Shown: in pieces, positions 1 through 64,000 of the stretch | Layout: each line of letters opens with the position of its first letter | How positions within the stretch are numbered: position 1 is the stretch's first letter | Assembly (NCBI RefSeq): GCF_900141705.1 | Contig: NZ_FQYM01000005.1 | Location: 62,001 to 126,000 of the forward strand | DNA from: Fibrobacter sp. UWP2 | GTDB lineage: Bacteria > Fibrobacterota > Fibrobacteria > Fibrobacterales > Fibrobacteraceae | Length of the DNA: 64,000 bases | Reading direction: 5' to 3' | Notes under the pieces: model-generated | Databases searched by the model: none | What the model was told of the DNA's origin: nothing | Seen by the model: the letters and a program-made list of their open reading frames with translations, nothing else | Position numbers and translations under genes: made by a program

Positions 1-1
1 C

Positions 2-1039
2 CTCGGTGAATACGAGTACCACAAGATGGAACCGATCGTCATCAAGGGCAAGGAAAAGGACAAGGCCAAGGTTATCAAGCAGTTGGTCGAAATCCTCCAG
101 AAGGCTATGAGCCAGTACTCCAAGTCTGCAACCTACGCCTCTGAAAAGTGGACCTTCCGTGCCACCAACAAGATGGGTATGCTCTTTGTGACCATGGCCG
201 CCAAGATCCGTGAACAGGAACTCAACGGCAAGAAGGAAGAAGAAAAGTTCGCAGAACGCATCGGTATTGTGCAACAGCTGCCGAGCTACTACGAACAGGC
301 TCGTCCGATTTTCCAGAAGAACATTGACCTTGCTCGTGACCAGGGCTTCTACAACAAGGACGTGGTCGAGGCCGAAGAAGGTTACATTGAAATGTACTAC
401 CAGGGCTGCGCCGTGTTCGTTGAAGTTGCCGATGCATTCGCCAACTCCCCGCTCCCCGACTCCGCCGCCATTGTGAAGGAGTATGTGGAATACGAAGGCG
501 CCGTCAAGGAAGACGCTATCGAAATGGCCCACGAAGACTTGGAAGCCTACCGTGAAGAGTTGAACACTCGTTCCGAAGGAGCCAAGCAGCTCGCCATTCC
601 GCAGTGTGCTACGGGTATCAAGGCTTCTGCTCACTACGGCATTGACAACCAGTGGACCGCTAAGTTGTTCGAACTCCTCAAGAGCTTGGACGAAAATAAC
701 GAAACGCTGAACACCAAGATCGAAAAGTTTGACCCGTCTACTTTGTTCGCAGACCCGTCTTACTTCAAGACGAAGGCTCGTTTGGAACAGATCTCCAAGT
801 CCGAAGTCATGACTCCGGAAGAACAGATCAACACCTACCGCGACATTATCAAGGACGCGAAGGCTGAAAACGAAAAGTTGAAGGCTGAACTCGCTGAATT
901 GAAGAAGCAGATGGAACCGGCTCCGTCCACCTCCATGGGTGGTATGGATGACGCCTCCATGGATGCTTCCGAACCGGCTCCTGCCCCTGCTGCCCCCGCC
1001 AAGAAGGCTTCGGGCAAGAAGAAAGGCAAGAAAAGGTAG
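2..1039 (+). CDS. Helical protein with basic Ala/Pro/Lys tail, 5'-truncated by window edge
   Basis: The frame is open to the left edge, so the gene starts outside the window; the first visible Met codon is at 26. The visible 345 residues are mostly charged, predicted helical sequence resembling TPR-type solenoids (inference; no clean 34-residue repeat was counted). A short coiled coil rich in Lys, Glu and Ala follows at about residues 270-300 of the visible part. The C-terminus is a low-complexity tail of Pro/Ala then Lys/Gly ending in KKKGKKR. It lies 190 bp upstream of the ExbB-ExbD-ExbD-AgmX operon on the same strand, which suggests a periplasmic or motor-associated partner, but no function can be read from the sequence. 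Confidence 0.75.
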   Translation, partial: LGEYEYHKMEPIVIKGKEKDKAKVIKQLVEILQKAMSQYSKSATYASEKWTFRATNKMGMLFVTMAAKIREQELNGKKEEEKFAERIGIVQQLPSYYEQARPIFQKNIDLARDQGFYNKDVVEAEEGYIEMYYQGCAVFVEVADAFANSPLPDSAAIVKEYVEYEGAVKEDAIEMAHEDLEAYREELNTRSEGAKQLAIPQCATGIKASAHYGIDNQWTAKLFELLKSLDENNETLNTKIEKFDPSTLFADPSYFKTKARLEQISKSEVMTPEEQINTYRDIIKDAKAENEKLKAELAELKKQMEPAPSTSMGGMDDASMDASEPAPAPAAPAKKASGKKKGKKR

Positions 1040-1058
1040 CGGTAAAAACAATTTTACT

Positions 1059-1084
1059 GGGGAACCTAGTTCATAGGGTTCCCC
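1059..1084 (+). terminator. Hairpin between the helical protein gene and the exbB-like gene
   Basis: GGGGAACC (1059-1066) pairs with GGTTCCCC (1077-1084) around a short loop. Only a weak T-rich tract follows, so it may be a leaky terminator or attenuator that lets transcription reach the downstream operon. Confidence 0.5.
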
Positions 1085-1229
1085 TTGATTGTAGGGTTTT
1101 AGGGCGGTTTTAGAGGCGGTAAAGAAAGTTTTACAGCCTCCTACCCTCCCAAAATGCTCTAAAAAAAATAAATATGAACGAAGAATTTCAAAAAACAAAC
1201 CAAAAACAACACTCGAAAGGAGTACTCTA

Positions 1230-1850
1230 ATGTCTAAAATGCTTCAATCTTTCAGCCCCGAATCCGATGGTTGGCAGTTCATGTGGATCATCTTGGCCGT
1301 GTTCATCATCGGTCTCGGTTTCTCCATTGAACGTATTGTCTACATCATGGTGAAGAGCTCTAAGGGCCGCGCTAAGTTCCTCGCTGACTTCGGTAAGCTG
1401 ATCAGCTCTCAGAACTTCGACCAGGCTTTGAGCCTGGCTAATGCAACGAACCTCCCGGTCGCTCGCATTATGTCTGCCATTGTCAGCAACCGTGCCGGTG
1501 GCCGCGAACAGATGCAGGCCGCTTGCGACGCTGTGTTCCTGACTGAAGCTCCGCGTCTGACTCGTTACGTTAGCATTGTCCAGGTTATGGCTTCCATCTC
1601 TACGTTGCTCGGACTTATGGGTACGATTTACGGTCTGATCTTCACATTCGACGCTGTGGCTAACAAACCGGCTTCTGAACGTGCTAAGGCTCTTGCCGAC
1701 GGTATCGCTATCGCTATGGGTACGACGCTCCTCGGACTTCTCTCCGCTGTGCCTCTCCTGGTCATCGTGGGTATCCTCAACATGAACTCCGAACGCCTTA
1801 TCCAGGAAATGGAAGAAAAGGGCCTCAAGATTATCAACTCCCTCTCCTAA
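1230..1850 (+). CDS. MotA/TolQ/ExbB proton channel family protein
   Basis: The 206-residue product matches the small ExbB/TolQ family: a first membrane segment at about residues 15-38, a cytoplasmic loop, and two more segments at about 110-135 and 155-180. Proteins of this family form a pentameric inner-membrane channel that couples proton flow to work in the envelope through ExbD/TolR partners. A good Shine-Dalgarno (AAAGGAG at 1216-1222) fixes the start. Two ExbD-like genes and a TonB-tail gene follow closely, so the four genes form one operon and probably one machine. The operon layout (one Q-type, two R-type, one AgmX-type) recalls Tol/Ton and the myxobacterial Agl-Glt motor; the exact role is inferred. 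Confidence 0.9.
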   Translation: MSKMLQSFSPESDGWQFMWIILAVFIIGLGFSIERIVYIMVKSSKGRAKFLADFGKLISSQNFDQALSLANATNLPVARIMSAIVSNRAGGREQMQAACDAVFLTEAPRLTRYVSIVQVMASISTLLGLMGTIYGLIFTFDAVANKPASERAKALADGIAIAMGTTLLGLLSAVPLLVIVGILNMNSERLIQEMEEKGLKIINSLS

Positions 1851-1888
1851 TCATTAACCGAGAGTAATTTTAACTGGAGTTATAAAAC

Positions 1889-2785
1889 ATGGCAAAACAA
1901 TTAAAGAAATCAGCTAAGCCTGAAGAACCGGATTTGCTCCCGGCGATGGGCTTGTTCACTATTCTGATTCCTATGCTTTTGACCATGACGGCTTTCTCTA
2001 AGCTTGCTATTGTCGAAGTCAATCTGCCTGAACGTAGTATGATGCAGATGGACAACGAAACGCCTCCGGAACCGGACCAGCAAGCATTGAACTTGTCCCT
2101 CGCTATCACCAGCGATTACCTTGTGATTGGTGCTCGCGGTGGTTTCCAGCCGAACGTCTATTTCAAGGAAATGTGGACGTTCCGCTGCAAGTCCGATGCC
2201 AAGCTCATTACGCATTCCATGGAAGACGTGAAGTCAGTAGTAGAAAGCGGTCACGGCCCCAAGTGCAAAGATGGCTCTGAGATGGATAAAGAGAAGTATC
2301 TCTATGAAATCGAAAGCATCGAGCTCTGGGCTATCCAAAAGGAATCTGAAGAAGATCCCGGCAAGGTTATTTGGGCTGTCTACTCCAATGGTGGTAGTGC
2401 CGAAGAACCCGTTGCCGACAGTGCCTACGTAGATGGCAACAACAACTTCATCGCATTGCCGGGTGAAGGTGCCATGGGCCTTACTCCGCCGCCGGCTCTT
2501 AAGAAGCCTGCTGCCGGTGTTGCCCTCGCTACCCTTACTCCGAACTCTGCTCGTACGCTCAAACCGGATGTCGCTGCGAAGAACATAATCTATCCGCTTT
2601 CCGCTTACGACCTGATTGCGAAGGACCTCATTGCTATCCACACGCAGTTTATTGACCTCGAAGACGTTGATAACATTATTATCGTGGCAAACGATGATAC
2701 TCAATTTGACAAGATCATCCAGCTCATGGACCGTTCCAAGGAAGCTGGGTTCACCAAGATCAATCTTGCTAAGTTGGGAGGTTAA
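1889..2785 (+). CDS. ExbD/TolR-like protein, long form lacking the conserved membrane Asp
   Basis: The 298-residue protein has a short basic cytoplasmic N-terminus, one membrane segment at about residues 16-38 and a large periplasmic domain, the ExbD/TolR layout but roughly twice the usual length. Lined up with the next gene product, the residue expected to be the protonated Asp of the membrane segment (Asp21 there) is Gly21 here. The extra periplasmic length has Cys residues at about 96, 114 and 120 and ends in a region (VDNIIIVANDDTQFDKIIQLMD) typical of ExbD C-terminal folds. It starts 38 bp after the channel gene behind ACTGGAGTT. It may be a structural or regulatory partner instead of a proton-conducting one. 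Confidence 0.8.
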   Translation: MAKQLKKSAKPEEPDLLPAMGLFTILIPMLLTMTAFSKLAIVEVNLPERSMMQMDNETPPEPDQQALNLSLAITSDYLVIGARGGFQPNVYFKEMWTFRCKSDAKLITHSMEDVKSVVESGHGPKCKDGSEMDKEKYLYEIESIELWAIQKESEEDPGKVIWAVYSNGGSAEEPVADSAYVDGNNNFIALPGEGAMGLTPPPALKKPAAGVALATLTPNSARTLKPDVAAKNIIYPLSAYDLIAKDLIAIHTQFIDLEDVDNIIIVANDDTQFDKIIQLMDRSKEAGFTKINLAKLGG

Positions 2786-2787
2786 TC

Positions 2788-3282
2788 ATGGCTAGAAGAA
2801 CTCGTAAATATAGCGAAGACGTACCTTTTTCATTGACCTCCATGATGGACATGATGACCATCATTCTGGTGTTCATGATTAAGAACATGGATGCTGAAGG
2901 TCAGCTCTTGACTCAGGCCGAAAACTTGATTCTTCCGATTTCTACGTCGAAGATCCAGCCGAAGACCGTGTCGCTGACTGTCGTGGTCGATGCGAACTAT
3001 GTTATTGCCGATAATGAACAAGTCGTGCCGACGCCCGACGTTCTTGCTCAGGAAGACCTGCTTGTGACCAGGCTGGACGAAATCCTGAAGGACCGTCGCG
3101 CCATTGAACAGGAACACGCTCTTAAGATGGGCCTTCCTGCCGATGAAGCCGGTAACATCATTGTCCAGATCGACAAGAATATCCCGTACGATGTAATGTA
3201 TAAGGTGATGGCCACTTGCGGCTTCTCCGGTTACACGAACATCGCGTTCGCCGTGATGCAAAAGAACGGCGGGGAGGAATAA
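2788..3282 (+). CDS. ExbD/TolR family biopolymer transport protein
   Basis: This 164-residue protein has the ExbD/TolR layout: basic N-terminus, one membrane helix at about residues 15-33 with the conserved Asp (Asp21, in LTSMMDMMT), and a periplasmic domain with the family's C-terminal pattern (VQIDKNIPYDVMYKVM). Asp21 is the expected proton-carrying residue of the channel complex. It begins 3 bp after the preceding ExbD-like gene and is followed 2 bp later by the AgmX-tail gene, so the products are probably made together. Confidence 0.9.
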   Translation: MARRTRKYSEDVPFSLTSMMDMMTIILVFMIKNMDAEGQLLTQAENLILPISTSKIQPKTVSLTVVVDANYVIADNEQVVPTPDVLAQEDLLVTRLDEILKDRRAIEQEHALKMGLPADEAGNIIVQIDKNIPYDVMYKVMATCGFSGYTNIAFAVMQKNGGEE

Positions 3283-3284
3283 CT

Positions 3285-4220
3285 ATGGCTAAGAAAAAAG
3301 AACAAGTAGATCCGTTAGTAGCGTCTCTAATGCCGGAATCCGACAAGAAGATGGGCGCCATCGCCGGTATCTCCTTGCTTGTCGCTCTTGCAATTTCTCT
3401 GTGGGCTTCCATGTACGAAGCTGTGGTCGACGAAGTGATCTTCGAAGAATCTGCAGCTGAAGACCTCTCCGCTTCCATGATGATGGAAGAGAAGAAGGAA
3501 GAGAAGAAAGAAGAGAAGAAGAAAGAAGAGCCCAAGAAGCCTCGTAAAAAGGCCGGTGGCGGTGGTAAGCCGCGTGGTAAGGGCCAGCCGAACGCTCCGC
3601 AGACTCGCGGCGTGCTCAAGCTCCTTACTGCCCAGACCAAGAACGCCAGTGCCGGTGCTTACGATTTGATGAAGAACCAGAAGTTCTCCAAGGACATCGA
3701 CAAGGTGCTCAAGGACGTGGCGGGCCTCCAGACTACGGGTAAGACCGTGCTCGGCGGTCGTCGCGGTAAGGCTGACGGTGGCTTCAACGAAGGTTACGCA
3801 GAAGGCGGTTCCGGTGGTATCGGTGACGGCTTGGCCGGCCTCCTCGGCGGTGGTGGCGGTGGTATCGCTACCAAGGCTAAGGGTTCCATCAAGACTCCGT
3901 CTGAACGCGATATCGACATGGGTGCCGGTGGTGGATCTCGTTCCGCTGCAGACATCATGAAGGTCGTGCGTCAGCGTACTCCGGGCCTGCGCCACATCTA
4001 TAACAAGTTCCTGAAGAAGAAACCGGGATTCCAGGGTAAGGTTACCTTGAAGTTCACGATTGCTCCGGGTGGCGAAGTTATCAGCATTTCCATTGCTTCT
4101 TCTACAACTGGTTACGGCGAATTTGACGGCGAAGTCAAAACCGCTGTGAGCCGCTGGAAGTTCAGCAAGGTGAAATCCGGTAACACGACGGTTACGATTC
4201 CGTTCACGTTCTCCGAATAA
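3285..4220 (+). CDS. AgmX/PglI C-terminal-domain protein (TonB-like energy transducer)
   Basis: The 311-residue product has a short cytoplasmic N-terminus, one membrane helix at about residues 22-42, a Glu/Lys-rich stretch (about 65-90), a Gly-rich spacer (about 170-215) and a TonB-like C-terminal domain (about 225-311) of the AgmX/PglI type, with VTLKFTIAPGGEV and a final beta strand VTIPFTF. TonB-like proteins reach across the periplasm and pass force from the ExbB/ExbD motor to outer-membrane partners. The start at 3285 is chosen because GGGGAGG lies just upstream, overlapping the end of the preceding gene; the frame is open further back to 3216 but lacks a ribosome site. Last gene of the operon, followed by a strong terminator. 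Confidence 0.88.
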   Translation: MAKKKEQVDPLVASLMPESDKKMGAIAGISLLVALAISLWASMYEAVVDEVIFEESAAEDLSASMMMEEKKEEKKEEKKKEEPKKPRKKAGGGGKPRGKGQPNAPQTRGVLKLLTAQTKNASAGAYDLMKNQKFSKDIDKVLKDVAGLQTTGKTVLGGRRGKADGGFNEGYAEGGSGGIGDGLAGLLGGGGGGIATKAKGSIKTPSERDIDMGAGGGSRSAADIMKVVRQRTPGLRHIYNKFLKKKPGFQGKVTLKFTIAPGGEVISISIASSTTGYGEFDGEVKTAVSRWKFSKVKSGNTTVTIPFTFSE

Positions 4221-4256
4221 TTCTCAAGAACTACACGCTTTTAGTGTAAAAAGAGA

Positions 4257-4284
4257 GACCAGGCCTAAAAGCCTGGTCTTTTTT
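4257..4284 (+). terminator. Rho-independent terminator of the ExbB/ExbD/AgmX operon
   Basis: GACCAGGC (4257-4264) pairs perfectly with GCCTGGTC (4271-4278), followed by a run of T. It closes the motor operon. Confidence 0.92.
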
Positions 4285-4354
4285 GCATTTTTTTGTTGCG
4301 TTTTTGCAAGAATAAAACTAACTTTATGGTAGAATTTTCAATAGGAGTCATCCA

Positions 4355-5641
4355 ATGAACTTAAGATCTGCTGCTGCAGTTGGTGTTGCTTTCGGCATCC
4401 TCGGTGTGGGGTCCGCCTTCGCAACTTTCGCTCGCATTGAATCTATGGGCAAGAATACGACTTACATTATGGACGATGTGAGTATCTTCGATAACCCTGC
4501 GAATATCAACCTTTATCCGAACTACTTGATTGGTGGCTTCGGTCCTTACACGCAGAACGTCCCTGTTGGCGAAAACCAGGATCCGCAGCATCCGGATTTC
4601 GGAGGCATCTTCAGCATCTCCATGGGTGACGAAAACAATCCGGATCCGCGCCTCTCCATCGGTGGCTTGTTCGGTCGTTTCTCTGAACTTACCATGTACA
4701 TCCCCGATGTTGTCATTGGTGAAGGCAATACCGCTACCGTTACTCCCGAAACCGTGACGAACTTCGATGGCTTCTTGGGTGGCACGCTTACGAACGGCGA
4801 CGCATGGGGCTTGCACGTTTACATCGCTCACCAGGATGGTGGCTACAAAACTCCGAGCGGCACCTACCAGGTCGACAAGAATGCATACGCCTCCATCGTC
4901 CAGGCTGATGGTGGTTTGAACCTCCAGTTCGGTGGCAACATCGACTTCGAGTTCAGCTTTGGTTTGGCTCGTATCCAGTATGGACCGGAACACCAGGACT
5001 TCTTTGATGATGGCGATTTCTCCTTCTTGGCCAAGTCTCGTGCCTTCTTCACTCTCGAAGCTCTTGATGGTGAATTGGTCCCGGCTTTCAGCATGAAGTT
5101 GATCCAGGCTCCTGGCATCGAGGATGACCGTGCCATGGCCGGCCTCGGCATTAACGTCGCTTTGGATCGCGGCTTCTTCTGGTTGGGCGCCGACTTCATT
5201 TGGAACAAGATGAAGGCTCACGACTGGATGATTGACGATATCACTGGTGTTGCTACTTACAACGCCAACAACGATGAGGATCCTGCTTGGGATGAACGCA
5301 AGGATATCGGCGGCATGATCAGCTTCGGTATCGAACGCAACATTTGGTGGGATTGGTTCGTGATCCGCGTTGGCGGCAAGAAGTCCATCCTTTACACGCA
5401 GTGCGATGTGGATGACAAGAACCAGGGCAAGAATGGCATTTGCAACGATACTGGTAACTTCTTCTCGACGAACCCGCTTGCCGATGGTTCCTCTGAAGAC
5501 CACGTTGGCTTTGGCTTCGGTATCAACATCGAAGAAAAACTCAAGATTGACGTGACCGTTGCCGAAGACATGCTGTTCCGCAACCCGTTCCAGGGTGAAG
5601 GCCGCATCTTCTCCAGAATCGACGCCACCTATAGTTTCTAA
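4355..5641 (+). CDS. Secreted outer-membrane beta-barrel-like protein
   Basis: The 428-residue protein begins with a Sec signal peptide (cleavage near residues 22-24, after GSAFA) and continues with Gly/aromatic-rich alternating strands ending in ATYSF, a terminal Phe typical of outer-membrane barrels. The region after the signal (MDDVSIFDNPANINLYPNY) resembles uncharacterised Fibrobacter/Bacteroidota-type membrane proteins. A GGAGT ribosome site lies at 4344-4348. It stands alone between two terminators, just downstream of the motor operon, so it could be an outer-membrane partner, but that is only positional inference. Confidence 0.75.
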   Translation: MNLRSAAAVGVAFGILGVGSAFATFARIESMGKNTTYIMDDVSIFDNPANINLYPNYLIGGFGPYTQNVPVGENQDPQHPDFGGIFSISMGDENNPDPRLSIGGLFGRFSELTMYIPDVVIGEGNTATVTPETVTNFDGFLGGTLTNGDAWGLHVYIAHQDGGYKTPSGTYQVDKNAYASIVQADGGLNLQFGGNIDFEFSFGLARIQYGPEHQDFFDDGDFSFLAKSRAFFTLEALDGELVPAFSMKLIQAPGIEDDRAMAGLGINVALDRGFFWLGADFIWNKMKAHDWMIDDITGVATYNANNDEDPAWDERKDIGGMISFGIERNIWWDWFVIRVGGKKSILYTQCDVDDKNQGKNGICNDTGNFFSTNPLADGSSEDHVGFGFGINIEEKLKIDVTVAEDMLFRNPFQGEGRIFSRIDATYSF

Positions 5642-5668
5642 TAGCAGTTTGAATTTTTGAAAAGAAGA

Positions 5669-5694
5669 CGTGCTCTCGGGCACGCCTTTTTTTT
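5669..5694 (+). terminator. Terminator after the beta-barrel gene
   Basis: CGTGC (5669-5673) pairs with GCACG (5680-5684) and is followed by CC and eight T. A short but typical rho-independent terminator. Confidence 0.8.
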
Positions 5695-5723
5695 GTGGAA
5701 TGTGCATTTTCTATTTTTAGGCT

Positions 5724-6083
5724 ATGAGAAAAATTGTATTGCTGCTTTCGGCGCTTGTCCTTTTGGGTTGCACAGAGCCTTCGGAACGCATAGAGAAAAA
5801 ACTGGAGGCATACCTGCAGGAGGACCTCAAGTTTATGGTCGCCGAGACGATGCATGCCTCGGGCAAGGTGGCGTTGCTGGACGAGCCGTATTACCGTGTA
5901 AAGGACTTTCGTTTGTTCGAAGGTGCGTCGGCAGAGATCTACTCGGCCTACGCCGAGGTGGACTTCTTTATTTACAAGGACATTGCCATGCACGAGAAGC
6001 GCAAGTACCGCTACGACGCCGCCTCGCGCCACTGGGACCGCTATTTGAAGACGCTGCTATTTGGCAAGGATTCAGTCCAATAG
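5724..6083 (+). CDS. Small lipoprotein, function unknown
   Basis: A 119-residue protein with a lipoprotein signal peptide: MRKIVLLLSALVLLGC, with the lipobox LLGC placing the lipidated Cys at residue 16. The mature part is charged and aromatic with no recognisable domain. The start has no Shine-Dalgarno; a TATTTT box ends only 6 nt before the ATG, suggesting a leaderless transcript. It sits between the barrel gene and mreB and appears to be monocistronic. Confidence 0.75.
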   Translation: MRKIVLLLSALVLLGCTEPSERIEKKLEAYLQEDLKFMVAETMHASGKVALLDEPYYRVKDFRLFEGASAEIYSAYAEVDFFIYKDIAMHEKRKYRYDAASRHWDRYLKTLLFGKDSVQ

Positions 6084-6104
6084 CCTATACATTTTGTTGT
6101 GAAA

Positions 6105-6113
6105 TGCTATATT
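6105..6113 (+). promoter_or_regulatory. Extended -10 promoter for the mre operon
   Basis: ATGCTATATT has a TGC extension before a TATATT -10 box (6108-6113). No good -35 is seen at 17 bp. Transcription would start near 6120, leaving a leader of about 30 nt before mreB. Confidence 0.5.
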
Positions 6114-6150
6114 TTTTTTAAAAGTTCCACTTTAAAAAAAGGGCACTATT

Positions 6151-7173
6151 TTGTTCGGTCTTTTTTCTTGCGATATCGGTATTGATCTTGGCACGGCGAA
6201 CACTTTGGTCCACGTAGCCGGCCAGGGCATTGTCATTAACGAACCTACGGTGATTGCTGTGGACAGCAAGAACAACCGTGTTTCTGCCATTGGCTTTGAA
6301 GCCAAGAAGATGCTTGGCCGTACGCCCGGCGAAGTCCGTGCCGTGCGCCCCATGCGCGATGGCGTGATTGCCGATTTTGAATTGGTGGAAACCCTCCTCC
6401 AGACATTTATCAAGCGCGTGCAAAAATACCCGCTGTGGATGGTGAAACCTCGTGTGGTGGTTGGCGTGCCCAGCGGCATTACCGAAGTCGAAAAGCGTGC
6501 CGTGATTGACGCGGCCCGCCAGGCCGGTGCGAAGGAAGTTCACCTAGTACATGAACCGATGGCTGCTGCCGTTGGTATGGGCATCCCTGTCGAAGACCCC
6601 GTGGGTAACATGATTGTCGACATCGGTGGCGGCACTTCCGATATCGCCGTGATTGCATTGAACGGTACGGTCTGCAACGCTTCAGTTCGTGTAGGTGGCG
6701 ACGAGATGGACGACGCGATTGTGCGTTACCTCCGTACGATGTACAACCTCCAGGTGGGCGAGAGCACTGCCGAACAGATCAAGATCCAGATTGGTTCTGC
6801 TAGCCCGCTCGACGAAGAATTGACGATGGAAGTGAAGGGCCACGACTTTATTGCGGGAATGCCTCGCACGATGACCATCAAGAGCGAAGAAATTCGCGAA
6901 GCCCTGAACGAACCTGTAACGGCGATTATCGAGGCTGTGAAACAGGCTCTCAGCATGACTCCGGCCGAACTCTCTGCCGATATTTACGACAAGGGTATCA
7001 TCATGACCGGTGGAGCTTCGCAGTTGCGCGGTTTTGATGAACGCATCCGCAAGGAGACGGGTCTTTCGGTGAACGTGATTGACGACGCCCTGGTTTGTGT
7101 TTGCAAGGGTGCAGCTCGCATTCTCGAAGACCTTGACAAGTATCGTCCTGTTTTGATCGCTTCTTCTAACTAG
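6151..7173 (+). CDS. mreB: Rod shape-determining protein MreB
   Basis: MreB is the bacterial actin that organises elongasome wall synthesis under the inner membrane. The 340-residue product has the actin phosphate-1 motif DIGIDLGTANTLV near the N-terminus, the phosphate-2 motif VDIGGGTSDIAVIAL at about 155-170 and the adenosine motif MTGGASQLRGFD at about 285. Length is normal for the family. The start is a TTG at 6151 just before FGLFSCDIGIDLG; no in-frame ATG exists at the correct place, and GGG at 6141-6143 is the only ribosome-site candidate. It heads mreB-mreC-mreD-mrdA-rodA. Confidence 0.95.
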   Translation: MFGLFSCDIGIDLGTANTLVHVAGQGIVINEPTVIAVDSKNNRVSAIGFEAKKMLGRTPGEVRAVRPMRDGVIADFELVETLLQTFIKRVQKYPLWMVKPRVVVGVPSGITEVEKRAVIDAARQAGAKEVHLVHEPMAAAVGMGIPVEDPVGNMIVDIGGGTSDIAVIALNGTVCNASVRVGGDEMDDAIVRYLRTMYNLQVGESTAEQIKIQIGSASPLDEELTMEVKGHDFIAGMPRTMTIKSEEIREALNEPVTAIIEAVKQALSMTPAELSADIYDKGIIMTGGASQLRGFDERIRKETGLSVNVIDDALVCVCKGAARILEDLDKYRPVLIASSN

Positions 7174-7196
7174 CACAAACACCATACCGCAGTTCG

Positions 7197-8024
7197 ATGC
7201 TTAGGGCTTTCCGCTTTATTGTCGACTTGTTTACGCAAAGGCACGGTATTGTTGCCTTTGTGTTCTTCTTGCTGGTCGGTCTTTTGATGAGGCAGGCTCC
7301 CGACATCGTGAAAAACAGCATTGTCTCTACGGTATTGGGAACCGTGTTTTACCCTGCGCAAATGGTGATTTCGTCGGTGGACGCCTTCCGTTCTGTGGCT
7401 GCCGAAAACGAACACCTTAAAGAAGAAAACGCAAGGCTCCGCCAAGAGACTTACTATGCGAGCGAGGGATTGCAAGAATTGGCCCGACTCCACACCTTGG
7501 TCCGTTTTGACGACAAGTGGGATTACCCGATTGTGACGGCACGTGTGGTAGGGCACAATGCGGGGCGTTTTTTGACGACGCTTGTGATTAACCGTGGTAC
7601 GCGGCACGGCGTTAAAGAGAATATGCCGGTTTTCTCGATGAATGGCCTGGTTGGCAAAATCACCAAGGCGTCGTATGCGCATTCACGAGTGCAGCTGCTG
7701 GTGGACCCGAACCTTAAGTTGTCTGTACTTGAACGCAGGACGCGTGTGGTTGGCTTCTTGGAATCGGTGGATGGCCATTTGCTTACGGCGATGGTCCCGA
7801 CGCATGCAGGCGTCAAGGAAGGCGACACGCTCATCACCTCTGGCCTGGGCGGCATTTTTCCCAAGGGTATCCCTGTGGGTACGGTAAAGGCGGTTCGCGA
7901 ATCGGACCTCGATGTGATGCGCCTTATGGATGTGGCTCCGTTCCAAGAGTTTTCGACGCTTGAAGAAGTCTTTGTGATGGAAAAGGATCCCGAGTGGATT
8001 ATCCAGGAGTTGTTGGATGAATAA
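7197..8024 (+). CDS. mreC: Rod shape-determining protein MreC
   Basis: A 275-residue bitopic inner-membrane protein: one membrane helix at about residues 17-37, a periplasmic coiled coil at about 65-95 (SVAAENEHLKEENARLRQE) and the MreC beta domain, with VGKITKASYAHSRVQLLVDP and GLGGIFPKGIPVGTV. It links MreB filaments to PBP2/RodA. The start codon lies 23 bp after mreB and the 3' end overlaps mreD by 8 bp, consistent with coupled translation. Confidence 0.94.
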   Translation: MLRAFRFIVDLFTQRHGIVAFVFFLLVGLLMRQAPDIVKNSIVSTVLGTVFYPAQMVISSVDAFRSVAAENEHLKEENARLRQETYYASEGLQELARLHTLVRFDDKWDYPIVTARVVGHNAGRFLTTLVINRGTRHGVKENMPVFSMNGLVGKITKASYAHSRVQLLVDPNLKLSVLERRTRVVGFLESVDGHLLTAMVPTHAGVKEGDTLITSGLGGIFPKGIPVGTVKAVRESDLDVMRLMDVAPFQEFSTLEEVFVMEKDPEWIIQELLDE

Positions 8025-8505
8025 CCTCAAGTGGATCAAGACTTTTTTGTTGCTGTTGGTCTGTTTTATTTTGCAGACGACCGTGGTTGACTGGCTCCAG
8101 ATTTTTGGAATAGGCCCGGACCTCATGATTATTTTGATTGTCTCTATCTCGATTAAGTACGGCCCTGCTGCAGGGTGCTTTTGGGGATTTTTTGCAGGTT
8201 TCTCGCAAGACATATATGCGCCCGTGGAGTGGCTCGGTGCCAACACAATTTCCATGACTGTTCTTGGATTTGTGGTGGGACAACTCGAAGAGAGATTCTT
8301 GACTTTAAACTTGCCCGCCAAGGTGGCCGTTCTCGCCATTGGGTTCTTTGTTTGCGACATGTTGTACTTTATGCTGACGGGTCTCGAAAAAGATGTGGTA
8401 ACCAACCTGTTTTTCTCGAAGACTATCCCGGAATGCATTTATACAGTGGTCGTTGGCGCCGTGGTGTTTTATTTGTCGAGCGGGAAAAAGAAGCGCAATG
8501 TTTAG
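8017..8505 (+). CDS. mreD: Rod shape-determining protein MreD
   Basis: A 162-residue polytopic membrane protein with about five hydrophobic segments, the usual size for MreD. It is identified by position between mreC and mrdA and by the pattern LQTTVVDWLQIFGIGPDLMI near the N-terminus, common in MreD. The start ATG overlaps the end of mreC by 8 bp and the end overlaps the start of mrdA by 8 bp. Confidence 0.9.
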   Translation: MNNLKWIKTFLLLLVCFILQTTVVDWLQIFGIGPDLMIILIVSISIKYGPAAGCFWGFFAGFSQDIYAPVEWLGANTISMTVLGFVVGQLEERFLTLNLPAKVAVLAIGFFVCDMLYFMLTGLEKDVVTNLFFSKTIPECIYTVVVGAVVFYLSSGKKKRNV

Positions 8506-10345
8506 GGAAACGGACAACGAATATGTCCAGACCAGAAACTGGAACGTGCTCGTGTTCATGGGAGTCGTGTTCATTATGTTCACGATTCTTTTGATTCGCC
8601 TTTATTCTTTGCAGTACACCCATTACGACGAAAACCTCCAGCGCTCCGAGAACAACCGCATTCGCAAAGTGGAACTCATTGCCGAGCGCGGTTACATTTA
8701 CGACCGCAACGGCGAAGTGTTGGTGCGCAACAGGCCCTCGTACCAAATTGCACTGCAGGCGATGAACCTGCCCCGCAAATCAAGCGAACGTGATTCGGTG
8801 TTCCAGCGCTTGCTGCGCATAAAAGACAAAAACGGGGAGCGGGTTTTTGATTCCGCCTCTGTGGATACCGCGTTCCAGCGAAGCCGTTGGATAAAGAACA
8901 AGCCAATCCGTTTTTTTGAGGATGCTTCTCCAGAGCAGGTTGCCATCATTGAAGAACATTCCGCGGAATTGCCGGGTGTCGTGACCCTCATTGAATCTCG
9001 CAGGGAGTATCCGTATGGCACGCTTGCCTCCCACGTTTTGGGTTATACCGGTGAGATCTCGGAAGACCAGTTGAAACTGCCCGAGTTCAAGAATTACTCG
9101 CAGGGCGACCGCATTGGGCAAAAGGGTTTGGAGCAAGGTTACGACCAGGAGTTCCGCGGCAAGAACGGTCTCAAGCTTGTAGAAGTGAACGCCTCTGGCA
9201 GGGAGATCGGCTTGGTGAAAGGCGTCGAGAGCCAGGCGCCGGTTCCGGGATTGCACTTGGTCTCTACAATCGACTTGAAATTGCAGAAGGTCGCCGAAGA
9301 GGCAATTCCCGATAGCGCAAGGGGAGCCTTGGTGGCAATAGACCCGCGCAACGGGGAAATCCTTGCGATGGTGAGTTCGCCCCGTTTGGACCCGAACATC
9401 TTTTCGCTTAAGCGTCGTGAACGTAATAAGGGCTGGGCGCATGTTGCCCTCGATTCCATGCGTCCGCTTACCAACCGAGCCATTTCGGGAACTTATACGC
9501 CGGCCTCCGTCTTTAAGCTTGTCACCGCCGGTGCGGGCCTCGAGAACGGCGTGCTCTCTGAAACCAAGTATTACCCCAAGCCGTGTACGGGCGGCTACCA
9601 GTACGGCGCCCGCTACCAAAAGTGCTGGGGAACTCACGGAAGCCTGAATGTGGTGAATGCGATTCGCTTGAGTTGTGACGTGTTCTTTTACCAGGCGGGT
9701 CTTGATATAGACATGGCTCGCATCAACGAGTTCGCTCGCCGTTTTGGTTTGGGCGAGAATCCGCTTGGCGTCGACATCCCTGGCGAGAAAGGCGGCTGGC
9801 TTCCGGATTCCGCTTCGTTCAATGCGAAGAACAAGCGCTTGGGCTGGCGTTGGGCGCGAGGCCTTATTCTGAACCTCTCCATAGGGCAGGGACAGCTGGT
9901 GACTCCGTTACAGCAGGCGGTGCTTGTGGGCTCGCTTGCGACGAACAAGGGCGTCTACCGTCCGCACTTTATGAAGGAACTTCGCGATTCCGAAGGGAAC
10001 GTGGTCAAGCGTTTTGAACCCGAGATCATTCGCCCGGGGAACATGAAGCCTGAGACGCATCGCGTGCTGATGGCCGCCATGGATTCGGTGGTGAACCACC
10101 CCGGTGGAACGGGCAAACGCGGCGCCGTGCCGGGAATCCGCGTGGGTGCCAAGACGGGTTCGGGCGAATGGAAGAAGGGCGCCAAGACGCACGCCTGGTA
10201 TGCGGCGGTCGCTCCGCTCGACAACCCCGAAATCGCCGTCGCCGTGATTATGGAAGCCGCCGGTGGTGGTGGCGCTGTGTCGGGCCCTATTGCGCGCAAA
10301 GTGATGATGGCCTACTTTGGCAAGGAAGATGAGGTGAAAAAATGA
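8498..10345 (+). CDS. mrdA: Penicillin-binding protein 2 (elongasome transpeptidase)
   Basis: PBP2 cross-links new peptidoglycan during rod elongation. The 615-residue protein has a membrane anchor at about residues 17-38, a pedestal (dimerisation) domain with RNRPSYQIALQ and GYTGEI, and a transpeptidase domain with the active-site tetrad S337-V-F-K340, the SxD motif S392-C-D394 and K552-T-G554. The ATG at 8498, overlapping the end of mreD, is preferred over the in-frame 8453 start because the family begins shortly before its membrane helix. Confidence 0.95.
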   Translation: MFRETDNEYVQTRNWNVLVFMGVVFIMFTILLIRLYSLQYTHYDENLQRSENNRIRKVELIAERGYIYDRNGEVLVRNRPSYQIALQAMNLPRKSSERDSVFQRLLRIKDKNGERVFDSASVDTAFQRSRWIKNKPIRFFEDASPEQVAIIEEHSAELPGVVTLIESRREYPYGTLASHVLGYTGEISEDQLKLPEFKNYSQGDRIGQKGLEQGYDQEFRGKNGLKLVEVNASGREIGLVKGVESQAPVPGLHLVSTIDLKLQKVAEEAIPDSARGALVAIDPRNGEILAMVSSPRLDPNIFSLKRRERNKGWAHVALDSMRPLTNRAISGTYTPASVFKLVTAGAGLENGVLSETKYYPKPCTGGYQYGARYQKCWGTHGSLNVVNAIRLSCDVFFYQAGLDIDMARINEFARRFGLGENPLGVDIPGEKGGWLPDSASFNAKNKRLGWRWARGLILNLSIGQGQLVTPLQQAVLVGSLATNKGVYRPHFMKELRDSEGNVVKRFEPEIIRPGNMKPETHRVLMAAMDSVVNHPGGTGKRGAVPGIRVGAKTGSGEWKKGAKTHAWYAAVAPLDNPEIAVAVIMEAAGGGGAVSGPIARKVMMAYFGKEDEVKK

Positions 10346-11595
10346 GTTCGGGACGCTTCCTTGATAAATCGCTCAAGTTCGACTGGCTCTTTATGCTGAC
10401 GACGCTTGCCCTGATGGCATGCGGAATCATATTGGTGTACTCGGCGACCGTGAGCGAGGAACTGCCGTTTTACGAGACTTTTTGGTTTAAACAGATTGTG
10501 TACTTTTTGGGTGGCTGCCTTTTGGCGACAGGCATCGTCTTTTTGAGGATTGACTGGATCAAGCGCATGGCGGTGCCGCTCTATGTTTTGGCGTTGATTC
10601 TCCTTTGCGTTGTGCTCTTTTTTGCGGGCGACGTGGTGAAGGGCGCCGGCCGTTGGATAGATCTCGGCTTCATCAAGTTGCAACCCTCCGAGTTCGCCAA
10701 GATTGCTTACCTGCTGATTATATCGTACTGGCTCTCTCGCCACCCGGTGGACCTTGCCAAGGTCAAGACTTTTTTGGTGCCGTTCCTTTTGTTCATTGTC
10801 CCGTTTGGCCTGGTGCTGAAGCAGCCAGACTTGAGTACGGCGCTCGTCTTTATTTCGGTGACGTATGTCGGGTTCTTTTTTGCGGGGCTTAGCCTTACCG
10901 ACATGTTCCTGCTCACGAGCCCGTTGCTCTCGGTGCTGTTCTCGCATTCGCAGACGGTTGTGTTCCAGTTGCTGTGGGGACTGTTGATTTGCGCGGTGGT
11001 GTTTGCACTGGTTCGCCGTCGCCTTCCCAAGGTGCTGACTGGATTTTTCCTTGTGGCGAACATCTTTGCGGGCTATGCGAGTTCCATGGCGTGGAACATG
11101 CTGGAACCGCACCAGCAAAAGCGCGTGAACACCTTCTTGGACCCCATGAGCGATCCGCTGGGCGACGGTTACCAGGTGCTGCAGTCGCTCACGGCTATTG
11201 GCTCGGGCGGCCTCACCGGCAAGGGTTTTGGCAATGGAACGCAGACCAACCTCGCGTTTTTGCCCGAGGAACATACCGACTTCATTTTTAGCGTGCTGGG
11301 CGAGCAGTTCGGCTTTGTCGGTTGTATGTTCATCTTGGTTTTGTACGCGCTCTTTTTGTGGCGCGCCACTTCGACGAGCAAACTCTACTCGGATCCTTTC
11401 ATTACTTTGGTCGTAATGGGGGCGAGCACCATATTCCTGTTCCACATCCTGGTGAACATCGCCATGACCATCGGCCTCATGCCGGTGACGGGCCTTCCTC
11501 TGCCGTTCCTCTCTTATGGAGGTTCCTTCGCCATGACCTGCATGGTGCTGGTGGGAGGGATTATCTGCATGCGTTACCAGGGACAGCGTCGCTAA
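10342..11595 (+). CDS. rodA: RodA peptidoglycan glycosyltransferase (SEDS family)
   Basis: RodA is the SEDS-family polymerase that works with PBP2 to elongate peptidoglycan strands. The 417-residue product has about ten membrane segments and SEDS signatures: GAGRWIDLGFIKLQPSEFAK in the first third, FLPEEHTDFIFSVLGEQFG in the large loop region, and GLPLPFLSYGGSF near the C-terminus. It overlaps mrdA by 4 bp (ATGA), so translation is probably coupled. It is the last gene of the mre operon. Confidence 0.95.
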   Translation: MSSGRFLDKSLKFDWLFMLTTLALMACGIILVYSATVSEELPFYETFWFKQIVYFLGGCLLATGIVFLRIDWIKRMAVPLYVLALILLCVVLFFAGDVVKGAGRWIDLGFIKLQPSEFAKIAYLLIISYWLSRHPVDLAKVKTFLVPFLLFIVPFGLVLKQPDLSTALVFISVTYVGFFFAGLSLTDMFLLTSPLLSVLFSHSQTVVFQLLWGLLICAVVFALVRRRLPKVLTGFFLVANIFAGYASSMAWNMLEPHQQKRVNTFLDPMSDPLGDGYQVLQSLTAIGSGGLTGKGFGNGTQTNLAFLPEEHTDFIFSVLGEQFGFVGCMFILVLYALFLWRATSTSKLYSDPFITLVVMGASTIFLFHILVNIAMTIGLMPVTGLPLPFLSYGGSFAMTCMVLVGGIICMRYQGQRR

Positions 11596-11683
11596 TTTTT
11601 TACAAAATCGTTTAGCACAAAATCTTCCAAAAATCCGTTTATAGGGTAGGGGCTCTTTAAGGGAAACCCTAAAGGCGGACGAT

Positions 11684-12397
11684 ATGGACTTGGCAAGACG
11701 ATTTTCGAATTTTGTTTTTGGCATGGAATGCTTGGGGTGCGGTTCCACGTCTGAGGTCCTGGACCCGTGGCTGTGCCCTGCCTGCAGGCAGGCCTTGGCA
11801 AACGAATCCAAGGAGACGCGCTTCCCTAACGACGATGTGGTTTGCCTATTCCCGATGCGTACGTTGTCGCGGAGGCTCGTCCATGCGCTCAAGTACAAGA
11901 GCATCCCCGGCGTGGCCTCGTACCTGGTGCGCCGTTCTTCATTGTGCAACCGGGGCTTGGCGTCCCAGTTCTTGGCGCAGTTCCCGGAGCCGTATTTTTT
12001 TGTCCCTGTTCCGCTCCATAGGGCGAGGTACAGGGAGCGGGGGTATAACCAGGCCGAAAAAATCGCAGCCGCACTGGCGTGGGCGGTTCACGGGCGTGTT
12101 TGCAAGTGGCTTTACCGCAAAACATTCCATGTGTCGCAAACGAAACTCTCTAGGGAAGAGCGGGAATGGAATGTGGCAGGGGCCTTTGGAACTATGCTTC
12201 CCGAAAAAATGCCGACGAGGGGGACTGTTTTTATTGTGGACGATGTTTTTACCACGGGGGCGACAACGGGAGCCTGTATGGCGGCGTTTGGGAAGGACTT
12301 CCCGTTGAACGTCAAAATATGCACGTTGCTTTACGAGGAACCCGCCACGGCGGTAATGGATTTTGTTGCCGACAACTCGGTGGAATGGAATCCGTAG
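11684..12397 (+). CDS. comF: ComF family phosphoribosyltransferase-like protein
   Basis: The 237-residue protein has a Cys4 zinc site near the N-terminus (CLGC at about residues 16-19 and CPAC at about 30-33) and a type I phosphoribosyltransferase fold with the PRPP-binding motif VFIVDDVFTTGATTG at about 182-196. ComF proteins are linked to DNA uptake and recombination in competent bacteria; their biochemical role is unsettled. It is 88 bp downstream of rodA and followed by a bidirectional terminator. Confidence 0.88.
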   Translation: MDLARRFSNFVFGMECLGCGSTSEVLDPWLCPACRQALANESKETRFPNDDVVCLFPMRTLSRRLVHALKYKSIPGVASYLVRRSSLCNRGLASQFLAQFPEPYFFVPVPLHRARYRERGYNQAEKIAAALAWAVHGRVCKWLYRKTFHVSQTKLSREEREWNVAGAFGTMLPEKMPTRGTVFIVDDVFTTGATTGACMAAFGKDFPLNVKICTLLYEEPATAVMDFVADNSVEWNP

Positions 12398-12413
12398 GGT
12401 GGCTTCAAATGCA

Positions 12414-12439
12414 AAAAAGCACCGTTTTGCGGTGCTTTT
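12414..12439. terminator. Bidirectional terminator between comF and tRNA-Ser
   Basis: GCACCG (12419-12424) pairs with CGGTGC (12430-12435), flanked by six A on the left and four T on the right, so it can stop comF on the plus strand and the tRNA gene on the minus strand. Confidence 0.85.
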
Positions 12440-12442
12440 GAG

Positions 12443-12523
12443 CGGAGGAAGAGGGACTCGAACCCCCAAGCCTTACGGCGGCGGTTTTCAAGACCGCTGA
12501 CTTACCAATTAGCCTATTCCTCC
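12443..12523 (-). tRNA. tRNA-Ser (anticodon UGA)
   Basis: On the minus strand a seven-pair acceptor stem GGAGGAA/TTCCTCC, a serine-type variable arm (GCC GTAA GGC), T-arm with GGTTCGAGT and an anticodon loop CTTGAAA giving TGA (complement of 12488-12490). The discriminator base is G, as expected for serine. CCA is not encoded. Confidence 0.93.
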
Positions 12524-12535
12524 ATGGTAGCAGCT

Positions 12536-12565
12536 AAGATAAAAAAAGATGGGTTGTTTCGTCAA
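12536..12565 (-). promoter_or_regulatory. Sigma-70-type promoter of tRNA-Ser(UGA)
   Basis: Minus strand: -35 TTGACG (12560-12565), an 18-bp spacer and -10 TATCTT (12536-12541). The expected start site is within a few bases of the mature tRNA 5' end. Confidence 0.75.
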
Positions 12566-12571
12566 TTGATT

Positions 12572-12600
12572 TTGAAATGTTCACAAATATTAACTAATTT
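12572..12600 (+). promoter_or_regulatory. Promoter of the GAF/HD-GYP gene
   Basis: -35 TTGAAA (12572-12577), 17-bp spacer, -10 TAATTT (12595-12600). The ATG is at 12610, so the start site would fall within about 3 nt of the start codon and the mRNA would be almost leaderless. It diverges from the tRNA-Ser promoter and the two nearly abut. Confidence 0.6.
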
Positions 12601-12609
12601 TGTAGTGCT

Positions 12610-13842
12610 ATGGAATCAATGAATGACGCCAATATTGTGAAAGCCATTGCCTCGGGAGAGTCCTCGGATTCCGAGAGAATTCTTGGTTTGCTTTTCTCTT
12701 ATATGCCCAAGATTGCGGCTGAACGCAAGATGGACAACCTCTTGGTGCTTATGGCTGACCTTGGCCGCTTGCTGGTGCAGGCGGATCGCTGCTCCTTGTG
12801 GCTCATTGATTCCGAGAAGAACGAGCTGTGGACCAAGGTTGCGCACGGCGTGAGTGAATTGCGTATCCCGCTTAATGCCGGTTTTGTTGGCTATGCCGCC
12901 AAAACGGGCGAGGCGTTGTTGATTGACGATGCGTACAAGGATGACCGTTTTGATCGCCGCAGCGACGAGAAAACTCATTACCGCACCACTTCGGTGATGG
13001 CGGTGCCCTTGATGAACGGCGCGGGTCAGGTGATTGGTGTTTACCAGGCCATCAACAAGCAGGGGGAGACGCCTGTTTTCTCCCGCCAGGATTTGGAACG
13101 CTTGGCGCTCACTGCTGTGTATTCTGCCAAGACAATCGAGTCGGCGCGCTTGACTGCGGAACTGGAAGCGTCCAAGGTCGAACTCGAGGCGACTCAAGAA
13201 GAACTAATCCATATCTTGGGCGATGTCTCTGAATCCAGGAGCCGCGAGACCGGCGACCACATTCAGCGCGTGGCCGAAATTTCTTACAAGCTGGCTCTCT
13301 ACTACGGACTTTCCGAAGAAGAGGCGGAACGCATTCGCTTGGCGGCGCCCATGCACGACCTGGGCAAGGTCAGCATCCCCGACGCCATCTTGAACAAGCC
13401 GGGACGCTTTACCGACGATGAATTTGCCATCATGAAGTCCCATGCCATTAATGGCGAAATGGTCTTGATGAAGTCCAAGCGCGACCTCCTCCGCTTTGCG
13501 GCGACGTTGGCGGGTTCCCACCACGAGCGTTGGGACGGCAAGGGGTACCCGCGTGGACTCAGGGGCGAGGAAATCCCCTTGGCTGGACGTATTTGTGCCG
13601 TTGCCGACGTTTTGGACGCCCTCTCGAGCCCGCGCTGCTATAAGCCCGCCTGGCCCGAAGAAAAGGTGCGTGAAGAGTTTATTAGGCAGCGTGGCGGCCA
13701 GTTCCAGCCGGAACTCATCGACGTGCTTGTGGAGCACTGGGACGACGTGTTCGGTTGCTTCCGCAAGGCTCGTGCCGAAATGGAAGCCGCCCAGGCTGCC
13801 GCGGCCGCTGCTCAAGCTGCTGACCAGAACCGTGCTGGCTAG
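12610..13842 (+). CDS. GAF domain / HD-GYP cyclic-di-GMP phosphodiesterase
   Basis: HD-GYP proteins hydrolyse cyclic di-GMP. This 410-residue soluble protein has a GAF sensor domain at about residues 40-180 (CSLWLIDSEKNELWTKVAHG and MAVPLMNGAGQVIGVYQAIN), a short coiled coil, then an HD-GYP domain at about 200-385. The metal-binding HD pair is intact (H249-D250 in MHDLGK), as are H304-H305-E306 and the GYP motif (G312-Y313-P314 in WDGKGYPRGL). The tail is Ala-rich. No membrane segment or signal peptide is seen, so it senses a cytoplasmic signal. It is monocistronic, flanked by two tRNA genes. The start lacks a Shine-Dalgarno and is probably leaderless. Confidence 0.92.
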   Translation: MESMNDANIVKAIASGESSDSERILGLLFSYMPKIAAERKMDNLLVLMADLGRLLVQADRCSLWLIDSEKNELWTKVAHGVSELRIPLNAGFVGYAAKTGEALLIDDAYKDDRFDRRSDEKTHYRTTSVMAVPLMNGAGQVIGVYQAINKQGETPVFSRQDLERLALTAVYSAKTIESARLTAELEASKVELEATQEELIHILGDVSESRSRETGDHIQRVAEISYKLALYYGLSEEEAERIRLAAPMHDLGKVSIPDAILNKPGRFTDDEFAIMKSHAINGEMVLMKSKRDLLRFAATLAGSHHERWDGKGYPRGLRGEEIPLAGRICAVADVLDALSSPRCYKPAWPEEKVREEFIRQRGGQFQPELIDVLVEHWDDVFGCFRKARAEMEAAQAAAAAAQAADQNRAG

Positions 13843-13881
13843 TCGAAATCGCCAATTTAAGGCAATCAAGACAATCTGTGT

Positions 13882-13915
13882 AAAAAAAAGAAAACCCTCG
13901 ACTTTCGTCGAGGGT
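13882..13915 (-). terminator. Terminator of tRNA-Phe
   Basis: ACCCTCGAC (13894-13902) pairs with GTCGAGGGT (13907-13915). The plus-strand A runs on the left are T runs downstream on the minus strand, so this ends the tRNA-Phe transcript. Confidence 0.85.
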
Positions 13916-13920
13916 CTTCG

Positions 13921-13993
13921 TGGTTCCGATTGGAATTGAACCAACGACACGCGGATTTTCAGTCCACTGCTCTACCAACTGAGCTACAGAACC
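13921..13993 (-). tRNA. tRNA-Phe (anticodon GAA)
   Basis: Minus strand 73-nt cloverleaf: acceptor GGTTCTG with CGGAACC (one G-T pair), D-arm AGCTCAGTTGGTAGAGC, anticodon loop CTGAAAA giving GAA, T-arm with GGTTCAATTCC and discriminator A. CCA is not encoded. Confidence 0.95.
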
Positions 13994-14006
13994 ATTAGTA
14001 GAGCCA

Positions 14007-14035
14007 AAGATAGCAGAATGTGTGATTCTTGTCAA
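14007..14035 (-). promoter_or_regulatory. Consensus promoter of tRNA-Phe
   Basis: Minus strand: perfect -35 TTGACA (14030-14035), 17-bp spacer ending in TGC, and -10 TATCTT (14007-14012), placing the start site about 7 bp before the tRNA. Confidence 0.88.
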
Positions 14036-14163
14036 GGGTAAATAGAATATTACCTTACTTTTTTTGCTTTTTTCCCATAATCTTCTAAATTTAGGGGTAG
14101 GGTTGTAAGATTGGGTTCTGCAGGGCGAGGCTTTGCAACAAACCATTTTTTTGAGATGTCAGC

Positions 14164-16614
14164 GTGCGCCATTTGACGAAAATTAAATTATCTGTGATGT
14201 TGGGATGCGGACTATGGTTCGGCGCCCTCGTTGCCTGTTCTAGCGAGGATTCTTCCTCGGATCCGTACGAAAGTTTGGCTGATGTTGTGAAGGTGGATCC
14301 TGTTACGGGCGATACCATTGTACTGCACAGGGATATCGATACCGTGATGCATGTTACCGAGACAGGTGAAACGACTTGGGTCGCTGACACGATTTTAATC
14401 CCCGAGGACACCACCCTTCACTGGGTCGGCGAGTCCGCATTGCGCATTACCGAGATTTCTCCGCTGAACCTGAACTGGAATGACTCCGAAGGCGACGACG
14501 GATCTTGGGTCGAAATTTACAACGCGGGAACCGAACCCGCCAACCTCAAGGGATACTCCCTCGTCGAGAACCTGAAGGCCGCGCGCAAGTGGGTTTTCGG
14601 AAATGAAGTTATTCAGCCTAAAAAGTTCAGAATCGTTTTTTGCGATAAGAAGGACATTCCCGAGGTTCAGGGCGCCGGCGCTGATTCGGACACCTCCCAT
14701 GCGCGCACGCACACGAACTGGAAAATGGACAAAGACAGCGGGACCGTTTACTTGATTGACCCGTACTATGGTATCCGCGACTCGGTAAAGTACCCGACAA
14801 TCCAGAGCGGCATGAGCTACGGTATTACCGACGGCAGCATTTGGAAGTTCTTCGACAAGCCGACTCCGGAGGCTGTAAATACGAATTCTACGGCTTATGA
14901 GGGAATGGCTCCGAAAGTCGATATGAGTGCCATCAAGTCCGGCTTCTACAAAGAAGTTTTAACTTTGAACCCGCCCAAGAGTCTTCCCGAAGGCGTAAAA
15001 CTCCGCTGTACGCAGAACGGCTCTGTTCCGACGTCATCTTCGTCCGAATTCAATAACCCCATTACCATTTCTACGAACACGGTCTTCCGTTGCGCAGCCT
15101 TTAAGGAAGGGACGGTTACCAAGGATGTGATCACCAAGACCTTCTTCATTGGCGAGACGGTGAATATGCCTGTGGTCGCTGTGACCGTAGATCCTTCGTT
15201 CTTTGAAAAGCACTACGTGAAAGCCAGCACGAGCGGCTGTGGCCCCGACTGCGCCCCGGCAGGCCTTTACGAAGATGTTGAATTCCCTGTGCATGTGGAA
15301 TACTTTGACAAGGGCAGTTCTTCCAAGGAACTTGCTTGGGAAATCGAAGCCGGAATTTCTCTGATGGGTGGCTGGAGCCGTCTCGAAGACAAAAAGTCTG
15401 TCGCCATTGTGATGCGCGAAGAATACCAGGAAGGTTGGCTCCATTACCCGCTGTTTGAAACGCGCAAGAGCGAGAACGACAAGTACAAGGGATTCAACCT
15501 GCGCAACAACGGCAACCGCTTTGTGAGCGACTACTTTGCCGATGCCATGGGCGGCGCCTTGCTCGAGGGCAGCGGTGTTGACTACCAGCGTAGCCGCCAG
15601 GTGGTGGTGTTCTACAATGGAAAGTATTATGGAATTCACGATATGCGTGAACGCTTCAACAAGAACTTCGTTGAGTCGAACTATGGAATTGACGCATCTA
15701 CGGTGAATATGATTAAGCACCTGGGTAAAGAAATTACGGCTAGCAATGGCACGACGGCTGATTACGAAGCGCTCCTTGCTTTTGTTGCCGCCAATGATTT
15801 TAGCGGAGCGAACAATGCTTCGTATGCCACGGTGAAGGGTCTTATGGATGTGGGCAACTTTGCCGATTACATGGCTGCTGAAATCTATTACCATAATGGC
15901 GACTGGCCAAACAACAATGTCCGCGCCTGGAAGGCTCCGGATCGTTTGTGGAAGTTTATGGTCTATGACTTGGACCACGGATTTGACTGGCAATGGACCG
16001 TGAGCGGCTTTAGCTCCAGCACGAACATGTTCAGCTGGATTAAGAAGGGTGGAAACAGTGGCTGCACAGCGGATGTCTGCTTCCCCACCTTCTACAACAA
16101 GCTGATCCTGAACCCGGATTTCAAGCGTTTGTTCATTAACCATTCTGCCGTAATGCTGCAGAACTACCTGACTGGCGCGCGCGCCGAGTCCATTGTGAAG
16201 ACGATGGCTGCTTCGATGAACGCAAACGACATTGAACGTGACAAGGAAAAGTATGAAGGCCGTCGTAGCGATTATGGCCATTTTGACACGGACGGCTCTA
16301 AGATGGCCGCCTGGGCAAAGGAACGCGATCCCGTGGTTTGGCAACAGTACGAATCCGAATTCGGCACGTCTGGCTCGGCTACGGTAACGATCTCATCGAC
16401 GGGCGGCATCGTGCTTATGGAAGGCATGAACCTTCCGGGCAATACCGCCAACTCGACGAACTATTCTGGCAAGTTCTTTGGCGGTGTGCAAATGGAACTG
16501 ACCGCGATGCCTGTTGGCGGAACGATATTCTCTGGATGGTCCGACGGTTCTACGGAAAACCCGCATTTGGTGACGGTGACCGATGGGCTCACGATTTCGG
16601 CGACCTTCAAGTAA
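14164..16614 (+). CDS. CotH-kinase-like lipoprotein with lamin-tail and repeat domains
   Basis: An 816-residue lipoprotein (lipobox LVAC, Cys about residue 25). After a Ser/Asp-rich start come a lamin-tail domain at about residues 92-190 (RITEISPLN ... GSWVEIYNAG), a chitobiase-like beta domain at about 255-335, and a CotH-type kinase domain at about 338-690 with the RERFNKNFVESNYGID and VYDLDHGFDWQW motifs typical of the family. A C-terminal bacterial repeat of about 75 residues includes TAMPVGGTIFSGWSDGS. CotH proteins are protein kinases of spore coats or secreted proteins. The GTG at 14164 is preferred because it gives a basic signal-peptide start (RHLTKIK); an ATG at 14197 is possible. 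A TAAATT box lies about 75 bp upstream. Confidence 0.85.
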   Translation: MRHLTKIKLSVMLGCGLWFGALVACSSEDSSSDPYESLADVVKVDPVTGDTIVLHRDIDTVMHVTETGETTWVADTILIPEDTTLHWVGESALRITEISPLNLNWNDSEGDDGSWVEIYNAGTEPANLKGYSLVENLKAARKWVFGNEVIQPKKFRIVFCDKKDIPEVQGAGADSDTSHARTHTNWKMDKDSGTVYLIDPYYGIRDSVKYPTIQSGMSYGITDGSIWKFFDKPTPEAVNTNSTAYEGMAPKVDMSAIKSGFYKEVLTLNPPKSLPEGVKLRCTQNGSVPTSSSSEFNNPITISTNTVFRCAAFKEGTVTKDVITKTFFIGETVNMPVVAVTVDPSFFEKHYVKASTSGCGPDCAPAGLYEDVEFPVHVEYFDKGSSSKELAWEIEAGISLMGGWSRLEDKKSVAIVMREEYQEGWLHYPLFETRKSENDKYKGFNLRNNGNRFVSDYFADAMGGALLEGSGVDYQRSRQVVVFYNGKYYGIHDMRERFNKNFVESNYGIDASTVNMIKHLGKEITASNGTTADYEALLAFVAANDFSGANNASYATVKGLMDVGNFADYMAAEIYYHNGDWPNNNVRAWKAPDRLWKFMVYDLDHGFDWQWTVSGFSSSTNMFSWIKKGGNSGCTADVCFPTFYNKLILNPDFKRLFINHSAVMLQNYLTGARAESIVKTMAASMNANDIERDKEKYEGRRSDYGHFDTDGSKMAAWAKERDPVVWQQYESEFGTSGSATVTISSTGGIVLMEGMNLPGNTANSTNYSGKFFGGVQMELTAMPVGGTIFSGWSDGSTENPHLVTVTDGLTISATFK

Positions 16615-16638
16615 GGATTGCTGCTGATGTTTATGGTT

Positions 16639-16664
16639 GCGGCGGGCTTGGCCCCGCCGCTTTT
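16639..16664 (+). terminator. Terminator after the CotH-like gene
   Basis: GCGGCGGG (16639-16646) pairs with CCCGCCGC (16653-16660), followed by TTTT. The T run merges into the TTTTCTATATT box of the next gene. Confidence 0.85.
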
Positions 16665-16679
16665 CTATATTGTGCTTTG

Positions 16680-17366
16680 ATGATGAGCCCTGTACGAAAG
16701 ATGTTTGACGGCATTGCCAGCCGTTACGACTTTTTGAACCACTTTTTGAGCTGTGGTCAAGATGTGCTTTGGCGCCGGGCGTGCTGCCGCGAACTCCGAC
16801 GGATGAATCCAGGAAAGCGCTTGCTGGACCTGTGCGGCGGTACGGGTGACTTTGCCGTGACTTACGAAAAGTTCAATGGCAAGCAGGACGTGTCGATTCT
16901 CGGTGACTTTTCGTATGAGATGCTGAAGGGCTCCGCCGGCAAAAAGACCGCGGCAAAGCCTGTGCAGCTGGATGCGATGAATATGCCTTTTGCCGATGGT
17001 GCGTTTGACGTGGTGTTGAACGGCTTTGGTATGCGGAACCTGCCCGACGCAAACAAGGGACTCAAGGAATCGGCGCGCGTGCTCTCGGCTGGGGGCTACT
17101 TGCAGATTCTCGAGTTTTTCTCCCCGCGGAACGCGTTCAACAAGTTCTTTTACAAGTGCCTGGCACCGTTGTTTATCCCGGTGCTTGGCGCCTTTTTTAG
17201 CAAGCGCGAAGCCTACGAATACCTGGTGAATTCAGTCATCCGTTTTTTGCCGGTGCAGGATTTTGTGAAGCTCGCCGAAGAGAACGGTTTTGAACTGGTG
17301 CATGTAAAGTCCTGCTTTTGGGGTGTCGCCTACCGCGTTTTGCTGCGCAAGGGGGCTGCTAAGTGA
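16680..17366 (+). CDS. ubiE: Demethylmenaquinone / ubiquinone methyltransferase UbiE/MenG
   Basis: This SAM-dependent enzyme makes the last methylation of menaquinone. The 228-residue product starts MMSPVRKMFDGIASRYDFLNHFLSCG (family N-terminus) and carries the SAM motif LLDLCGGTGDFAV at about residues 46-58 and FGMRNLPD at about 119-126, both hallmarks of UbiE. The frame stays open upstream into the CotH gene, but the family start is ATG 16680 (or 16683). There is no Shine-Dalgarno, and TATATT at 16666-16671 ends 8 nt before the ATG, so the mRNA is probably leaderless. It heads a ubiE-ubiX-ubiA cluster. Confidence 0.93.
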   Translation: MMSPVRKMFDGIASRYDFLNHFLSCGQDVLWRRACCRELRRMNPGKRLLDLCGGTGDFAVTYEKFNGKQDVSILGDFSYEMLKGSAGKKTAAKPVQLDAMNMPFADGAFDVVLNGFGMRNLPDANKGLKESARVLSAGGYLQILEFFSPRNAFNKFFYKCLAPLFIPVLGAFFSKREAYEYLVNSVIRFLPVQDFVKLAEENGFELVHVKSCFWGVAYRVLLRKGAAK

Positions 17367-17935
17367 ACCGCTTTATTGTGGGCGTCACGGGTGCAAGCGG
17401 TGCCATTTACGCAACGCGTGTCGCCATGCATTTGAAAAGGCTTGGACATGCTGTGACGGCAATCGTGACGGCGCCTGGCCGCGAAGTGATGGAATACGAG
17501 GGTGAACTCCGTTTTTTTGATTATTGCGAAAAGGTATGCGACGTGCAGGACTACTTTGCAGAATGTGCGAGCGGCAGTGCCGATTACGCAGGCATGGCTG
17601 TGGTGCCCTGCTCCATGGGGACGCTTGGCCGTATTGCCTCCGGTACGTCGGACAACCTGTTGGTCCGTACAGCGGACGTCTGCCTCAAGGAGCGCCGCAA
17701 ATTGGTAATTGTGCCGCGGGAAATGCCTTATAACCTGATCCACATCGAGAACATGGAACGCGTGACCCGCGCGGGCGCAGTGGTGATTCCTGCCTCGCCG
17801 CAGTTCTACAACAAGCCCTCGAGCATTGAGGAACTGGTCGACACGGTGGTGGCGAAGGTCCTCAAGCATCTTGGCGTTGAAGACGGAATTGTGCCGGCGT
17901 GGACCGGCGACGAAAATAGAGGCGTTGCAAAATAA
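17363..17935 (+). CDS. ubiX: UbiX-family flavin prenyltransferase
   Basis: UbiX makes prenylated FMN for UbiD-type decarboxylases. The 190-residue protein has the flavin-binding GVTGASGAIYATR at the N-terminus, and the central VVPCSMGTLGRIASGTSDNL and the later VPREMPYNLIHIENM that mark the family. The GTG start overlaps the stop of ubiE (GTGA). In a bacterium with menaquinone but no visible ubiquinone need, ubiX next to a UbiA-type prenyltransferase suggests the futalosine pathway (MqnM-like role), an inference from context. Confidence 0.92.
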   Translation: MNRFIVGVTGASGAIYATRVAMHLKRLGHAVTAIVTAPGREVMEYEGELRFFDYCEKVCDVQDYFAECASGSADYAGMAVVPCSMGTLGRIASGTSDNLLVRTADVCLKERRKLVIVPREMPYNLIHIENMERVTRAGAVVIPASPQFYNKPSSIEELVDTVVAKVLKHLGVEDGIVPAWTGDENRGVAK

Positions 17936-18828
17936 TGCTGAACAAGATTCTGGAATTTGGTCACCTGGTTCGCTTTAGCCACTCGCTTTTTGCGCTGCCG
18001 TTCGCCCTTGGCTCTATGTGGGTGGCGGCCAACGGATTTCGCGGGATGGAACCTGCCGAGATAGCCAAGATGGTCCTTTTGATTTTGGGCTGCATGGTGA
18101 CGGCACGCAACAGCGCCATGAGTTTCAACCGCCTTGCCGATGCCGAGATAGACGCAAAGAACCCGCGCACGGCGGGACGCCATCTGCCTGCCGGTCGCAT
18201 GAGCAAAAAGGCGGTGGTGACGTTCATTGCCTTTAACGGGGCGCTTTTCGTGGCGTTCGCCTACATGCTGCAACCGCTCGCCGGAGCCCTCGCGCTCCCG
18301 GTGTGGCTGCTGTTGCTCTCATATTCTTACTGGAAACGCTTTAGCTGGCTTTGCCACTGGTTCTTGGGATTTGCCATCGGTATGAGCCCGCTGGGTGCCT
18401 GGATTGCAGTGCGTGGCGAATTCGCGGTGTTCCCGATTTTTCTCATGTTCATTTTGATGCTTTGGATGGGTGGCTTCGACATCATTTACGCGACGCAGGA
18501 CGAGGAAATTGACCGCGAGATGGGTCTCCATTCGGTGCCCGCCCGCTTTGGCCGCAAACGTGCCTTGCAAATCGCCTTTTGGAGCCACGTGGCGATGCTC
18601 GCCCTGTGCGTGACGTTCGGTTTTGTATGGCACATGGGAATCGCCTGGTGGGCGGTGACCGCCCTCATGATTGCCGCTATTACCTATATCCATTTGTTCC
18701 GCAAGTCCGATGACCTCGACAAAATGAATCGCGACTTTTTCCTTGCGAACGTCGCTGTGAGCGTCTTGGTGATGATTGGCCTTGTGGTATGGATTTGCCT
18801 TGGAGGAGACGTCAATGCCCTTTACTGA
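17935..18828 (+). CDS. ubiA: UbiA-family polyprenyltransferase (quinone pathway, MqnP-like)
   Basis: A 297-residue integral membrane prenyltransferase that attaches a polyprenyl tail to an aromatic quinone precursor. The first Asp-rich motif is complete (N65, D69, D73 in NRLADAEID) and the second is at about residues 180-192 (DIIYATQDEEID). About eight to nine membrane segments follow the family plan. Its start overlaps the end of ubiX by one base. With ubiE and ubiX it probably serves menaquinone synthesis; in the futalosine route the homologous step is MqnP. Confidence 0.9.
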   Translation: MLNKILEFGHLVRFSHSLFALPFALGSMWVAANGFRGMEPAEIAKMVLLILGCMVTARNSAMSFNRLADAEIDAKNPRTAGRHLPAGRMSKKAVVTFIAFNGALFVAFAYMLQPLAGALALPVWLLLLSYSYWKRFSWLCHWFLGFAIGMSPLGAWIAVRGEFAVFPIFLMFILMLWMGGFDIIYATQDEEIDREMGLHSVPARFGRKRALQIAFWSHVAMLALCVTFGFVWHMGIAWWAVTALMIAAITYIHLFRKSDDLDKMNRDFFLANVAVSVLVMIGLVVWICLGGDVNALY

Positions 18829-19033
18829 TAAGAATTTTTCTACCCAGGACAAGGTCAAGTTGTTCCAGCGGTTGGGCTCTGCCGCTGCTGTGCTGGCCGT
18901 GGCGCTCATCATATTGATAGAGTCCGGTTATGCGGGCTCCTACTTTGAAATGGCGAACATCGGCCTTACCGCGATGATCGTGGTGCTTGCCGTTTCGCTC
19001 GTGGGCAGCGTTTACTTTAAACGCAAACTTTAA
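18815..19033 (+). CDS. Small two-helix membrane protein, function unknown
   Basis: A 72-residue protein with hydrophobic segments at about residues 20-38 and 46-65 and a basic C-terminus. The start at 18815 is chosen because GGAGGAG lies 6 bp upstream; the frame extends back to 18776 without a ribosome site. It overlaps the end of ubiA by 14 bp, so it is probably co-translated with the quinone genes. Confidence 0.7.
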   Translation: MPFTDKNFSTQDKVKLFQRLGSAAAVLAVALIILIESGYAGSYFEMANIGLTAMIVVLAVSLVGSVYFKRKL

Positions 19034-19047
19034 GGCTATACTCTTTT

Positions 19048-19896
19048 TTAGATTTCGAGGTCGGCAGAGTAGACTGTTTGCACTTCGCCGTCGTCGCATT
19101 TAAACAACAGGCTCCCGTCGTCGTTCATGTCTTGGATGACGCCTGTTTTTTTTGTGACACCTTCGCCGCCGTCGCGGTTCTGGTCGGTGCAGTGGTTGTT
19201 GACCACAATGGTCCCGCGCGCTCCAATGAAACGGTCCATCTTGCGCCATGCTTTGACCCACGGGCCTATGCCGAATGCCTTGAATTGCCCGAGGGCGCGC
19301 TCTAAACTTGCAACGAGTGCCTGCAACAGTTTTTCGCGGTTGATGGGCTTGCCGGCAATCTCCTTGAGCGTGGTGACCTCGCGATTCAATAATGCGTAGT
19401 CGGCGGGGTCGCTGTTGACGTTGATGCCAATTCCCATGCAGAGGGCGGGCTTTGCGCCAGGCATGAATACGACTTCGGCGAGGATGCCGCAGAACTTGCT
19501 TTTGCCGTAGAGGATGTCGTTTGGCCATTTTACGGTAATGGGCGTATTGGCGGCGTTGTCCCCTGCATCTTTTTGCAGTGCACTGAACACTTCGGCGAAT
19601 GTCAATGCCGTTACTTGCGTGATTTGACTGTAGCGATTGGCGGGGACGCCCTCGAGAGGGACCAACAGGTTGAAATAGAGGTTCTTATGGGCGGGGGATG
19701 CCCAGGTGCGATCGTGCCGCCCGTGCCCGCTTGTTTGCGCGTCGGCGACAAACAGAGTCCCCGGTGCAATTTTGCCTGCCAAGGCGAGCGCCTTCATTGT
19801 GGCGTGTGTGCTTTCTATTTGTGCAAACAGTTTGGCTGGCGCTCCGCTGAAACCGCTCAGTTCCCAATCGCCAAAATCACGTTCCAAAGAAAACAT
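19048..19896 (-). CDS. birA: Biotin--[acetyl-CoA-carboxylase] ligase BirA (class I)
   Basis: BirA activates biotin and attaches it to the carboxyl carrier protein. The 282-residue product has the biotinyl-AMP loop SGHGRHDRTW (residues about 55-64, a variant of GRGRxxW), KWPNDILYGKSKFCGILAE at about 121-139 and a C-terminal domain ending in VYSADL. No helix-turn-helix precedes the catalytic domain, so it is the non-repressor type. It is the downstream gene of a two-gene minus-strand unit with the secreted protein at 19907-20347. Confidence 0.92.
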   Translation of the reverse strand: MFSLERDFGDWELSGFSGAPAKLFAQIESTHATMKALALAGKIAPGTLFVADAQTSGHGRHDRTWASPAHKNLYFNLLVPLEGVPANRYSQITQVTALTFAEVFSALQKDAGDNAANTPITVKWPNDILYGKSKFCGILAEVVFMPGAKPALCMGIGINVNSDPADYALLNREVTTLKEIAGKPINREKLLQALVASLERALGQFKAFGIGPWVKAWRKMDRFIGARGTIVVNNHCTDQNRDGGEGVTKKTGVIQDMNDDGSLLFKCDDGEVQTVYSADLEI

Positions 19897-19906
19897 GGCA
19901 GCAGAC

Positions 19907-20347
19907 CTAGTTCTCTTCGTCCTGCTTTTCTTGCAGTTCCTTGAGGGCTTCCTCGGGGAAAATCATAAAGTACTGACGCTTTTTGTCTTCGAACAGCTGC
20001 AGCAGGCGCTCCTGCTCGAACTGTTCGCGGTCAATATTCTGCATAAAGAATTCGTCTCGCGCAAAGTCGCGGGTCGTCATCAGTTTCTTCATGTCTTCGG
20101 AGAGGTCGACGTCGTCCCACAGAATGTAGTACGACTGCACGTCGAGGCTTCCAAAGATGTCCACGTTCAAAAGGATGGAGTTCTGCTTGCTGGAGTCTAC
20201 GAGCTGCACGTTGGCTTCGCGCTTTTCGGGGCGAAAAACGTCCACGTCGTTGACGGGCTTTGTCAGGTCCTGGGCAAAACCCCAAACCGCCATGACGGCA
20301 ACCGCCATGGCAGACCTTAATGCCTTATGTGAAACTCCGGAACTCAT
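19907..20347 (-). CDS. Secreted or periplasmic protein of unknown function
   Basis: A 146-residue protein with an N-terminal signal sequence (about residues 10-26, cleavage near WGFAQ) and a highly acidic charged helical C-terminus ending EKQDEEN. No known domain was recognised. A minus-strand TATATT (20354-20359) lies 6 bp before the ATG and no ribosome site is seen, suggesting a leaderless mRNA. It is 10 bp upstream of birA. Confidence 0.65.
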   Translation of the reverse strand: MSSGVSHKALRSAMAVAVMAVWGFAQDLTKPVNDVDVFRPEKREANVQLVDSSKQNSILLNVDIFGSLDVQSYYILWDDVDLSEDMKKLMTTRDFARDEFFMQNIDREQFEQERLLQLFEDKKRQYFMIFPEEALKELQEKQDEEN

Positions 20348-20414
20348 ACTTACAATATAGATTCAAGTGGGCAAAAAAAGTAGGGGTATGCAAAAGCGTG
20401 TGAGCAAAAACTCG

Positions 20415-21422
20415 CTAAACTGCCAAAGGCATCCAGGGTTTGACCACGTCAATGGACGTGAGTTTGTTCTGCCTGACCCTGCGGATGGCAGCGGCGGCAA
20501 TCATGGCGCCGTTGTCGGTGCTGAGGCTCCTGTCGGGGACGCAAAAACGGATGCCGTGCTTGCTGCAATAGTCCTGCAGGCGTGTGCGCAGCCAGGCATT
20601 GGCGCTAACGCCGCCTCCCATCACAAGAGTCTTCATCTTGGTCTTTTTAAGGGCGTTGACCGTCTTGGAGACGAGGCTCCCCACGATGGCGTCCTCGAGG
20701 CTGGCGCAAATGTCGCCCAGGTTCCTTTGGATGTACTCGGGGTCGTGCGTTTCGGTATAGCGCAGCACAGCTGTTTTTAAACCGCTGAACGAAAACTCGC
20801 AGCTGTCGTGCGTGTTGAGGGCTCGCGGGAATTCCACGAACTTGCGGTTGCCATTGGCGCCGAGCTTGCTGATGGTGGCTCCTGCAGGGTACTTGAGCCC
20901 GAGCAGTTTTCCGCATTTGTCAAAGGCTTCGCCGGCGGCGTCGTCGCGGGTACGGCCGATGCTTGTGTATTTAAACCCGGGTTCTTCCATCACGAGTTCA
21001 GTATGCCCGCCCGAAACGGTAAGAGTCAAAAAGGGCGGTTCAATGTCGGGGTTGCTGAGCCATGCGGCCGCGAGGTGCCCTTCGAGGTGGTTGATGCCGT
21101 AGGCGGGAATCTGCAAATCGCGTGCGAGTCCCTTGGCAAAGCTCGCTCCTACGAGGAGCGGCCCCATGAGGCCGGGACCTGTGGTAAAAGCGATGGCGTC
21201 AATGTCGGTGAGCTGAACGCCTGCCTCCTTGACGGCGGCTTCGGCAATGGGCGCAATCTTTTGCAGGTGGGCGCGCGCGGCAATCTCGGGAACTACGCCG
21301 CCATACAGGGCGTGTTCGTCGATTTGGCTGTAGAGCGGGTTCGAGAGAACCGTAAGGGGATCGTCCTTCAAAACGGCGCAGGCGGTCTCGTCGCAACTGG
21401 ATTCAATGCCAAGCCAAATCAT
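20415..21422 (-). CDS. tsaD: tRNA N6-adenosine threonylcarbamoyltransferase TsaD
   Basis: TsaD transfers threonylcarbamoyl to A37 of ANN-decoding tRNAs. The 335-residue product begins MIWLGIESSCDETACAVL, has the iron-binding HLEGH motif at about residues 109-113, the nucleotide-binding SGGHTELV, and MGGGVSANAWLR at about 273. It starts 2 bp after the ybbR stop behind GGGAGAGT, so the two are co-transcribed. A TrmO-like gene at 42391 acts on the same modification. Confidence 0.95.
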   Translation of the reverse strand: MIWLGIESSCDETACAVLKDDPLTVLSNPLYSQIDEHALYGGVVPEIAARAHLQKIAPIAEAAVKEAGVQLTDIDAIAFTTGPGLMGPLLVGASFAKGLARDLQIPAYGINHLEGHLAAAWLSNPDIEPPFLTLTVSGGHTELVMEEPGFKYTSIGRTRDDAAGEAFDKCGKLLGLKYPAGATISKLGANGNRKFVEFPRALNTHDSCEFSFSGLKTAVLRYTETHDPEYIQRNLGDICASLEDAIVGSLVSKTVNALKKTKMKTLVMGGGVSANAWLRTRLQDYCSKHGIRFCVPDRSLSTDNGAMIAAAAIRRVRQNKLTSIDVVKPWMPLAV

Positions 21423-21424
21423 GG

Positions 21425-22447
21425 TTACTCTCCCTCGTCCTCTTCTTCGCCGTATTCCTCGTTGGTCTTGTAGACAAAGGGTTTGACTTCTTTTTTGACG
21501 AGGGCGATTTTGTCGGGTATAATTTCGGCTGCCTTGATGGACATGTCGCGGTTGACCTTGGGGTCAAGCATGAGCTTTAAGGTCGGAGGCAAACTGTCGA
21601 CGTCTTCGATGGCGAATCGGTTGAACTCGATGAACATCTCTAGGTTCTCTTTGTTGATGGAATCCAGCACGTGCTCGGCGCCAGTGATTTTGACGGTGGC
21701 GGAATCCGGGACCAGCTTGTAAAGGCTTTTGTCGAAATGACCAATAAGTTGTACCGGGATTTTTTTGAATTCTTTGCTGGCCACCTTTTGCACATCCACG
21801 TTGATGGTGACGTTCGAGTCGCTCGGTGTCACGTAGGCGGGGAACGAGTCAAACTTGAGTGGCACAGAGATCTTCTTGCTTTGCTTGAGAGTGTCCATGT
21901 GGAGGGAGTCCGTTTGGATTTCAAAAATACGGGCGATAGCGTTGCGGGCTCCCGAAACGGTGACAAAGCTAGGCGACAGGGTCGCTTCCTCAGTTTGTGT
22001 GTAACCGGCGGCTGTATTGAATGTAACGTTGGAGTGGATGGGGATGTCGCGCTCAATGCGAGTGTCCAGTTCCAGGTCAATGAATAGGAGCTGGTTGTCG
22101 GGTTCCACGAACTTGATGTTCGGGAAATTGGGGGCCTGGAAGTTTTTGGCGGTCAAGTGGACGCGCGAGCTGCCGAGTTCGGCGTTTTGCAGGTCAATGA
22201 CCACGGAGGCCACCATCGTATCGCCTTGGGCAATGCGGGCGCGCATGCGCATCAAGTCGAAGGTCGCGCCCTCGACGGTGATGTCGATAGTCTGGGGAGG
22301 CTTGGAGGCAATGGCGAGCTTCTCGGGCAGCCTGGCCAGGCGAACAGGCACTTCCATGGTGAGCTGGAACGAGTTCAGGGACACTACATAAAGCCATAGA
22401 GCGATGGCAAAGATAAATGCGGTAATCTTTAATCCGATGTGTTTCAT
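21425..22447 (-). CDS. YbbR-like domain protein (CdaR family)
   Basis: A 340-residue protein with one N-terminal membrane anchor (KITAFIFAIALWLYVV) and tandem YbbR-type beta domains of about 80 residues each, with repeated patterns such as VPVRLARLPEKLAIASKPPQTIDITVEG and IPVQLIGHF. YbbR/CdaR often regulates diadenylate cyclase, but no cdaA gene is adjacent here. The start is taken as the Met before KHIGLK at 22447, 57 bp inside the longest frame. It diverges from ftsX. Confidence 0.85.
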   Translation of the reverse strand: MKHIGLKITAFIFAIALWLYVVSLNSFQLTMEVPVRLARLPEKLAIASKPPQTIDITVEGATFDLMRMRARIAQGDTMVASVVIDLQNAELGSSRVHLTAKNFQAPNFPNIKFVEPDNQLLFIDLELDTRIERDIPIHSNVTFNTAAGYTQTEEATLSPSFVTVSGARNAIARIFEIQTDSLHMDTLKQSKKISVPLKFDSFPAYVTPSDSNVTINVDVQKVASKEFKKIPVQLIGHFDKSLYKLVPDSATVKITGAEHVLDSINKENLEMFIEFNRFAIEDVDSLPPTLKLMLDPKVNRDMSIKAAEIIPDKIALVKKEVKPFVYKTNEEYGEEEDEGE

Positions 22448-22492
22448 AAATGCCCCGTTAAGAACAAGTACAAAAATAATTATATTCCAGGC

Positions 22493-23380
22493 GTGTTCGG
22501 ACAATTAGGTTACTTAATACTGGAATCTTTCCGTGGCTGGAAGCAGCAGCGGACGGTCATTTTGCCGTCGCTCATCACGATTTTTTTGTGTTCCCTGCTT
22601 TTGGCCGCTTCTTTGGCCGCGTTTGGCGGTGTGATGCGGGTACTTGCTGCCGAAAAGACTTTGTACACCATCGAGGCTTTTTTGCCCGGGGAGCTCCCGC
22701 AGGACTCCATCAAGGTCATACAGGACCGCCTCTTGCATTCCAAGCATGTGGGCGCCGTGGAGTTCGTGAGCGCCGACTCCGCCTTGGCGGATTTCCGCCG
22801 CCATTTTGACGGAGAGATGCTGGAACTGGTCGAGGGGAACCCGATCCCCCCGTTTTTCAGGGTAAAGCTGGATGACGAAAGCCGCAAGCCCTCGGAACTC
22901 GTCAAGCTGAAGAACGAACTGATGCGAAGCGGAACGTTCGAGGAGGTCCAGGCTCCTGTGGAGTGGGTCGAAAAAATTTCGGCATGGAAATTCAAACTGA
23001 TCTTTTGGCCCATTTGCCTGAGCATCCTTTTGCTGGTGACGCTCTCGCTCATCATTTGCAACTCTGTAAAGCTTTCGCTTTTGAATCGCAAGCTCCTGGT
23101 CGAGAACATGAAGTTCGCGGGTGGGAGTTACCTGTTCATTGAATTCCCGTTTGTGCTCGAAGGCCTTATGCAGGGTTTTGTTGGGAGCGGCATGGCGGTG
23201 AGCCTGCTTGTGGTTCTTGTGAATTCCCTTTCGGAGGCAGTCCCGATGTTCGGGGTCTACCTGGGTGGCTTTGGCCTCATGTTTGCAATGGTGGTCGTTT
23301 TGGTGACTGCGCTTTCGGCGTACTTTAGCTTCCGCACGGTGCGCGGTTTCTTGCTTGCCAAGCGGAACGAACAGGATTAA
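22493..23380 (+). CDS. ftsX: Cell division protein FtsX
   Basis: FtsX is the membrane part of the FtsEX complex, which drives periplasmic murein-hydrolase activators. The product has a first membrane helix right after LESFRGWKQQRTVILPSL, an extracellular domain containing the FtsX pattern LPGELPQDSIKVIQDRLL, and three C-terminal helices. The GTG at 22493 (giving 295 residues) fits the family N-terminus better than the ATG at 22439, which overlaps the divergent ybbR start. TATATT at 22481-22486 ends 6 nt before the GTG. FtsE is not in this window; the downstream envC-like gene is its expected partner. Confidence 0.86.
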   Translation: MFGQLGYLILESFRGWKQQRTVILPSLITIFLCSLLLAASLAAFGGVMRVLAAEKTLYTIEAFLPGELPQDSIKVIQDRLLHSKHVGAVEFVSADSALADFRRHFDGEMLELVEGNPIPPFFRVKLDDESRKPSELVKLKNELMRSGTFEEVQAPVEWVEKISAWKFKLIFWPICLSILLLVTLSLIICNSVKLSLLNRKLLVENMKFAGGSYLFIEFPFVLEGLMQGFVGSGMAVSLLVVLVNSLSEAVPMFGVYLGGFGLMFAMVVVLVTALSAYFSFRTVRGFLLAKRNEQD

Positions 23381-23382
23381 AA

Positions 23383-24624
23383 ATGCGCCCGCTTGCCCTC
23401 CGTCTATTGGCTGTTATTCTTTGCTGTTTTGTGGGGGTCTCTGTGGGCGCCCCCAAAAAGACGGACGCGCAAATCAAGGAACAGAAGACTGCCCTCAAAA
23501 AACTCGAGACCGACTTGGCGAAAAAACGCAAGGAGATTGCGCAACTCGAAAACGAAGAGAAGGGCGTGCTCAATACCATCTCGCTTTTGGACCAGAACCT
23601 GAACCAGACGCGAACCTACATTAACGAGCTCTCCAAGAGCGAAGTCATGGTGCAGCGAGCCCTAGAGCAGCTGGCTCACGACATCGATTCCTTGGATTCG
23701 AAGATTGCCGTGCGCAAGGAGGTCATGAAACGCCGCATTCGCACACTGTATGTGAGCGGACGCAGCACCGAGGCCAAGGCATTGTACAGTCTGCTCACGC
23801 AAGAGGGTAACCCCGAGCGCCAGGCGTACTGGGTCCACCACATTCTGTACCAAGACAAAGAAGAAGTCGAAACGCTCACCCGCATGGTTCGGGAACGTGA
23901 CGAAATGAAACAGCAGCAGTCCGAACACCTTGTTGACCTTGTCAGCATGCGTACCAAAAAGGCCGCCGAAGAAAAGGGACTGTTGAACCAGATGAGCGGG
24001 CAAGAGCAAATGCTCATGAGCTTAAAGCACGACAAGGCCATGCAGCGCAAGGCACTCGAGGAATTCGAGCGCAACCAAAAGACGATGCTCGCCTTGATCA
24101 AGAAACTCGAAGAAAAACGCAAAAAAGAGATTGAGGCCGCCAAGAAGGCTGAGGCCGAGCGCAAGAAGGCGAAGGGCAAGAAAAAGGAGAAGGTCATTAC
24201 CAAACCCAAAAAGACCATCGCCGCGAGCGTCAAGGGACCCAAGTGCATGCCGTTGGAGGGTGAAATCATTAGCCAGTATGGTTTGCAGGAACACCCGGTT
24301 TTGCACATTGCCACCCGCAACCTGGGTGTCGAGATTCGCGGTAAGAGGGGAGGCGCCGTTCGTGCAGCGGCACCGGGCACGGTGGTCATGGTTTCCGAGA
24401 TTGATGGTCGTGGTCCTTCGGTGATTATTGAGCACGAGGGCGGAACTTATTCTGTGTACGGGCACTTGCGTTCCATTCGCGTGCAAGAGGGCAAGGAGGT
24501 CCGTAATTGCGAAGAAATTGGCGAAGTGGGCGATATCGCGAGCCTAAATGGAATTAAATTGTACTTTCAAGTTAGCGAAGGGACCCAGACCGTGGATCCC
24601 CTCCAGTGGTTGAAGACAAAATGA
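23383..24624 (+). CDS. envC: EnvC-like murein hydrolase activator (degenerate LytM/M23 domain)
   Basis: A 413-residue secreted protein: signal peptide (residues 1-22), a long coiled coil from about 25 to 285 and a C-terminal LytM/M23 domain at about 290-410. The metal-binding HxGxD motif is degenerate (IATRNLGVEI at that place), and only GHL of the second motif is recognisable, so it should be an activator of amidases, not an enzyme. FtsX-EnvC pairing is well established in other bacteria. It starts 2 bp after ftsX and overlaps holB by 4 bp. Confidence 0.88.
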   Translation: MRPLALRLLAVILCCFVGVSVGAPKKTDAQIKEQKTALKKLETDLAKKRKEIAQLENEEKGVLNTISLLDQNLNQTRTYINELSKSEVMVQRALEQLAHDIDSLDSKIAVRKEVMKRRIRTLYVSGRSTEAKALYSLLTQEGNPERQAYWVHHILYQDKEEVETLTRMVRERDEMKQQQSEHLVDLVSMRTKKAAEEKGLLNQMSGQEQMLMSLKHDKAMQRKALEEFERNQKTMLALIKKLEEKRKKEIEAAKKAEAERKKAKGKKKEKVITKPKKTIAASVKGPKCMPLEGEIISQYGLQEHPVLHIATRNLGVEIRGKRGGAVRAAAPGTVVMVSEIDGRGPSVIIEHEGGTYSVYGHLRSIRVQEGKEVRNCEEIGEVGDIASLNGIKLYFQVSEGTQTVDPLQWLKTK

Positions 24625-25745
24625 TCGAGTATAGACTAAATGGCCCTGTTTCCCAGGAACGTCAGCGGATCCGCCTGATGTCGGCGCTCCGTGAAAACCG
24701 GTTCCCGCAGGCCATTCTCATTGACGGCCCGGTGGGCATTGGCAAAAAGGCGCTCGCCATTGAGCTCGCCAAGGCGCTGCAGTGCTCCGACCCCAACGTG
24801 CGCCCGTGTGGTCATTGCTTTGGTTGCAAAATGGCGGCCGACGTGGGCGTGACTGACAGCTGGGTTGTGCCCATGGAAGCCAAGGAAGCCGGGGCCCGAA
24901 ACGCCAGTGACGTCTCTGCCGGCAGCACCGCCAAGACGGTCCAGGATTTTAAGCAGGCCTACATCGAAGAGATTTTTAAAAACCCCTATCGCATTGACAT
25001 CTTTAGTGCCGCCGCCGGGATTTCGGTTGAACTGATTCGCACCATGACGAACTCCTTTGTCCTCAAAGGGGACCGCGTGCGTGTGGTCATCGTTGCCGAG
25101 GCCGACCGCATGAACGAATCGGCGGCGAACGCCTTTTTAAAGACCTTGGAAGAAGTCCCGCCCGACACGTACTTTATTTTGACGACCTCGTCCCGTGAAA
25201 AAATGCTGCAGACTATCCGCAGCCGCTGCCTTGCGCTTCACTTGTTGCCGCTCAGTGACGACGAAGTTAAAAGCGAAACGCTCAGACTGTTGGGCGAAGA
25301 TGCCGACCCAAGCGACGTGACCGACGATGTGGTGGGCTTGGCTGTGGGATCCCCCGGTAAAGCGCTCTATTACGTGGAGCATGGCAAGGCGTGGTGCGAA
25401 CTGGCGGCAAAGTACCTCAAGCACTCCCTCAACAACGAGTACTACGAGGCGTTCAAGGAGCTGGGCGAGGCGGGCGTTGAGGAAGCTTCCGATGCAATGC
25501 GCTTTTTAGAAGTCCTTTCGTTCCTCATCTCGGATTTGTTGCGTCAGCAGTCGGGAGCCAAACTGCGCATCCCGGCGACGACGGCGCTTGTGAACATCGA
25601 TGCCTACCCGCGTGTGGATGCGTCGGCGTTGGACCGCGCCCTAGAAACGGTGCAAGAGACTCTGTCGCGCGTGGCGAGCCGCAGGACTGTCCCCACGATG
25701 CTGTTGCAGTCCCTTTCTATCAAGCTTTTTGAGGGCTCCAAATAA
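24621..25745 (+). CDS. holB: DNA polymerase III delta' subunit (HolB)
   Basis: A clamp-loader AAA+ protein of 374 residues. It has the P-loop GPVGIGKKAL at about residues 37-46, a Cys4 zinc site (CSDPNVRPCGHCFGC at about 55-69), the acidic EADRMNESAANAFLKTLEEVP region and the SRC motif (SRCLALH) of clamp loaders. An insertion of about 45 residues follows the zinc site. The ATG at 24621 overlaps the envC stop (ATGA) and is preferred to the in-frame 24606. The gene could also be annotated as a gamma/tau-like subunit, but the length fits delta'. Confidence 0.87.
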   Translation: MIEYRLNGPVSQERQRIRLMSALRENRFPQAILIDGPVGIGKKALAIELAKALQCSDPNVRPCGHCFGCKMAADVGVTDSWVVPMEAKEAGARNASDVSAGSTAKTVQDFKQAYIEEIFKNPYRIDIFSAAAGISVELIRTMTNSFVLKGDRVRVVIVAEADRMNESAANAFLKTLEEVPPDTYFILTTSSREKMLQTIRSRCLALHLLPLSDDEVKSETLRLLGEDADPSDVTDDVVGLAVGSPGKALYYVEHGKAWCELAAKYLKHSLNNEYYEAFKELGEAGVEEASDAMRFLEVLSFLISDLLRQQSGAKLRIPATTALVNIDAYPRVDASALDRALETVQETLSRVASRRTVPTMLLQSLSIKLFEGSK

Positions 25746-27433
25746 TGGAAGATCTGGTTGCATCCACGCTCTCGCAGGAACTCAAGATTCCGCACCTGGT
25801 GGCGCGATTCCTGGTTTCTCGCGGCATCAAGAATGTGGTGGATGCGAACCGTCTTTTGCACGGCTCCGAAGACGACGTGCTGGACCCGATGGGAATCCTT
25901 GGGATGGACAAGGCCATTGACTGGGTCTTGAATGTGCGCGACCTGCACCAGAAGGTCTTTATTTTTGGCGACTACGATTTGGACGGCATGACCTCGGTGA
26001 CGTTGTTGACTCGAGGTCTCAAGCACATTGGCATTGAATCGGAGTGGCGTCTCCCGAACCGCTTTGGCGACGGTTACGGACTTTCGCGTTCGGCTGTCGA
26101 CGAGATGTACGAGGCGGGGGCGCGCTACGTGATTACTGTCGATACCGGCATTACCGCCAACGACGAGATTGCCCATGCCAAGGAGCTGGGCATGGCCGTG
26201 ATGGTCATGGACCACCACCAGCCCAGCGGCGACGGGCTCCCGGTTAGCGATGTGTTGCTGGATCCGCACCAAGATGGCGACTCGTACGGGAATCCCGAAC
26301 TTTGCGGTGTGGGAGTCTCTTACAAGTTCATGTGTGCGCTTTACGCGAGGCTCGGTCTCCCTACGCCCACGCAGTACCTCGACCTAGTGGCTCTCGGTAC
26401 TTTGGCCGACTTGGTTCAAATGACCCCCGAGAACCGTTACTTTACCAAGTCGGGCCTGCGCCGCCTCCAAAAAAGCGAGTGGCCCGGAGTCCAGGCCATG
26501 TACGCGAGCCTCATGAAGCCCGGCAGCGCCGTGGGCGGTATTGACGTCATGTATAAAATCGCCCCGCTCCTTAACGCGCCCGGCCGCATGGAACGCCCCG
26601 ACCCGGCGCTCAAGCTGCTCCTTTGCGACAACAAGAGTGAAGCTCCGGCCCTGCTTGCCGAGCTCAAGAACTGGAACGCGAGCCGCAAGCAAAAAGAGGC
26701 CGAGATTACCGATATGGCCATGGAGCAGGTCAAAAAAGTTTACGGTGACAGGATTCCGACTGTGCTTGTGGTCGCCGGCGAAAAGTGGCACGTGGGCGTC
26801 ATCGGTATTGTGTCGGCGAAGCTCGCCCAGGTGTTTGACCGCCCGGCGGCAGTGCTCTCGGTGGACGACGGCATGGCGCACGCGAGCGCCCGCGCCGTTC
26901 CCGGCTTCAACTGGCACAAGGCCTTGTTCGAGAGCCGAGAACTGTTCGACCGCTGGGGCGGCCACCAAAACGCCGCGGGCTTCTCCCTCAGTGAAGACAA
27001 AATAACGGAGCTCCGCGAACGGCTCGAAAAGTCCGCCGCCGAGCAGGGCTACACAGGCGAGGCGCAACCCTGCGACGAGTCCCATTCCTTCGACATCCAG
27101 GTGGCACTCCGCGAACTGACGGTGGACGGATTCCCCGAGCGCACCGTGCTCGACTACTTTGACCTGATGGAACCCTTTGGAGGAAATTTCCCGTACCCCA
27201 CGTTCCGCGCCGAGAACGTGAAGGTCCACCGCATGCGCGAGCTCCGCGGCGGGCACCTGCAAATGGAAATTTCGCAGGGCGGGAGCCGCGTGTTCCCGGC
27301 AATCGGTTTTGGACTCCGCAAAAGCAAGTCCCACATTGGCGCCGACCACAAGGTCACCGTAATTTTTGAGCCTACCTGGAATTACTACAACGGCCGCAAG
27401 TCCATGCAGCTTTGCATCAAGGCCATCGAGTAA
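25745..27433 (+). CDS. recJ: Single-stranded-DNA exonuclease RecJ
   Basis: RecJ degrades 5' single-stranded DNA in recombination and mismatch repair. The 562-residue product has DHH-family motifs: FGDYDLDGMTS (about residues 74-84), VITVDTGITAND (about 130-141), MDHHQPSGD (about 157-165) and the DHHA1 region GGHQNAAGFSL (about 406-416). Its start overlaps the holB stop by one base. The tail has an OB-fold region ending LCIKAIE. Confidence 0.94.
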   Translation: MEDLVASTLSQELKIPHLVARFLVSRGIKNVVDANRLLHGSEDDVLDPMGILGMDKAIDWVLNVRDLHQKVFIFGDYDLDGMTSVTLLTRGLKHIGIESEWRLPNRFGDGYGLSRSAVDEMYEAGARYVITVDTGITANDEIAHAKELGMAVMVMDHHQPSGDGLPVSDVLLDPHQDGDSYGNPELCGVGVSYKFMCALYARLGLPTPTQYLDLVALGTLADLVQMTPENRYFTKSGLRRLQKSEWPGVQAMYASLMKPGSAVGGIDVMYKIAPLLNAPGRMERPDPALKLLLCDNKSEAPALLAELKNWNASRKQKEAEITDMAMEQVKKVYGDRIPTVLVVAGEKWHVGVIGIVSAKLAQVFDRPAAVLSVDDGMAHASARAVPGFNWHKALFESRELFDRWGGHQNAAGFSLSEDKITELRERLEKSAAEQGYTGEAQPCDESHSFDIQVALRELTVDGFPERTVLDYFDLMEPFGGNFPYPTFRAENVKVHRMRELRGGHLQMEISQGGSRVFPAIGFGLRKSKSHIGADHKVTVIFEPTWNYYNGRKSMQLCIKAIE

Positions 27434-27442
27434 CGGGTCCCT

Positions 27443-28000
27443 ATGTTAAAACGGAATTTTCCCGTCATCCTGTTGCTGCTGGTGTTTGTCGCCCTGCTCG
27501 ACGTCATATATACCATCCCGCGAAACGCCTTCCCCACGCCAGAAATTTCAATAGCCCCCGAGCCCGAAGAGAATTTGCAGAGCTTTACCGGCCGCGTGGT
27601 GATGCCCGGCCTCGACGACATGTACGTGCTCGAGAATACGTCGGGCCGCGATATTGAACAGGTCGAGAAGTTTTTGCAGGGGAGGGCCGCCGGCCTCCAC
27701 TACCTCGCCACCGAGCATTTCAAAAATCTACGCAAAAGCAAAAAATCCTCCAAGCATGGCTTTAAGGGCGGTGATCATGGTAGCAAAAGTGACGACCTCC
27801 TTGTGGGGGTCCGCCTCTCCCTCGATTCGTTGGGCCAGTTTGAACTCAAGGAGTTCGTGTTCTCCAATACCGAGGACGAAGATTTCAAGAACCGCCTTGC
27901 CGAGCACATCAAGTACTACTGGCGCTACACCAAGTGCGCTTCTGGCAAACTTGAATTTTGGGTTCCCATCCGCTGGCTGGCGGAGTATTCTAAAAACTAG
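27443..28000 (+). CDS. Membrane-anchored protein with TonB/AgmX-like C-terminal tail
   Basis: A 185-residue protein with an N-terminal membrane helix (residues 6-24), a Pro/Glu stretch, and a C-terminal domain of about 65 residues (VRLSLDSLGQFELKEFVFSN followed by KYYWRYTK and a final strand LEFWVPIRW). This order of strand, helix and strand resembles TonB-C/AgmX-PglI tails, and a Lys-rich linker precedes it. It lies 9 bp after recJ. Its role is unknown; it is recognised only by fold-like pattern. Confidence 0.6.
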   Translation: MLKRNFPVILLLLVFVALLDVIYTIPRNAFPTPEISIAPEPEENLQSFTGRVVMPGLDDMYVLENTSGRDIEQVEKFLQGRAAGLHYLATEHFKNLRKSKKSSKHGFKGGDHGSKSDDLLVGVRLSLDSLGQFELKEFVFSNTEDEDFKNRLAEHIKYYWRYTKCASGKLEFWVPIRWLAEYSKN

Positions 28001-28422
28001 CCCTTGAGAATCTTGAGCAGCTGCGCTGCACGCTTCTCAATCAAAATAAAGGCCTCGAACATGCGGGCCTCGCGCCACTTGGTGAGGTACTTGGCTCGCC
28101 ACTCGGCGGCGACCATGTCGGGCGCTTCTGGGCCGTTCTCGTTGCGGTACCACACTTCCTTGGTGATTTCCTTGATCATGTCGCCCATCTCGGCGGCGGG
28201 CTGCAACGAGCCTTTGCAAAGCAGCAGGGCGCGCAGGTTGTCCAAAAGGATCTCGTCGGTGGGTTCGTCGGCGTCGTCGCGGGCGCAGTCCCAGATTTCG
28301 CCGCGGTGGCGTTCTGTCCAGCCCATAAGGTGCTCTTCCGTTTTGGCGAGTTCGCCCTTGGCGAGCTTCTCTTCGACCGCTTCGCGCGGGTAATAAATGC
28401 TGTTCGGGTAGAATTCGATCAT
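27997..28422 (-). CDS. Uncharacterised cytoplasmic protein
   Basis: A 141-residue soluble protein rich in charged and aromatic residues, with no signal peptide or known domain. GAGG lies upstream of the start (minus strand), supporting translation. It converges with the TonB-tail gene and their stop codons overlap. It is followed upstream by tRNA-Leu. Confidence 0.55.
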
Positions 28423-28438
28423 AAAGCCTCGAAATTAA

Positions 28439-28521
<83 letters not shown>

Positions 28522-28575
28522 AGGTTGTGCGCCCCAAATATAGCAAAATGGTGGTTCCCGGGAATCGATTTTTGC

Positions 28576-28581
28576 TAAATT
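28576..28581 (+). promoter_or_regulatory. -10 box of the secreted protein gene at 28589
   Basis: TTGCTAAATT gives an extended -10 (TGC then TAAATT). It ends 7 nt before the ATG, so the mRNA would begin at or near the start codon. No clear -35. Confidence 0.5.
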
Positions 28582-28588
28582 ACCCCGT

Positions 28589-29131
28589 ATGAAACACTAT
28601 ATTGCCTCTTTTGCCTTTGTGGCCGCCATGGCTTCTGCCGCCCTCGCTTACGACGGCGACATGGACACCTACCACCAGTTTAAAGAAGAACTGGCGCTTG
28701 TGCGCGACAGCTATGTGTCTAGCCTCAACATGGCGATGAGCGACGCCAACGAGGCTGAACCCGAGGGCTGGTTCAAGGCCCGCGACAACGGCGAGGCGGA
28801 GGACTGGGACGATATCGAGTACGAACCGCCCCTGCCGGGCAATATCCCGCACTTGGTGCTCGAGGAAATCCCCTACGGTTTCCACCTCACGGGCAAGCAC
28901 GGTCCCTACAAGTTCGATGCCAAAATCCGCGTGGTCACCCGTGACAACGACATTTTTTACGACATCACGTACAACAAGGGCTCGAACGCGGCTGCCAAGG
29001 AGGTCGTGAACGAGGTCTTCCACAACGACCGCGTGGTTTTTTACGACAACAATACACCCTGCAAGCGGGCCTCGGTGACCTGCATCCACGAGTACGCCAA
29101 GGGCACGCTCGGCAAGTCCCGTAACAAATAG
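28589..29131 (+). CDS. Secreted protein of unknown function
   Basis: A 180-residue protein with a clear Sec signal peptide (cleavage near residue 20 after ASAALA). The mature part has an acidic segment, DWDDIEYEPPLPGNIPH, and two Cys near the C-terminus (residues about 155 and 161) that could form a disulfide. No family was recognised. It is monocistronic, followed by an AT-rich promoter region for the pseudopilin cluster. Confidence 0.65.
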   Translation: MKHYIASFAFVAAMASAALAYDGDMDTYHQFKEELALVRDSYVSSLNMAMSDANEAEPEGWFKARDNGEAEDWDDIEYEPPLPGNIPHLVLEEIPYGFHLTGKHGPYKFDAKIRVVTRDNDIFYDITYNKGSNAAAKEVVNEVFHNDRVVFYDNNTPCKRASVTCIHEYAKGTLGKSRNK

Positions 29132-29304
29132 TTCCAAAAAACGGCGAAATTCGCAAAAATTCTTACGAATTTCATATTTGTAAACAAAAGTTAACCGCTT
29201 TTGGGAAAATCAGTATATATTTATTAGGTGGCGCCCTATCTAGGGGTGGCGGTTTGTTCTAACTTTATGCTTAGCAACAGGTTGGAACGTTCTGGAGGAA
29301 AGAA

Positions 29305-29841
29305 ATGAAAAAAAATGGCACCCTGAAGGCGGGGTACACCCTTGTGGAAATGCTCACGGTCGTCGCGATCATGGGGATTCTTGCTGGTGTTGGGGTGTCG
29401 GGCTTTCAGACGGCTGTACAAAACGCGCGCATCAAGGACGCGGGCATCAACGTGACCGCCTTTATGGAGCGCGCCGCCAACACGACAACGCGGATGAATA
29501 CAACGTTGTGCGTGAAGGTCGAATCGGACAACAGGACGCTGAAGGCCTACAAGGGGGATTGTACCGGATCTGGGGACGAAGTCGTCGAGCAGATGTCGAT
29601 GGATCCGCCGAACAAGTTCCTCCCGTCGAGCGAGGGGACGTGCCCCGGAGACGTGGACCGCTATGCACAGAACAAGGTCGAGCTTGCTCCGAAAATAGGC
29701 GTGTCGCCGATTCCGGAGGGGTGCTTCATGGTGCGGTACGGAGGGACGGACCGTTTGATGGCTTCGGTAAAGGAGCAGACAAAGTTTTCGATGTCCTATA
29801 AGTTAAGTTACAATTCCGGCTCCAGCTGGGAAATTCGTTAG
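29305..29841 (+). CDS. Minor pseudopilin, GspH/FimT-like
   Basis: A 178-residue prepilin-like protein with a short basic leader and cleavage site KAG|YTLVEML, the conserved Glu at position +5, and one hydrophobic helix. A Shine-Dalgarno GGAGGAAAG precedes the ATG. It is the first of four pseudopilin genes whose order matches gspH-I-J-K. The mature C-terminal domain has several Cys and ends in SGSSWEIR. Confidence 0.85.
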   Translation: MKKNGTLKAGYTLVEMLTVVAIMGILAGVGVSGFQTAVQNARIKDAGINVTAFMERAANTTTRMNTTLCVKVESDNRTLKAYKGDCTGSGDEVVEQMSMDPPNKFLPSSEGTCPGDVDRYAQNKVELAPKIGVSPIPEGCFMVRYGGTDRLMASVKEQTKFSMSYKLSYNSGSSWEIR

Positions 29842-29849
29842 GCGGTGCT

Positions 29850-30320
29850 ATGGAAAAGCTCTTGAAAAACAAGAAGGGATTCGGGATAACGGAAGTGCTC
29901 ATTTCCGCTCTTGTCCTCGGCTTTTTGTATCTCGCGCTGTTGCACATGCAGGTTGGCAACCGCGAGGCGCTTTTGCGTATCCGCGGACGCGACGGCGCCA
30001 TCGAGGTCGCCCAGCAGGTGCTCGATTCGCTGAACCGCATCGGCATTGAATCGATTCCTTCGGCCCCGACTTCGTCGACGAGTTTCGAACTCGAGAAGAT
30101 TTCCCGTTCCTGGGAGAGGGGGACCAAGGTGGGCGGAGGAACGTCGACCATCGAGTACACCCCGACCGTGACAGTTGCTCCAACAAATGACTACACGGCG
30201 GCGGGCGAGTCGATATACGAGCCGGTGAGCCACGTGTATGCGAAACAGGTGAGTGTGCAGGTTTCGTGGCAGTTCAAGGGGTCCACGCAGTCCATCAACG
30301 TGTCTTCCGTAATTCGGTAG
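29850..30320 (+). CDS. Minor pseudopilin, GspI/PilV-like
   Basis: A 156-residue prepilin-like protein: KKG|FGITEVLISALVL, with Glu +5 and a membrane helix at about residues 10-30. It starts 8 bp after the GspH-like gene. The rest is a small beta domain with repeated WQFKGSTQSINV near the C-terminus. Confidence 0.82.
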   Translation: MEKLLKNKKGFGITEVLISALVLGFLYLALLHMQVGNREALLRIRGRDGAIEVAQQVLDSLNRIGIESIPSAPTSSTSFELEKISRSWERGTKVGGGTSTIEYTPTVTVAPTNDYTAAGESIYEPVSHVYAKQVSVQVSWQFKGSTQSINVSSVIR

Positions 30321-30330
30321 GCCGTTTTTG

Positions 30331-30395
30331 GCGCATAAATGCGCTCAAAATCACGTTTTTGCTGAAAAAAAATGCAAAATTTTGCGTGATTTGAG
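30331..30395. repeat. Nested inverted repeats between two pseudopilin genes
   Basis: GCGCATAAATGCGC (30331-30344) is a perfect hairpin with an AA loop. CTCAAAATCACG (30344-30355) pairs with CGTGATTTGAG (30385-30395) with one bulge, and GCAAAATTTTGC (30374-30385) is a perfect palindrome. A run of A follows at 30404-30412. It may be a processing or attenuation site that sets expression of the downstream genes. Confidence 0.6.
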
Positions 30396-30489
30396 CCGTT
30401 TTGAAAAAAAAAGTTTATTTTTCTAGATACGGAATGTGTAGGTATGCATCCCGTGTTTTTTCGCTATGCGCAACGTATATGAGGAAACG

Positions 30490-31839
30490 ATGAATCTGGC
30501 TGGTCGCAAACATATGTCGGGCTCCCGCAAGGCGGGCTTTACCCTCATGGAGCTGATGGTCTACATCGCCATCATGGGGATTGTCGTCATTGTGGCGGGG
30601 CAGGCGTTCAGTGATTCCACCAAGATGCGCATCCGTACGCAGAGCATGCTCAAGGCATCCGAAGTCGCCGAGAACGTGGCTGCAATAATGAAGGATGATC
30701 TTGCTCAGATGGGAGCGAAGAGCGCGATGAATTCCGCGAATGAATTCAGCGCTGTGTACAATGATGTCTATATGGACCCCGCAAATACCGCGGCGGATAA
30801 AGTTGATAAGTCGTCCTTCAAGCTGAACTCGGCGAGTGATTTGTCATTCCGACGAGTTCGGTATAGCGACAATGGAGTCTTTGTTTCCGTTGAAGAGGTC
30901 CGGTGGTGGCTGGATGGAAAAAAATTGAAAAGATCTTGCCGTACGGTGACTACCGAGACTACGATTGCCACAGATGACCCCTGCTCTGCCACCGACGTGG
31001 CTGGTGCAACGCAAAAAGCCGTCACCTATGCGGAAAACGTGGATTCCCTTTTATTTGTCATGGCGAAACCTTCTGTTACAGAGGATGCCGTTCAGTTGTT
31101 CCCACCTTCCAATGGTGACGAATTCATGCTTTTGCAGAGGGTAGATGAGCCAGCTCACTACCATATGATGAATGTAGAAAACAATGACAATATATCCACT
31201 TTATCTGGATTCGCGTACAACTATGAGGACAATGCGGCAACAAATGTAAATACCCCAGAAACTGCGGAACGAAATCAAGTCTATGTTGCCGAAAACAATA
31301 GTGACATTCTTCCGTGGAATACCGCTTGCACCAAGAAAAAAAACAAGTTCACGTTAAAGCCTCATGTGGTGTATGAACTTTCGTTCAGTTTGCCTTATAC
31401 GGGTGCCGATAACCAAGCCGATCCCGTACAAATGTTTGCTCCCGGTAGAGACCATATGTCAATCGGTTTCAGAAATAGCGACGGTACGATTCCTGCAGGC
31501 TGGAATGACTTCCTGTTCTACCCGTCAGTATCGTCAAATGCCAGCGAGAAAAGGACCATGCGCTTTAGTGTGGCGAACACCATTGAGGATGTCTGCATGG
31601 CATTTACATTCGTTAACTATCTCTCGGCAATCCATGATGGCAAGATAAAAATAAAGTCGCTGAAATTAAGACAACTTGCGACAGCAAACTACACTTTTGA
31701 TGATTGGTCGCCAGAATCGAGCATTCCCCAAAAAAAGAACGTAAAGGCGATGAAATTTATTTTGAAAACTAGCCAGAACGGCGAATCTGGCAGGGTGGAA
31801 ACTTTTGTCGCATTGCCTAGCAATGGACCCGAAGACTAA
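30490..31839 (+). CDS. Pseudopilin, GspJ/PilW-like
   Basis: A 449-residue prepilin-like protein with a basic leader, cleavage site KAG|FTLMELMVY and Glu +5, then a large beta-rich domain much longer than typical GspJ (about 200 residues). The ATG at 30490 has GAGGAAA at 30481-30487 and is preferred to the in-frame 30466. A 170-bp gap with inverted repeats separates it from the GspI-like gene. Its stop is 10 bp before the giant GspK-like gene. It is noticeably richer in Asn and Lys than the upstream genes. Confidence 0.8.
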   Translation: MNLAGRKHMSGSRKAGFTLMELMVYIAIMGIVVIVAGQAFSDSTKMRIRTQSMLKASEVAENVAAIMKDDLAQMGAKSAMNSANEFSAVYNDVYMDPANTAADKVDKSSFKLNSASDLSFRRVRYSDNGVFVSVEEVRWWLDGKKLKRSCRTVTTETTIATDDPCSATDVAGATQKAVTYAENVDSLLFVMAKPSVTEDAVQLFPPSNGDEFMLLQRVDEPAHYHMMNVENNDNISTLSGFAYNYEDNAATNVNTPETAERNQVYVAENNSDILPWNTACTKKKNKFTLKPHVVYELSFSLPYTGADNQADPVQMFAPGRDHMSIGFRNSDGTIPAGWNDFLFYPSVSSNASEKRTMRFSVANTIEDVCMAFTFVNYLSAIHDGKIKIKSLKLRQLATANYTFDDWSPESSIPQKKNVKAMKFILKTSQNGESGRVETFVALPSNGPED

Positions 31840-31849
31840 CGGAGGCTTT

Positions 31850-34800
31850 ATGAATATGTGGAACAAAAATGGTGTTTCACTTGTCACAGTGCTGCTATTC
31901 ATGTTGGTAGCAACTATTGCGGCCACAGCGACATTCAAGTGGCTTACGTCTGAAGGCCGTAGTTCTAGTTCGCGAATGCTGCAGCGAGAGGCGTACCAAA
32001 GTGCTATAGCCGGTATTGAGTCGGCGCGTTCTTGGATGACTTACCATGGCAATGACGTCGGGTCACTTATTAAGCAGTTCGAAGATAAACAGCTCAAAGA
32101 GGGGCATAGTGTACCTATTCTCTTGAATTCGCAGTTGACGGAACTCATTCGCCCGGGGCAGAACTTTAAGGTTTGGCTTGTTGGCGTGAACACATCCAAA
32201 TCTACGTACAAGTTAAAGTTGCTTTCAAAGGGCGAATCTAGAAATGGTTCGGCAAAACACAATGAACTTGCGATACTTAACGTCGATGGCCTATACCGAG
32301 TGAATATCCCGAAGGAAAAGGTTGTTAAAACGATTTCGTTTGAATACGACTATTATGGCGGATCCGTCGATGAAACTGCGGGTGGTATTAATGCGACTTC
32401 TATGGTAGTCAATGGAAACTGGACTGGAAACCCGACAGGTGTTAGTAAAAATTTCATTGTTACCGGGAATGCGACATTGACCGGTACCACCATTGTCGTC
32501 GGATCCGAAAATAACTGCATTGGCGGAGATTTTAAAGCGGAAAACGCCGGTGCCACGGGCGGCAACATATATGTGGGTGGTGATGGTACTGCGTTTAGCG
32601 GGAATTTTACGGGTAATGCCTACTTTGAAAACGAAGTCCAAATTGGTACTGGCGGAAATGGCCTTACTGTTACCAAAGATATGTACCTGGGCGACAAACT
32701 GACAATGAGGTCGCAAAAGGATATTAAAATCGATGGAAACCTTTGCCTTGGTGAAAATGCAACTGTGCAACTACATGAACATCTCGCGAATGCAACGGAA
32801 TTCAAGGTCAAAGGGAATCTTTGGATACCGCCTTCAAGTAGGGATTGGCTACTCCCTACTTCGACAAACAAAATTAATTTCAGTGATTACGATATCGACA
32901 ATGCCTCTAAAAGTGGATTTAAATTGTTTTTGGGTGAAAAAAAGCCGGGTATAGGTGCGGTGACGCCTAAAATCTATATGCCCAATGGGGTAAATTGTAG
33001 TTACAATAACAAATATTTTAAAGTGTACAAATCAACTGATGGCTCAGAACACAACATTGATATGGCGGACTATAATTTCGATAATGCATTCCAAGGTTGT
33101 GCTACATGGGTAGGACAAAAAGAAATCGGGTTCCAGGCTTGGGACAAAGGTGAGTATAATTCGGGTGAAAATTATTGTGTTGCTCCAGGAATTATGGGAA
33201 TGGGGTGTAGCTGGTCTGTCGAAAAAAAGTGGGATGTCTATAGCGACCATTGGATGATTTTTAGAACGACTGGTAATGTTGTCGGTTCATATACGGAAGA
33301 CAAGTTGGATTTCTCTTGCGGGGAATCTGCCAAGACCGCATGCAGCGACCTTTGGGAAGAAGGAACTGGTTGTAGTAATTCTAGTTATGTCGTTCCCGAT
33401 ATATTGAAGGCTGTGGATACGACTCTCCTTAAGCAGAGGGCGAACAGTGCTCAATGCATTGTTGATTTGTTGACCGGAGATGAAAACAACTTGAACAACA
33501 TGGACGTGACGGATTTGAACAATTGCTATTCTTCTTCTGCTGCGGATGAACTTTTCAATGGTTATCTAGTGATTAGCGATGACCAAGGGAAAATCGCAAA
33601 AATGTTGAGCAACCCGAGTGGGACGCTTAGGGGTAAATTCGTTTTTTATCCTAGATATAAACCAAGTTCGACTATTGCGCTACCACCGACGACGGCCGAT
33701 GCTTCCGTCCTAGTCTACCTCCCCGATGGTGCTTCAACAATCCAGCAATCGGGTTCCGGAGAACATTATAATTATTTCGTTTATTCTCTAAAAGACGTAG
33801 GCTCGCTTATGGGAAGCAACAAATGGACGGGCTCGTTCTATTTCCCGGTGAGCACCTGCGCACGTATTTCCAATATGCAAACGGCAGGAATGACGTTTGA
33901 GTCCAATTCAGACCTCATTGCGGATCTGACAAACGCCAGCCTCATATGCGACGTGAGTGTGGCCAAATGCGGATCGGGCTCGGGAGAGAGCGGCAGTAGT
34001 TCTTCAAGTGACCCGAGCAGTTCAGAAAGCTCAATAGATTTTGGCGGAGTAGACAGCTACTATATTTCGAATGCTCCACAGCTTTCAGTCTCGATAGAGT
34101 CCCAATACAAGAACAACGAGTCCGAGCCTTCCGGCAATGCAGAAAATAACGTGCAGGGTGACTTTATCGTTTTACCGAGGGTTATTTTTCTGCCGGCCGA
34201 TGCTCCGGGGCATCTCGATGATTACTACAACATTTTGCGGCTTAACAAGTATCCGGCATTCGAAAAAAGTGAAGGAGACGTCAGCTGTGATGCGGGTCTG
34301 CCTACTTCGGGCCTTTTGTCGGACCCCGCTAATCTTGCAACCGGCCAGTATCGCTGTACATACAGCTACAACAACAAGAATGTTAAGTTCTACGTTATCG
34401 TGAGCGGCCCCCAGGGCACGGACCCGCCCATCGGATTTAAAGAATCGTTCCATGAACTTGAAGCGACTGATTCCTATACTGTCAAACTGCACGTCCCTGC
34501 GCATGCAGCTACCTTGACGGTCAATTTCCAAAAACCCGATGATATCGATGATTGGAATGTTCAGCCTGCATCGGCTGCAGTTAATTGTGCAATGTCGCTA
34601 TGCAATGTTTCGATACCTTCTAACGCTTCTGAGCAAGACATCGACTTGTTCAATGTTACGACTTCGGGAGCCGAATCAGGCACGGCGATATTTACTCTCC
34701 GCCCAGGTGTCGGCTATAATGTTGGTGTTCCCGGCACGCTCACGCTCCAAATTCAGTCCAATCTGACGGTATACAGAGAAGAGGCAACTGCGGAACAATT

Positions 34801-37800
34801 GCAAGCGTATTGCGACGAGCACGACGGCTGCCCGGAAGATGTTTCCAAATGGCCTGAATGTCAGGATGTTGTAGAGCCCTGGGTGTTGATTTCGGGGTCG
34901 ATGTGCGTAACGAAGGAAGTCAACAATAGGTGGGTTTGCGCGACGGCGAGCGATATTAGCTTGAACGCCTCGGACAATGTTCCTGACGGTTGTATTTCGA
35001 TTGTACCCGATGAAGTCTTGCTGCAGAGTACATTGGTCAAAGGTGATGACCGCTATCTGCACGCAAGTTTAAAGGCTCAACAAATTCCATTCAGGTTTGG
35101 ATTTGCCGGCAAGGATGTCCCTAATGGCACAAAGATTTGGGCTACAGTCTCGCATTCTTCGTTGGCTAGTAGGAATGGCCTAAAGAAGGTGTGTACTTTC
35201 GGCACGGATGTTAAGGAGATTGGTGCAACTTGCACGCTAGATGTCTTCTCTGGTGAACGTGTGCGCCTTTCCTTTGATGATGATGATAACGACGAAAATG
35301 ATGCAAAGCCTACTGGTTTCCATTATTGGAGTTGTACCGGTGACAATTGCCCTGTGGACAATACGGATGCACCTCGCTTCGCTCCGTTTGCCATTAGTGC
35401 AGCCAACAATGCGGTATATGCGCACTTTAACGAGCTAGACAAGCATTGCTTCTTTGATGAGTTCAAAAAGGGAATGGACTGTACGGACGACGGATATTGC
35501 ATAGGCTATTCCGGAGAAAACGCAAAGTGGAACGTGATTGCGGAAAGCGGGTCCGACACTCCGCTTGATCGTCTTGAATATGGCGATGGCTACATCGCTC
35601 TCAAGTCCGGTGCTGCAAGAGGCGCCAACAAGCAGAACGTGACCCTTATGAGCACGGCTGTTGCAGGAACTAGGGGGTATCTCAAAGCTCAGTTCCGCCC
35701 ATCTCGATTGCTCACTGTTAATCAGGCAAGTCTACCGTCAACTGTCACGAATTCTGGATTCTTTATCCATGCCGATGAATCTGCCGGCAACGGCTTGTTC
35801 CTTACCATATACATTGATAAGGATTCCAAGGTTGTAGCTCGTTTACTTGACAACGCTGAACCGAAAAATGTATATGAAAAATTCTTGAAAAAAGATGGCA
35901 ACTCGCTGGTTATGCCTCAATCGGAGCCATTGATCACGTTGACGGTTGATGTGGTTGAAAATCGGCTAACAGTTTCTGTAATAAAGGAAAGGTACTATGG
36001 TGACCAGCCGGAAACCTACACGGCTGTTTTCGAATTGGAAAATTACTCACCGACTGGGGAATATGTCGGGCTGCGCTTGGCGGACCCGAGCATCAAGCTC
36101 TATGACATCGGCTGGAAAAGCGACACCTATTTTGCAGAATGTTGGGATACCTACCCGACTCTGAGCTGTTCTTTCAAGGGAACGTTCCCCGGGGCCGTAG
36201 TTCCCAAAGGCAAGGATGTTCTGCCTTGGGTTGGGCTTTCAAGCTGGTTTGACGCCAAGGGGTGCTATCGCAAATACTATTATCAAGGCGATGATGCCTG
36301 CAGTGCAGGAAACAGCGATTATAGTCCATGCTCGCCCTCCTATAATTTCTCGGAGACGGGTGCTCACGGATATACCCAGGATGGGGTCGAAATAAAAACT
36401 GCTCGAGCCGGAGTCGGCGACTGCTTCAACCTGGGCGATGAGAAGGACAAGTTCCTTGCTCAGTCGGAATGGGCTCATTGTGGGGCCTTCTGGGTTGGCG
36501 AACAGAAAGAGTGCAAAAAAACTGTAGATTTTTTGGGTGATATTGCATCTAGTGTTAGTTCCGCTGTTACCAACTTTAATTTAGTGACGGGAACTGCGAA
36601 CGTTCGTTCTTCTGACATCGTTGTTGAGTTGGAAGATAACAATGAACGTCGCCGCGTCGAAATTTACCTGTTGAGCCAAGAAGACATTGGCGCTCCTGTA
36701 CACTATAGCAAATCGGGCTATCTAACTTTTGAAGCGGGTGGCTCTAAGACAGCAAGCATCAAGGCCGAGGAACTGTTTGATGCGGATGGATTCAATCCTG
36801 AAAAGGTATACGGCATTGCGTTGCTGGTTCTGGAAGGGAGTGCTGTAAATGTCGACAAGCTCTATTCTTATTGCCCGAAAGCGCCTGTTTGCAAGGATAG
36901 TAAGGTGGAGTATATAGGAGACCATTGGCTTGTAACAACAAATTTGACAAATTATGTTAATACTGTCGGGACCTTTGTTGTGCAAGAGAATAACAACTAC
37001 ATAACTCCTGACTATACGTGCACGAATGATGGGTGCGATTATGAGGAGCTTGCATCTCCTACTAATACCGCAAAGTACAAATTCTCAATCGAGGATAATC
37101 CGTGGAGTGGACATGTAGGTGACACGTATAGGTTTACAGTAACGTTGACAACAAAGAGTGGAGACGAACTGAATTGTGGCCAAACAAACGAGAAGAAAAT
37201 TGATCCTGTTGCTATAAGTTGTCTTGGTCTTACGACTGACAACCCCGATAGGCTTGTTGGTGGAGGTCTTCCTCAGTTTAAGTACAAGGTGGGCAATTGC
37301 CCTCCGACCGGTTGCCCGTGGAAGATTACTCTCGAAAGGGGTGGAAACTGGGTGGCTGATATTACGAGCGGGACTGCAGCTACTGTTGGCACTGATGGTG
37401 TGAATACGGATTCTGACGCTGCAAATACGGAAGAAGATCCTTTGACGGCAGGGACTGGGTACTACTTTAAGTTGCAGCCTGTCACGGGCGATGATGCAAT
37501 CGACTTTGACCCCTGTGAGTCTGGCAAATTTGAAATCAAGGAAGTTGTCTCCAGTAGCAGTGAGCAGAGTAGCAGTTCTAGTGAAGAGAGTAGCAGCAGT
37601 GAAGAAGAAAGTAGCAGCTCTGTCGCTTCGAGCAGTAGTGCTGGGGGTGGATTCTCTTGCACTTACACAGGTACAACAGGTGTAAAAATCCAGGGAGGAG
37701 TCGGCAATCAAAATTTGACTTCGACAAACGCACCGCATGCACAATATGACCTGTACATTGATGGTGAAAAAAAGGTTTCCGGTACTTGGGGACTTGGATT

Positions 37801-38743
37801 CAATTTTACTACACCTACTTCGCTCGGCAACCATACCTATAAGGTTACTAAAATGGGAGAAACTGCTGCACAATGTCAGGGATCTTTTGAAGTGGTCGAC
37901 CCGTTGGAATGTAGTGTCGATGATGTAATTCCATTGAATGTTGCAAGTACATTTAGCGTGTCCGTGATGACTGGCTTTAGTTGCTCAAATTGCAATTACA
38001 CTAATGTTAATTGCGGATCCAGTTGTAACGGAGGGGGTGTAACCAATTACAACTTTACGCTAACAAACATGAATACAACAGAATTGAAGGTAAAATGTCA
38101 GTGCAACGACAACATCTATCAGACATGTACAAAATCTGTCAAAGCTGTTCGTACCGTACCGACGTTTAGTTGCAAAACGGGGCTGAAAGCCACCGTAGGT
38201 GAAACGAACAATGTGAAAATTGTTTTGCAGGGTGTCACTGGTTGTGATGAAAATAGCCCTTGGTGTCTCTCCAGCATTACGGGAGACGATATCAGCGTGC
38301 AAAATGGGATTAATGTAGGCGATGGTACGGTGAATCTTGGTGCCTTCACAGATACAGGAACTGATGGGGTAAGCAAGAGTTACACCGTCACTCTTGAAAA
38401 TTCTGCCGGCGTCAGTGCACCGAAAAATTGTAGTGTGGAGTTTGCCGCAGGTTCCAGCGGAACGACAATCGCAAGTGATGTTTGGGAATTCACTAATCCC
38501 AGTGGCACGGAATTTTGTTTTGATGAGCACCCCGTTCAATATGATTGGCAATCAAAAGCCCATATCAGATGTGAATCAGGCAATAATGCGAATGGTCATG
38601 TTACTTTAGATGGAACAGAAGCCTCGCATGGGTGGGAAACTGTAGAAATTACAGTTGATTTGGATGGAAATAAAAAGTACACAGGATGCCACACTGCATC
38701 TCGAAGAGATGGTGGCGATGTAAAATGTTACTTTGGATGGTAA
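31850..38743 (+). CDS. Giant GspK/PilX-like pseudopilin with adhesin-like domains (2,297 aa)
   Basis: The N-terminus is a prepilin leader KNG|VSLVTVLLFMLVATIAATATF; residue +5 is Thr, not Glu, as in tip-located GspK/PilX proteins. It is followed by a Gly/Asn-rich repeat region with beta-strand patterns (about residues 170-330), a Ser-rich linker (about 707-729), beta domains, and a LamG/concanavalin-like region (about 1200-1430, with YLKAQFRPSR and ending GLRLADPS). A second Ser/Glu linker lies at about 1901-1932, then Cys-rich Ig-like repeats to the end. GGAGG at 31841-31845 fixes the start. It is the last gene of the cluster. Typical GspK has about 300 residues, so the size points to an adhesin on a pseudopilus tip (inference). 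Confidence 0.8.
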   Translation: MNMWNKNGVSLVTVLLFMLVATIAATATFKWLTSEGRSSSSRMLQREAYQSAIAGIESARSWMTYHGNDVGSLIKQFEDKQLKEGHSVPILLNSQLTELIRPGQNFKVWLVGVNTSKSTYKLKLLSKGESRNGSAKHNELAILNVDGLYRVNIPKEKVVKTISFEYDYYGGSVDETAGGINATSMVVNGNWTGNPTGVSKNFIVTGNATLTGTTIVVGSENNCIGGDFKAENAGATGGNIYVGGDGTAFSGNFTGNAYFENEVQIGTGGNGLTVTKDMYLGDKLTMRSQKDIKIDGNLCLGENATVQLHEHLANATEFKVKGNLWIPPSSRDWLLPTSTNKINFSDYDIDNASKSGFKLFLGEKKPGIGAVTPKIYMPNGVNCSYNNKYFKVYKSTDGSEHNIDMADYNFDNAFQGCATWVGQKEIGFQAWDKGEYNSGENYCVAPGIMGMGCSWSVEKKWDVYSDHWMIFRTTGNVVGSYTEDKLDFSCGESAKTACSDLWEEGTGCSNSSYVVPDILKAVDTTLLKQRANSAQCIVDLLTGDENNLNNMDVTDLNNCYSSSAADELFNGYLVISDDQGKIAKMLSNPSGTLRGKFVFYPRYKPSSTIALPPTTADASVLVYLPDGASTIQQSGSGEHYNYFVYSLKDVGSLMGSNKWTGSFYFPVSTCARISNMQTAGMTFESNSDLIADLTNASLICDVSVAKCGSGSGESGSSSSSDPSSSESSIDFGGVDSYYISNAPQLSVSIESQYKNNESEPSGNAENNVQGDFIVLPRVIFLPADAPGHLDDYYNILRLNKYPAFEKSEGDVSCDAGLPTSGLLSDPANLATGQYRCTYSYNNKNVKFYVIVSGPQGTDPPIGFKESFHELEATDSYTVKLHVPAHAATLTVNFQKPDDIDDWNVQPASAAVNCAMSLCNVSIPSNASEQDIDLFNVTTSGAESGTAIFTLRPGVGYNVGVPGTLTLQIQSNLTVYREEATAEQLQAYCDEHDGCPEDVSKWPECQDVVEPWVLISGSMCVTKEVNNRWVCATASDISLNASDNVPDGCISIVPDEVLLQSTLVKGDDRYLHASLKAQQIPFRFGFAGKDVPNGTKIWATVSHSSLASRNGLKKVCTFGTDVKEIGATCTLDVFSGERVRLSFDDDDNDENDAKPTGFHYWSCTGDNCPVDNTDAPRFAPFAISAANNAVYAHFNELDKHCFFDEFKKGMDCTDDGYCIGYSGENAKWNVIAESGSDTPLDRLEYGDGYIALKSGAARGANKQNVTLMSTAVAGTRGYLKAQFRPSRLLTVNQASLPSTVTNSGFFIHADESAGNGLFLTIYIDKDSKVVARLLDNAEPKNVYEKFLKKDGNSLVMPQSEPLITLTVDVVENRLTVSVIKERYYGDQPETYTAVFELENYSPTGEYVGLRLADPSIKLYDIGWKSDTYFAECWDTYPTLSCSFKGTFPGAVVPKGKDVLPWVGLSSWFDAKGCYRKYYYQGDDACSAGNSDYSPCSPSYNFSETGAHGYTQDGVEIKTARAGVGDCFNLGDEKDKFLAQSEWAHCGAFWVGEQKECKKTVDFLGDIASSVSSAVTNFNLVTGTANVRSSDIVVELEDNNERRRVEIYLLSQEDIGAPVHYSKSGYLTFEAGGSKTASIKAEELFDADGFNPEKVYGIALLVLEGSAVNVDKLYSYCPKAPVCKDSKVEYIGDHWLVTTNLTNYVNTVGTFVVQENNNYITPDYTCTNDGCDYEELASPTNTAKYKFSIEDNPWSGHVGDTYRFTVTLTTKSGDELNCGQTNEKKIDPVAISCLGLTTDNPDRLVGGGLPQFKYKVGNCPPTGCPWKITLERGGNWVADITSGTAATVGTDGVNTDSDAANTEEDPLTAGTGYYFKLQPVTGDDAIDFDPCESGKFEIKEVVSSSSEQSSSSSEESSSSEEESSSSVASSSSAGGGFSCTYTGTTGVKIQGGVGNQNLTSTNAPHAQYDLYIDGEKKVSGTWGLGFNFTTPTSLGNHTYKVTKMGETAAQCQGSFEVVDPLECSVDDVIPLNVASTFSVSVMTGFSCSNCNYTNVNCGSSCNGGGVTNYNFTLTNMNTTELKVKCQCNDNIYQTCTKSVKAVRTVPTFSCKTGLKATVGETNNVKIVLQGVTGCDENSPWCLSSITGDDISVQNGINVGDGTVNLGAFTDTGTDGVSKSYTVTLENSAGVSAPKNCSVEFAAGSSGTTIASDVWEFTNPSGTEFCFDEHPVQYDWQSKAHIRCESGNNANGHVTLDGTEASHGWETVEITVDLDGNKKYTGCHTASRRDGGDVKCYFGW

Positions 38744-38760
38744 TTCGATAGAAGTGATAA

Positions 38761-41118
<2,358 letters not shown>

Positions 41119-41170
41119 TCCGGTTTGCGCCGAAAAATATATGTTTAGAAGCAGAAAAAGGAGAACTGTT

Positions 41171-42391
41171 ATGAACAAGCTGCTTCAAAAATCGTTTGTG
41201 GCTTTCGCCGCGTCGGTGTTCCTGATGGCATGTGGTGACGATGATTCCTCTTTTGATGCGCTGGAAAAGCCTAAAGGGGATTACTGCAATGTCATTTCGG
41301 AAGATCCGCTTGTCATCGAAGCTGTCGAGTATGGTTTCTATAGCAAGACCATGTTCGAATTCGACAATGGCGATGTTGTCGAAACCGTAGAATTTGAAAG
41401 CCATCAGGCTGCGGAGCTGGCCTGCTCGGAATATGCGAAAGATTCCGATTACAGAAGCGTGGAGTGTAGCGACAAGTCCATCGTGGCGGTTGGAAAGGAA
41501 ACCTTCACGGCTAGCGAATACAAGCGAATGATGGTTGCGTTCGCGTCTGCGTGTGAAGAAGTGAACGAAGCCATGAGTTCTTCGAGTTCTGCGAAGTCAT
41601 CGAGTTCTGTTGCCCCGTCCTCGAGTTCGGTGAATTCTTCTTCGAGTAGCGTTGGCAATGATGAAGTTATGTCGGCCATGTATGTTCAGTATTGGAATAG
41701 CAATGTGGTCGCACTGAATGCCGATGATCTTGAGGGCTGTGAAGATGGCGCCCTTCCCGATGATATGGATCAGTACGAAATCGCGTATGAATTCAACGAC
41801 CCGTACGACCTGGGTGCCGACTATATCGGTGAAAAAACAAATGCGTACCAGGATGTCAAGGTGCCGGGTGTATTTGCCGAGTGCGGAAGCATCGTCCTTG
41901 ACGGGACTAATGGACTGATTGTCCCGAAGAATGATATCTTTAGGACCAAGGGCTTCGTTGTCGAGGTGCGCTTTATGCCGACGGACGAAGGTGACCTTGC
42001 GAACCTCTTTGTCGCGGACCCTCCCGGCAGTGGCGTCGACGGCTGGCAGGTCCGCTTTGATGGTACTGAGGCCCGCTTCCATATTCGCGACGGAAGTGAG
42101 GGCGGTTGGAACATCTATAATGCGGGTGAAGTTTCCCTGAACGAATGGCACGTGTTCCGCGTGAAGCTTTTCCCGACCAAGTCTGATGACGGTATCATTT
42201 CTTATACCCTGAGTCTCTCTTTGGACGGAGTGAGTTTCGAGGGAACTCCGTTCAAAGGTGATGTTTCCGATTTTGATTTCGATGTGGGAATCGGCTATGA
42301 TGCCGTGTACCAGGGAGAGCATGAACGTAGAACGTTCAAGGGAAAGATTGACTATATCCGTTATGGGAGAATTACGGAAGACGGCCTGTAA
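41171..42391 (+). CDS. Lipoprotein with Ser-rich linker and LamG-like domain
   Basis: A 406-residue lipoprotein: lipobox FLMAC with Cys at about residue 20, a helical or beta N-domain, a poly-Ser linker at about residues 135-162 (typical of Fibrobacter surface proteins), and a C-terminal concanavalin-A/LamG-like domain at about 230-405 (VEVRFMPTDEGDLANLF, HVFRVKLFPT, FKGKIDYIRYGRI). Such domains often bind sugars or surface proteins. The ATG at 41171 has AAGGAG upstream; the frame reaches back to 41084 inside icd. The stop overlaps the trmO start by one base. Confidence 0.82.
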   Translation: MNKLLQKSFVAFAASVFLMACGDDDSSFDALEKPKGDYCNVISEDPLVIEAVEYGFYSKTMFEFDNGDVVETVEFESHQAAELACSEYAKDSDYRSVECSDKSIVAVGKETFTASEYKRMMVAFASACEEVNEAMSSSSSAKSSSSVAPSSSSVNSSSSSVGNDEVMSAMYVQYWNSNVVALNADDLEGCEDGALPDDMDQYEIAYEFNDPYDLGADYIGEKTNAYQDVKVPGVFAECGSIVLDGTNGLIVPKNDIFRTKGFVVEVRFMPTDEGDLANLFVADPPGSGVDGWQVRFDGTEARFHIRDGSEGGWNIYNAGEVSLNEWHVFRVKLFPTKSDDGIISYTLSLSLDGVSFEGTPFKGDVSDFDFDVGIGYDAVYQGEHERRTFKGKIDYIRYGRITEDGL

Positions 42392-43179
42392 TGCAGATTG
42401 AACCGATTGGAATATTCCACGGCGATGCCGTTTATAAGTATGACGTCCCTCGCCAGGGGCGTCTTTTTGCGGGACATCCGGGGCGCATTGAACTTGCGAA
42501 GGGGCAAAACTTCGAGACGGCGCTTCGCGACCTCAATGGCTTTGAACGTATCTGGGTGATTTTCCAGTTTCACGAGAACGAAGGCTGGCGTCCGACAACG
42601 CGCCCGCCAGTACCTGCCCCGGGACGAGACCGCATTGGCACCTTCGCGAGTCGCAGCCCTTACCGCCCGAACCCCATCGGTCTCAGCTGTGTGCGGCTCC
42701 TCCGGGTGGATGGCCTTACGTTGTACGTGGACGAGGCTGATCTCTTGAACGGGACTCCGGTCCTAGACATCAAGCCGTACATCCCCATGGCCGACGCCTT
42801 CCCCGGGGCGCGTGCGGGCTGGGTCGACGAGCAGGCCCTGGACCTGTGGACAATCGAAACGTCTCCCGAGTTTGAGGCGCAGAATCGCTGGCTGTTGGAA
42901 AACGCCGGTTTTGACCTCAAGAGCTTTGCACAGGTGCAGTTGGCATGTGGCCCGTTTGACGTGACGCGTAAACGCATTGCACTTAACGAGTGTGCCTGCA
43001 CGGGCGAACTTTCTTACAGGACGTTCCGTATAGATTTTGAGTATGGGGAATCGGAAAGGCGAATTTCCCTCAAAAAAATTCGTTCTGGATATTCCGAGCT
43101 GGAGCTGGACGAAGTTGCCGATATTTACAAGGATAAGGCAATTCATAGGGGCTTCCTGGCTTGTTTCGGTGTGACTTGA
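42391..43179 (+). CDS. trmO: tRNA (N6-threonylcarbamoyladenosine37-N6)-methyltransferase TrmO
   Basis: TrmO (TsaA/YaeB, UPF0066) methylates t6A37 of threonine tRNAs. The 262-residue product starts IEPIGIF, has the SAM-binding loop and FASRSPYRPNPIGLSCVRL at about residues 87-105 and the DLLNGTPVLDIKPYIP motif at about 117-132. It is slightly longer than the E. coli form and has a C-terminal extension. It starts at the last base of the lipoprotein gene. Confidence 0.9.
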   Translation: MQIEPIGIFHGDAVYKYDVPRQGRLFAGHPGRIELAKGQNFETALRDLNGFERIWVIFQFHENEGWRPTTRPPVPAPGRDRIGTFASRSPYRPNPIGLSCVRLLRVDGLTLYVDEADLLNGTPVLDIKPYIPMADAFPGARAGWVDEQALDLWTIETSPEFEAQNRWLLENAGFDLKSFAQVQLACGPFDVTRKRIALNECACTGELSYRTFRIDFEYGESERRISLKKIRSGYSELELDEVADIYKDKAIHRGFLACFGVT

Positions 43180-43209
43180 CTCGCACAAACACCCTAGAAT
43201 CGCTATTAG

Positions 43210-43223
43210 AAAAGCCGGCTTTT
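43210..43223. repeat. Palindrome AAAAGCCGGCTTTT
   Basis: A perfect 14-bp palindrome in the gap after trmO, followed by GTTGT. With its A and T runs it may be a short bidirectional terminator. Confidence 0.45.
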
Positions 43224-43298
43224 GTTGTAAAACGGTCTTTTATTTTCATAAATTCGTGTATATATTAAAAGCGTAAACTTTTTGTAAGTGGTTTAGGC

Positions 43299-46200
43299 AT
43301 GGATTATACTGTCTTGAATACTTATGTGGCTGTTTCGTTCGTCATTGTTATGGCGATGGCGTGGGCGATTTACAGGCTGATTCCCATTGACAAGCCGGCG
43401 AGGATTCTGGCGGCTTCCGGTTTCTTTTCGATAGTCTGCGTTGTCAGCTACTTTGTTCGCGTAACGACGGACGTCATTGGCGTTTTTGCCTGGATGACGA
43501 CCGTGCACTTGATTTGCGTGGATTTCACTCTGCTCCTCTTTTTGATGTTTGTTGTCCACTATACGCAATACCACACAACAAAATCCTTTATTGCTTTTGC
43601 ACGGATTTCTGGCGTCTTTGTTTTAGTTGATGTCGTTTGCCTTTTGATCAACCCGTTCAAGCGAATTGTCTTGGACTTTGGCATGCGTTCGCCGGAGCCG
43701 TTGTATTCAAAGGTGATTTATGCGGCCCAGCATCCGCTTTACTACTTTCACATGGGCTTAGCCTATGTTTTGATTTTTGCTATCCTCACGGTTCTGGTAA
43801 AGCGAATGCTTTCGGTGCCTGCCGAGTTCGCTAGGCAGTACAAGTTCACAATTGTCGGGCTTTTTGTAGTGTTCCTCTTTAATGTGGCGTCTGTCTTCAT
43901 TCTTGGCAACAAGAGTTTTTTGAATTTCTCTGTAGGTGTTTATGCCTTGATGGGTTACGTCACTTACCTGTTCGCCTACAAGTTCGAGAACTACATTATG
44001 CTCAATTACTTTAAAGAGAGCGTGTTCGAGAACGTGTCGCAGGGGATTGTGCTGTTTGATTTTGAAGGCGACATGCTGATGCGCAACACCAAGGCGGTCC
44101 GCATGCTTCCGACGGTGCTGTTCGACGACCACTTGAGCAAGAAGGAGTTTGAGCAGGCGTGCAACATTGTGGTTGATGAGGAGCGGAACCTGGATGTGGT
44201 CCCGCTCCAGTGTACCATGAACTTGAAGACCGGCCCCGTGATGCTGCGTTGCGACTACCGCAAAATGCGCAACAGTTCGGGAACCCTCCTGGGTTACCTT
44301 TATGTGTTTGCCGACTTGGGCATGGAGGCGGACTTGCTGACGGGCTACCACAAGTGGGAGAGCTTCAAGAACTTTACGCTCGAAAACGCAAGCACCTTTG
44401 CGTTGCCCATGACGGTGATTCTCGCCGACATCAACAACCTGTCTGTGGTGAACAGCGTGGGCGGCAAGGAACGCGGTGACCAAATGCTCAGGGAGTTCGC
44501 CAGGATCCTTCGTGAAGAATTCCCCAAGGATGCCTACTACGTCCGTGCCACGGGCGCAACATTGGCGCTGTTCTGCTACAACATGCCGCGCGATGTGGTT
44601 GCCGAAAAAATGGAAGCCGTTCGAAAAAAATTCGGGGCCGGGTTCCTCTATGCGCTGGAGCGCGCCACCGAAGACAAACCGAATATTTTGAATGCGGTGG
44701 AGACGGCCTACAAGGCGTTGTACCAAAAGAAACTGGTAGACCGTGACAGCAAGCATTCCGATTTGCTGAATTCCCTTTTAAAAACCTTGCGTGAGCGCGA
44801 CCCCCATGCCGACGCCCATATGGAACAACTTAAAAAGTGGAGTGCTGGTTTGGGTCCGCGCTTGAACCTGACCGACAAGCAACAGAGTGATTTGGAATTG
44901 CTGTGCATGCTGCACAACATTGGAAAAATCGCCGTGCCTACAGAGATTCTCAATAAACCTTCGGCGCTCACTGCAGATGAATGGCGCTTGGTACAGGGGC
45001 ATGTGGAGAAGGGAGCGCAGATTGCCAAGAGCGCGAAGGACTTTGCGGGCGTAGCCGACCTGATCCTTCACCAGCACGAACGCTGGGATGGCAAGGGCTA
45101 TCCCGATGGTCTGAGCCGCGAAAGCATCCCTCTCCTTTGCCGCATTGTGAGTGTGCTGAATGCCTACGACGCCATGCTGAGCGAACGTCCGTACCGCAAG
45201 GCGCTCACGAAGTCGGTTGCCATCAAGGAACTGCGTGCCTGTGCGGGAACGCAGTTTGACCCTGCGGTCGTGGCAGAATTTTTGCAGGTGCTGAATGAGT
45301 CCGGCGAGAACATTGCGGTCGCGGCGACTGCCGGCGAGGACCCCGATCGCGCCCGTCTGCATGTGCCCTCGGTCGATGCCATGGCCTCGATGAAGGCGAT
45401 GGTGCAGGAACTGGACGAACACGTCCCTCACGTACACACCATCCGTTACAGTCGCTACATTCTGGATTCCAAGAACAAGATTATCTCGGTGGATGACAAC
45501 TTCGAGGTAATGACGGGCTATACCCGCGAAGACATCCGCGAAAAGAAACTGTCGCAAGACGACTTGATCCCGCCTGAGGACTTGACGGAATACCTGTGCT
45601 TGACTTCTGAAGTTCTCGCCAACAACCAGATTGCGTATTTTGAACATCGCATCCGCTGCAAGAACGGTTCCATGATTTACGTGTTCTGCATGGGGAGGGT
45701 CTATTACGACTCTGCCACCCGTGAATTTTGCAGCGAAATCATCATCCACGACAGTTCCAACACTTTTGCCATGCGTATGATGAAGCACGACGAAAACGAA
45801 AAATCGCAGCGTCAGTTGCGTCAATGGGAAGACACGTACCGCAAGGACTCCTTGACGGGCGTGTTGAACCGCTCCGCCTTCCAGAGTGATGTCGAAGAAA
45901 AACTGCTCGACGAAGAGACCAAGGTGATGCTCCTGATGATTGACGTCGACAACTTCAAAGGCTACAACGATACGTACGGGCACCGCGCCGGCGACGAGTA
46001 CCTGATCCAGGTGGCCCGCGCTATCCAAGGCGCACTTCGTGGCAGCGACTTGGCATGCCGTATGGGTGGCGATGAGTTTGCTGCGGCACTGTTCTTTAAA
46101 AGGAGCTGCGAAACTTCGTTTATGCACGTGCGCGCCGGACAAATTTACGAGAGGATTATGAATGTGCTCCAAAAGGAGGAACACTTTACGGGACTCTCGA

Positions 46201-46316
46201 TGGGTGTGGTGGTCGCCGAAAAGGAGGGCACAACGTTCAAGGACCTATACGAAGCGAGCGATAAGGCGCTTTACAACTCCAAGGAAAGTGGCCGCGGGCG
46301 AATGTCAGTGGGCTAA
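43299..46316 (+). CDS. Membrane PAS-GGDEF-HD-GYP cyclic-di-GMP signalling protein
   Basis: A 1,005-residue multidomain protein. Residues 1-225 hold about seven membrane helices of the HisK-7TM type; then PAS-like (230-335), a degenerate GGDEF-like domain (345-470, lacking the GGDEF signature), an HD-GYP domain (490-660), a second PAS (715-835) and a C-terminal GGDEF (850-1005) with an intact GGDEF motif (CRMGGDEFAAA). In the HD-GYP domain the HD pair is H539-N540 (LHNIGK), so the metal-binding Asp is missing, while HQHERWDGKGYPDGL is intact. It is therefore probably a diguanylate cyclase with a non-catalytic HD-GYP. No Shine-Dalgarno is obvious; TATATT at 43261-43266 is a likely -10. Confidence 0.9.
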   Translation: MDYTVLNTYVAVSFVIVMAMAWAIYRLIPIDKPARILAASGFFSIVCVVSYFVRVTTDVIGVFAWMTTVHLICVDFTLLLFLMFVVHYTQYHTTKSFIAFARISGVFVLVDVVCLLINPFKRIVLDFGMRSPEPLYSKVIYAAQHPLYYFHMGLAYVLIFAILTVLVKRMLSVPAEFARQYKFTIVGLFVVFLFNVASVFILGNKSFLNFSVGVYALMGYVTYLFAYKFENYIMLNYFKESVFENVSQGIVLFDFEGDMLMRNTKAVRMLPTVLFDDHLSKKEFEQACNIVVDEERNLDVVPLQCTMNLKTGPVMLRCDYRKMRNSSGTLLGYLYVFADLGMEADLLTGYHKWESFKNFTLENASTFALPMTVILADINNLSVVNSVGGKERGDQMLREFARILREEFPKDAYYVRATGATLALFCYNMPRDVVAEKMEAVRKKFGAGFLYALERATEDKPNILNAVETAYKALYQKKLVDRDSKHSDLLNSLLKTLRERDPHADAHMEQLKKWSAGLGPRLNLTDKQQSDLELLCMLHNIGKIAVPTEILNKPSALTADEWRLVQGHVEKGAQIAKSAKDFAGVADLILHQHERWDGKGYPDGLSRESIPLLCRIVSVLNAYDAMLSERPYRKALTKSVAIKELRACAGTQFDPAVVAEFLQVLNESGENIAVAATAGEDPDRARLHVPSVDAMASMKAMVQELDEHVPHVHTIRYSRYILDSKNKIISVDDNFEVMTGYTREDIREKKLSQDDLIPPEDLTEYLCLTSEVLANNQIAYFEHRIRCKNGSMIYVFCMGRVYYDSATREFCSEIIIHDSSNTFAMRMMKHDENEKSQRQLRQWEDTYRKDSLTGVLNRSAFQSDVEEKLLDEETKVMLLMIDVDNFKGYNDTYGHRAGDEYLIQVARAIQGALRGSDLACRMGGDEFAAALFFKRSCETSFMHVRAGQIYERIMNVLQKEEHFTGLSMGVVVAEKEGTTFKDLYEASDKALYNSKESGRGRMSVG

Positions 46317-46317
46317 A

Positions 46318-46860
46318 CTACTTTTGGCTTAAAACCCACCGGTAGTATCCGGCAATTTGTAGCGGATGGTTGAACGAACCGTCCGTTATTTTTTTGTGCA
46401 GGTCTTCGTCAGAGATAGTCGAGGTCTCTATATCCTCGTTGTCGTCAAAATGGGTGTCTCCGTTACGGGAAACGCCATCAATAAAGACTACATGGAATTT
46501 TCCACGGTGACGGTCGGGGTTGACCGAGAATTCGCCGAGGTACGAAACCGACGGGGACGCGGCGGCAAAACCGGTTTCTTCTTGAAGTTCGCGGATGGCC
46601 GCCTGCTCGGGCGATTCAGCGTTGTTGATGATGCCTGCGGGAAATTCGAGCGCGATGGTTCCGGAACCGTGACGGTATTGGTGCGTCATGACCCACTTGC
46701 CTTCTGCAGTGCGGGCGAGAATCAGCACCCAGTCGGGTTGCCATAGCGTGTAGAAGTCGTCGATGACTTTGCCGTTCGGGAGTTCGCATGTTTCCTTCGC
46801 GACCTTGAGCCAGGGGGTGTCTACCAGGTATTCCTTGTCAAGCAGTTTCCAGAGTTTCAT
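46318..46860 (-). CDS. NUDIX hydrolase (ADP-sugar pyrophosphatase-like)
   Basis: A 180-residue protein with a full NUDIX box at residues 76-98 (GIINNAESPEQAAIRELQEE then TGF), fitting Gx5Ex7REUxEExGU. Family members hydrolyse nucleoside diphosphate derivatives such as ADP-ribose; the substrate cannot be told. It converges with the cyclic-di-GMP gene, with one base between stop codons. It is the last of three minus-strand genes with the MFS transporter and the methyltransferase. Confidence 0.9.
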   Translation of the reverse strand: MKLWKLLDKEYLVDTPWLKVAKETCELPNGKVIDDFYTLWQPDWVLILARTAEGKWVMTHQYRHGSGTIALEFPAGIINNAESPEQAAIRELQEETGFAAASPSVSYLGEFSVNPDRHRGKFHVVFIDGVSRNGDTHFDDNEDIETSTISDEDLHKKITDGSFNHPLQIAGYYRWVLSQK

Positions 46861-46882
46861 ATCGTGATGCTTTCCGCCGGGG

Positions 46883-48061
46883 TTATCCTTCCAGTTTGTT
46901 CTTCAGGTAATGCCTTGCGGTCCATGTGAAATATAAAATGTCTGCGACTACAAGCGCGATGGCGCAGGTGAGAAATACCTGCTGGTGCATGCCGAAGTGT
47001 TCCGCCATCGAGCCTCCCGCGAGAATGCCGATACCGATTCCGATATCCCAGCCGCTGAGGTATGTGCTGTTTGCGGTGCCGCGCTGGTCGTGGCGGGCGA
47101 GGTTCACGCACATCGTCTGGTAACCTGGGAAAATGAGCCCGAGGCTTGTGCCGATGAGGAATGCCGATGCGAAGAACGTGACAGGCGAATGGCTGAAAGC
47201 GAGCAGGAAGTAGGCGATGATGTTGAGCGTCATGCCCGTGCCCACGAGGTGCACGAGGTAACCGCGGTCAATGAGGCGGCCGGTCATAACGCGATTGAGG
47301 ATGAGCCCTGCCGCGATGAGCGCATAGAACCAGCCGGAACCGCCGATGCCGAGTTCCTTGGCGTAAAGCGCGATGTAGTTGGTGACAGGGCCGTAGGCGA
47401 ACCCTACGAAGATGAAGTTTGCGAATTGCGGGACGGCACGCGTGAGGAAGAACCTGTCGAGCGAAAGCGGAGCGTGCGGTTTCTTTTCTTTGCGCGGGAC
47501 GTTCAGTGTTTGCACGAGAATCAGTCCGATGACGCAGAGCGCGATGGAAATGATAAACACGATGGTGTCGCCGAAAGCCTCGTACAGGAACATGCCTGTC
47601 ATGGGGCCCGTGGCAAACGCGAGATTCACGCTGATGCCGAAGTAGCCGATGCCTTCACCGCGGCGGCTTGCGGGGAGAGCGTCGATGGCGACCGTGTTAC
47701 TTGCGGTCGTTGAAATCCCGAAACACAGCCCGTGGGCAAAACGCACGGCGGCAAGAATCGGCAGGAATGCTACCGTCTTGTAGCCCAAGAAACAGGCGGT
47801 AAACGCGAAGAAGGTCCAAAAGTACAGGGGCTTGCGGCTAAGCGTATCCACCAAGAAGCCTGCGAACGGTCGGCAGGCGAGCGCGCCGATGGTATACAGT
47901 GAAATGATGATGCCCGCCGTCGCATTGTCCGTCTGGAACTTCTCGATGATGAACATCGGGAGGATGGGCAACAGCTGGTAAAAGCTGAAGAACAGCAAGA
48001 AGTTTGCCGCTGCGCAAGTTGTGAAGTTCCGCGTCCAGAGAGCTGGCTTTTTTTCCTCCAC
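46883..48061 (-). CDS. MFS transporter
   Basis: A 392-residue protein with about twelve membrane segments of the major facilitator type and the loop motif GFLVDTLSRKPLYFW (a variant of GxLaDrxGrrx). The likely start is the GTG at 48061 (VEEKKPALW) because AGAGGAAGTAAAC precedes it; the frame is open to 48427 but that part overlaps the methyltransferase gene. Drug or sugar efflux is possible; the substrate is unknown. Confidence 0.85.
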   Translation of the reverse strand: MEEKKPALWTRNFTTCAAANFLLFFSFYQLLPILPMFIIEKFQTDNATAGIIISLYTIGALACRPFAGFLVDTLSRKPLYFWTFFAFTACFLGYKTVAFLPILAAVRFAHGLCFGISTTASNTVAIDALPASRRGEGIGYFGISVNLAFATGPMTGMFLYEAFGDTIVFIISIALCVIGLILVQTLNVPRKEKKPHAPLSLDRFFLTRAVPQFANFIFVGFAYGPVTNYIALYAKELGIGGSGWFYALIAAGLILNRVMTGRLIDRGYLVHLVGTGMTLNIIAYFLLAFSHSPVTFFASAFLIGTSLGLIFPGYQTMCVNLARHDQRGTANSTYLSGWDIGIGIGILAGGSMAEHFGMHQQVFLTCAIALVVADILYFTWTARHYLKNKLEG

Positions 48062-48063
48062 GT

Positions 48064-49224
48064 TTACTTCCTCTCGAGCATCACGATGGTTTCGAGGTGC
48101 GGGGTGCCGGGGAACAGGTCGAGCGGCTGTACTTCGCGCACGCGGTAGCCGTAGCGTTCCCATTCCTTGAGCGAGGCGGGAATCTCGTCGGTGCCACAGA
48201 ACACGTGGGCCACGCGGACAGGCTTGCGCATGGCGAGCGCGTGGATGACTCCGGGTTCGCAGCCCTTGCGGGGCGGGTCCAGCAATATCTTCTCGGGCTC
48301 GCCGGGGATGGGCCGCGGGAGTCTCGTCTGTACGAACATCTCGTCGATTTTGCCGGCGACAAAGCGGTAGTTTTTCTTGAGGAACTTGGCGCTCGCCTTC
48401 GCGCTTTCGATGGAGGCGCCTTCCCATTCCACGCCGAGTACGGATTTGGCGGCTTCGCCGAGCGCAAAGCTGAAGAGCCCGTAGCCGCAGTACAGGTCCA
48501 GGAAGTGGTCTTCCTTGCCGAGGCTGAGCATGCGGCTTGCGGCCTTGATAAGATTGTGGATCTGGCTCTCGTTGATCTGGCTGAACCCGGTGACCGGGTA
48601 TTTGAGGCGGAAATGCCCGAGGTCGAGCGTGAGGTCGCGCGGGCCAAAGAGCTGTTTGAAGGCGAGTCCCTCGGTGGGGCGGCGGCTCTCGAGGTAGTAG
48701 TCGGAACCGGTCGGGTCAATGTAGGCGTGCGCGGCGGTCACGTGGTAGGGGCATGCCGCGAGCACTTCCGAAATGGCCTTGAGCTTGCGGACAATGCTGG
48801 CGTCCAGTTTTTTGACGTTGAAAACGACTACTCGGTACTTGTAGGTGCCGCGGATAATGATCCAGTTGAGGGCGTACGCCAGGGGCTTGTAGGCGGGCGT
48901 GATGAGCTTGTCGAACAGCAGGCGGTAGATGGCGTTGTGCTCCTCGGGCTCGAGGATGCTGTCGTATTCGTTGAACCTGAGGTCGCCGGGCTGCATGTCC
49001 ACACGGCGCTTGCTGGTGGTGCGGTAGTGGCGGGGCATGGGGCTTGCGACCACCGGCTGCGGACCGCAGGGGAGGCGGTTCACTTCCCAAAATTCGCGGA
49101 TGGCGGCGTTTTTTACCCGGAGCTCGTCCTTGTAGTCGAGGGGGGCGAGGGTCTCGCCGTAGGCGGAATCCGATTCCTTGGTGTAGCCAGGGAGGTTGTG
49201 CGCGATGGCCTGTTCAAAAAACAT
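48064..49224 (-). CDS. TrmA/RlmCD-family SAM-dependent RNA (uracil-C5) methyltransferase
   Basis: A 386-residue protein of the TrmA/RumA family. It has the SAM-binding motif FLDLYCGYGLFSFALG at about residues 240-255, LLDPPRKGCEPGV at about 312-324, the nucleophile region HVFCGTDEIPASL at about 338-350 (Cys kept, usual CNP replaced by CGT) and the C-terminal DLFPGTPHLETIVMLER. The N-terminal TRAM domain and iron-sulfur Cys set of RlmD are not evident. It could act on tRNA or rRNA. Confidence 0.82.
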   Translation of the reverse strand: MFFEQAIAHNLPGYTKESDSAYGETLAPLDYKDELRVKNAAIREFWEVNRLPCGPQPVVASPMPRHYRTTSKRRVDMQPGDLRFNEYDSILEPEEHNAIYRLLFDKLITPAYKPLAYALNWIIIRGTYKYRVVVFNVKKLDASIVRKLKAISEVLAACPYHVTAAHAYIDPTGSDYYLESRRPTEGLAFKQLFGPRDLTLDLGHFRLKYPVTGFSQINESQIHNLIKAASRMLSLGKEDHFLDLYCGYGLFSFALGEAAKSVLGVEWEGASIESAKASAKFLKKNYRFVAGKIDEMFVQTRLPRPIPGEPEKILLDPPRKGCEPGVIHALAMRKPVRVAHVFCGTDEIPASLKEWERYGYRVREVQPLDLFPGTPHLETIVMLERK

Positions 49225-49248
49225 GGTAGCCTCGGGTCGTGGTTAAAA

Positions 49249-49292
49249 GAAAAGCCCCGCCTAAATAACCCGTTTTGGGCTGTTAGGCGGGG
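49249..49292 (-). terminator. Terminator of tRNA-Gly
   Basis: CCCCGCCTAA (49255-49264) pairs with TTAGGCGGGG (49283-49292); the plus-strand A run at the left (AAAAGAAAAG) is a T run on the minus strand. It ends the tRNA-Gly transcript upstream of the methyltransferase. Confidence 0.85.
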
Positions 49293-49299
49293 TTCTGAG

Positions 49300-49371
49300 A
49301 GCGGCGGACCGGGATCGAACCGGCAACCATTAGCTTGGAAGGCTAAGGCTCTACCATTGAGCTACCGCCGC
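49300..49371 (-). tRNA. tRNA-Gly (anticodon UCC)
   Basis: Minus strand 72-nt cloverleaf: acceptor GCGGCGG/CCGCCGC, D-arm AGCTCAATGGTAGAGC, anticodon stem TTAGC/GCTAA with loop CTTCCAA giving TCC, T-arm with GGTTCGATCC, discriminator T as usual for glycine. CCA is not encoded. Confidence 0.95.
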
Positions 49372-49430
49372 TAGCTAGCCCAAATGTATAAAAAAAGCCC
49401 ATTTTTATAAAGGGGTCCCCTTGAAACTTG

Positions 49431-49459
49431 TTGGAATTTTTTAGAAATCTTGCTAAATT
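49431..49459 (+). promoter_or_regulatory. Promoter of infC-rpmI-rplT
   Basis: -35 TTGGAA (49431-49436), 17-bp spacer and an extended -10 TGCTAAATT (TAAATT at 49454-49459). Transcription would begin near 49466, giving a leader of about 30 nt. Confidence 0.72.
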
Positions 49460-49496
49460 TTGCCTCACAAAATAAACATCATACCTAGGAGCATAC

Positions 49497-50114
49497 TTGT
49501 ACCCTAATCCGCGCGATCGCCGCATGCCTAACCGTCCCAGTGACGGAACTCGTACCAACGAGGATATCCATATTTCCCCGATTCGTCTCGTGAAGGAAGA
49601 CGGCGAAGCCGTTATCATCGAGACCGCTAAGGCTTTGCAGATGGCTAAGGACGCCGGACTGGACCTGGTGGAAGTGTCTCCGAATGCAAAACCGCCCGTT
49701 TGCCGCATCATCAACTACGGCAAGTACAAGTTCGAGCAGCTCAAGAAGGCGAAGGCAGCCAAGGCGAAGCAGCACGTGGTGAAGCTGAAAGAAATCAAGA
49801 TGCACCCGAAGACTGCCGAGAACGACTACCTGTACCGCATCAAGCAGGCTGCCGCGTTTTTGCAGGATGGCATGAAGGTGAAGCTTATTATGCAGTTCCG
49901 TGGCCGCGAAATGGCCCACATGGACTACGGTAAGCGCCTGATGGAGCGCGCCAAGGAAGACTTGCTCCAGTACGGCGATTTGGAAATGGACTCACGGGTC
50001 GAGGGCAACACGATGCTCTCTATCTATGGTCCTAAACGTGGTGCGGGTTCCGCCAAAAAGCAGGACCAGGCACCGAAGCCCGCAACCGAGCCAAAGGCAG
50101 CAGGTGAGGCTTAA
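49497..50114 (+). CDS. infC: Translation initiation factor IF-3
   Basis: IF-3 keeps the 30S subunit free and checks start codons. The 205-residue product has IRLVKEDGEAVIIETAKALQMA at the N-domain and the C-domain motif MKVKLIMQFRGREMAH. An extra Ala/Lys/Gln-rich tail of about 25 residues is unusual. The start is TTG at 49497, 5 bp after AGGAG (49487-49491); the first in-frame ATG (49524) would remove nine residues and has no ribosome site. Rare start codons are used for infC autoregulation in other bacteria. Confidence 0.94.
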   Translation: MYPNPRDRRMPNRPSDGTRTNEDIHISPIRLVKEDGEAVIIETAKALQMAKDAGLDLVEVSPNAKPPVCRIINYGKYKFEQLKKAKAAKAKQHVVKLKEIKMHPKTAENDYLYRIKQAAAFLQDGMKVKLIMQFRGREMAHMDYGKRLMERAKEDLLQYGDLEMDSRVEGNTMLSIYGPKRGAGSAKKQDQAPKPATEPKAAGEA

Positions 50115-50135
50115 CAATAAACCTAAGAGGTAAAA

Positions 50136-50333
50136 ATGCCTAAAATGAAAACACATAGCGGTGCTAAGAAGCGCTTCCGCGTGACGGGTTCCGGCCACGT
50201 CAAGTTCAAGCGCGCTGGTATGCGCCACATTCAAGCCAAAATGACCACTAAGCGTAAGCGCAACCTTCGTAAGGGTGCACTCGTCAAGAAGGTCGATACC
50301 TATCACGTCAAGCGTCTGCTTGTAGTAGCATAA
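50136..50333 (+). CDS. rpmI: 50S ribosomal protein L35
   Basis: A basic 65-residue protein starting [20 protein letters not shown], the L35 signature, between infC and rplT as in most bacteria. AAGAGGT precedes the ATG. Confidence 0.97.
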
Positions 50334-50344
50334 GGAGAGTAAGA

Positions 50345-50695
50345 ATGCCACGCGCTAAAACCAGAGTTCCTTCCCGCGAACGCCGCAAAAAAATCCTCAA
50401 GGCCGCCAAGGGCTTCTACGGCCGTCGCAAGTCGAACCTTCGCCTTGCCATTGACGCTGTAGCCCACGCCGGTCAGTATGCCTACGCCCATCGCCGCGAC
50501 AAGAAGGGCACGTTCCGCTCCCTGTGGATCGTCCGCCTCAATGCCGCCGTCCGTGAGCACGGCATCAGCTATAGCCAGTTCATTTACAAGCTTTCCAAGG
50601 CCAACATCAAGATGAACCGCAAGGTTCTCGCCGACATGGCCGTCGCCGATCCTGAAGCATTCGCCAAGGTCGTCGAAGTCGTGAAGGCTGCTTAA
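50345..50695 (+). CDS. rplT: 50S ribosomal protein L20
   Basis: A 116-residue basic protein with [30 protein letters not shown] and [23 protein letters not shown] (L20 pattern). AAGGAG lies before the ATG. L20 represses its own operon in other bacteria; no leader structure was examined here. Its last 19 codons or so and the following 29 bp recur at 50887-50972. Confidence 0.97.
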
Positions 50696-50724
50696 TAGCT
50701 GACTTAGCGAAAACGCGAGAAATT
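50639..50724 (+). repeat. Copy A of an 86-bp direct repeat: rplT 3' end and downstream
   Basis: The end of rplT and the start of its 3' flank. It is identical to copy B at 50887-50972 except T at 50653 for G at 50901. The two lie 248 bp apart, with different sequence between. Confidence 0.95.
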
Positions 50725-50759
50725 GTCCCCTGCCGGTAAAACGGCGGAGGACTTTTTTT
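50725..50759 (+). terminator. Terminator of the infC-rpmI-rplT operon
   Basis: GTCCCCTGCCG (50725-50735) pairs with CGGCGGAGGAC (50742-50752), one mismatch, then seven T. Confidence 0.88.
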
Positions 50760-50886
50760 ATTTGCAGTTTATCGGTGACGGCCATGGTGAGCCGGAGTCG
50801 CCAGGCGTAAGCTGGCGACGTAGGCGAGAGCATGCGAAATACCAGAGGTCTCGGTTCCCGATGTAATGAGCATGCGGTCGTGTCCC

Positions 50887-50972
50887 GCCGTCGCCGATCC
50901 GGAAGCATTCGCCAAGGTCGTCGAAGTCGTGAAGGCTGCTTAATAGCTGACTTAGCGAAAACGCGAGAAATT
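50887..50972 (+). repeat. Copy B of the 86-bp repeat: rplT 3' end remnant
   Basis: It matches 50639-50724 with one substitution, including the rplT stop codon and 29 bp of flank. No start or upstream part of rplT is present, so it is a partial duplication. Confidence 0.95.
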
Positions 50973-51003
50973 CGCCCTGCTCCTTGCGAGTGGGGCGTTT
51001 TTT
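50973..51003 (+). terminator. Second terminator after the rplT-tail duplication
   Basis: CGCCCTGCTC (50973-50982) pairs with GAGTGGGGCG (50988-50997), including G-T pairs, then six T. Its sequence is unrelated to the terminator after copy A. Confidence 0.82.
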
Positions 51004-51091
51004 GTGCGTTTGTAAAAAAAATGACAGACGAGCTTGTATGCAAATAAAAAGATTATATTCAAAAATAGACGGCCTAAAAAAAGAGTGAAAA

Positions 51092-54000
51092 ATGAGTTTT
51101 TTTCGTAGGCTAATTATGACGTGTGCAGTATCCAGCTGTGCATATGCAGTTACTGTCTATACTATGGACGAACAGTTTTCTCACAAAAAACAGACCGTTT
51201 TAAGGTTTAAAGTTGAAAATAATTCCAGCGATACTTTGAATGGTATAGAGCTGCGTTATCATGTTGTTGGGGATACATCCATTATTGAGGCTCCTGAATA
51301 CTATTATTTTCCTGAGGGATCGGCCAATTGGTCGTTTGAAGATTCTGTTAATGCGACGCTTGTTATTTACTTTCCAGAAGTTATTCTGTATCCTGGAGAC
51401 GTGTTGGGAGGAAGTTCAGGCTATGCTATAGGTCTTCATAACAAGGAGTGGGCTGTATGGACAAAGGCGGATGACCCCTCTCAACCGAAATCAGAGTTCT
51501 TTTCTGTTGCGGAAAATGTAGAGGTCCTATCTGGCGGAAAATCGTTGATGCCTGATCTCGGAAAATATACAGGTTGTCCGGTGGTACAATTTGTTGCGGT
51601 AACTAAGGATTCAGTTTCGTTGCAGATTAAACAGCAATCGGATGCTGATTTGGCCTCAATTGCGATAAAAAATAAAAATGGTATTGTCGTATCGGCGAAT
51701 TTGAATGAGTCTACAATTGATGCAATGGGTCAAAAGATTTGGCATGGTTATATGCCGACACAAGATACTGTAGAACATCGAGGTGAAATATGGGCTGAAT
51801 GTAATGGACAACTTCTTTCATATTTTGCTTATGGTTGGAAGCCAACGGGTGCCATGGATGCGGTGAAAAAAAATCTTTGGCCTTCTACAGATTCCTTTGT
51901 GAGAGCTGATTTTGATATGGGATTCAATCAGGGGCTAATTGAAGGTCAACGACTGGTTTTACAGAAAGATTCTCTTGGGCAATATCTGGATGCCCGTCGT
52001 ACAGAAAATTGGAAATTTTATCGCACTTGGGAAGAGCCGGGAGAGAATCCGATGCCTGTAATTTGGTCATCGCCACTTATGCAATATGACGAAAGTGATA
52101 TTGATTCGCTAACTCTAGAATGGAGCCCCATTGAAGAGGTGAATTGGTATCGACTTCTTGTTATAAGGGATTCTTTGGTGGGGGATTCCGTATTATTCGT
52201 TGATACAACGGTCTCTATGTTCACGATGCGTACATCGGTGAAAATACCTGTTCTTCCTGCAGGAAAATATGTATGGTATGTTGACCCACTTATAGAAGTT
52301 CCAACAGATGAAAATATAGAGGGAGAAGAGTACTACATTATAACAGGCGATGACGCTAATCCTGAAAGTGGCAACTTGAGTGGGAATCCCCCTGTACTAA
52401 GAGCTCCTTGGCACAAAAGGGTTGGTAGATGGGCGAAAAAGACAGTGAAGAAAGCTGTTGAATATATTTCTCCAGCGACTAAGGTTACTCAGGATATTGC
52501 TACAGGAAATTTGACATGGAATAATGCTCTTACATATACGGGTAGTTTTTTGGTGAATAGGGTCAATCCCTTTGGGTTTATACAGATTTTTGTTCACACG
52601 GAAACGATTCATACGAGGGTTAATGCGGTAACAAAAAATATGGAATGGCTGCAAAAAACATATGATGATAGATATGTTTACAATGCTCTTTTGACGGATA
52701 AATGCTTTGGCTCGTCTGCGTTTTGTGCAATGAAGGATTCGAGAATGTTGGCTGAAAATTGGAATGTAGGATTTAATGAAAAAAATTGGGATAGAGTTTT
52801 TCCGAAAAAAGATGTGAACGGAAATACAAATTATGCGGTCCATAACCGCTGCTGGCTGACAATGGCGCAAATGATAAATCATTACAAGGGTGGAAATATT
52901 GCTTCTGATGAAATACTATATAATGTAAGGGGTGGGTTTAGTGACACAGCAGTCAGTAATGCGATTGAATCAATGCAGGCTGTGAATTACGCATTGGGCC
53001 TAGATGTGTGGGACCAGGTTACTCATAATACGTTGTTAAATAGTTTTAAGGCGACGGGATTAATCCCGTCAGTTGATGGCTGGTCTGCGGGAACCCCGTT
53101 TTTGCATACAATAATTACAACAATTGAATCGGGAAATGTTCTCGGGGTTACGCAAAGTAATGGTGGTGCGCATGGTGGGCATGCAATGGTTTTAAATGGA
53201 TATAAAATTAAGAGTAATGGTAACGTAGATATACATTTATTGAATGTTGACAATATGGGCGGAAGTGAATGGCGATATTATTGCAACATTTCTTTTCTTG
53301 GATTGGATGTTGTTGTGCGATTTGTTGTTAATGGGATAGGACAACTAGTTGATCTTATAAGGGATCAAGAAGATAATGGAAAAAATTTGAGTGGGGATAT
53401 GTTCCTATTTTACTACATTCCCCCGCAGGGAGTACATGGACGTCTTGCAAATGCGAGCGTTTTTGAAGATTCAGATGGTGATAGTATTGTAGATATAGAT
53501 GAAAACAAACGTTTCGGAACGAATCCATTGAGGCCGGATTCAGACGGAGATGGAATAAATGACTATAATGAAATTCTCGATTTTAAAAAGTGTGAAACAT
53601 ATGGTGGGTATTATGTTTCGTCAATAGCGACCCTTATAGATCTTGAGCCGCAAATGTCCTATGTATTACAATCAGATTTTGATGGTGATGGCCTTCATGC
53701 CGCAGTGGATAGAGATTCTGATGGCGATGGATATTGTGATGGCCAAGAACAGGGCTTTTTGGAGATGGAATCAATTCATAAATGCGAAAGATTTGATGCG
53801 AGAAAACATCCTGAAGGAGTGATTCCTCTTTGCAATGAAGTTCGGGTGGCTCTTCTTGCTAAGGAAAAACTTCAACTTAATGATAGAGCGTCGTGTATCG
53901 CTTTGAATGGCTTGTTTTGCCCAGTAGCTTCTTATGAAAACTCCTTTAATGACCTTTATGGCGTGCGACTTGGGGTTGACGCTTCTGTGGGTAATGTGTA

Positions 54001-54712
54001 TTCTACAAAGTCTGTGTTGTTACGAGATAGGGCAAAGGTGTATGGAAACTTGGAAACGGCAGGAAATGTTGTGAGGCAAAGTTCAACTGCATTAATTACG
54101 GGAAATGTTGTTGAAGGTTCTACTCAATCTAATGAAAATATTGCTAGGTATGAATCTATATTTAATGATGTTGTGGTTAATGGAGATTTTACAATATATC
54201 GCAATCGTAATATAAATTCGGGAGAATTTATGTATTCCAATATTTTGGGTGCTGGATCGAATAATACAGAATTTAATTTTAATTCTGGTTCAAACCTTGT
54301 GCTCAATGTGACTGGAAATTTTCTAGTTGGCTCACTTAAATTTCAGCATGGCTCAAAGCTTTACGTTCCTGCTGAAGGCGATGTGGTTTTCCATGTTGGA
54401 AATGATTTTCAATGGAACGGAACTGTTGAAACAAATGATATGATTTCTGCGGCGCAGCATGTCATGATTTATTACTATGGCGTAAATAGGGTGTTTGTGC
54501 AGACTGATTTTGCAGGTACAATTGTTGCTCCGAATGCGGAAGTGGTTGTTGGTCAGTCGGGTAAGAATTTTTATGGAGCGATATACGCAAAGAGTATTGT
54601 GGTCCATCAAAATGCAAAAATTACTTGGGTGCCGTTTGCTCCTCTGCCAAAGAATACGGTTGTAGCCGGTGTTGGTGATTTTAGTTTGCCTAGCTATGTC
54701 TTTTTTTATTAA
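51092..54712 (+). CDS. Secreted papain-like cysteine protease-like multidomain protein (1,206 aa)
   Basis: The signal peptide is short (residues 1-19). Residues about 25-150 resemble a cellulose-binding CBM3-like beta domain (VLRFKVENNSSDTLNGIELRY). Residues about 575-740 look like a papain-fold peptidase: Cys587 in NRCWLTMAQMINHYKGG, His697 in GAHGGHAMVLNGY and Asn nearby in LLNVDNMGG. Residues about 793-890 have thrombospondin-type Asp-rich calcium repeats (DSDGDSIVD, DSDGDGIND, DSDGDGYCD). The C-terminal part (about 1000-1190) is a beta-rich domain, seen in other surface proteins, with GTIVAPNAEVVVGQSGKNFYGAIYAKSI. Base composition is clearly more AT-rich than the rest of the window. AAAGAGTG is a weak ribosome site. 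Confidence 0.78.
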   Translation: MSFFRRLIMTCAVSSCAYAVTVYTMDEQFSHKKQTVLRFKVENNSSDTLNGIELRYHVVGDTSIIEAPEYYYFPEGSANWSFEDSVNATLVIYFPEVILYPGDVLGGSSGYAIGLHNKEWAVWTKADDPSQPKSEFFSVAENVEVLSGGKSLMPDLGKYTGCPVVQFVAVTKDSVSLQIKQQSDADLASIAIKNKNGIVVSANLNESTIDAMGQKIWHGYMPTQDTVEHRGEIWAECNGQLLSYFAYGWKPTGAMDAVKKNLWPSTDSFVRADFDMGFNQGLIEGQRLVLQKDSLGQYLDARRTENWKFYRTWEEPGENPMPVIWSSPLMQYDESDIDSLTLEWSPIEEVNWYRLLVIRDSLVGDSVLFVDTTVSMFTMRTSVKIPVLPAGKYVWYVDPLIEVPTDENIEGEEYYIITGDDANPESGNLSGNPPVLRAPWHKRVGRWAKKTVKKAVEYISPATKVTQDIATGNLTWNNALTYTGSFLVNRVNPFGFIQIFVHTETIHTRVNAVTKNMEWLQKTYDDRYVYNALLTDKCFGSSAFCAMKDSRMLAENWNVGFNEKNWDRVFPKKDVNGNTNYAVHNRCWLTMAQMINHYKGGNIASDEILYNVRGGFSDTAVSNAIESMQAVNYALGLDVWDQVTHNTLLNSFKATGLIPSVDGWSAGTPFLHTIITTIESGNVLGVTQSNGGAHGGHAMVLNGYKIKSNGNVDIHLLNVDNMGGSEWRYYCNISFLGLDVVVRFVVNGIGQLVDLIRDQEDNGKNLSGDMFLFYYIPPQGVHGRLANASVFEDSDGDSIVDIDENKRFGTNPLRPDSDGDGINDYNEILDFKKCETYGGYYVSSIATLIDLEPQMSYVLQSDFDGDGLHAAVDRDSDGDGYCDGQEQGFLEMESIHKCERFDARKHPEGVIPLCNEVRVALLAKEKLQLNDRASCIALNGLFCPVASYENSFNDLYGVRLGVDASVGNVYSTKSVLLRDRAKVYGNLETAGNVVRQSSTALITGNVVEGSTQSNENIARYESIFNDVVVNGDFTIYRNRNINSGEFMYSNILGAGSNNTEFNFNSGSNLVLNVTGNFLVGSLKFQHGSKLYVPAEGDVVFHVGNDFQWNGTVETNDMISAAQHVMIYYYGVNRVFVQTDFAGTIVAPNAEVVVGQSGKNFYGAIYAKSIVVHQNAKITWVPFAPLPKNTVVAGVGDFSLPSYVFFY

Positions 54713-54719
54713 GGTGCAT

Positions 54720-55322
54720 ATGTGGAAAATACATTGGCTCATATTGGCTTTGATTCTTTGCTCTATTTTGGGGTGCTATCCAAATGGGGATGGCATGGAG
54801 TGCTTTGGAAAAGACCGTTATGCTAGTCTGAATTTTTTGACGACAACTCCAGTGGACAGTGTCCAGTTCTATTTAGATGAACAAAGGATTTGTTATGGGG
54901 ATGTTGGCCATTATTATAAACTAGTCGTTTGCAAAAGTTTAACAACGGATGCTGATGTTGCTTCTGATTTTTTTTCAGAAAAGTGTATGGCTTCCGAAAA
55001 AGAAAAAACTTGGACAATTTTTCACTGTTATGTTGGCAAACCATCTGATGGTGTTGTTGTAAGTTCAAAAGAATTACGTGTCAAAGTTTTTTCGACTAAT
55101 CGGGAAAAGATTGACATTCCTCTTGGTTCTCTTGGTGGACTAATTACAAATGTTTTTCCTGAACGCGATTCAGCGGAATGGTTTGGGTACAGAGATAATC
55201 CAATAAGACCTTTTTTGGATGATTTTTATTCTCCTGCCTTATCAATGCGAAAAGGTTGTTTTAATGGCTTTTGTGTAGCTTCTTTGCCGATGGTTGATAA
55301 AGAAGTATGCTATGACAAATGA
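54720..55322 (+). CDS. AT-rich lipoprotein of unknown function
   Basis: A 200-residue lipoprotein: signal then lipobox CSILGC with Cys at about residue 17. It has many Cys (about 10) in the mature part, possibly disulfides. The ATG at 54720 is preceded by AAGGTG; the frame extends to 54669 but that overlaps the papain-like gene. It has the same AT-rich codon use as that gene and lies 7 bp after it, so the two are probably a unit. Confidence 0.68.
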   Translation: MWKIHWLILALILCSILGCYPNGDGMECFGKDRYASLNFLTTTPVDSVQFYLDEQRICYGDVGHYYKLVVCKSLTTDADVASDFFSEKCMASEKEKTWTIFHCYVGKPSDGVVVSSKELRVKVFSTNREKIDIPLGSLGGLITNVFPERDSAEWFGYRDNPIRPFLDDFYSPALSMRKGCFNGFCVASLPMVDKEVCYDK

Positions 55323-55338
55323 CAATTTTTGAAAATTG

Positions 55339-55367
55339 TTGTTCGCATGTGGCAAAAAATCTAAATT
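55339..55367 (+). promoter_or_regulatory. Promoter of the M16 peptidase gene
   Basis: -35 TTGTTC (55339-55344), 17-bp spacer, -10 TAAATT (55362-55367). The ATG at 55376 lies 8 nt downstream of the -10, so the mRNA would be leaderless or nearly so. Confidence 0.6.
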
Positions 55368-55375
55368 TCCCTTTG

Positions 55376-56656
55376 ATGAAGAAAATACAGAGGTCTCATT
55401 ACCGGCGCACGGTGTTGCCGAACGGCGTTGTCGTGCAGACGGACTATATGCCGCACGCCTATTCCGCGTCCGTAGGAGCTTGGCTCCCGCGCGGATCCCG
55501 CCACGAGAAGGCGGACGAATTTGGATTGAGTCATTTTTACGAACATCTTGTTTTCAAGGGCACGGAAAACCGTTCCGCCCTGGATATCGCGCGCAGTGTC
55601 GAAGACCGCGGCGGTAACCTGGAAGCGTACACGACGCGCCAGGAGACGGGCTTTTACGCGAACGTCGTCGCGGAAGACGTGCCGCTCGCGGTGGATGTGA
55701 TTGCCGATATGCTCATGAACCCGCGCTTCGAAAAGTCCGACATGGAAAAGGAGCGCAAGGTCATTATCGAGGAAATCCACAGCTACGACGATATTCCCGA
55801 GGAGCTGGCGGGAGACGTGTTCAACGCGGCGCACTTTGCGGGTTGCGGCATTGCGCATTCCATTACGGGCAAGGCGCGCGACGTTCGTTCGCTGACGCTG
55901 GAACAGATGTGGGAATACGAAAGGCAGGTGCTCGAGGATTTCCCGGTGTACGTGTGCGCGGCGGGCAAGGTGGACCACGAAACTCTTGTGGATATTTGTC
56001 GCAAGAAATTTTCTGCCAAGAAGTCGGGCAAAAAGACTCCCTCCGATGTGTACTGTGCCAATTCGGGCATCAAGATTGTGTCGAAGCAGGATGTCCAGCA
56101 GTCGAACCTCTTTTGGGGAACGAGCTTTGGCTCGGATATGCTCGAACCGCGCAACCGCTATGCCATTTCGCTATTCAATGTGGCGATGGGGGCTGGCATG
56201 TCGAGCCGCCTGTTCCAAAAGATCCGCGAGGAGCGCGGGCTTGCCTATTCGGTGTACTCGACCATCGACGTTTACCGCGACTGCTTGGACTGGGGGGTGG
56301 CTTTGGCGACGGAACCGCGCCGTTTAAAGACTGCAGTTTCGCTCTCCAGTGATGAAATCAACCGGTTCTTGCGGGATGGTTTTACGAAGGGTGAACTTGA
56401 TCGCACTCGGGCGAACATCCTTGGGAATATGCGCGTTGGAGCCGACAGCCCCGAAAAGCGGGTGATGCGCCTTGCCGAGCAAACGCTCCATTTGGGCCGC
56501 GTGTTCTCGATGCACGAGGTGGAACGAGGCTTGTTGACGCTCACCGAGGACGAGGTGATGGACGTCGTGCGCACAGCCTTCGAAGCAGGCAAGCGCACCA
56601 TCGCCGTGGTGCAACCCGACGACGCCAAGAAAACGGACTTGAAAGAATTTCTTTAA
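55376..56656 (+). CDS. M16 family zinc metallopeptidase (processing-peptidase-like)
   Basis: A 426-residue protein with the inverted zinc motif H53-F-Y-E56-H57 and the distal Glu in ERKVIIEEIHSYDD (about residues 125-138). The C-terminal half has the second M16 domain with the R/Y pattern SSRLFQKIREERGLAYSVYS. No signal peptide is seen, so it is cytoplasmic or exported by other means. The start at 55376 is chosen because the family begins RRTVLPNGVVV soon after; the open frame reaches back to 55319. It converges with the helicase gene (stops overlap). Confidence 0.9.
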   Translation: MKKIQRSHYRRTVLPNGVVVQTDYMPHAYSASVGAWLPRGSRHEKADEFGLSHFYEHLVFKGTENRSALDIARSVEDRGGNLEAYTTRQETGFYANVVAEDVPLAVDVIADMLMNPRFEKSDMEKERKVIIEEIHSYDDIPEELAGDVFNAAHFAGCGIAHSITGKARDVRSLTLEQMWEYERQVLEDFPVYVCAAGKVDHETLVDICRKKFSAKKSGKKTPSDVYCANSGIKIVSKQDVQQSNLFWGTSFGSDMLEPRNRYAISLFNVAMGAGMSSRLFQKIREERGLAYSVYSTIDVYRDCLDWGVALATEPRRLKTAVSLSSDEINRFLRDGFTKGELDRTRANILGNMRVGADSPEKRVMRLAEQTLHLGRVFSMHEVERGLLTLTEDEVMDVVRTAFEAGKRTIAVVQPDDAKKTDLKEFL

Positions 56657-58626
56657 TGCCGTCCGAAGCGGCGGGTTCTGCGGAACGGCTTGTCGCCGAA
56701 GTCCCGTTCGTCGTGGTCCTTGCGGAACGGCTTCTCTCCGAATTTTTCGCGGCGGCGTTCTTCACGGTTGAGGAACTTTTTTCCTCCACGGTGGAAACTC
56801 TTGCTTTCACGGGGAGGCGGGGCGTCGTCCGTCATCACGCGGAACCGCGCGTCGTTGCCGCGGATCGTCATGCTCGAGAGCGCTTCCAGTACCTCGTGCG
56901 GAATCGCCTGAGGCAGCTCCACAGTGCTGAACTTGTCAAAGAGTTTGATGCGCCCGATGTTGCTGCTGCTGATGTTGCCCTCGCCGGCAATGGCCCCCAC
57001 GATGTCGCGCGGGGTCACATGGTGGAACCTGCCAACGGCAAGGTAGTAACGCAAAAAGCCTTCCTCGATCCCGTTTAATCCTTCTTTGCGCTCCTTGCGC
57101 ATACGCTTTTTCTCTTCCCCAGAGAGCCCGTTGTCGCTGGCTTCGTCGGCTCCAATGAAATCGCGACCGCTGCGAGCCTTCTCCTTGCGGTCCTTCGGGA
57201 CGTCAAGCGGCTGCAACTCCGGGAACAGCGGCTGCTTCTTTTGCTGGATCTTGATGGCGGCTGCGGCCAAGTCCAACGCGGTAATCTCGGTGGTGGTGCC
57301 GTCGACGTTCTCGACGGTCGTGCCTACAAGGGATTCCAGCAGGTCCTTGAATTTTTCCAGGTTCCCGTAGCTTATCACGCTCTGGATTTTTTGCTTGAAC
57401 GCCTTGACGCGTTTTTCGCTAATTTGTTCAGAAGTCGGGAGGTCCATCGTATCGATGGGCTGGCGCGTGGCCCTCTCGATAATCTTGAGCATTCGCTTTT
57501 CGCGCGGGGTGATGAACAAGATGGCGTTTCCGCTGCGGCCCGCGCGTCCGGTGCGGCCAATGCGGTGTACGTACGATTCGGTGTCGTAGGGGATGTCGTA
57601 GTTCACCACGTGCGTAATGCGGTCCACGTCAATGCCGCGGGCGGCCACGTCGGTCGCGACCACAATGTCGAGCTTGCCCATCCTTAAGCGGTTGATGGTG
57701 CGTTCGCGCATGGATTGCGCCAGGTCGCCGTTCAGCGGGGCCACGTTGAAACCGCGGGATTCCAGCTTCTCGGCAAGTTCAGTCGTGTTCTGCTTGGTGC
57801 GCACAAAAATCAGCACCCCGTCAAAATCCTCGGCTTCGAGTACGCGGGCGAGAGCCTCCAGTTTGTGCTCGTTCTTCACCAAAAGGTAGCGCTGGTGGAT
57901 GTTCTCGACGGTGGTCGTCTTGCCCTGGATGCAGGCTTCCTCGTATTCACCGAGGTACTTGTCGATAATGGCCTTCACCTCTTGGGGCATGGTGGCGCTA
58001 AAGAGCGCACGCTGGGCATCGTTAGGGATTTCCTTGAGGATCGTTTCGACATCCTCCTCGAAACCCATGTCAAGCATCTCGTCGGCCTCGTCGAGGACAA
58101 TCGCCTTCACGTGCGAGAGCACGACCGAACCGCGCTTGAGGTGGTCAATGAGGCGCCCTGGGGTGGCGACGATGATGTTGGCGTTCCGCTTGAGGGCGCG
58201 GAGCTGCACGGAGATGTCTTGCCCGCCGTAGACCGGGACCACATGGACCTTGGGCATCTTGGCGGCGTACTGCTGGATGGCTTCGGCCACCTGGATGGCC
58301 AGTTCGCGGGTCGGCGTGAGCACGAGCATGGAGGTTTCGTGCGCGTTGAACTGCAGGCGAGAGAGGAGCGGGAGTGTGAACGCGGCTGTTTTCCCGGTGC
58401 CGGTCTGTGCCGTGCCCAAAAGGTTGCTGCCCTGCAAAAGGGCGGGGATGGCTTTTGCCTGGATGGGGGAGGGGGTTTCGTAACCGGCAAGCTTCACGGC
58501 GTCGAGAATTTCTTCGGAGAGGCCCAGGTCGTCGAATGTCACCAGGGCTTCGTCGCCCTCGGTTTCGCGGATTTCTATATCGGTTACCTCGGAGGCGTCG
58601 ACCGTCCCGTTCGTATCTTCAAGCAT
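56653..58626 (-). CDS. deaD: DEAD-box RNA helicase with DbpA-type RNA-binding domain
   Basis: A 657-residue ATP-dependent RNA helicase. Motifs in order: F..LGLSEEILDAV, Q-motif PSPIQ, GTAQTGTGKT (motif I), PTRELAIQ (Ia), LDEADEMLD (II), SATMP (III), VRTKQNTTELAEKL, VATDVAARGIDV, HRIGRTGRAG (VI). The C-terminal 80-residue domain with VTPRDIVGAIAGEG and RIKLFDKFSTVEL is a DbpA-type RRM, followed by an Arg/Lys-rich tail. It resembles DeaD/CsdA (ribosome assembly at low temperature). The ATG at 58626 has AAGGAAC upstream; the longer frame to 58956 crosses the tRNA-Ser gene. Confidence 0.93.
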   Translation of the reverse strand: MLEDTNGTVDASEVTDIEIRETEGDEALVTFDDLGLSEEILDAVKLAGYETPSPIQAKAIPALLQGSNLLGTAQTGTGKTAAFTLPLLSRLQFNAHETSMLVLTPTRELAIQVAEAIQQYAAKMPKVHVVPVYGGQDISVQLRALKRNANIIVATPGRLIDHLKRGSVVLSHVKAIVLDEADEMLDMGFEEDVETILKEIPNDAQRALFSATMPQEVKAIIDKYLGEYEEACIQGKTTTVENIHQRYLLVKNEHKLEALARVLEAEDFDGVLIFVRTKQNTTELAEKLESRGFNVAPLNGDLAQSMRERTINRLRMGKLDIVVATDVAARGIDVDRITHVVNYDIPYDTESYVHRIGRTGRAGRSGNAILFITPREKRMLKIIERATRQPIDTMDLPTSEQISEKRVKAFKQKIQSVISYGNLEKFKDLLESLVGTTVENVDGTTTEITALDLAAAAIKIQQKKQPLFPELQPLDVPKDRKEKARSGRDFIGADEASDNGLSGEEKKRMRKERKEGLNGIEEGFLRYYLAVGRFHHVTPRDIVGAIAGEGNISSSNIGRIKLFDKFSTVELPQAIPHEVLEALSSMTIRGNDARFRVMTDDAPPPRESKSFHRGGKKFLNREERRREKFGEKPFRKDHDERDFGDKPFRRTRRFGRH

Positions 58627-58844
58627 AATGTTCCTTCGGGAATCCTGAACTTCACCTGCGGCCCATGCCGCGTTAAATAGCCCCGAAGTGCACTCGCACT
58701 TATAAACTTGAAGTTGTTGGGATGCCCTCAATCGGTATGTCAGGCCCAAAGTTAGAAATTTAAGTAGAAAATCAAAGGCTGCCACGAGATGTAACAAGGG
58801 GTCTTTGACAGTTGGGTGTGATTTTACTACATTAGGCGAACCTC
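58627..58844. other. Intergenic region between helicase and tRNA-Ser
   Basis: It holds the 5' region of the helicase gene on the minus strand (a long leader is possible, as for cold-shock genes) and, at the right, the tRNA-Ser promoter. No coding sequence is seen. Confidence 0.6.
58805..58833 (+). promoter_or_regulatory. Consensus promoter of tRNA-Ser(CGA)
   Basis: -35 TTGACA (58805-58810), 17-bp spacer, -10 TACATT (58828-58833), with the tRNA starting at 58845. Confidence 0.85.
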
Positions 58845-58929
58845 GGAGAGATGCCAGAGTGGTCGATTGGGCCGGTCTCGAAAACCGGAGTCTGTCACAG
58901 GACCGAGGGTTCGAACCCCTCTCTCTCCT
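58845..58929 (+). tRNA. tRNA-Ser (anticodon CGA)
   Basis: An 85-nt class II tRNA: acceptor GGAGAGA/TCTCTCC, anticodon loop CTCGAAA giving CGA (58879-58881), long variable arm, T-arm with GGTTCGAACCCC. The base after the acceptor stem is T, unusual because serine tRNAs normally have G there. Confidence 0.93.
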
Positions 58930-58970
58930 GAACACAAAAAAGGGTGCCTGTGGCACCCTTTTTTGTGTTC
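58930..58970 (+). terminator. Terminator of tRNA-Ser(CGA) with a 19-bp perfect stem
   Basis: The left arm 58930-58948 pairs over its whole length with 58952-58970, with loop TGT. It contains GGGTGCC/GGCACCC and flanking A and T runs, so it works in both directions. Confidence 0.9.
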
Positions 58971-59007
58971 ATAGGTGAAACATCCCACCCCTCCGCCATA
59001 AAAAAGA

Positions 59008-59033
59008 AAAAGGACGCTCCATGGCGTCCTTTT
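59008..59033 (-). terminator. Terminator of the pectate lyase gene
   Basis: GGACGC (59012-59017) pairs with GCGTCC (59024-59029); the plus-strand A run at the left becomes a T run on the minus strand. Confidence 0.82.
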
Positions 59034-59051
59034 GATAGATGAGTGCTTAAA

Positions 59052-60842
59052 TTACTTCACTTGGATGCGGGTTGTGCTCTTCCCGATGCGCAGAATGTAG
59101 CTGCCGGAGCGGGAAAGGTTCATCTCGAAGTTATCCTGTGTGACGGCCTCGGTGGCGAACAGGCGACCCTGCATGTCGAAAAGCGCGACGGTCTTGCCGA
59201 CGGCACCCGCGATGCGGATGCTCCTGCCGACGGTTTCCACCTGGAAGTGCGTGCCGCTGGCGATGCCTGCCAGGCTTGTCGTCCCCAAAGAACTGCTGGA
59301 TTCTTCAACCGTAACAGAGGAACTGGACTTGCCTTCGCTGCTCGAGGATTTTGCCACGCTGGACGAAGAAGCGGCTGTACTCCCGTTTGCCGGGGTCACG
59401 GTAATGGTCCCGCTCTTTGTGGCGTTGCTTGACCCGCCAGTTGTTGTGACCGTGAATTTGTAATCGCCTGCCGCGGCCGAAGCGGAAACGGTTCCCGCGA
59501 TATGGAAGTCGCTCCCTTGCATGGTGCCTGTGACGCCATCGGGCAAACCGGTGACGCTTGCTCCCGTGGCTCCAGTAACCGTGTAGTAGAATTCTGCAAT
59601 CGCCTGCCCTTGTGCCACGCTCTGATTAGCGCTGCCGCTTCCATGTTTCGTCAAGCTGGCTTCACCGCCACCCATAACACTGCTTGAAGAAGTTCCGCTG
59701 CTGGAGCTTGTCAAATTTCCTGTTGACGAGCTGGACTTTGCAGATGAACTGGAAGCGGCAACGCTGCTGGAGCTCACCGGAGTCACGGAGGTTCCCTCAC
59801 CGGGGTTCGGGAGCGTCGCACCCGCGTACTGCGTAATGGAATCTCTGAGGGCGTATGCCTTGCTCTGGGTGCTCACGTCGGTGAGTCCCATGCTGTAAGA
59901 GGGCTTGAATGCACTTGAAGCCTTGTCGGCATTGGCGTCGCCCTTCTTGATGTTTTCAAGGAAGTTGCCCGTCGAGGCGACTGCCGTATGCTTGCCGTCG
60001 TAGTAGTCGATGGGCTTGTTTACGCCAATGAACACGTTGTTCTCGACGCGGAGGTCCGCTTCGATGGCGGCTCGCACGCAGGTGCTCGAGGTATTGCTGT
60101 TGAAGAGGTTGTTTGCCACGTGCACTTGGCCGTAGCGCACGCGGGGCATGCGCTCCTTGACACCGTTTGCCCACCAGTTGTGGTGGAGCGTGGTCTTGAG
60201 CTTGCCGCGGTCGCTGGTCTTGCTGTCGCTATTGCCGATGAGGTTGCTGAACTGGTGCTCGGTAGAAGCCGAGGTGTAGCTGAACTTGGTCCACGAGATG
60301 GTCACGTAGTTTGCGCCGTTGATCACGTCCAGGTTGCCGTCCTCGCCGTCGTACACGTCCAGGTGGTCGAGCCACACGTTGGAGCCGCCGTCCACATGCA
60401 AGCAGTCGCCGGCGTCCTTGTCAATTGAGCCCGCGCCCTTGAAGGTCAGGTTCCTCAAGATGACGTTCTTGCCCTTGATGGTCATGACGGTGTTGTCTTC
60501 GTTCGTGTTGTTCGTGAGAGTCTGTTCCAGAACGGCTCCCTGGTAGCCGTAGATGGTCACGTTGTTGCCGACAGAAATTGCGCTCTTGGAGGGAACCTTG
60601 TAGGTGCCCGGTTTAACGTAGATGGTGTAGTTGCCGGCCTCGGCGTACTTGCGGAGGTCCGAGACGTTCGAAACCGTGACGACCGTTTTGCCCGCGCCGC
60701 CCGTGGTGCCGCCGTTCTGTGTCGCCCATCCCGCCATGGGGAGGTCCGGTGCCGTGACCGCGAAGGTTGAAGTTGCCGCTGTCGCTCCGATAAAGGCCGC
60801 GATGGCGAGAGTAGAGGCTGCTTTTGACGATGTGTGTGTCAT
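59052..60842 (-). CDS. Secreted pectate lyase (PL1 family) with linkers and C-terminal secretion tail
   Basis: A 596-residue enzyme that cleaves polygalacturonate by beta-elimination. Signal peptide (residues 1-28), then a PL1 parallel beta-helix at about 35-360: VWLDHLDVYDGEDGNLDV (calcium-binding Asp region), ISWTKFSYTS, and KERMPRVRYGQVHVANNLFN with the catalytic Arg. Next come Ser-rich linkers (about 385-420), an Ig-like domain (about 425-515), another Ser linker, and an 80-residue C-terminal domain (LAGIASGTHFQVETVGRSIR ... GSYILRIGKSTTRIQVK) of the type-A sorting kind used by type IX secretion. The ATG at 60842 has AAAGGGA upstream; the long frame to 60932 lacks a signal start. Confidence 0.92.
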   Translation of the reverse strand: MTHTSSKAASTLAIAAFIGATAATSTFAVTAPDLPMAGWATQNGGTTGGAGKTVVTVSNVSDLRKYAEAGNYTIYVKPGTYKVPSKSAISVGNNVTIYGYQGAVLEQTLTNNTNEDNTVMTIKGKNVILRNLTFKGAGSIDKDAGDCLHVDGGSNVWLDHLDVYDGEDGNLDVINGANYVTISWTKFSYTSASTEHQFSNLIGNSDSKTSDRGKLKTTLHHNWWANGVKERMPRVRYGQVHVANNLFNSNTSSTCVRAAIEADLRVENNVFIGVNKPIDYYDGKHTAVASTGNFLENIKKGDANADKASSAFKPSYSMGLTDVSTQSKAYALRDSITQYAGATLPNPGEGTSVTPVSSSSVAASSSSAKSSSSTGNLTSSSSGTSSSSVMGGGEASLTKHGSGSANQSVAQGQAIAEFYYTVTGATGASVTGLPDGVTGTMQGSDFHIAGTVSASAAAGDYKFTVTTTGGSSNATKSGTITVTPANGSTAASSSSVAKSSSSEGKSSSSVTVEESSSSLGTTSLAGIASGTHFQVETVGRSIRIAGAVGKTVALFDMQGRLFATEAVTQDNFEMNLSRSGSYILRIGKSTTRIQVK

Positions 60843-61068
60843 TTTAAATCCCTTTCTTCCCACTGATTTTTTGAACAAAAAATTCCGCATTCGCCAGAAT
60901 GTTCTCAAAATCTTTCTCAAAATATATATCAAAAAAACGGTAAGTCAATACCGGGGGTGGAAAATAAATTGCGCAAAATATCTAAAATTTTACGAAAAAT
61001 AAACAAAAAGGCCGATTTTCAAACTAAAAAACGGCAATTGTAAAATGTTCTCAAAAAAATCTTGAAAG
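60843..61068. other. AT-rich intergenic region upstream of pectate lyase
   Basis: The likely minus-strand promoter region of the lyase gene. It has poly-A/T tracts and a repeated ATGTTCTCAAAA segment (at about 60898-60909 and 61045-61056), of unknown meaning. No gene is seen. Confidence 0.5.
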
Positions 61069-62241
61069 CTAGAATGCCTGGTAAATATTGAAAATGGCCA
61101 GGACCTTTCCGATGATGGCGGGGATTCCCGGGCAGAGGAAGCACAAGATTACGCGGGTCACGCGGTTTTTCCACCAGCGCTTCACTTGCCAAATGTCGTC
61201 GCTCAGCGTTTCCATTTCTTGCACGCGCGGCGGTCGCATGTACACCTGGGTGAGCGCGGTGAAGAACCCGACGCCAATGAGCGGAGTGAGCCCGGTGAAC
61301 GGGGCTGTCACGAGTGCCACGAGTATGGTGAGCGGGTGTCCGCCGGCGATGATTGTCCCGAGCATGGCGCCTCCGCCGGTGAGCATGGCCCACTGCAGGC
61401 TGAGTTCACCCGCCTTGGCGGCGCCCGCGTGGATACCAATGGCGACGATGCTTGCGATGATGGCTATGGGGATAGCCCACCCGATGATCTTCCAAACGGG
61501 GGAGCCCTTGGGGATGACGCTGATGGACTCTTCGCTCGGGAGTTCCTTGTTCTCACCGATGATGCTCGTGATGCCCTTCGCGTGTCCGGCGCCCACGACG
61601 GCGACGATCTTTTGGCCGGGTGCGTTCTTGATGCGCGAGGCGAGGAACTGGTCGCGCTCGTCAATGAGGACCTGCTTGACCTCGGGGTAGGCCTTGCCGA
61701 ACTCCTGCATCATGCTGTTCAGGGCGTCCTGTTCCTTGATTTTTGCAAGCTCCTCTTCGCTGATCTCGGTCTTGTCGAAGATGCTTGCGAAGAGCCCGCC
61801 CAGCAGGTTGAGCTTGCGGTACCAGCGGGTGCACGCCCAGGTGCGCTTGAGGGTGATCTTGATGTCGCGGTCTGCGAGAACCATCGGGATGTTCTTCTCG
61901 TTCGCGATGTCTACGGCTTCCTTGAGCTCGGAACCGGGCTTGACGCCGGTCTGTTCGCCCATGCGTTTTTGGTACGACCCCAGTACGAGGTTCGCGATGA
62001 GGGTGGCGAGCTGTTTCTTTTTAATGACTTCCTTGAGGTCGGTGTTTTTCCACCGGTCCGGGTCCTGGATGGACTTGAGGCGCCCCTCGTCGAGCTCTAC
62101 GCAGATGGTGTCGGGTTTCTCGGCCTCGATGGTCTCACGGACGAGCTCCTTGGAAGCCTGGGATATGTGTGCCGTGCCGACGAGTACGATTTCCCGGCCG
62201 TCCGGGGTCTGTATGCGGTAAATATCTGCGTTTTCACTCAT
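61069..62241 (-). CDS. TraB/GumN-like family membrane protein
   Basis: A 390-residue protein: an N-terminal TraB domain with LVGTAHISQAS (about residues 20-30), ICVELDEGR (about 46-54) and VVGAGHAKGI (about 217-226), followed by three or four membrane helices in the C-terminal third. TraB in enterococci shuts down pheromone; the general role of this family (a possible protease-like fold) is uncertain. On the minus strand, TATCTT (62252-62257) ends 10 nt before the ATG and no ribosome site is evident. Confidence 0.85.
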   Translation of the reverse strand: MSENADIYRIQTPDGREIVLVGTAHISQASKELVRETIEAEKPDTICVELDEGRLKSIQDPDRWKNTDLKEVIKKKQLATLIANLVLGSYQKRMGEQTGVKPGSELKEAVDIANEKNIPMVLADRDIKITLKRTWACTRWYRKLNLLGGLFASIFDKTEISEEELAKIKEQDALNSMMQEFGKAYPEVKQVLIDERDQFLASRIKNAPGQKIVAVVGAGHAKGITSIIGENKELPSEESISVIPKGSPVWKIIGWAIPIAIIASIVAIGIHAGAAKAGELSLQWAMLTGGGAMLGTIIAGGHPLTILVALVTAPFTGLTPLIGVGFFTALTQVYMRPPRVQEMETLSDDIWQVKRWWKNRVTRVILCFLCPGIPAIIGKVLAIFNIYQAF

Positions 62242-62393
62242 ATTGGCTTTGAAGATAGAAAAAGAAACTCGTTAAAACCTGCATAAGTACAATAAAATCA
62301 CGGAGTTAGGTAAAATTTTATGGAATTTTCCCAAAATATGGCCAAAAATTGTTATATATTATTATGGGATTATTTTTTCGGAGGTACTGCCCT

Positions 62394-62999
62394 ATGAAAA
62401 AACTTTTATTGGGATTGACATTTTTTGCTTTGATTTTCTCTGGCTGCGCCGGCTCCAGATCCGACGACCCGGAAGCCATTGATTCGGCCCTTGTCGGCTT
62501 CACCTCCTGCGTGCAGGGGTCCCGCTGGCAGGAAGCCCTTGAGTACGTGAACGAGGACGAAGCCCGCGCCATTAGCCCGGACGGTTACGAGTTCAAGGAA
62601 GAATACAAGATTGCCGCCCGTCGCTTGCCGCTCTCCACGCTCCGCAAGGCCGGACTCGAGGTTGACGGTCGAGGCCGTCTGGTGGGCATCAAGGACGCCA
62701 TGGACGAAGCCAACGAACGTTACGTGATGTCCGAGGAACAGGCCAAGGTCGGCACGAACCTGAAGCAGATGGAAGACGAACGCATCAAGCGTCGCCTGGA
62801 AGAAGGCCAGAAGATTCTGAAGGAAGAAGAAGAGGCCGCCAACCAGGAACAAGAAGAAATCGTGTTCTCCAACAAGTTGACGGAAGAGGAAAAGCGTAAA
62901 TACGGCAGCACCCGTGATTTGCAGGCTCCCGAAGCCGTACCGGATGCCGACGTCGAAGAAGCCGAAGAAGAAATTCACGGCGACTACGAATCTGATTGA
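62394..62999 (+). CDS. Lipoprotein with charged C-terminus
   Basis: A 201-residue lipoprotein with lipobox IFSGC (Cys about residue 18), a short domain at about 30-105 and then a highly charged, Glu-rich, predicted coiled-coil C-terminal half. GGAGG at 62380-62384 precedes the ATG at 62394; the longer frame to 62349 lacks a ribosome site. Function is unknown. Confidence 0.75.
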   Translation: MKKLLLGLTFFALIFSGCAGSRSDDPEAIDSALVGFTSCVQGSRWQEALEYVNEDEARAISPDGYEFKEEYKIAARRLPLSTLRKAGLEVDGRGRLVGIKDAMDEANERYVMSEEQAKVGTNLKQMEDERIKRRLEEGQKILKEEEEAANQEQEEIVFSNKLTEEEKRKYGSTRDLQAPEAVPDADVEEAEEEIHGDYESD

Positions 63000-63020
63000 T
63001 AGTTTGTTCGCAACGTTTTT

Positions 63021-63048
63021 CCCTCGGCCTAGGTCGGGGGATTTTTTA
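63021..63048 (+). terminator. Terminator after the charged lipoprotein gene
   Basis: CCCTCGGC (63021-63028) pairs with GTCGGGGG (63033-63040), followed by A and six T. GT pairs are included. Confidence 0.75.
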
Positions 63049-63057
63049 TAGGTAGGT

Positions 63058-63483
63058 ATGAAAAGGTTGTTGATGATGGCTTTGCTTGCCTTGGCCTTCG
63101 CGGGTTGCGGGGACTGGGGCGTGGGAGACGACGGCTACTACGGCGGCCGCCAGTTCAACGAGCGTTTCCACTACTACTATGGGCAGGAGTGCTATTACGA
63201 CTTTGGCGACTACGTTTGCGCCTCTGCCTACTCACTCTCTTCGGTACTCAATATCGCGGTGCGGGTGGAACCCGACGGCTTTGCGACGCTTTACTACGAC
63301 GACCAAGGCCCTCTGTACTACTACGAGGACGAGTACGTTTACGGCTACGACGCCCATTACGGGGATTATTTCCAGTTCGGCCTGAATTCTGACGACGTGC
63401 TCACGGTTTACCTCGATGGGCTCGAGGCGGTGTACAGCGACTCGTGGAACGACGTCGAATACCACTACTATTACGACTTTTAG
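63058..63483 (+). CDS. Tyr/Asp-rich small lipoprotein
   Basis: A 141-residue lipoprotein with lipobox FAGC (Cys at residue 17) and a mature part strikingly rich in Tyr, Asp and Gly (for example YYYGQECYYDFGDYV and VEYHYYYDF at the end). AGGTAGGT precedes the ATG. No family was recognised. Confidence 0.7.
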   Translation: MKRLLMMALLALAFAGCGDWGVGDDGYYGGRQFNERFHYYYGQECYYDFGDYVCASAYSLSSVLNIAVRVEPDGFATLYYDDQGPLYYYEDEYVYGYDAHYGDYFQFGLNSDDVLTVYLDGLEAVYSDSWNDVEYHYYYDF

Positions 63484-63507
63484 CGTTGCTAGCCCCTTGA
63501 AATTTTC

Positions 63508-63513
63508 TATCTT
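63508..63513 (+). promoter_or_regulatory. -10-like TATCTT box of cmk
   Basis: TTTTCTATCTT ends 11 nt before the cmk ATG (63525). No Shine-Dalgarno is present between the box and the start. Confidence 0.5.
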
Positions 63514-63524
63514 TGCGCTCACTT

Positions 63525-64000
63525 ATGGCTTCATCAAGTGAGCATTTTGTTATAGCCCTCGACGGCGGATCGGGTACCGGCAAAAGTACGACGGCCAAGA
63601 TTGTGGCCAAGACTCTCGGTATTACCTACCTCGACACGGGCGCCATGTACCGCGCGGTGACGTTTGCCGCCCTCGAGAAGGGACTACCGGCCGAGGAAGG
63701 ACCCGCCATGGACGAACTGCTCAAGGACCTCAAGCTCTCGTTTGACTCCGAAAACCACATTTTGATCAACGGAGTTTCGCATGAGCAGGAAATTCGCGGT
63801 ATGCGCGTTTCGAGCAACGTGAGCATCTACTGCGCCCTCCCGTCGGTCCGCAAGGCCATGACCGAAAAGCAGAGGGAGATTGGCGCCTCTTCCAGTTGCA
63901 TCCTGGACGGCCGCGACATCGGCACGGTTGTGTTCCCCAATGCCAAGTACAAGTTTTTTATGGTGACGGACGTGAAGGTCCGTGCCGAACGCCGCTACAA
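63525..64000 (+). CDS. cmk: Cytidylate kinase (3' end cut by window edge)
   Basis: CMP kinase phosphorylates CMP and dCMP. The visible 158 residues start MASSSEHFVIALDGGSGTGKST (P-loop at about residues 14-21), then YLDTGAMYRAVT at about 36-47 and CILDGRDIGTVVFP at about 124-137, the family's fingerprint. The frame continues past the window edge. Confidence 0.95.
   Translation, partial: MASSSEHFVIALDGGSGTGKSTTAKIVAKTLGITYLDTGAMYRAVTFAALEKGLPAEEGPAMDELLKDLKLSFDSENHILINGVSHEQEIRGMRVSSNVSIYCALPSVRKAMTEKQREIGASSSCILDGRDIGTVVFPNAKYKFFMVTDVKVRAERRY

Follow-up and report, generated by a model that had tools for sequence, protein, structure and literature searches.

A probable ExbD/TolR heterodimer motor in Fibrobacter and its relatives, with the pore aspartate in only one of two paired genes

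What part can an ExbD/TolR protein play in a proton-driven motor when its pore helix lacks the aspartate that carries the protons? The question is raised by a locus in the window, the whole 64,000-nucleotide stretch of the 3.23 Mb Fibrobacter sp. UWP2 genome analysed here, in which a single ExbB gene adjoins two ExbD genes, D1 and D2 (Table 1). Both ExbD reading frames are intact, lie two bases apart and exceed the PF02472 ExbD cut-off of 25.4 bits. After a TPR gene, homologues of which sit before ExbB throughout the phylum by synteny, the row of ExbB, D1, D2, GltG/TonB-like protein, outer-membrane porin and small lipoprotein is conserved, and it is kept in about a dozen family-level groups of Fibrobacterota. 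The GltG/TonB-like product also matches the NF033760 GltG model at 64.8 bits, under the equivalog cut-off of 650. The four other ExbD genes of the genome all encode the Asp, each with its own ExbB, and D1 is the sole Asp-less ExbD. At two other loci of the same genome (C34 and C8; L001 and L002), two tandem ExbB genes precede one ExbD.

Table 1. Features of the motor locus, in positions of the window
Feature	Position	Strand	Basis
3' end of long periplasmic TPR protein, ~1,280 aa	1..1039	+	TPR Pfam matches; ORF begins upstream of the window (from L087:13200)
ExbB/TolQ/AglR-type ring subunit, 206 aa	1230..1850	+	PF01618 77.5 bits
ExbB Thr132, E. coli Thr148 position	1623..1625	+	Thr in 123/123 motors and 45/45 canonical ExbB controls
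ExbB Ile161, E. coli Glu176 position (TM3 Glu)	1710..1712	+	alignment of motors and canonical controls
ExbB Thr165-Thr166; Thr166 at E. coli Thr181 position	1722..1727	+	Thr166 in 123/123
D1, ExbD/TolR-fold protein without pore Asp, 298 aa	1889..2785	+	PF02472 35.1 bits; TolR fold 5by4 Z 11.8
D1 transmembrane (pore) helix, residues 17-34	1937..1990	+	AlphaFold model
D1 Gly21 codon GGC, proton-carrier position	1949..1951	+	codon read; orthologue alignment
Insert in D1 periplasmic TolR/ExbD fold, approximate, residues ~85-232	2141..2584	+	fold alignment and model elements
D2, ExbD/TolR protein with pore Asp, 164 aa	2788..3282	+	PF02472 53.3 bits
D2 Asp21 codon GAC, proton-carrier position	2848..2850	+	codon read; Asp in 186/186 partners
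GltG/TonB-like trans-periplasmic protein, AgmX/PglI tail	3285..4220	+	NF033768 80.4 bits, cut-off 40
PopA-like outer-membrane porin (weak match)	4355..5641	+	NF053618 35.4 bits, below cut-off 150; syntenic homologues phylum-wide
Small lipoprotein-like gene, porin-mreB interval	5724..6083	+	syntenic homologues

The original prediction placed Gly21 in the first protein where the second has Asp21; its coordinates and residues are correct, and the lack of an acidic residue is conserved in D1 orthologues. The pore register rests on the ExbD motif N-x-T-P-x-x-D together with multiple alignments, because the profile-profile comparison of D1 with D2 aligns the C-terminal part alone. Over the motif region D1 reads D-L-L-P-A-M-G, and a deeper orthologue, L065, reads E-M-N-L-T-P-M-M-N. 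The AlphaFold model of D1 (pLDDT 81.9) has one N-terminal helix, residues 17-34, followed by the TolR/ExbD fold, and neither the sequence nor the model reveals any other acidic residue within this helix of the window protein. All 70 D1 orthologues of the phylum are non-acidic at position 21 (G 38, N 18, S 9, A 3, C 2), and all 66 of their D2 partners have Asp21. Gly is fixed in Fibrobacter and its nearest relatives, encoded there by GGC or GGT; the amino acid, as these genes indicate, is maintained while the codon varies. Because D1 has Gly21 and no Asp in its pore helix, it is best classed as an ExbD/TolR homologue that is not a proton-carrying ExbD.

D1 could nevertheless transfer protons through another group, be it Asp15, a water chain or a position-21 residue such as Asn, Ser or Cys, and the motor would then not have a single carrier. 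In favour of this, the three residues named are polar and many Fibrobacterota D1 proteins have Asp15. However, Asp15 lies before the helix, so that no second Asp or Glu of D1 occupies the pore position, and it is Asn in L062, L065 and L066; in other D1 families, Asp or Glu occurs only at the far periplasmic end of the helix. Gly and Ala, moreover, cannot carry protons, and one or the other is present in 43 of 186 pairs. We regard a proton-transferring D1 as quite improbable.

The variant is found far beyond Fibrobacter. Within the phylum, 138 of 150 genomes contain D1 matches, some of them partial paralogues only. Profile searches of Myxococcota, Nitrospirota, the phylum of Geomobilimonas and one further phylum gave, with Fibrobacterota included, 150 ExbB-D1-D2 loci, and 186 after addition of further Fibrobacterota paralogues and fusion loci. 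Across these 186 loci in five phyla, the D1 pore residue is N in 104, G in 40, S in 16, C in 4, A in 3 and D in 19; D1 is thus non-acidic in 167 pairs, and D2 has Asp in every one. The search profile was built from Asp-less D1 sequences, which biases the frequencies outside Fibrobacterota and leaves the existence and spread of the variant unaffected. Position 28 of D1 also separates the two types, with Pro in 119 of 131 Asp-less proteins vs 2 of 19 with Asp (Fisher p 7e-13, a value that ignores shared ancestry). On the ExbB tree (123 rows; unrooted, with several weak branches), at least five changes of D1 state are required and D2 never changes; the nesting of L303/L306 and of L233/L235 inside Asn groups suggests that Asp was regained there. 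No match to D1 was obtained by tblastn against plasmids, where the ExbB query returned one distant Aeromonas ExbB only, nor did a scan of viral contigs yield any match. Reports of Asp-less ExbD/TolR members were not found among open-access PMC papers.

Relaxed constraint, by which the D1 pore position merely drifts and the motor has no functional asymmetry, would account for a state that varies among N, G, S, C, A and D. Yet the permitted states are narrow: across the 186 loci and one further D1 sequence with Thr (L301), the residue is small and neutral or is Asp, and a bulky or basic residue is never seen. Drift is also at odds with a Gly that the genus Fibrobacter and its closest relatives keep whether the codon is GGC or GGT, and with an ExbB Glu that changes along with the D1 state (see below). 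Such drift is very improbable indeed. Since the same design recurs in at least five phyla, these comparisons indicate that it is a widespread, old and selected form of an already known motor rather than a damaged gene.

Gene order and content indicate that the motor of the window is of the Agl/Glt type, to which Fibrobacter homologues of gltDEGC/aglRQS have been assigned earlier (PMC3169522). Similar to the AglRQS-Glt machinery of Myxococcus xanthus, the locus has the order ExbB-ExbD-ExbD (AglR-AglQ-AglS), a GltG-type tail protein, and TPR and outer-membrane partners. However, AglQ and AglS both carry the Asp (L199; PMC9389320), whereas the window protein at the AglQ position lacks it; the window ExbB also has no TM3 Glu, and its D1 is longer. 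The D1 pore position corresponds to Asp28 of AglQ, and the homologue in Myxococcus sp. CA023 (L199) has Asp at residue 28. The AglQ D28N mutation reportedly eliminates proton conductance and leaves gliding paralysed (PMC3858216). The commonest natural D1 state is Asn, therefore the same change, and a laboratory mutation that paralyses Myxococcus gliding is the natural state of related motors. The loss of Myxococcus motor function in AglQ D28N speaks against a single-carrier reading, since one Asp is insufficient in some backgrounds.

A change in the ring may explain how other motors tolerate this state. The window ExbB retains both conserved pore Thr residues and lacks the TM3 Glu, with Ile161 in its place. 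We equate positions 132, 161 and 166 with E. coli 148, 176 and 181, using the ExbB sequence together with the GIxEALxxT motif. Glu occupies position 161 in 39 of the 45 canonical controls (single-ExbD or tandem), and among the 18 motors with an Asp-type D1 the residue is Glu or Lys in 16; it is charged in 1 of 105 motors with an Asp-less D1, nearly all of which have a non-polar residue or Thr. The exceptions are L233 and L235 (D1 Asp, ExbB Ile161) and L240 (D1 Asn, ExbB Glu161). Four phylogenetic contrasts of ExbB Glu against D1 Asp were available, of which three agree and none opposes (median p 0.25, not significant). Loss of the Glu may compensate for loss of the D1 Asp, which would name a ring change that offsets an AglQ D28N-like state. 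Thr165 was also considered as the compensating residue and rejected: it is present in 94 of 105 Asp-less motors and 0 of 18 Asp-type motors, yet also in 19 of 45 canonical ExbB proteins, and Glu loss alone is for this reason argued as the ring change.

The strongest evidence that D1 and D2 share a ring comes from gene fusions. Fifteen loci, 13 in Fibrobacterota and 2 in the Geomobilimonas phylum (L273, L280, L362, L364 and L366-L376), encode a free ExbB (255 aa in most), an ExbB::D1 fusion (~430 aa) and D2, in that order; in L372 the contig stretch starts too late for the free ExbB to show. At the pore position, the fused D1 carries N, G or S and D2 carries Asp. The pore of known 5:2 motors accommodates two helices (PMC9389320, PMC12965293). 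A ring with two fused chains would lack a carrier, and there would be no room for five, which leaves a single fused chain per ring as the expectation; one fused chain with free ExbB and one D2 is, on the gene products predicted, the only arrangement that uses all three with a carrier. The fusions would accordingly place D1 in the same ring, in about one copy, and would limit the stoichiometry of this form of the motor; by analogy the shared ring is carried from the fusion paralogues to the window. There is one ExbB gene per D1-D2 pair, and D1 and D2 mostly lie within a few bases of each other. Myxococcota also contain other tandem ExbD pairs, with Asp in both members.

Alternatively, D1 and D2 could occupy two separate rings, with ExbB5:D2:D2 doing the work and D1-ExbB complexes serving as proton-silent plugs, scaffolds or negative regulators. 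Whether the Agl ExbD-type chains AglQ and AglS form homo- or heterodimers is stated as unknown (PMC9389320), and D1 may act away from D2: Asp-less D1 genes with no D2 recognised in the stretch fetched occur at L069, L072, L331, L359-L361 and L363, and their products are possibly exchangeable chains. Against separate rings stand the 15 loci in which an ExbB::D1 fusion lies beside one free ExbB and one D2, the correlated change in the shared ExbB, and the nearly constant adjacency of D1 and D2. We consider separate rings unlikely, with a low but real probability. An obligate D1:D2 heterodimer within an ExbB pentamer, with a single proton carrier, is the probable arrangement, the structural models being of monomers. 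The proposal of an asymmetric pair, with one carrying and one non-carrying chain, is therefore well supported, though short of proof, by the single ExbB per pair, the conserved pairing, the ExbB::D1 fusions and the correlated loss of the ExbB pore Glu.

Some related genes depart from the pairing. L353 encodes a D1-like protein that has the Asp, and an ExbD partner was not recognised in the surrounding sequence. This one case fits a rule by which D1 gives up its Asp only where a partner with Asp is present, although the seven Asp-less D1 genes named above also have no recognised D2 nearby. L353 and L354, the latter cut by a contig end, are Asp-bearing D1-like members of Fibrobacterota family f4 in which D2 was not recognised. 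A third Fibrobacterota paralogue (L350-L352, L365 and L377-L385) combines a short D1 (~165-175 aa, with Asn) with D2, and at some of its loci a few hundred bases separate the two genes.

With D1 and D2 as a heterodimer, the product of the locus would be a proton-driven motor of Agl type and ExbB5:ExbD2 composition, with each of its two pore helices encoded by a separate gene. The sole protonatable Asp would come from D2, and D1 would occupy the other position in the ring without carrying protons, its pore residue being small and neutral (Asn, Gly, Ser, Ala or Cys). As the D2 Asp meets successive ExbB subunits, it would take up and release protons against the invariant ExbB Thr pair, while D1 would always be neutral at the pore position, like MotB D22N, a mimic of protonation (PMC9389320). 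Such a motor would consume about five protons per turn, not ten, and the orientation of its axle, including the two periplasmic domains, would be fixed. We narrowly favour the view that these loci define a separate, widespread class of rotary motor, with an obligate heterodimer axle, one Asp, a Glu-less ring, half the protons and a fixed orientation. If true, the class would represent a naturally occurring one-site form of a machine for which two equal sites are considered necessary.

The TolR-fold domain of D1 would probably engage the GltG-like protein, which would cross the periplasm to an outer-membrane partner. In VIA-align the best matches to the D1 model are TolR (5by4, Z 11.8 over 92 residues) and ExbD (8vgc, Z 9.0). 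The alignment to the ExbD fold spans D1 residues 66-297 with just 74-92 residues aligned, and the model indicates a periplasmic domain made of a TolR fold with an insert of ~145 aa, whose boundaries are approximate. The best Foldseek rows for D1 (MreB and Hsp70) were discarded as low-TM matches; VIA-align puts TolR and ExbD first, and its MreB rows (Z <=8.7) were taken as a common arrangement. The median length of D1 is 295 aa in Fibrobacterota, 220 in one further phylum and 159-178 elsewhere. The original prediction noted that D1 is about twice the normal length and proposed that its extra periplasmic domain may be the working part. A link between the long domain and loss of the Asp is not supported: Asp-less D1 proteins of other phyla are short, with medians of ~160-220 aa, and the extension is on these lengths a separate, mainly Fibrobacterota feature. 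Several Fibrobacter genomes encode secreted or lipoprotein-like proteins (L077-L086) that lack the pore helix but share the periplasmic domain of D1, and several of these are fused to a GltG-like tail. These fusions suggest that the domain has some role, and hint at contact between D1 and GltG.

Other known motors resemble the locus in part. PVC-group TolQR-like motors with heterologous tolR pairs likewise combine a TPR gene, a tolQ-like gene and a pair of different tolR-like genes; unlike the window locus, a vWA transducer is reported, and loss of the Asp in one member is not mentioned in the portions of the account considered here (PMC12204202). The ExbB-ExbD-TonB and TolQ-TolR-TolA systems share the ExbB/TolQ fold with two pore Thr residues, the ExbD/TolR periplasmic fold and a TonB-like transducer, but both of their ExbD/TolR chains come from one gene and carry the Asp, and ExbB Glu176 is kept. 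GldL-GldM of Bacteroidota likewise powers a gliding or secretion machine as a 5:2 proton motor; however, its proton-carrying acid lies in GldL, not GldM, and its dimer is formed by one protein.

In the window (interval 4355-10345) the motor operon lies directly upstream of mreB-mreC-mreD-pbp2. The same mre adjacency recurs in five other members of the class (L312-L314, L318 and L319), which are all but one of the class genomes examined; nothing was found in L320. In three genomes of the sister class (L315-L317), no mre homologues were found beside the operon. The Myxococcus Agl motor works with MreB (PMC13104615), and motility of F. succinogenes has not been demonstrated (PMC3079729). By analogy, the foremost guess is that the motor serves surface movement or envelope work linked to MreB. 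In recent Tol structures, the two Asp residues of the dimer occupy unequal settings (PMC12965293). A family with one Asp in a known gene makes the questions of dimer composition and Asp inequality directly testable, and a different proton cost per turn is predicted. Finally, a sequence titled Comamonas sp. KCTC 72670 (L090; BNCN01000011.1) encodes an MglA 99% identical to Myxococcus MglA, and this genome is probably mislabelled or contaminated.

Follow-up and report, generated by a model that had tools for sequence, protein, structure and literature searches.

In the modular type IV pilins PilB and PilC of S. sanguinis, a functional module sits on a small N-terminal pilin and is presented at the tip of the filament (Raynaud et al. 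2021, PMC8179133). GspK is discussed there as a modular pilin too, and the most extreme multidomain pilin given in that paper has 860 residues (PMC8179133). Exchangeable ends of a pilin are known from the PilV shufflon of the IncI plasmids R64 and TP114, which is made up of inverted partial open reading frames and a tyrosine recombinase (PMC9045228). Modular tip pilins and PilV shufflons are already known, and the system described here, built around a giant pilin termed K, is a variant of these.

Fibrobacter is a gut bacterium known for the digestion of plant fibre, and an explanation of its hold on crystalline cellulose has long been sought. Pilins have been implicated in Fibrobacter attachment, yet the genome paper judged the set of pilus genes incomplete (PMC3079729). 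No description of giant K proteins or of inversion at the pilus tip in Fibrobacter was found in the open-access literature.

The window, a stretch of 64,000 nucleotides from Fibrobacter sp. UWP2, is part of contig C5 in a genome of 3.23 Mb. As a preliminary description had stated, it carries four prepilin genes in the order H-I-J-K (Table 1), each with a prepilin site (H, KAG/YTLVE; I, KKG/FGITE; J, KAG/FTLME; K, NKNG/VSLVT; the slash marks the cleavage site). The last gene indeed lacks Glu at position +5, which is Thr in the window and T, V, A or M in its relatives, and the unusual sizes noted earlier likewise hold, with J twice the usual length and K about seven times as long as a normal GspK (2,312 residues if translation starts at the alternative TTG at 31805). 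H and J score above the cut-off of the Pfam N_methyl family and I remains sub-threshold (14.3 bits, cut-off 21.2). K itself reaches 18.6 and 21.8 bits against PilX_N (cut-off 25.5) and, against the full-length GspK model NF037980, 15.9 and 19.1 bits, far under the cut-off of 130; the part matching this model, weakly, is confined to the N-terminal ~60 residues. At E<=0.01, PilX_N is matched by 10 of 24 K relatives (best 1.5e-6) and GspK by 14 of the 24.

Table 1. Features of the H-I-J-K locus and its flanks, in nucleotide positions of the window
Feature	Position	Strand	Basis or remark
recJ	25745..27433	+	Syntenic left flank
tRNA-Leu(taa)	28438..28522	-	Upstream of the HIJK operon; kept at syntenic loci
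H, GspH/FimT-like minor (pseudo)pilin, 178 aa	29305..29841	+	N_methyl 23.5 bits, above cut-off; GspH-type N-terminus
I, GspI/PilV-like minor (pseudo)pilin, 156 aa	29850..30320	+	Prepilin site; conserved gene order
J, GspJ-like minor pilin, double length, 457 aa	30466..31839	+	N_methyl above cut-off; constant partner of K
K, giant GspK/PilX-type pilin, 2,297 aa from ATG	31850..38743	+	No Glu at +5
K, predicted pilin module, mature residues 1 to ~159	31874..32350	+	AlphaFold model of the N-module
K, predicted beta-solenoid region	32351..33961	+	AlphaFold, repeats mostly pLDDT >90; low-confidence stretch at model residues 402-464
K, first Ser-rich linker	33980..34033	+	Sequence; low pLDDT at model residues 710-727
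K, middle module, predicted Ig/FnIII-like beta-sandwich chain	34037..37543	+	AlphaFold pLDDT 83; Foldseek; alignment of 66 sequences
K, second Ser-rich linker	37550..37639	+	Equivalent linker of L108/L209 bears the 61-nt inverted repeat
K, variable C-terminal module	37640..38740	+	91-1,194 aa in relatives
Junction GGAGTTTGCCGCAGGTTCC	38437..38455	+	Position, and with slight differences the sequence, shared with the inverted-repeat arm of G133 and G158
K, apparently exchanged C-terminal domain	38444..38743	+	Shares 93% identity with the inverted silent cassette of G133 and 79% with the C-terminus of L096
Monomeric isocitrate dehydrogenase (IDH)	38890..41118	+	Syntenic right flank

This locus is not a chance arrangement, since the same four-gene order, the length of J (412-509 aa) and a giant K recur across the family. 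An initial search found K homologues in 24 of 25 genomes of the same genus, the query among them, and a profile of the K N-terminus extended this to 76 of 80 same-genus genomes and to about 95 genomes of the Fibrobacteraceae, with one to three, rarely four, matches per genome. The HIJK locus is near-universal in Fibrobacteraceae and often duplicated or divergent, with tandem J-K units in G018, G008 and G006 and divergent ones in G017, G021, G004 and G011. Most K reading frames in the family measure ~1,900-3,200 aa; outside it the matches are weak and fall mostly on the solenoid region, and the named matches are overwhelmingly from Fibrobacter. The tRNA-Leu(taa) gene is found upstream of HIJK at the syntenic loci L040, L041, L047 and L051.

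The pairing of K with its double-length J, which can be read directly from the gene order, is constant as well. Of 76 K genes, 72 have such a J on their upstream side at a distance of 13-111 nt, and the four without one are located near contig starts. The two proteins also vary in concert (Mantel r 0.57; no permutation above 0.15), and the cognate partner was favoured in 12 of 14 comparisons within genomes. All 54 aligned J sequences match N_methyl and no further Pfam family, and a J profile search of the PDB returned pilin N-termini as the sole matches.

The AlphaFold models (mean pLDDT 81 for the N-module and 83 for the middle module) predict for the pilin module of K helices at 9-33 and 35-63 and strands at 103-143, in model numbering, from which mature residue numbers are obtained by subtracting 6. 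With a class III signal and this modelled pilin module fused to an additional module, K would qualify as a modular pilin. Foldseek gave nothing significant for the N-module (best E 0.06, an ice-binding protein), and the beta-solenoid region yielded weak FapA, MinC_C and ice-binding-like matches, each in single relatives. The middle module resembles Ig/FnIII/macroglobulin-type chains with E-values down to 4e-11 and low TM-scores. Profile searches of the PDB with alignments of the N- and middle modules produced no meaningful match, and no Pfam or NCBIfam domain beyond the N-terminus and no carbohydrate-binding family was found in K of the window. Of the domains that the preliminary description had assigned to K, the Ser linkers and the Cys-rich segments are present in the sequence. 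The LamG-like region, near 35450-36130 within the middle module, is not confirmed by Pfam, and the model has beta-sandwiches there.

Variability rises along the locus and along K. Compared with the syntenic recJ-HIJK-IDH locus of genome G021, the flanking proteins HolB, RecJ and IDH are 82, 87 and 89% identical, and the pilins I, H and J 68, 48 and 40%, respectively; identity falls to 38-43% in the N-module of K and to 27% in its middle module, and the C-terminal module has no match at the G021 locus. Likewise, between genomes that share 94-99% identity in the neighbouring transporter, J shares only 44-53%. The C-terminal 100 residues of 63 complete K proteins fall into 26 similarity families, and the nearest relative by middle module (>45% identity) belongs to the same C-terminal family for only 19 of 43 K. 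The distal module of K thus appears, from sequence comparison, to be exchanged between lineages. K of the window is itself a case in point: its C-terminal domain is close to that of L096 (Table 1), the middle modules of the two share 29% identity and the L096 protein is otherwise ~30-40% identical, and the junction at 38444 in the window is the same as that of G133. No second or silent copy of the C-terminal module was found elsewhere in its own genome, and no spare cassette, recombinase or Rpn gene near the K locus of the window. Behind K there is no room for a cassette, as IDH starts 147 nt after it. With a module in frame and a junction, and neither spare cassette nor nearby recombinase, this copy of K is probably locked.

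How would the end of K come to be exchanged? In three relatives (G133, L108/L209 and G158) a headless alternative C-terminus lies directly behind K, inverted and in frame, and is joined to K by inverted repeats. The cassette of G133 is an orphan frame on the opposite strand with a perfect repeat of 16 nt, that of L108/L209 comprises 514 codons with a perfect repeat of 61 nt in the Ser linker, and that of G158, whose genome is a single contig and belongs to another genus, has a repeat of 16 nt that resembles the one in G133; MAG contigs account for two of the three cases. Among 84 K 3' flanks, exact matches of at least 15 nt between K and the 2.5 kb downstream were inverted in six cases and direct in none, whereas at 13 nt there were nine inverted and 11 direct matches. 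Three of the six belong to the cassettes; the other three inverted matches, of 15-16 nt at L220, L202 and L185, were set aside as chance, their in-phase frames being just 13, 11 and 32 codons long. A dyad built from two of the cassettes, RGAACCT-N5-AGGTTCY, from which the third departs, is absent elsewhere in 2.7 Mb at zero mismatch, a descriptive result and not an independent test. The shufflon trait of inverted partial reading frames bounded by short repeats is seen in these three relatives and not in the window; the trait of a constant N-terminus combined with an exchangeable C-terminus in a type IV minor pilin is seen at the level of the family.

A candidate enzyme is encoded in some of the K clusters. 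Six of them (in G133, G017, G148 (L069), G100 (L083), G131 (L107) and G011) contain an intact-looking tyrosine recombinase that conserves the R, K, HxxR, H and Y residues, and in four of the six it lies between two divergent HIJK operons. At L061, L064, L069 and L056 the tyrosine recombinase stands between two complete divergent HIJK operons. Across five genomes the recombinases share 87-99% identity, compared with 44-53% for the J proteins. In G100 the recombinase belongs to one K cluster and the cassette to another; none was found near K in G158, and no serine recombinase lies nearby. Perfect inverted repeats also flank the recombinase (96 nt in G133; 69 and 40 nt in G011), where a switch at the level of promoter or operon is possible, but the repeats are in part accounted for by similarity between paralogous coding sequences. 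A gene of the Rpn family follows each of the three cassettes, and the Rpn genes directly behind K are mostly convergent with it (88 K 3' flanks, L133-L220). We tentatively suggest, at somewhat less than even odds, that in Fibrobacteraceae a recombinase drives a chromosomal switch of the distal module of K, that in species whose HIJK operons form a divergent pair it may also alternate whole tips and that Rpn nucleases beside K take part.

The same cassettes could instead be non-switching scars of replaced C-termini or past inversions, with the diversity of K arising from ordinary horizontal replacement. C-terminal remnants of K in direct orientation do occur behind its stop codon in L111/L200 and L113/L139, and most K genes have no cassette (present in only 3 of the 84 flanks). 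We nevertheless regard this explanation as rather doubtful, because in all three cassettes precisely the phase that inversion requires is an open frame (514, 99 and 85 codons), the repeats of 61 and 16 nt are perfect and the cluster of G133 retains an intact-looking recombinase. A different cause of the diversity would be phage predation, the tip being a phage receptor and the adjoining Rpn genes anti-phage toxin-antitoxin systems that share a hot spot with it and are unrelated to the exchange. Rpn proteins have been reported to act in anti-phage defence (PMC10327210), and of 88 K genes 26 are followed by an Rpn-like reading frame, which in 25 cases starts within 650 bp, as compared to a background of ~2 per Mb in ten genomes. 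Then again, a role in RecA-independent transfer has likewise been reported for Rpn (PMC5350276), which also adjoins all three cassettes. Predation is moreover compatible with an adhesin; as an account of its own we consider it unlikely.

That no secretin or ATPase gene is found near HIJK, as the preliminary description pointed out, is true of the window but misleading for the genome, in which pilB, pilC, pilT, pilMNO, pilQ and the gene for a prepilin peptidase lie on other contigs. Altogether the genome encodes PilB, PilC, PilT, a pilMNO-secretin (PilQ) cluster, one prepilin peptidase and three major pilins, and this machinery sits on other contigs or far off on the same one. A PilB-like ATPase at L031:4626-6572 carries an MshE-type c-di-GMP-binding domain, which hints at control of the pilus by c-di-GMP. 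The major-pilin locus L033 (contig C6 of the same genome, 6180-10751) contains two near-identical divergent pilins with an inverted repeat of 129 nt (99%) and, besides a third pilin, a frame at 7028-7381 that encodes a pilin C-terminus without its head and matches this third pilin at 52%. It also has a tyrosine recombinase and is possibly a second inversion or gene-conversion system. HIJK might of course belong to a type II secretion system and form its pseudopilus tip, where the giant K would help to recruit secreted enzymes or to push them out and would not act as a surface adhesin. Both the order of the genes and their N-terminal HMM matches are reminiscent of GspH-I-J-K, and the single PilC/GspF gene of the genome means that machines may be shared. 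Yet a second, separate secretin cluster (L030:7963-12300) already has its own GspK-like pilin of normal size (312 aa) along with I/J-like pilins, a variable string of 2,300 residues is hard to fit into a periplasmic pseudopilus, and the pattern of variability fits surface exposure, which makes a secretion role improbable. Since the genome has the genes for a type IVa pilus machine and the second secretin cluster has a GspK-like pilin of its own, HIJK more likely represents the tip set of a type IVa pilus than that of a type II secretion system.

Taken together, we favour, with a probability of roughly 0.6, the interpretation that HIJK is the tip complex of a type IVa pilus and K a modular tip adhesin with an exchanged distal module, shufflon-like in some species. 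H, I, J and K would form the initiating tip complex of the Fibrobacter pilus, with the cleaved N-terminal helix and pilin fold of K seated in the filament together with its partner J. The beta-solenoid and ~1,170 residues of beta-sandwich domains, folds that are predicted only, would serve as the stalk, and the hypervariable C-terminal module at the far end would be the binding part. In some relatives this module is probably swapped with a silent headless cassette behind K when the DNA between short inverted repeats is turned round, and the tyrosine recombinase encoded inside several K clusters is the likely enzyme; static sequence suggests that such inversion takes place in living cells. The fibre-tip adhesin of the preliminary description thus stands as far as the giant modular tip pilin is concerned, which is well supported by the modelled pilin module, the lack of Glu at +5, the obligate J, the beta-sandwich chain and the outward-rising hypervariability. 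We infer that K belongs to the pilus, is located at its tip and adheres to a ligand, and binding of the putative adhesin to the plant cell wall is, given the genus, only plausible.

With a near-universal giant tip pilin the search for an adhesin gains a concrete candidate, and the fixed J-K pair can serve as an assembly unit open to testing. The C-terminal switch, if true, would extend the logic of the shufflon from conjugative plasmids to a chromosomal pilus tip in a little-studied gut phylum, and would make it possible to compare ligands within naturally occurring sets of binding modules that replace one another.

The four prepilins share with GspH-I-J-K of type II secretion systems and FimU-PilV-PilW-PilX of type IVa pili their order, a last member without Glu at +5 and the partnership of J and K, but differ in the ~7-fold size of K, the ~2-fold size of J and the location outside a gsp or pil operon; K of the window, moreover, scores under the cut-offs of both GspK and PilX_N. 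Like the tip adhesin PilY1/PilC, K is a large modular putative adhesin presented by minor pilins. PilY1, however, is not a pilin, whereas K has its own prepilin sequence. With PilB and PilC of S. sanguinis (PMC8179133) K has in common the grafting of an extra module on an N-terminal pilin; unlike them it mostly comprises ~1,900-3,200 aa, contains no recognised Pfam module, lacks Glu at +5 and is accompanied by a fixed double-length J. The PilV shufflon, finally, is paralleled in the type IV minor pilin with constant N-terminus, the alternative C-termini kept, in three relatives, as inverted partial reading frames and, in six K clusters, the tyrosine recombinase. Different from PilV, the K system is chromosomal, concerns a GspK/PilX-type giant, usually has one spare cassette and a different site sequence and does not place its recombinase downstream of the cassettes; its inversion is proposed from static sequence. 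What is new here is how the end of K changes, through an apparently exchangeable C-terminal module.

What the first reader, a model, noticed from the sequence alone, without database searches (positions are those of the whole stretch)
51092..55322. AT-rich island with a papain-like surface protein and a Cys-rich lipoprotein
Codon use and base composition shift sharply at about 51.05 kb and return at about 55.37 kb. The first protein joins a CBM3-like domain, a papain-like triad (Cys587, His697, a nearby Asn), calcium-binding repeats and a C-terminal beta domain; I know of no standard family with this order. The lipoprotein next to it is 7 bp away and could be its partner, inhibitor or surface anchor, as in toxin-immunity or effector pairs.
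Basis: partly seen in the sequence, partly recalled or inferred. Interest (0 to 1): 0.75.

Follow-up and report, generated by a model that had tools for sequence, protein, structure and literature searches.

The report
Cellulose-binding protease toxin with immunity partner
A gut fibre-digesting bacterium (Fibrobacter) carries a horizontally acquired gene pair that looks like a weapon and its antidote: a secreted cellulose-binding protein with a papain-like protease, and a small envelope lipoprotein whose relatives are kept alone or in rows where the protease is gone, as immunity genes are.

Summary
A 39% GC island (window 50978-55358) sits where the closest relative has about 70 bp between rplT and an M16 peptidase gene. 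It holds two genes. P1 (1206 aa) is signal peptide, CBM3, papain-like protease (C587/H697/N721), TSP3 calcium repeats and a DUF7305-like C-terminus. P2 (200 aa) is a Cys-rich lipoprotein starting 7 bp later. P1 belongs to a multi-copy family found only in Fibrobacteraceae. Cys and His are invariant in 44/44 genes, Asn in 43/44. Of 29 complete genes, 28 are followed at once by a secreted partner gene. Partners also occur without the protease: 30 of 35 P2-type genes are orphans, some in arrays of six or seven. Toxin-gene 3'-end scars lie beside some orphans, and orphan partners are under purifying selection. Alleles at one site are near-identical at both ends but about 40% identical in the protease. 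The modelled protease matches staphopain, C39 and CDI/T6SS papain-like toxins. Best reading: a polymorphic-toxin-like protease with envelope immunity proteins, probably acquired from an AT-rich Fibrobacteraceae donor. Toxicity, target and inhibition are untested. The catalytic domain is internal, unlike classical C-terminal toxin tips.

The parts
50978..55358 (.). AT-rich insertion between rplT and the M16 peptidase gene
   Evidence: GC 0.392; replaced by about 70 bp in G012, whose rplT is 99% and M16 peptidase 82% identical
51092..54712 (+). P1, 1206-aa secreted multidomain papain-like protease (putative toxin)
51092..51148 (+). Sec signal peptide of P1 (MSFFRRLIMTCAVSSCAYA)
   Evidence: read from sequence; homologues also start with signal peptides
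51149..51562 (+). CBM3 cellulose-binding-like domain (aa 20-157)
   Evidence: profile A2 against solved CBM3 structures E 7e-10, with the conserved DW motif aligned; Pfam CBM_3 in 8/19 members
52688..53431 (+). papain-like protease domain (aa 533-780)
   Evidence: Pfam C39_2 best E 1.1e-6 among members, C70, C10; AF2 model pLDDT 77; Foldseek top 9l5u and 8ssm toxins; VIA Z 14.9 staphopain, 12.7 9l5u
52850..52852 (+). catalytic Cys587 codon
   Evidence: C in 44/44 family members
53180..53182 (+). catalytic His697 codon
   Evidence: H in 44/44
53252..53254 (+). catalytic Asn721 codon
   Evidence: N in 43/44
53459..53749 (+). TSP3-like calcium-binding repeats (aa 790-886)
   Evidence: TSP3_bac weak hits, invariant Asp pattern
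53804..54661 (+). C-terminal beta domain, DUF7305-like (aa 905-1190)
   Evidence: DUF7305 33.1 bits, cut-off 27; pAdhesive_15 and bactofilin weak hits in members
54720..55322 (+). P2, 200-aa Cys-rich lipoprotein, putative immunity protein (lipobox Cys at 54774-54776)
   Evidence: family A4: 35 genes in 20 of 61 Fibrobacter genomes, mostly orphan; Ig-like beta-sandwich model pLDDT 78
50345..50695 (+). flanking rplT (left border gene)
55376..56656 (+). flanking M16 peptidase gene (right border gene; likely start 55376)
   Evidence: orthologous start in G012

Best explanation
P1-P2 is a horizontally acquired toxin-immunity-like pair. Inferred action: P1 is exported (Sec, then probably across the outer membrane), its CBM3 concentrates it on cellulose fibres where Fibrobacter and close relatives compete, and its calcium-stabilised papain-like domain cleaves an unknown envelope or surface protein of neighbouring cells. 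P2, lipid-anchored in the producer's envelope, neutralises the protease (inferred). The systems exchange by recombination. The protease core is replaced between conserved ends, and when a new unit enters, old partner genes stay behind as immunity arrays marked by copies of the toxin gene's 3' end. Shown here: domain architecture, invariant triad, partner linkage, orphan arrays and scars, mosaic alleles, purifying selection on orphans, lineage restriction, empty site, T9SS in the genome. Inferred: toxicity, target, export route of P1, inhibition by P2, cellulose tethering.
For: (1) A partner gene lies within -43 to +384 bp (nearly all -20 to +20) of 28/29 complete CBM3-protease-DUF7305 genes without their own sorting tail; it is absent from 8/8 genes that lack CBM3 or carry a T9SS-like tail. 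(2) Asymmetry: 5/35 P2-type and 26/104 type-B partners lie beside a protease, the rest are orphans, with 17 tandem arrays. 9 of 20 genomes with P2-type genes have no protease gene. (3) Toxin 3'-end remnants sit directly upstream of orphan partners. In L168, 3'-end copies of 142-144 nt at up to 94-96% identity separate four successive lipoprotein genes behind an intact P1 homologue. (4) At one site (flanks 94-96.5% DNA identity) alleles share 98-100% aa over residues 51-150 and 90-98% at the C-terminus but 38-46% in the protease. (5) Orphan partners evolve with dN/dS mostly 0.16-0.4. (6) Best Foldseek matches of the protease model are bacterial papain-like toxins, 9l5u and 8ssm. (7) Triad invariant.
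Against: No toxicity or binding data. The protease is internal, not a C-terminal tip. P2 has no recognisable inhibitor fold (best Z 5.0). The Foldseek toxin hits are marginal (E 1e-3), and staphopain/C39 score at least as well by VIA. Some partners are PDZ proteins with a T9SS-like tail, unusual for immunity. One type-B orthologue looks like a near-core gene with no protease nearby. L162 keeps an in-frame CBM3-DUF7305 protein without the protease next to an intact partner. L132 has a full-length gene and no partner.
Confidence: 0.63

Rival explanations
1. A secreted nutritional or matrix-processing protease with a dedicated self-protection inhibitor, as in staphopain-staphostatin, SpeB-Spi and Bacteroides C10-Bfi operons. 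It digests fibre-associated or host proteins and the partner only protects the producer; no interbacterial warfare.
For: The fold is closest to staphopain by VIA (Z 14.9, rmsd 2.7, 153 aligned). Gene order protease then small envelope-located inhibitor is the same as in Bacteroides fragilis, where two of the Bfi inhibitors are predicted lipoproteins (PMC2873492).
Against: It does not predict orphan inhibitor arrays under purifying selection in genomes without the protease, 3'-end scars, or an allelically hypervariable catalytic domain.
Confidence: 0.17
2. The partner is a secretion or surface-anchoring adaptor: it supplies the outer-membrane location (lipid anchor, or T9SS-like C-terminal domain in types B and C) to a big protein that has no sorting tail of its own.
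For: Big genes ending in their own T9SS-like tail have no partner, while partners of types B and C end in such tails. The genome has SprA (1139 bits) and about 40 Por_Secre_tail ORFs over the cut-off. L162 keeps a partner with a protease-less CBM3-DUF7305 protein.
Against: Most partner genes are not beside any big gene, they form arrays, and they stay under purifying selection in genomes where no protease gene was found. P2-type partners have no CTD. An adaptor has no reason to diversify between near-identical ends.
Confidence: 0.13
3. A variable surface-antigen system: the partner lipoproteins are the varied product, and the toxin 3'-end copies are recombination anchors for silent cassettes.
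For: Near-identical signal peptides with divergent mature parts in the G028 array; repeated 3'-end blocks in L168.
Against: Array genes are complete ORFs with their own starts and lipoprotein signals, spaced like an operon, not silent partial cassettes. It does not explain the invariant protease triad.
Confidence: 0.04

Closest known systems
Cpe1 papain-like cysteine protease toxin and Cpi1 immunity (T6SS/CDI; PMC12136450; I take PDB 9l5u to be this pair, from its title) and the Citrobacter rodentium CdiA-CT (8ssm)
   Same: Papain/C39-like fold and Cys-His dyad; dedicated adjacent partner gene; top Foldseek matches
   Different: Those are small C-terminal domains delivered into the cytoplasm by T6SS or CDI, with cytoplasmic immunity. 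Here the protease is internal in a Sec-exported CBM3/TSP3/DUF7305 protein and the partner is an envelope lipoprotein
Staphopain-staphostatin (C47), SpeB-Spi and Bacteroides C10 Bfp-Bfi operons (PMC2873492)
   Same: Secreted papain-like protease followed at once by a small inhibitor gene; the Bacteroides inhibitors are envelope-located, two predicted lipoproteins
   Different: No CBM3/TSP3/DUF7305 chassis; the orphan inhibitor arrays, 3'-end scars and polymorphic catalytic core seen here are not mentioned in the passages I read
TANFOR polymorphic toxins of Bacteroidetes (PMC7073777)
   Same: Large Sec-exported multidomain toxins with downstream immunity genes, thought to be linked to the T9SS
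   Different: Different N-terminal domain (TANFOR) and nuclease or other C-terminal toxins; that paper does not mention papain-like toxins, Fibrobacter or lipoprotein immunity
CDI/Rhs orphan toxin-immunity modules and the orphan immunity arrays of gut Bacteroidales (Ross et al. 2019, as cited in PMC12483513)
   Same: Displaced immunity genes kept downstream with toxin-end fragments; immunity arrays without toxins
   Different: Here the fragments are only the 3' end of the structural C-terminus, not a toxin domain; no T6SS or recombinase link was seen at the loci examined

Membership tests
Classical polymorphic toxin (CDI/Rhs/TANFOR type) | Conserved N-terminal delivery or adhesion part with an interchangeable toxin module | tested here: met
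   Alleles L094/L097: ends 90-100% identical, protease 38-46%, flanks 94-96%
Classical polymorphic toxin (CDI/Rhs/TANFOR type) | Toxin module at the extreme C-terminus | tested here: not met
   Protease at aa 533-780 of 1206, followed by TSP3 and DUF7305-like domains in all complete members
Classical polymorphic toxin (CDI/Rhs/TANFOR type) | Immunity gene immediately downstream | tested here: inconclusive
   28/29 complete genes have an adjacent secreted partner gene; that it confers immunity is not tested
Classical polymorphic toxin (CDI/Rhs/TANFOR type) | Orphan immunity-like modules and toxin-end fragments | tested here: met
Papain-like cysteine peptidase (clan CA) | Cys-His-Asn/Asp triad in a papain fold | tested here: met
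   44/44 C, 44/44 H, 43/44 N; VIA Z up to 14.9 to staphopain
Papain-like cysteine peptidase (clan CA) | Proteolytic activity | not testable with these tools
   needs enzyme assay
Peptidase family C39 / C10 / C70 | Match above the curated cut-off of one family | tested here: inconclusive
   Members hit C39_2 (1.1e-6), C70 (1e-4) and C10 (5e-4) but the window protein only C70 at 0.27, 11.6 bits against a cut-off of 19
CBM3 | CBM3 fold/profile | tested here: met
   E 7e-10 against solved CBM3, profile of 19 members; the window domain alone gives no Pfam hit
CBM3 | Cellulose binding | not testable with these tools
   The DW motif aligns but binding needs an assay
T9SS substrate | C-terminal sorting domain (type A or B) | tested here: not met
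   P1: no TIGR04183 hit; the subfamily member L102 has one at 1.3e-5; partner L091 at 4.4e-7
Staphostatin/Spi-type inhibitor | Lipocalin-like barrel or propeptide-like fold in the partner | tested here: inconclusive
   P2 model is an Ig-like beta-sandwich with no strong match, best Z 5.0

The most novel reading that the evidence does not exclude
Fibrobacteraceae fight over plant fibre with a lineage-specific class of surface-acting polymorphic protease toxins tethered to the contested cellulose by a CBM3. Immunity is provided at the cell envelope by lipoproteins or T9SS-exported proteins rather than in the cytoplasm. Toxin-gene 3' ends serve as recombination joints by which immunity arrays grow.
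Probability: 0.42. Interest if true: 0.82.

Novelty: new variant of a known kind. Interest (0 to 1): 0.68.

Why it matters
I found no antagonism system described for Fibrobacter, a main cellulose degrader of the rumen, in the papers searched. If true, this gives a testable molecular basis for strain-level competition on fibre. It would also be an unusual toxin class acting on the envelope with envelope immunity, and it would show how immunity arrays grow by recombination at a structural 3' end. Dozens of natural variants and orphan immunity genes are at hand, so specificity can be tested directly.

Tried and rejected
(1) The duplicated rplT 3' end (50639-50729 / 50887-50977) looked like an integration scar, but relatives without the island have it too, so it is older. 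(2) A separate C-terminal toxin tip downstream of DUF7305: rejected, because most members end within about 20 aa of P1 position 1190 and the orphan 3' fragments carry only this structural end. (3) Partner identity as a guide to which domain it binds: all domains correlate (r 0.88-0.94), and regression could not single out the protease (p 0.11). (4) Known inhibitor or immunity fold for P2: no Pfam/NCBIfam hit, Foldseek and VIA unconvincing. (5) L124 as a natural protease deletion: dropped, it contains a run of N. (6) A P2-type search outside Fibrobacter: no hit in other genera among 60 relatives; L168, named only to family, carries P2-type genes.
Full report
What is there. The island and both genes are as described. 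GC falls from about 55% to 38-42% between about 51.0 and 55.35 kb; island GC is 0.392 and GC3 about 0.3. The window lies in a draft genome of 3.23 Mb. Its genus is Fibrobacter: contigs of same-genus genomes match in length contigs of records titled Fibrobacter sp. (44974 and 13493 bases). In G012, whose rplT is 99% identical, rplT is followed by the M16 peptidase gene with about 70 bp in place of window 50978-55358. The duplicated rplT 3' end next to the island is shared by relatives without it and is not part of the insertion.

Domains of P1. Signal peptide; CBM3 (profile of 19 members against solved CBM3 structures, E 7e-10); an unassigned middle region; papain-like protease; TSP3-like repeats; DUF7305-like C-terminus (33.1 bits, cut-off 27), with weak bactofilin and ice-binding-adhesin hits that suggest a beta-helix. 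Among members the protease gives Pfam C39_2 (best 1.1e-6), C70 and C10. Cys587 and His697 are invariant in 44/44 genes and Asn721 in 43/44. The AlphaFold2 model (pLDDT 77, pTM 0.78) has as its top Foldseek matches a papain-like protease toxin/immunity pair (9l5u) and a CdiA-CT toxin (8ssm), E 1e-3 to 7e-3, probability 0.99-1.00. The VIA re-alignment puts staphopain first (Z 14.9, rmsd 2.7, 153 residues), then ComA C39 (12.9), 9l5u (12.7) and 8ssm (12.3). The fold is therefore secure; the nearest subfamily is not.

A lineage-specific family. With a profile of the protease region, 43 of 167 genomes of the phylum match at E 1e-10, all of them in the window's own family (a few of these matches cover only the calcium repeats). 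The own genome has three copies. Among 61 Fibrobacter genomes, 44 protease-domain genes lie in 24 genomes. Their GC is lower than the flanks in 40 of 41 cases (median 0.413 against 0.513), although three are nearly at host composition. The closest relative of P1 (56% over 1198 aa, against about 25-30% within the genus) is in L168, a Fibrobacteraceae MAG from yak caecum whose 10.9 kb locus is 25-39% GC throughout. An AT-rich Fibrobacteraceae donor explains the island best.

The partner. Of 29 complete genes with CBM3, protease and DUF7305 and no sorting tail of their own, 28 are followed at once by a secreted gene. Types: A (P2-like lipoproteins), B (about 270 aa with a T9SS-like tail), C (PDZ plus such a tail), and two unassigned genes of about 450 aa (26/29 if those two are not counted). 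By contrast, none of the 8 genes that lack the CBM3 or carry a T9SS-like tail has a partner. Types A and B are unrelated by BLAST.

Partners outnumber proteases and live without them. Only 5 of 35 type-A and 26 of 104 listed type-B genes lie next to a protease; 17 tandem arrays were found, the largest in G028 with six or seven lipoprotein genes in a row. About twenty of the type-B genes look like one near-core orthologue, so the type-B figure overstates mobile orphans. Nine of 20 genomes with type A have no protease gene, though many are incomplete drafts. Orthologous orphan partners show dN/dS mostly 0.16-0.4, so they are functional.

Scars and mosaics. Short ORFs matching only the last 30-90 residues of the big protein lie directly upstream of many orphan partners (these loci were partly chosen by that match, so no frequency is claimed). 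In L168 an intact P1 homologue and its lipoprotein are followed by three more lipoprotein genes, separated by repeats of the toxin 3' end (142-144 nt blocks). This is the pattern of orphan modules in CDI and Rhs loci, except that the scar is structural, not a toxin tip. At the proB site, L094 and L097 (flanks 94-96.5% DNA identity) share 98-100% of residues 51-150 and 90-98% at the C-terminus but only 38-46% in the protease. L093/L152 behave alike. A catalytic core that varies more than the ends, with an invariant triad, is what polymorphic toxins show.

Mechanism. Shown: architecture, linkage, asymmetry, scars, mosaicism, selection on orphans, and a T9SS in the genome (SprA 1139 bits; about 40 Por_Secre_tail ORFs over the cut-off; a T9SS in F. 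succinogenes is also proposed in PMC6851124). Inferred: P1 is exported, held on cellulose by the CBM3, and cleaves an envelope protein of competitors; P2 in the producer's envelope blocks it. P1 itself has no recognised T9SS tail, so its route across the outer membrane is open. That gap feeds the main structural rival, that the partner is an export or anchor adaptor, since tail-bearing relatives lack partners. The adaptor view does not explain selected orphan arrays in genomes without a detected protease.

Known relatives. Papain-like protease toxins with immunity exist in T6SS and CDI (PMC12136450). Secreted papain-like proteases with adjacent envelope inhibitors exist in Bacteroides (PMC2873492). 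T9SS-linked polymorphic toxins have been proposed in Bacteroidetes (PMC7073777). Full-text searches for Fibrobacter with polymorphic toxins, and for T9SS with immunity proteins, showed no such system. I call it a new variant of a known kind and do not file it as a member of any one family, because the C-terminal-tip criterion was tested and not met.

Noticed in passing
window 50639-50729 and 50887-50977: The 3' end of rplT is duplicated (91 nt, 97%) with a conserved spacer; several related genomes share this, so it predates the island. Its role is unknown.
   Followed up: partly
window 31766-38743: A very large ORF (about 2300 aa, GC 0.46) with a weak PilX N-terminal match, directly after a gene with a prepilin methylation motif; another milder low-GC stretch of the window.
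   Followed up: partly
L162 (G064:C1) 2103-3892: An in-frame CBM3-DUF7305 protein (338 aa) lacking the protease, followed by an intact type-B partner, just upstream of infC, i.e. beside the same infC-rpmI-rplT operon as the window island: possible insertion hotspot.
   Followed up: partly
L143 (G000:C33), L144 (G003:C1) and about twenty other genomes: A type-B partner homologue of about 300 aa looks like a near-core gene of the genus with no protease nearby; it could be the ancestor of the immunity family or a resident broad immunity gene.
   Followed up: partly
L096, L101, L104, L129, L131, L133: One subtype of the big protein is followed by a secreted PDZ-domain protein with a T9SS-like tail (L096 and L101 then have an M6-like metallopeptidase gene), a different partner logic from the lipoproteins.
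   Followed up: no
Large ORFs of 3000-4100 aa in several genomes: The CBM3-like N-terminal domain of P1 also matches parts of very large Fibrobacter proteins (3000-4100 aa) that show no match to the protease region.
   Followed up: no
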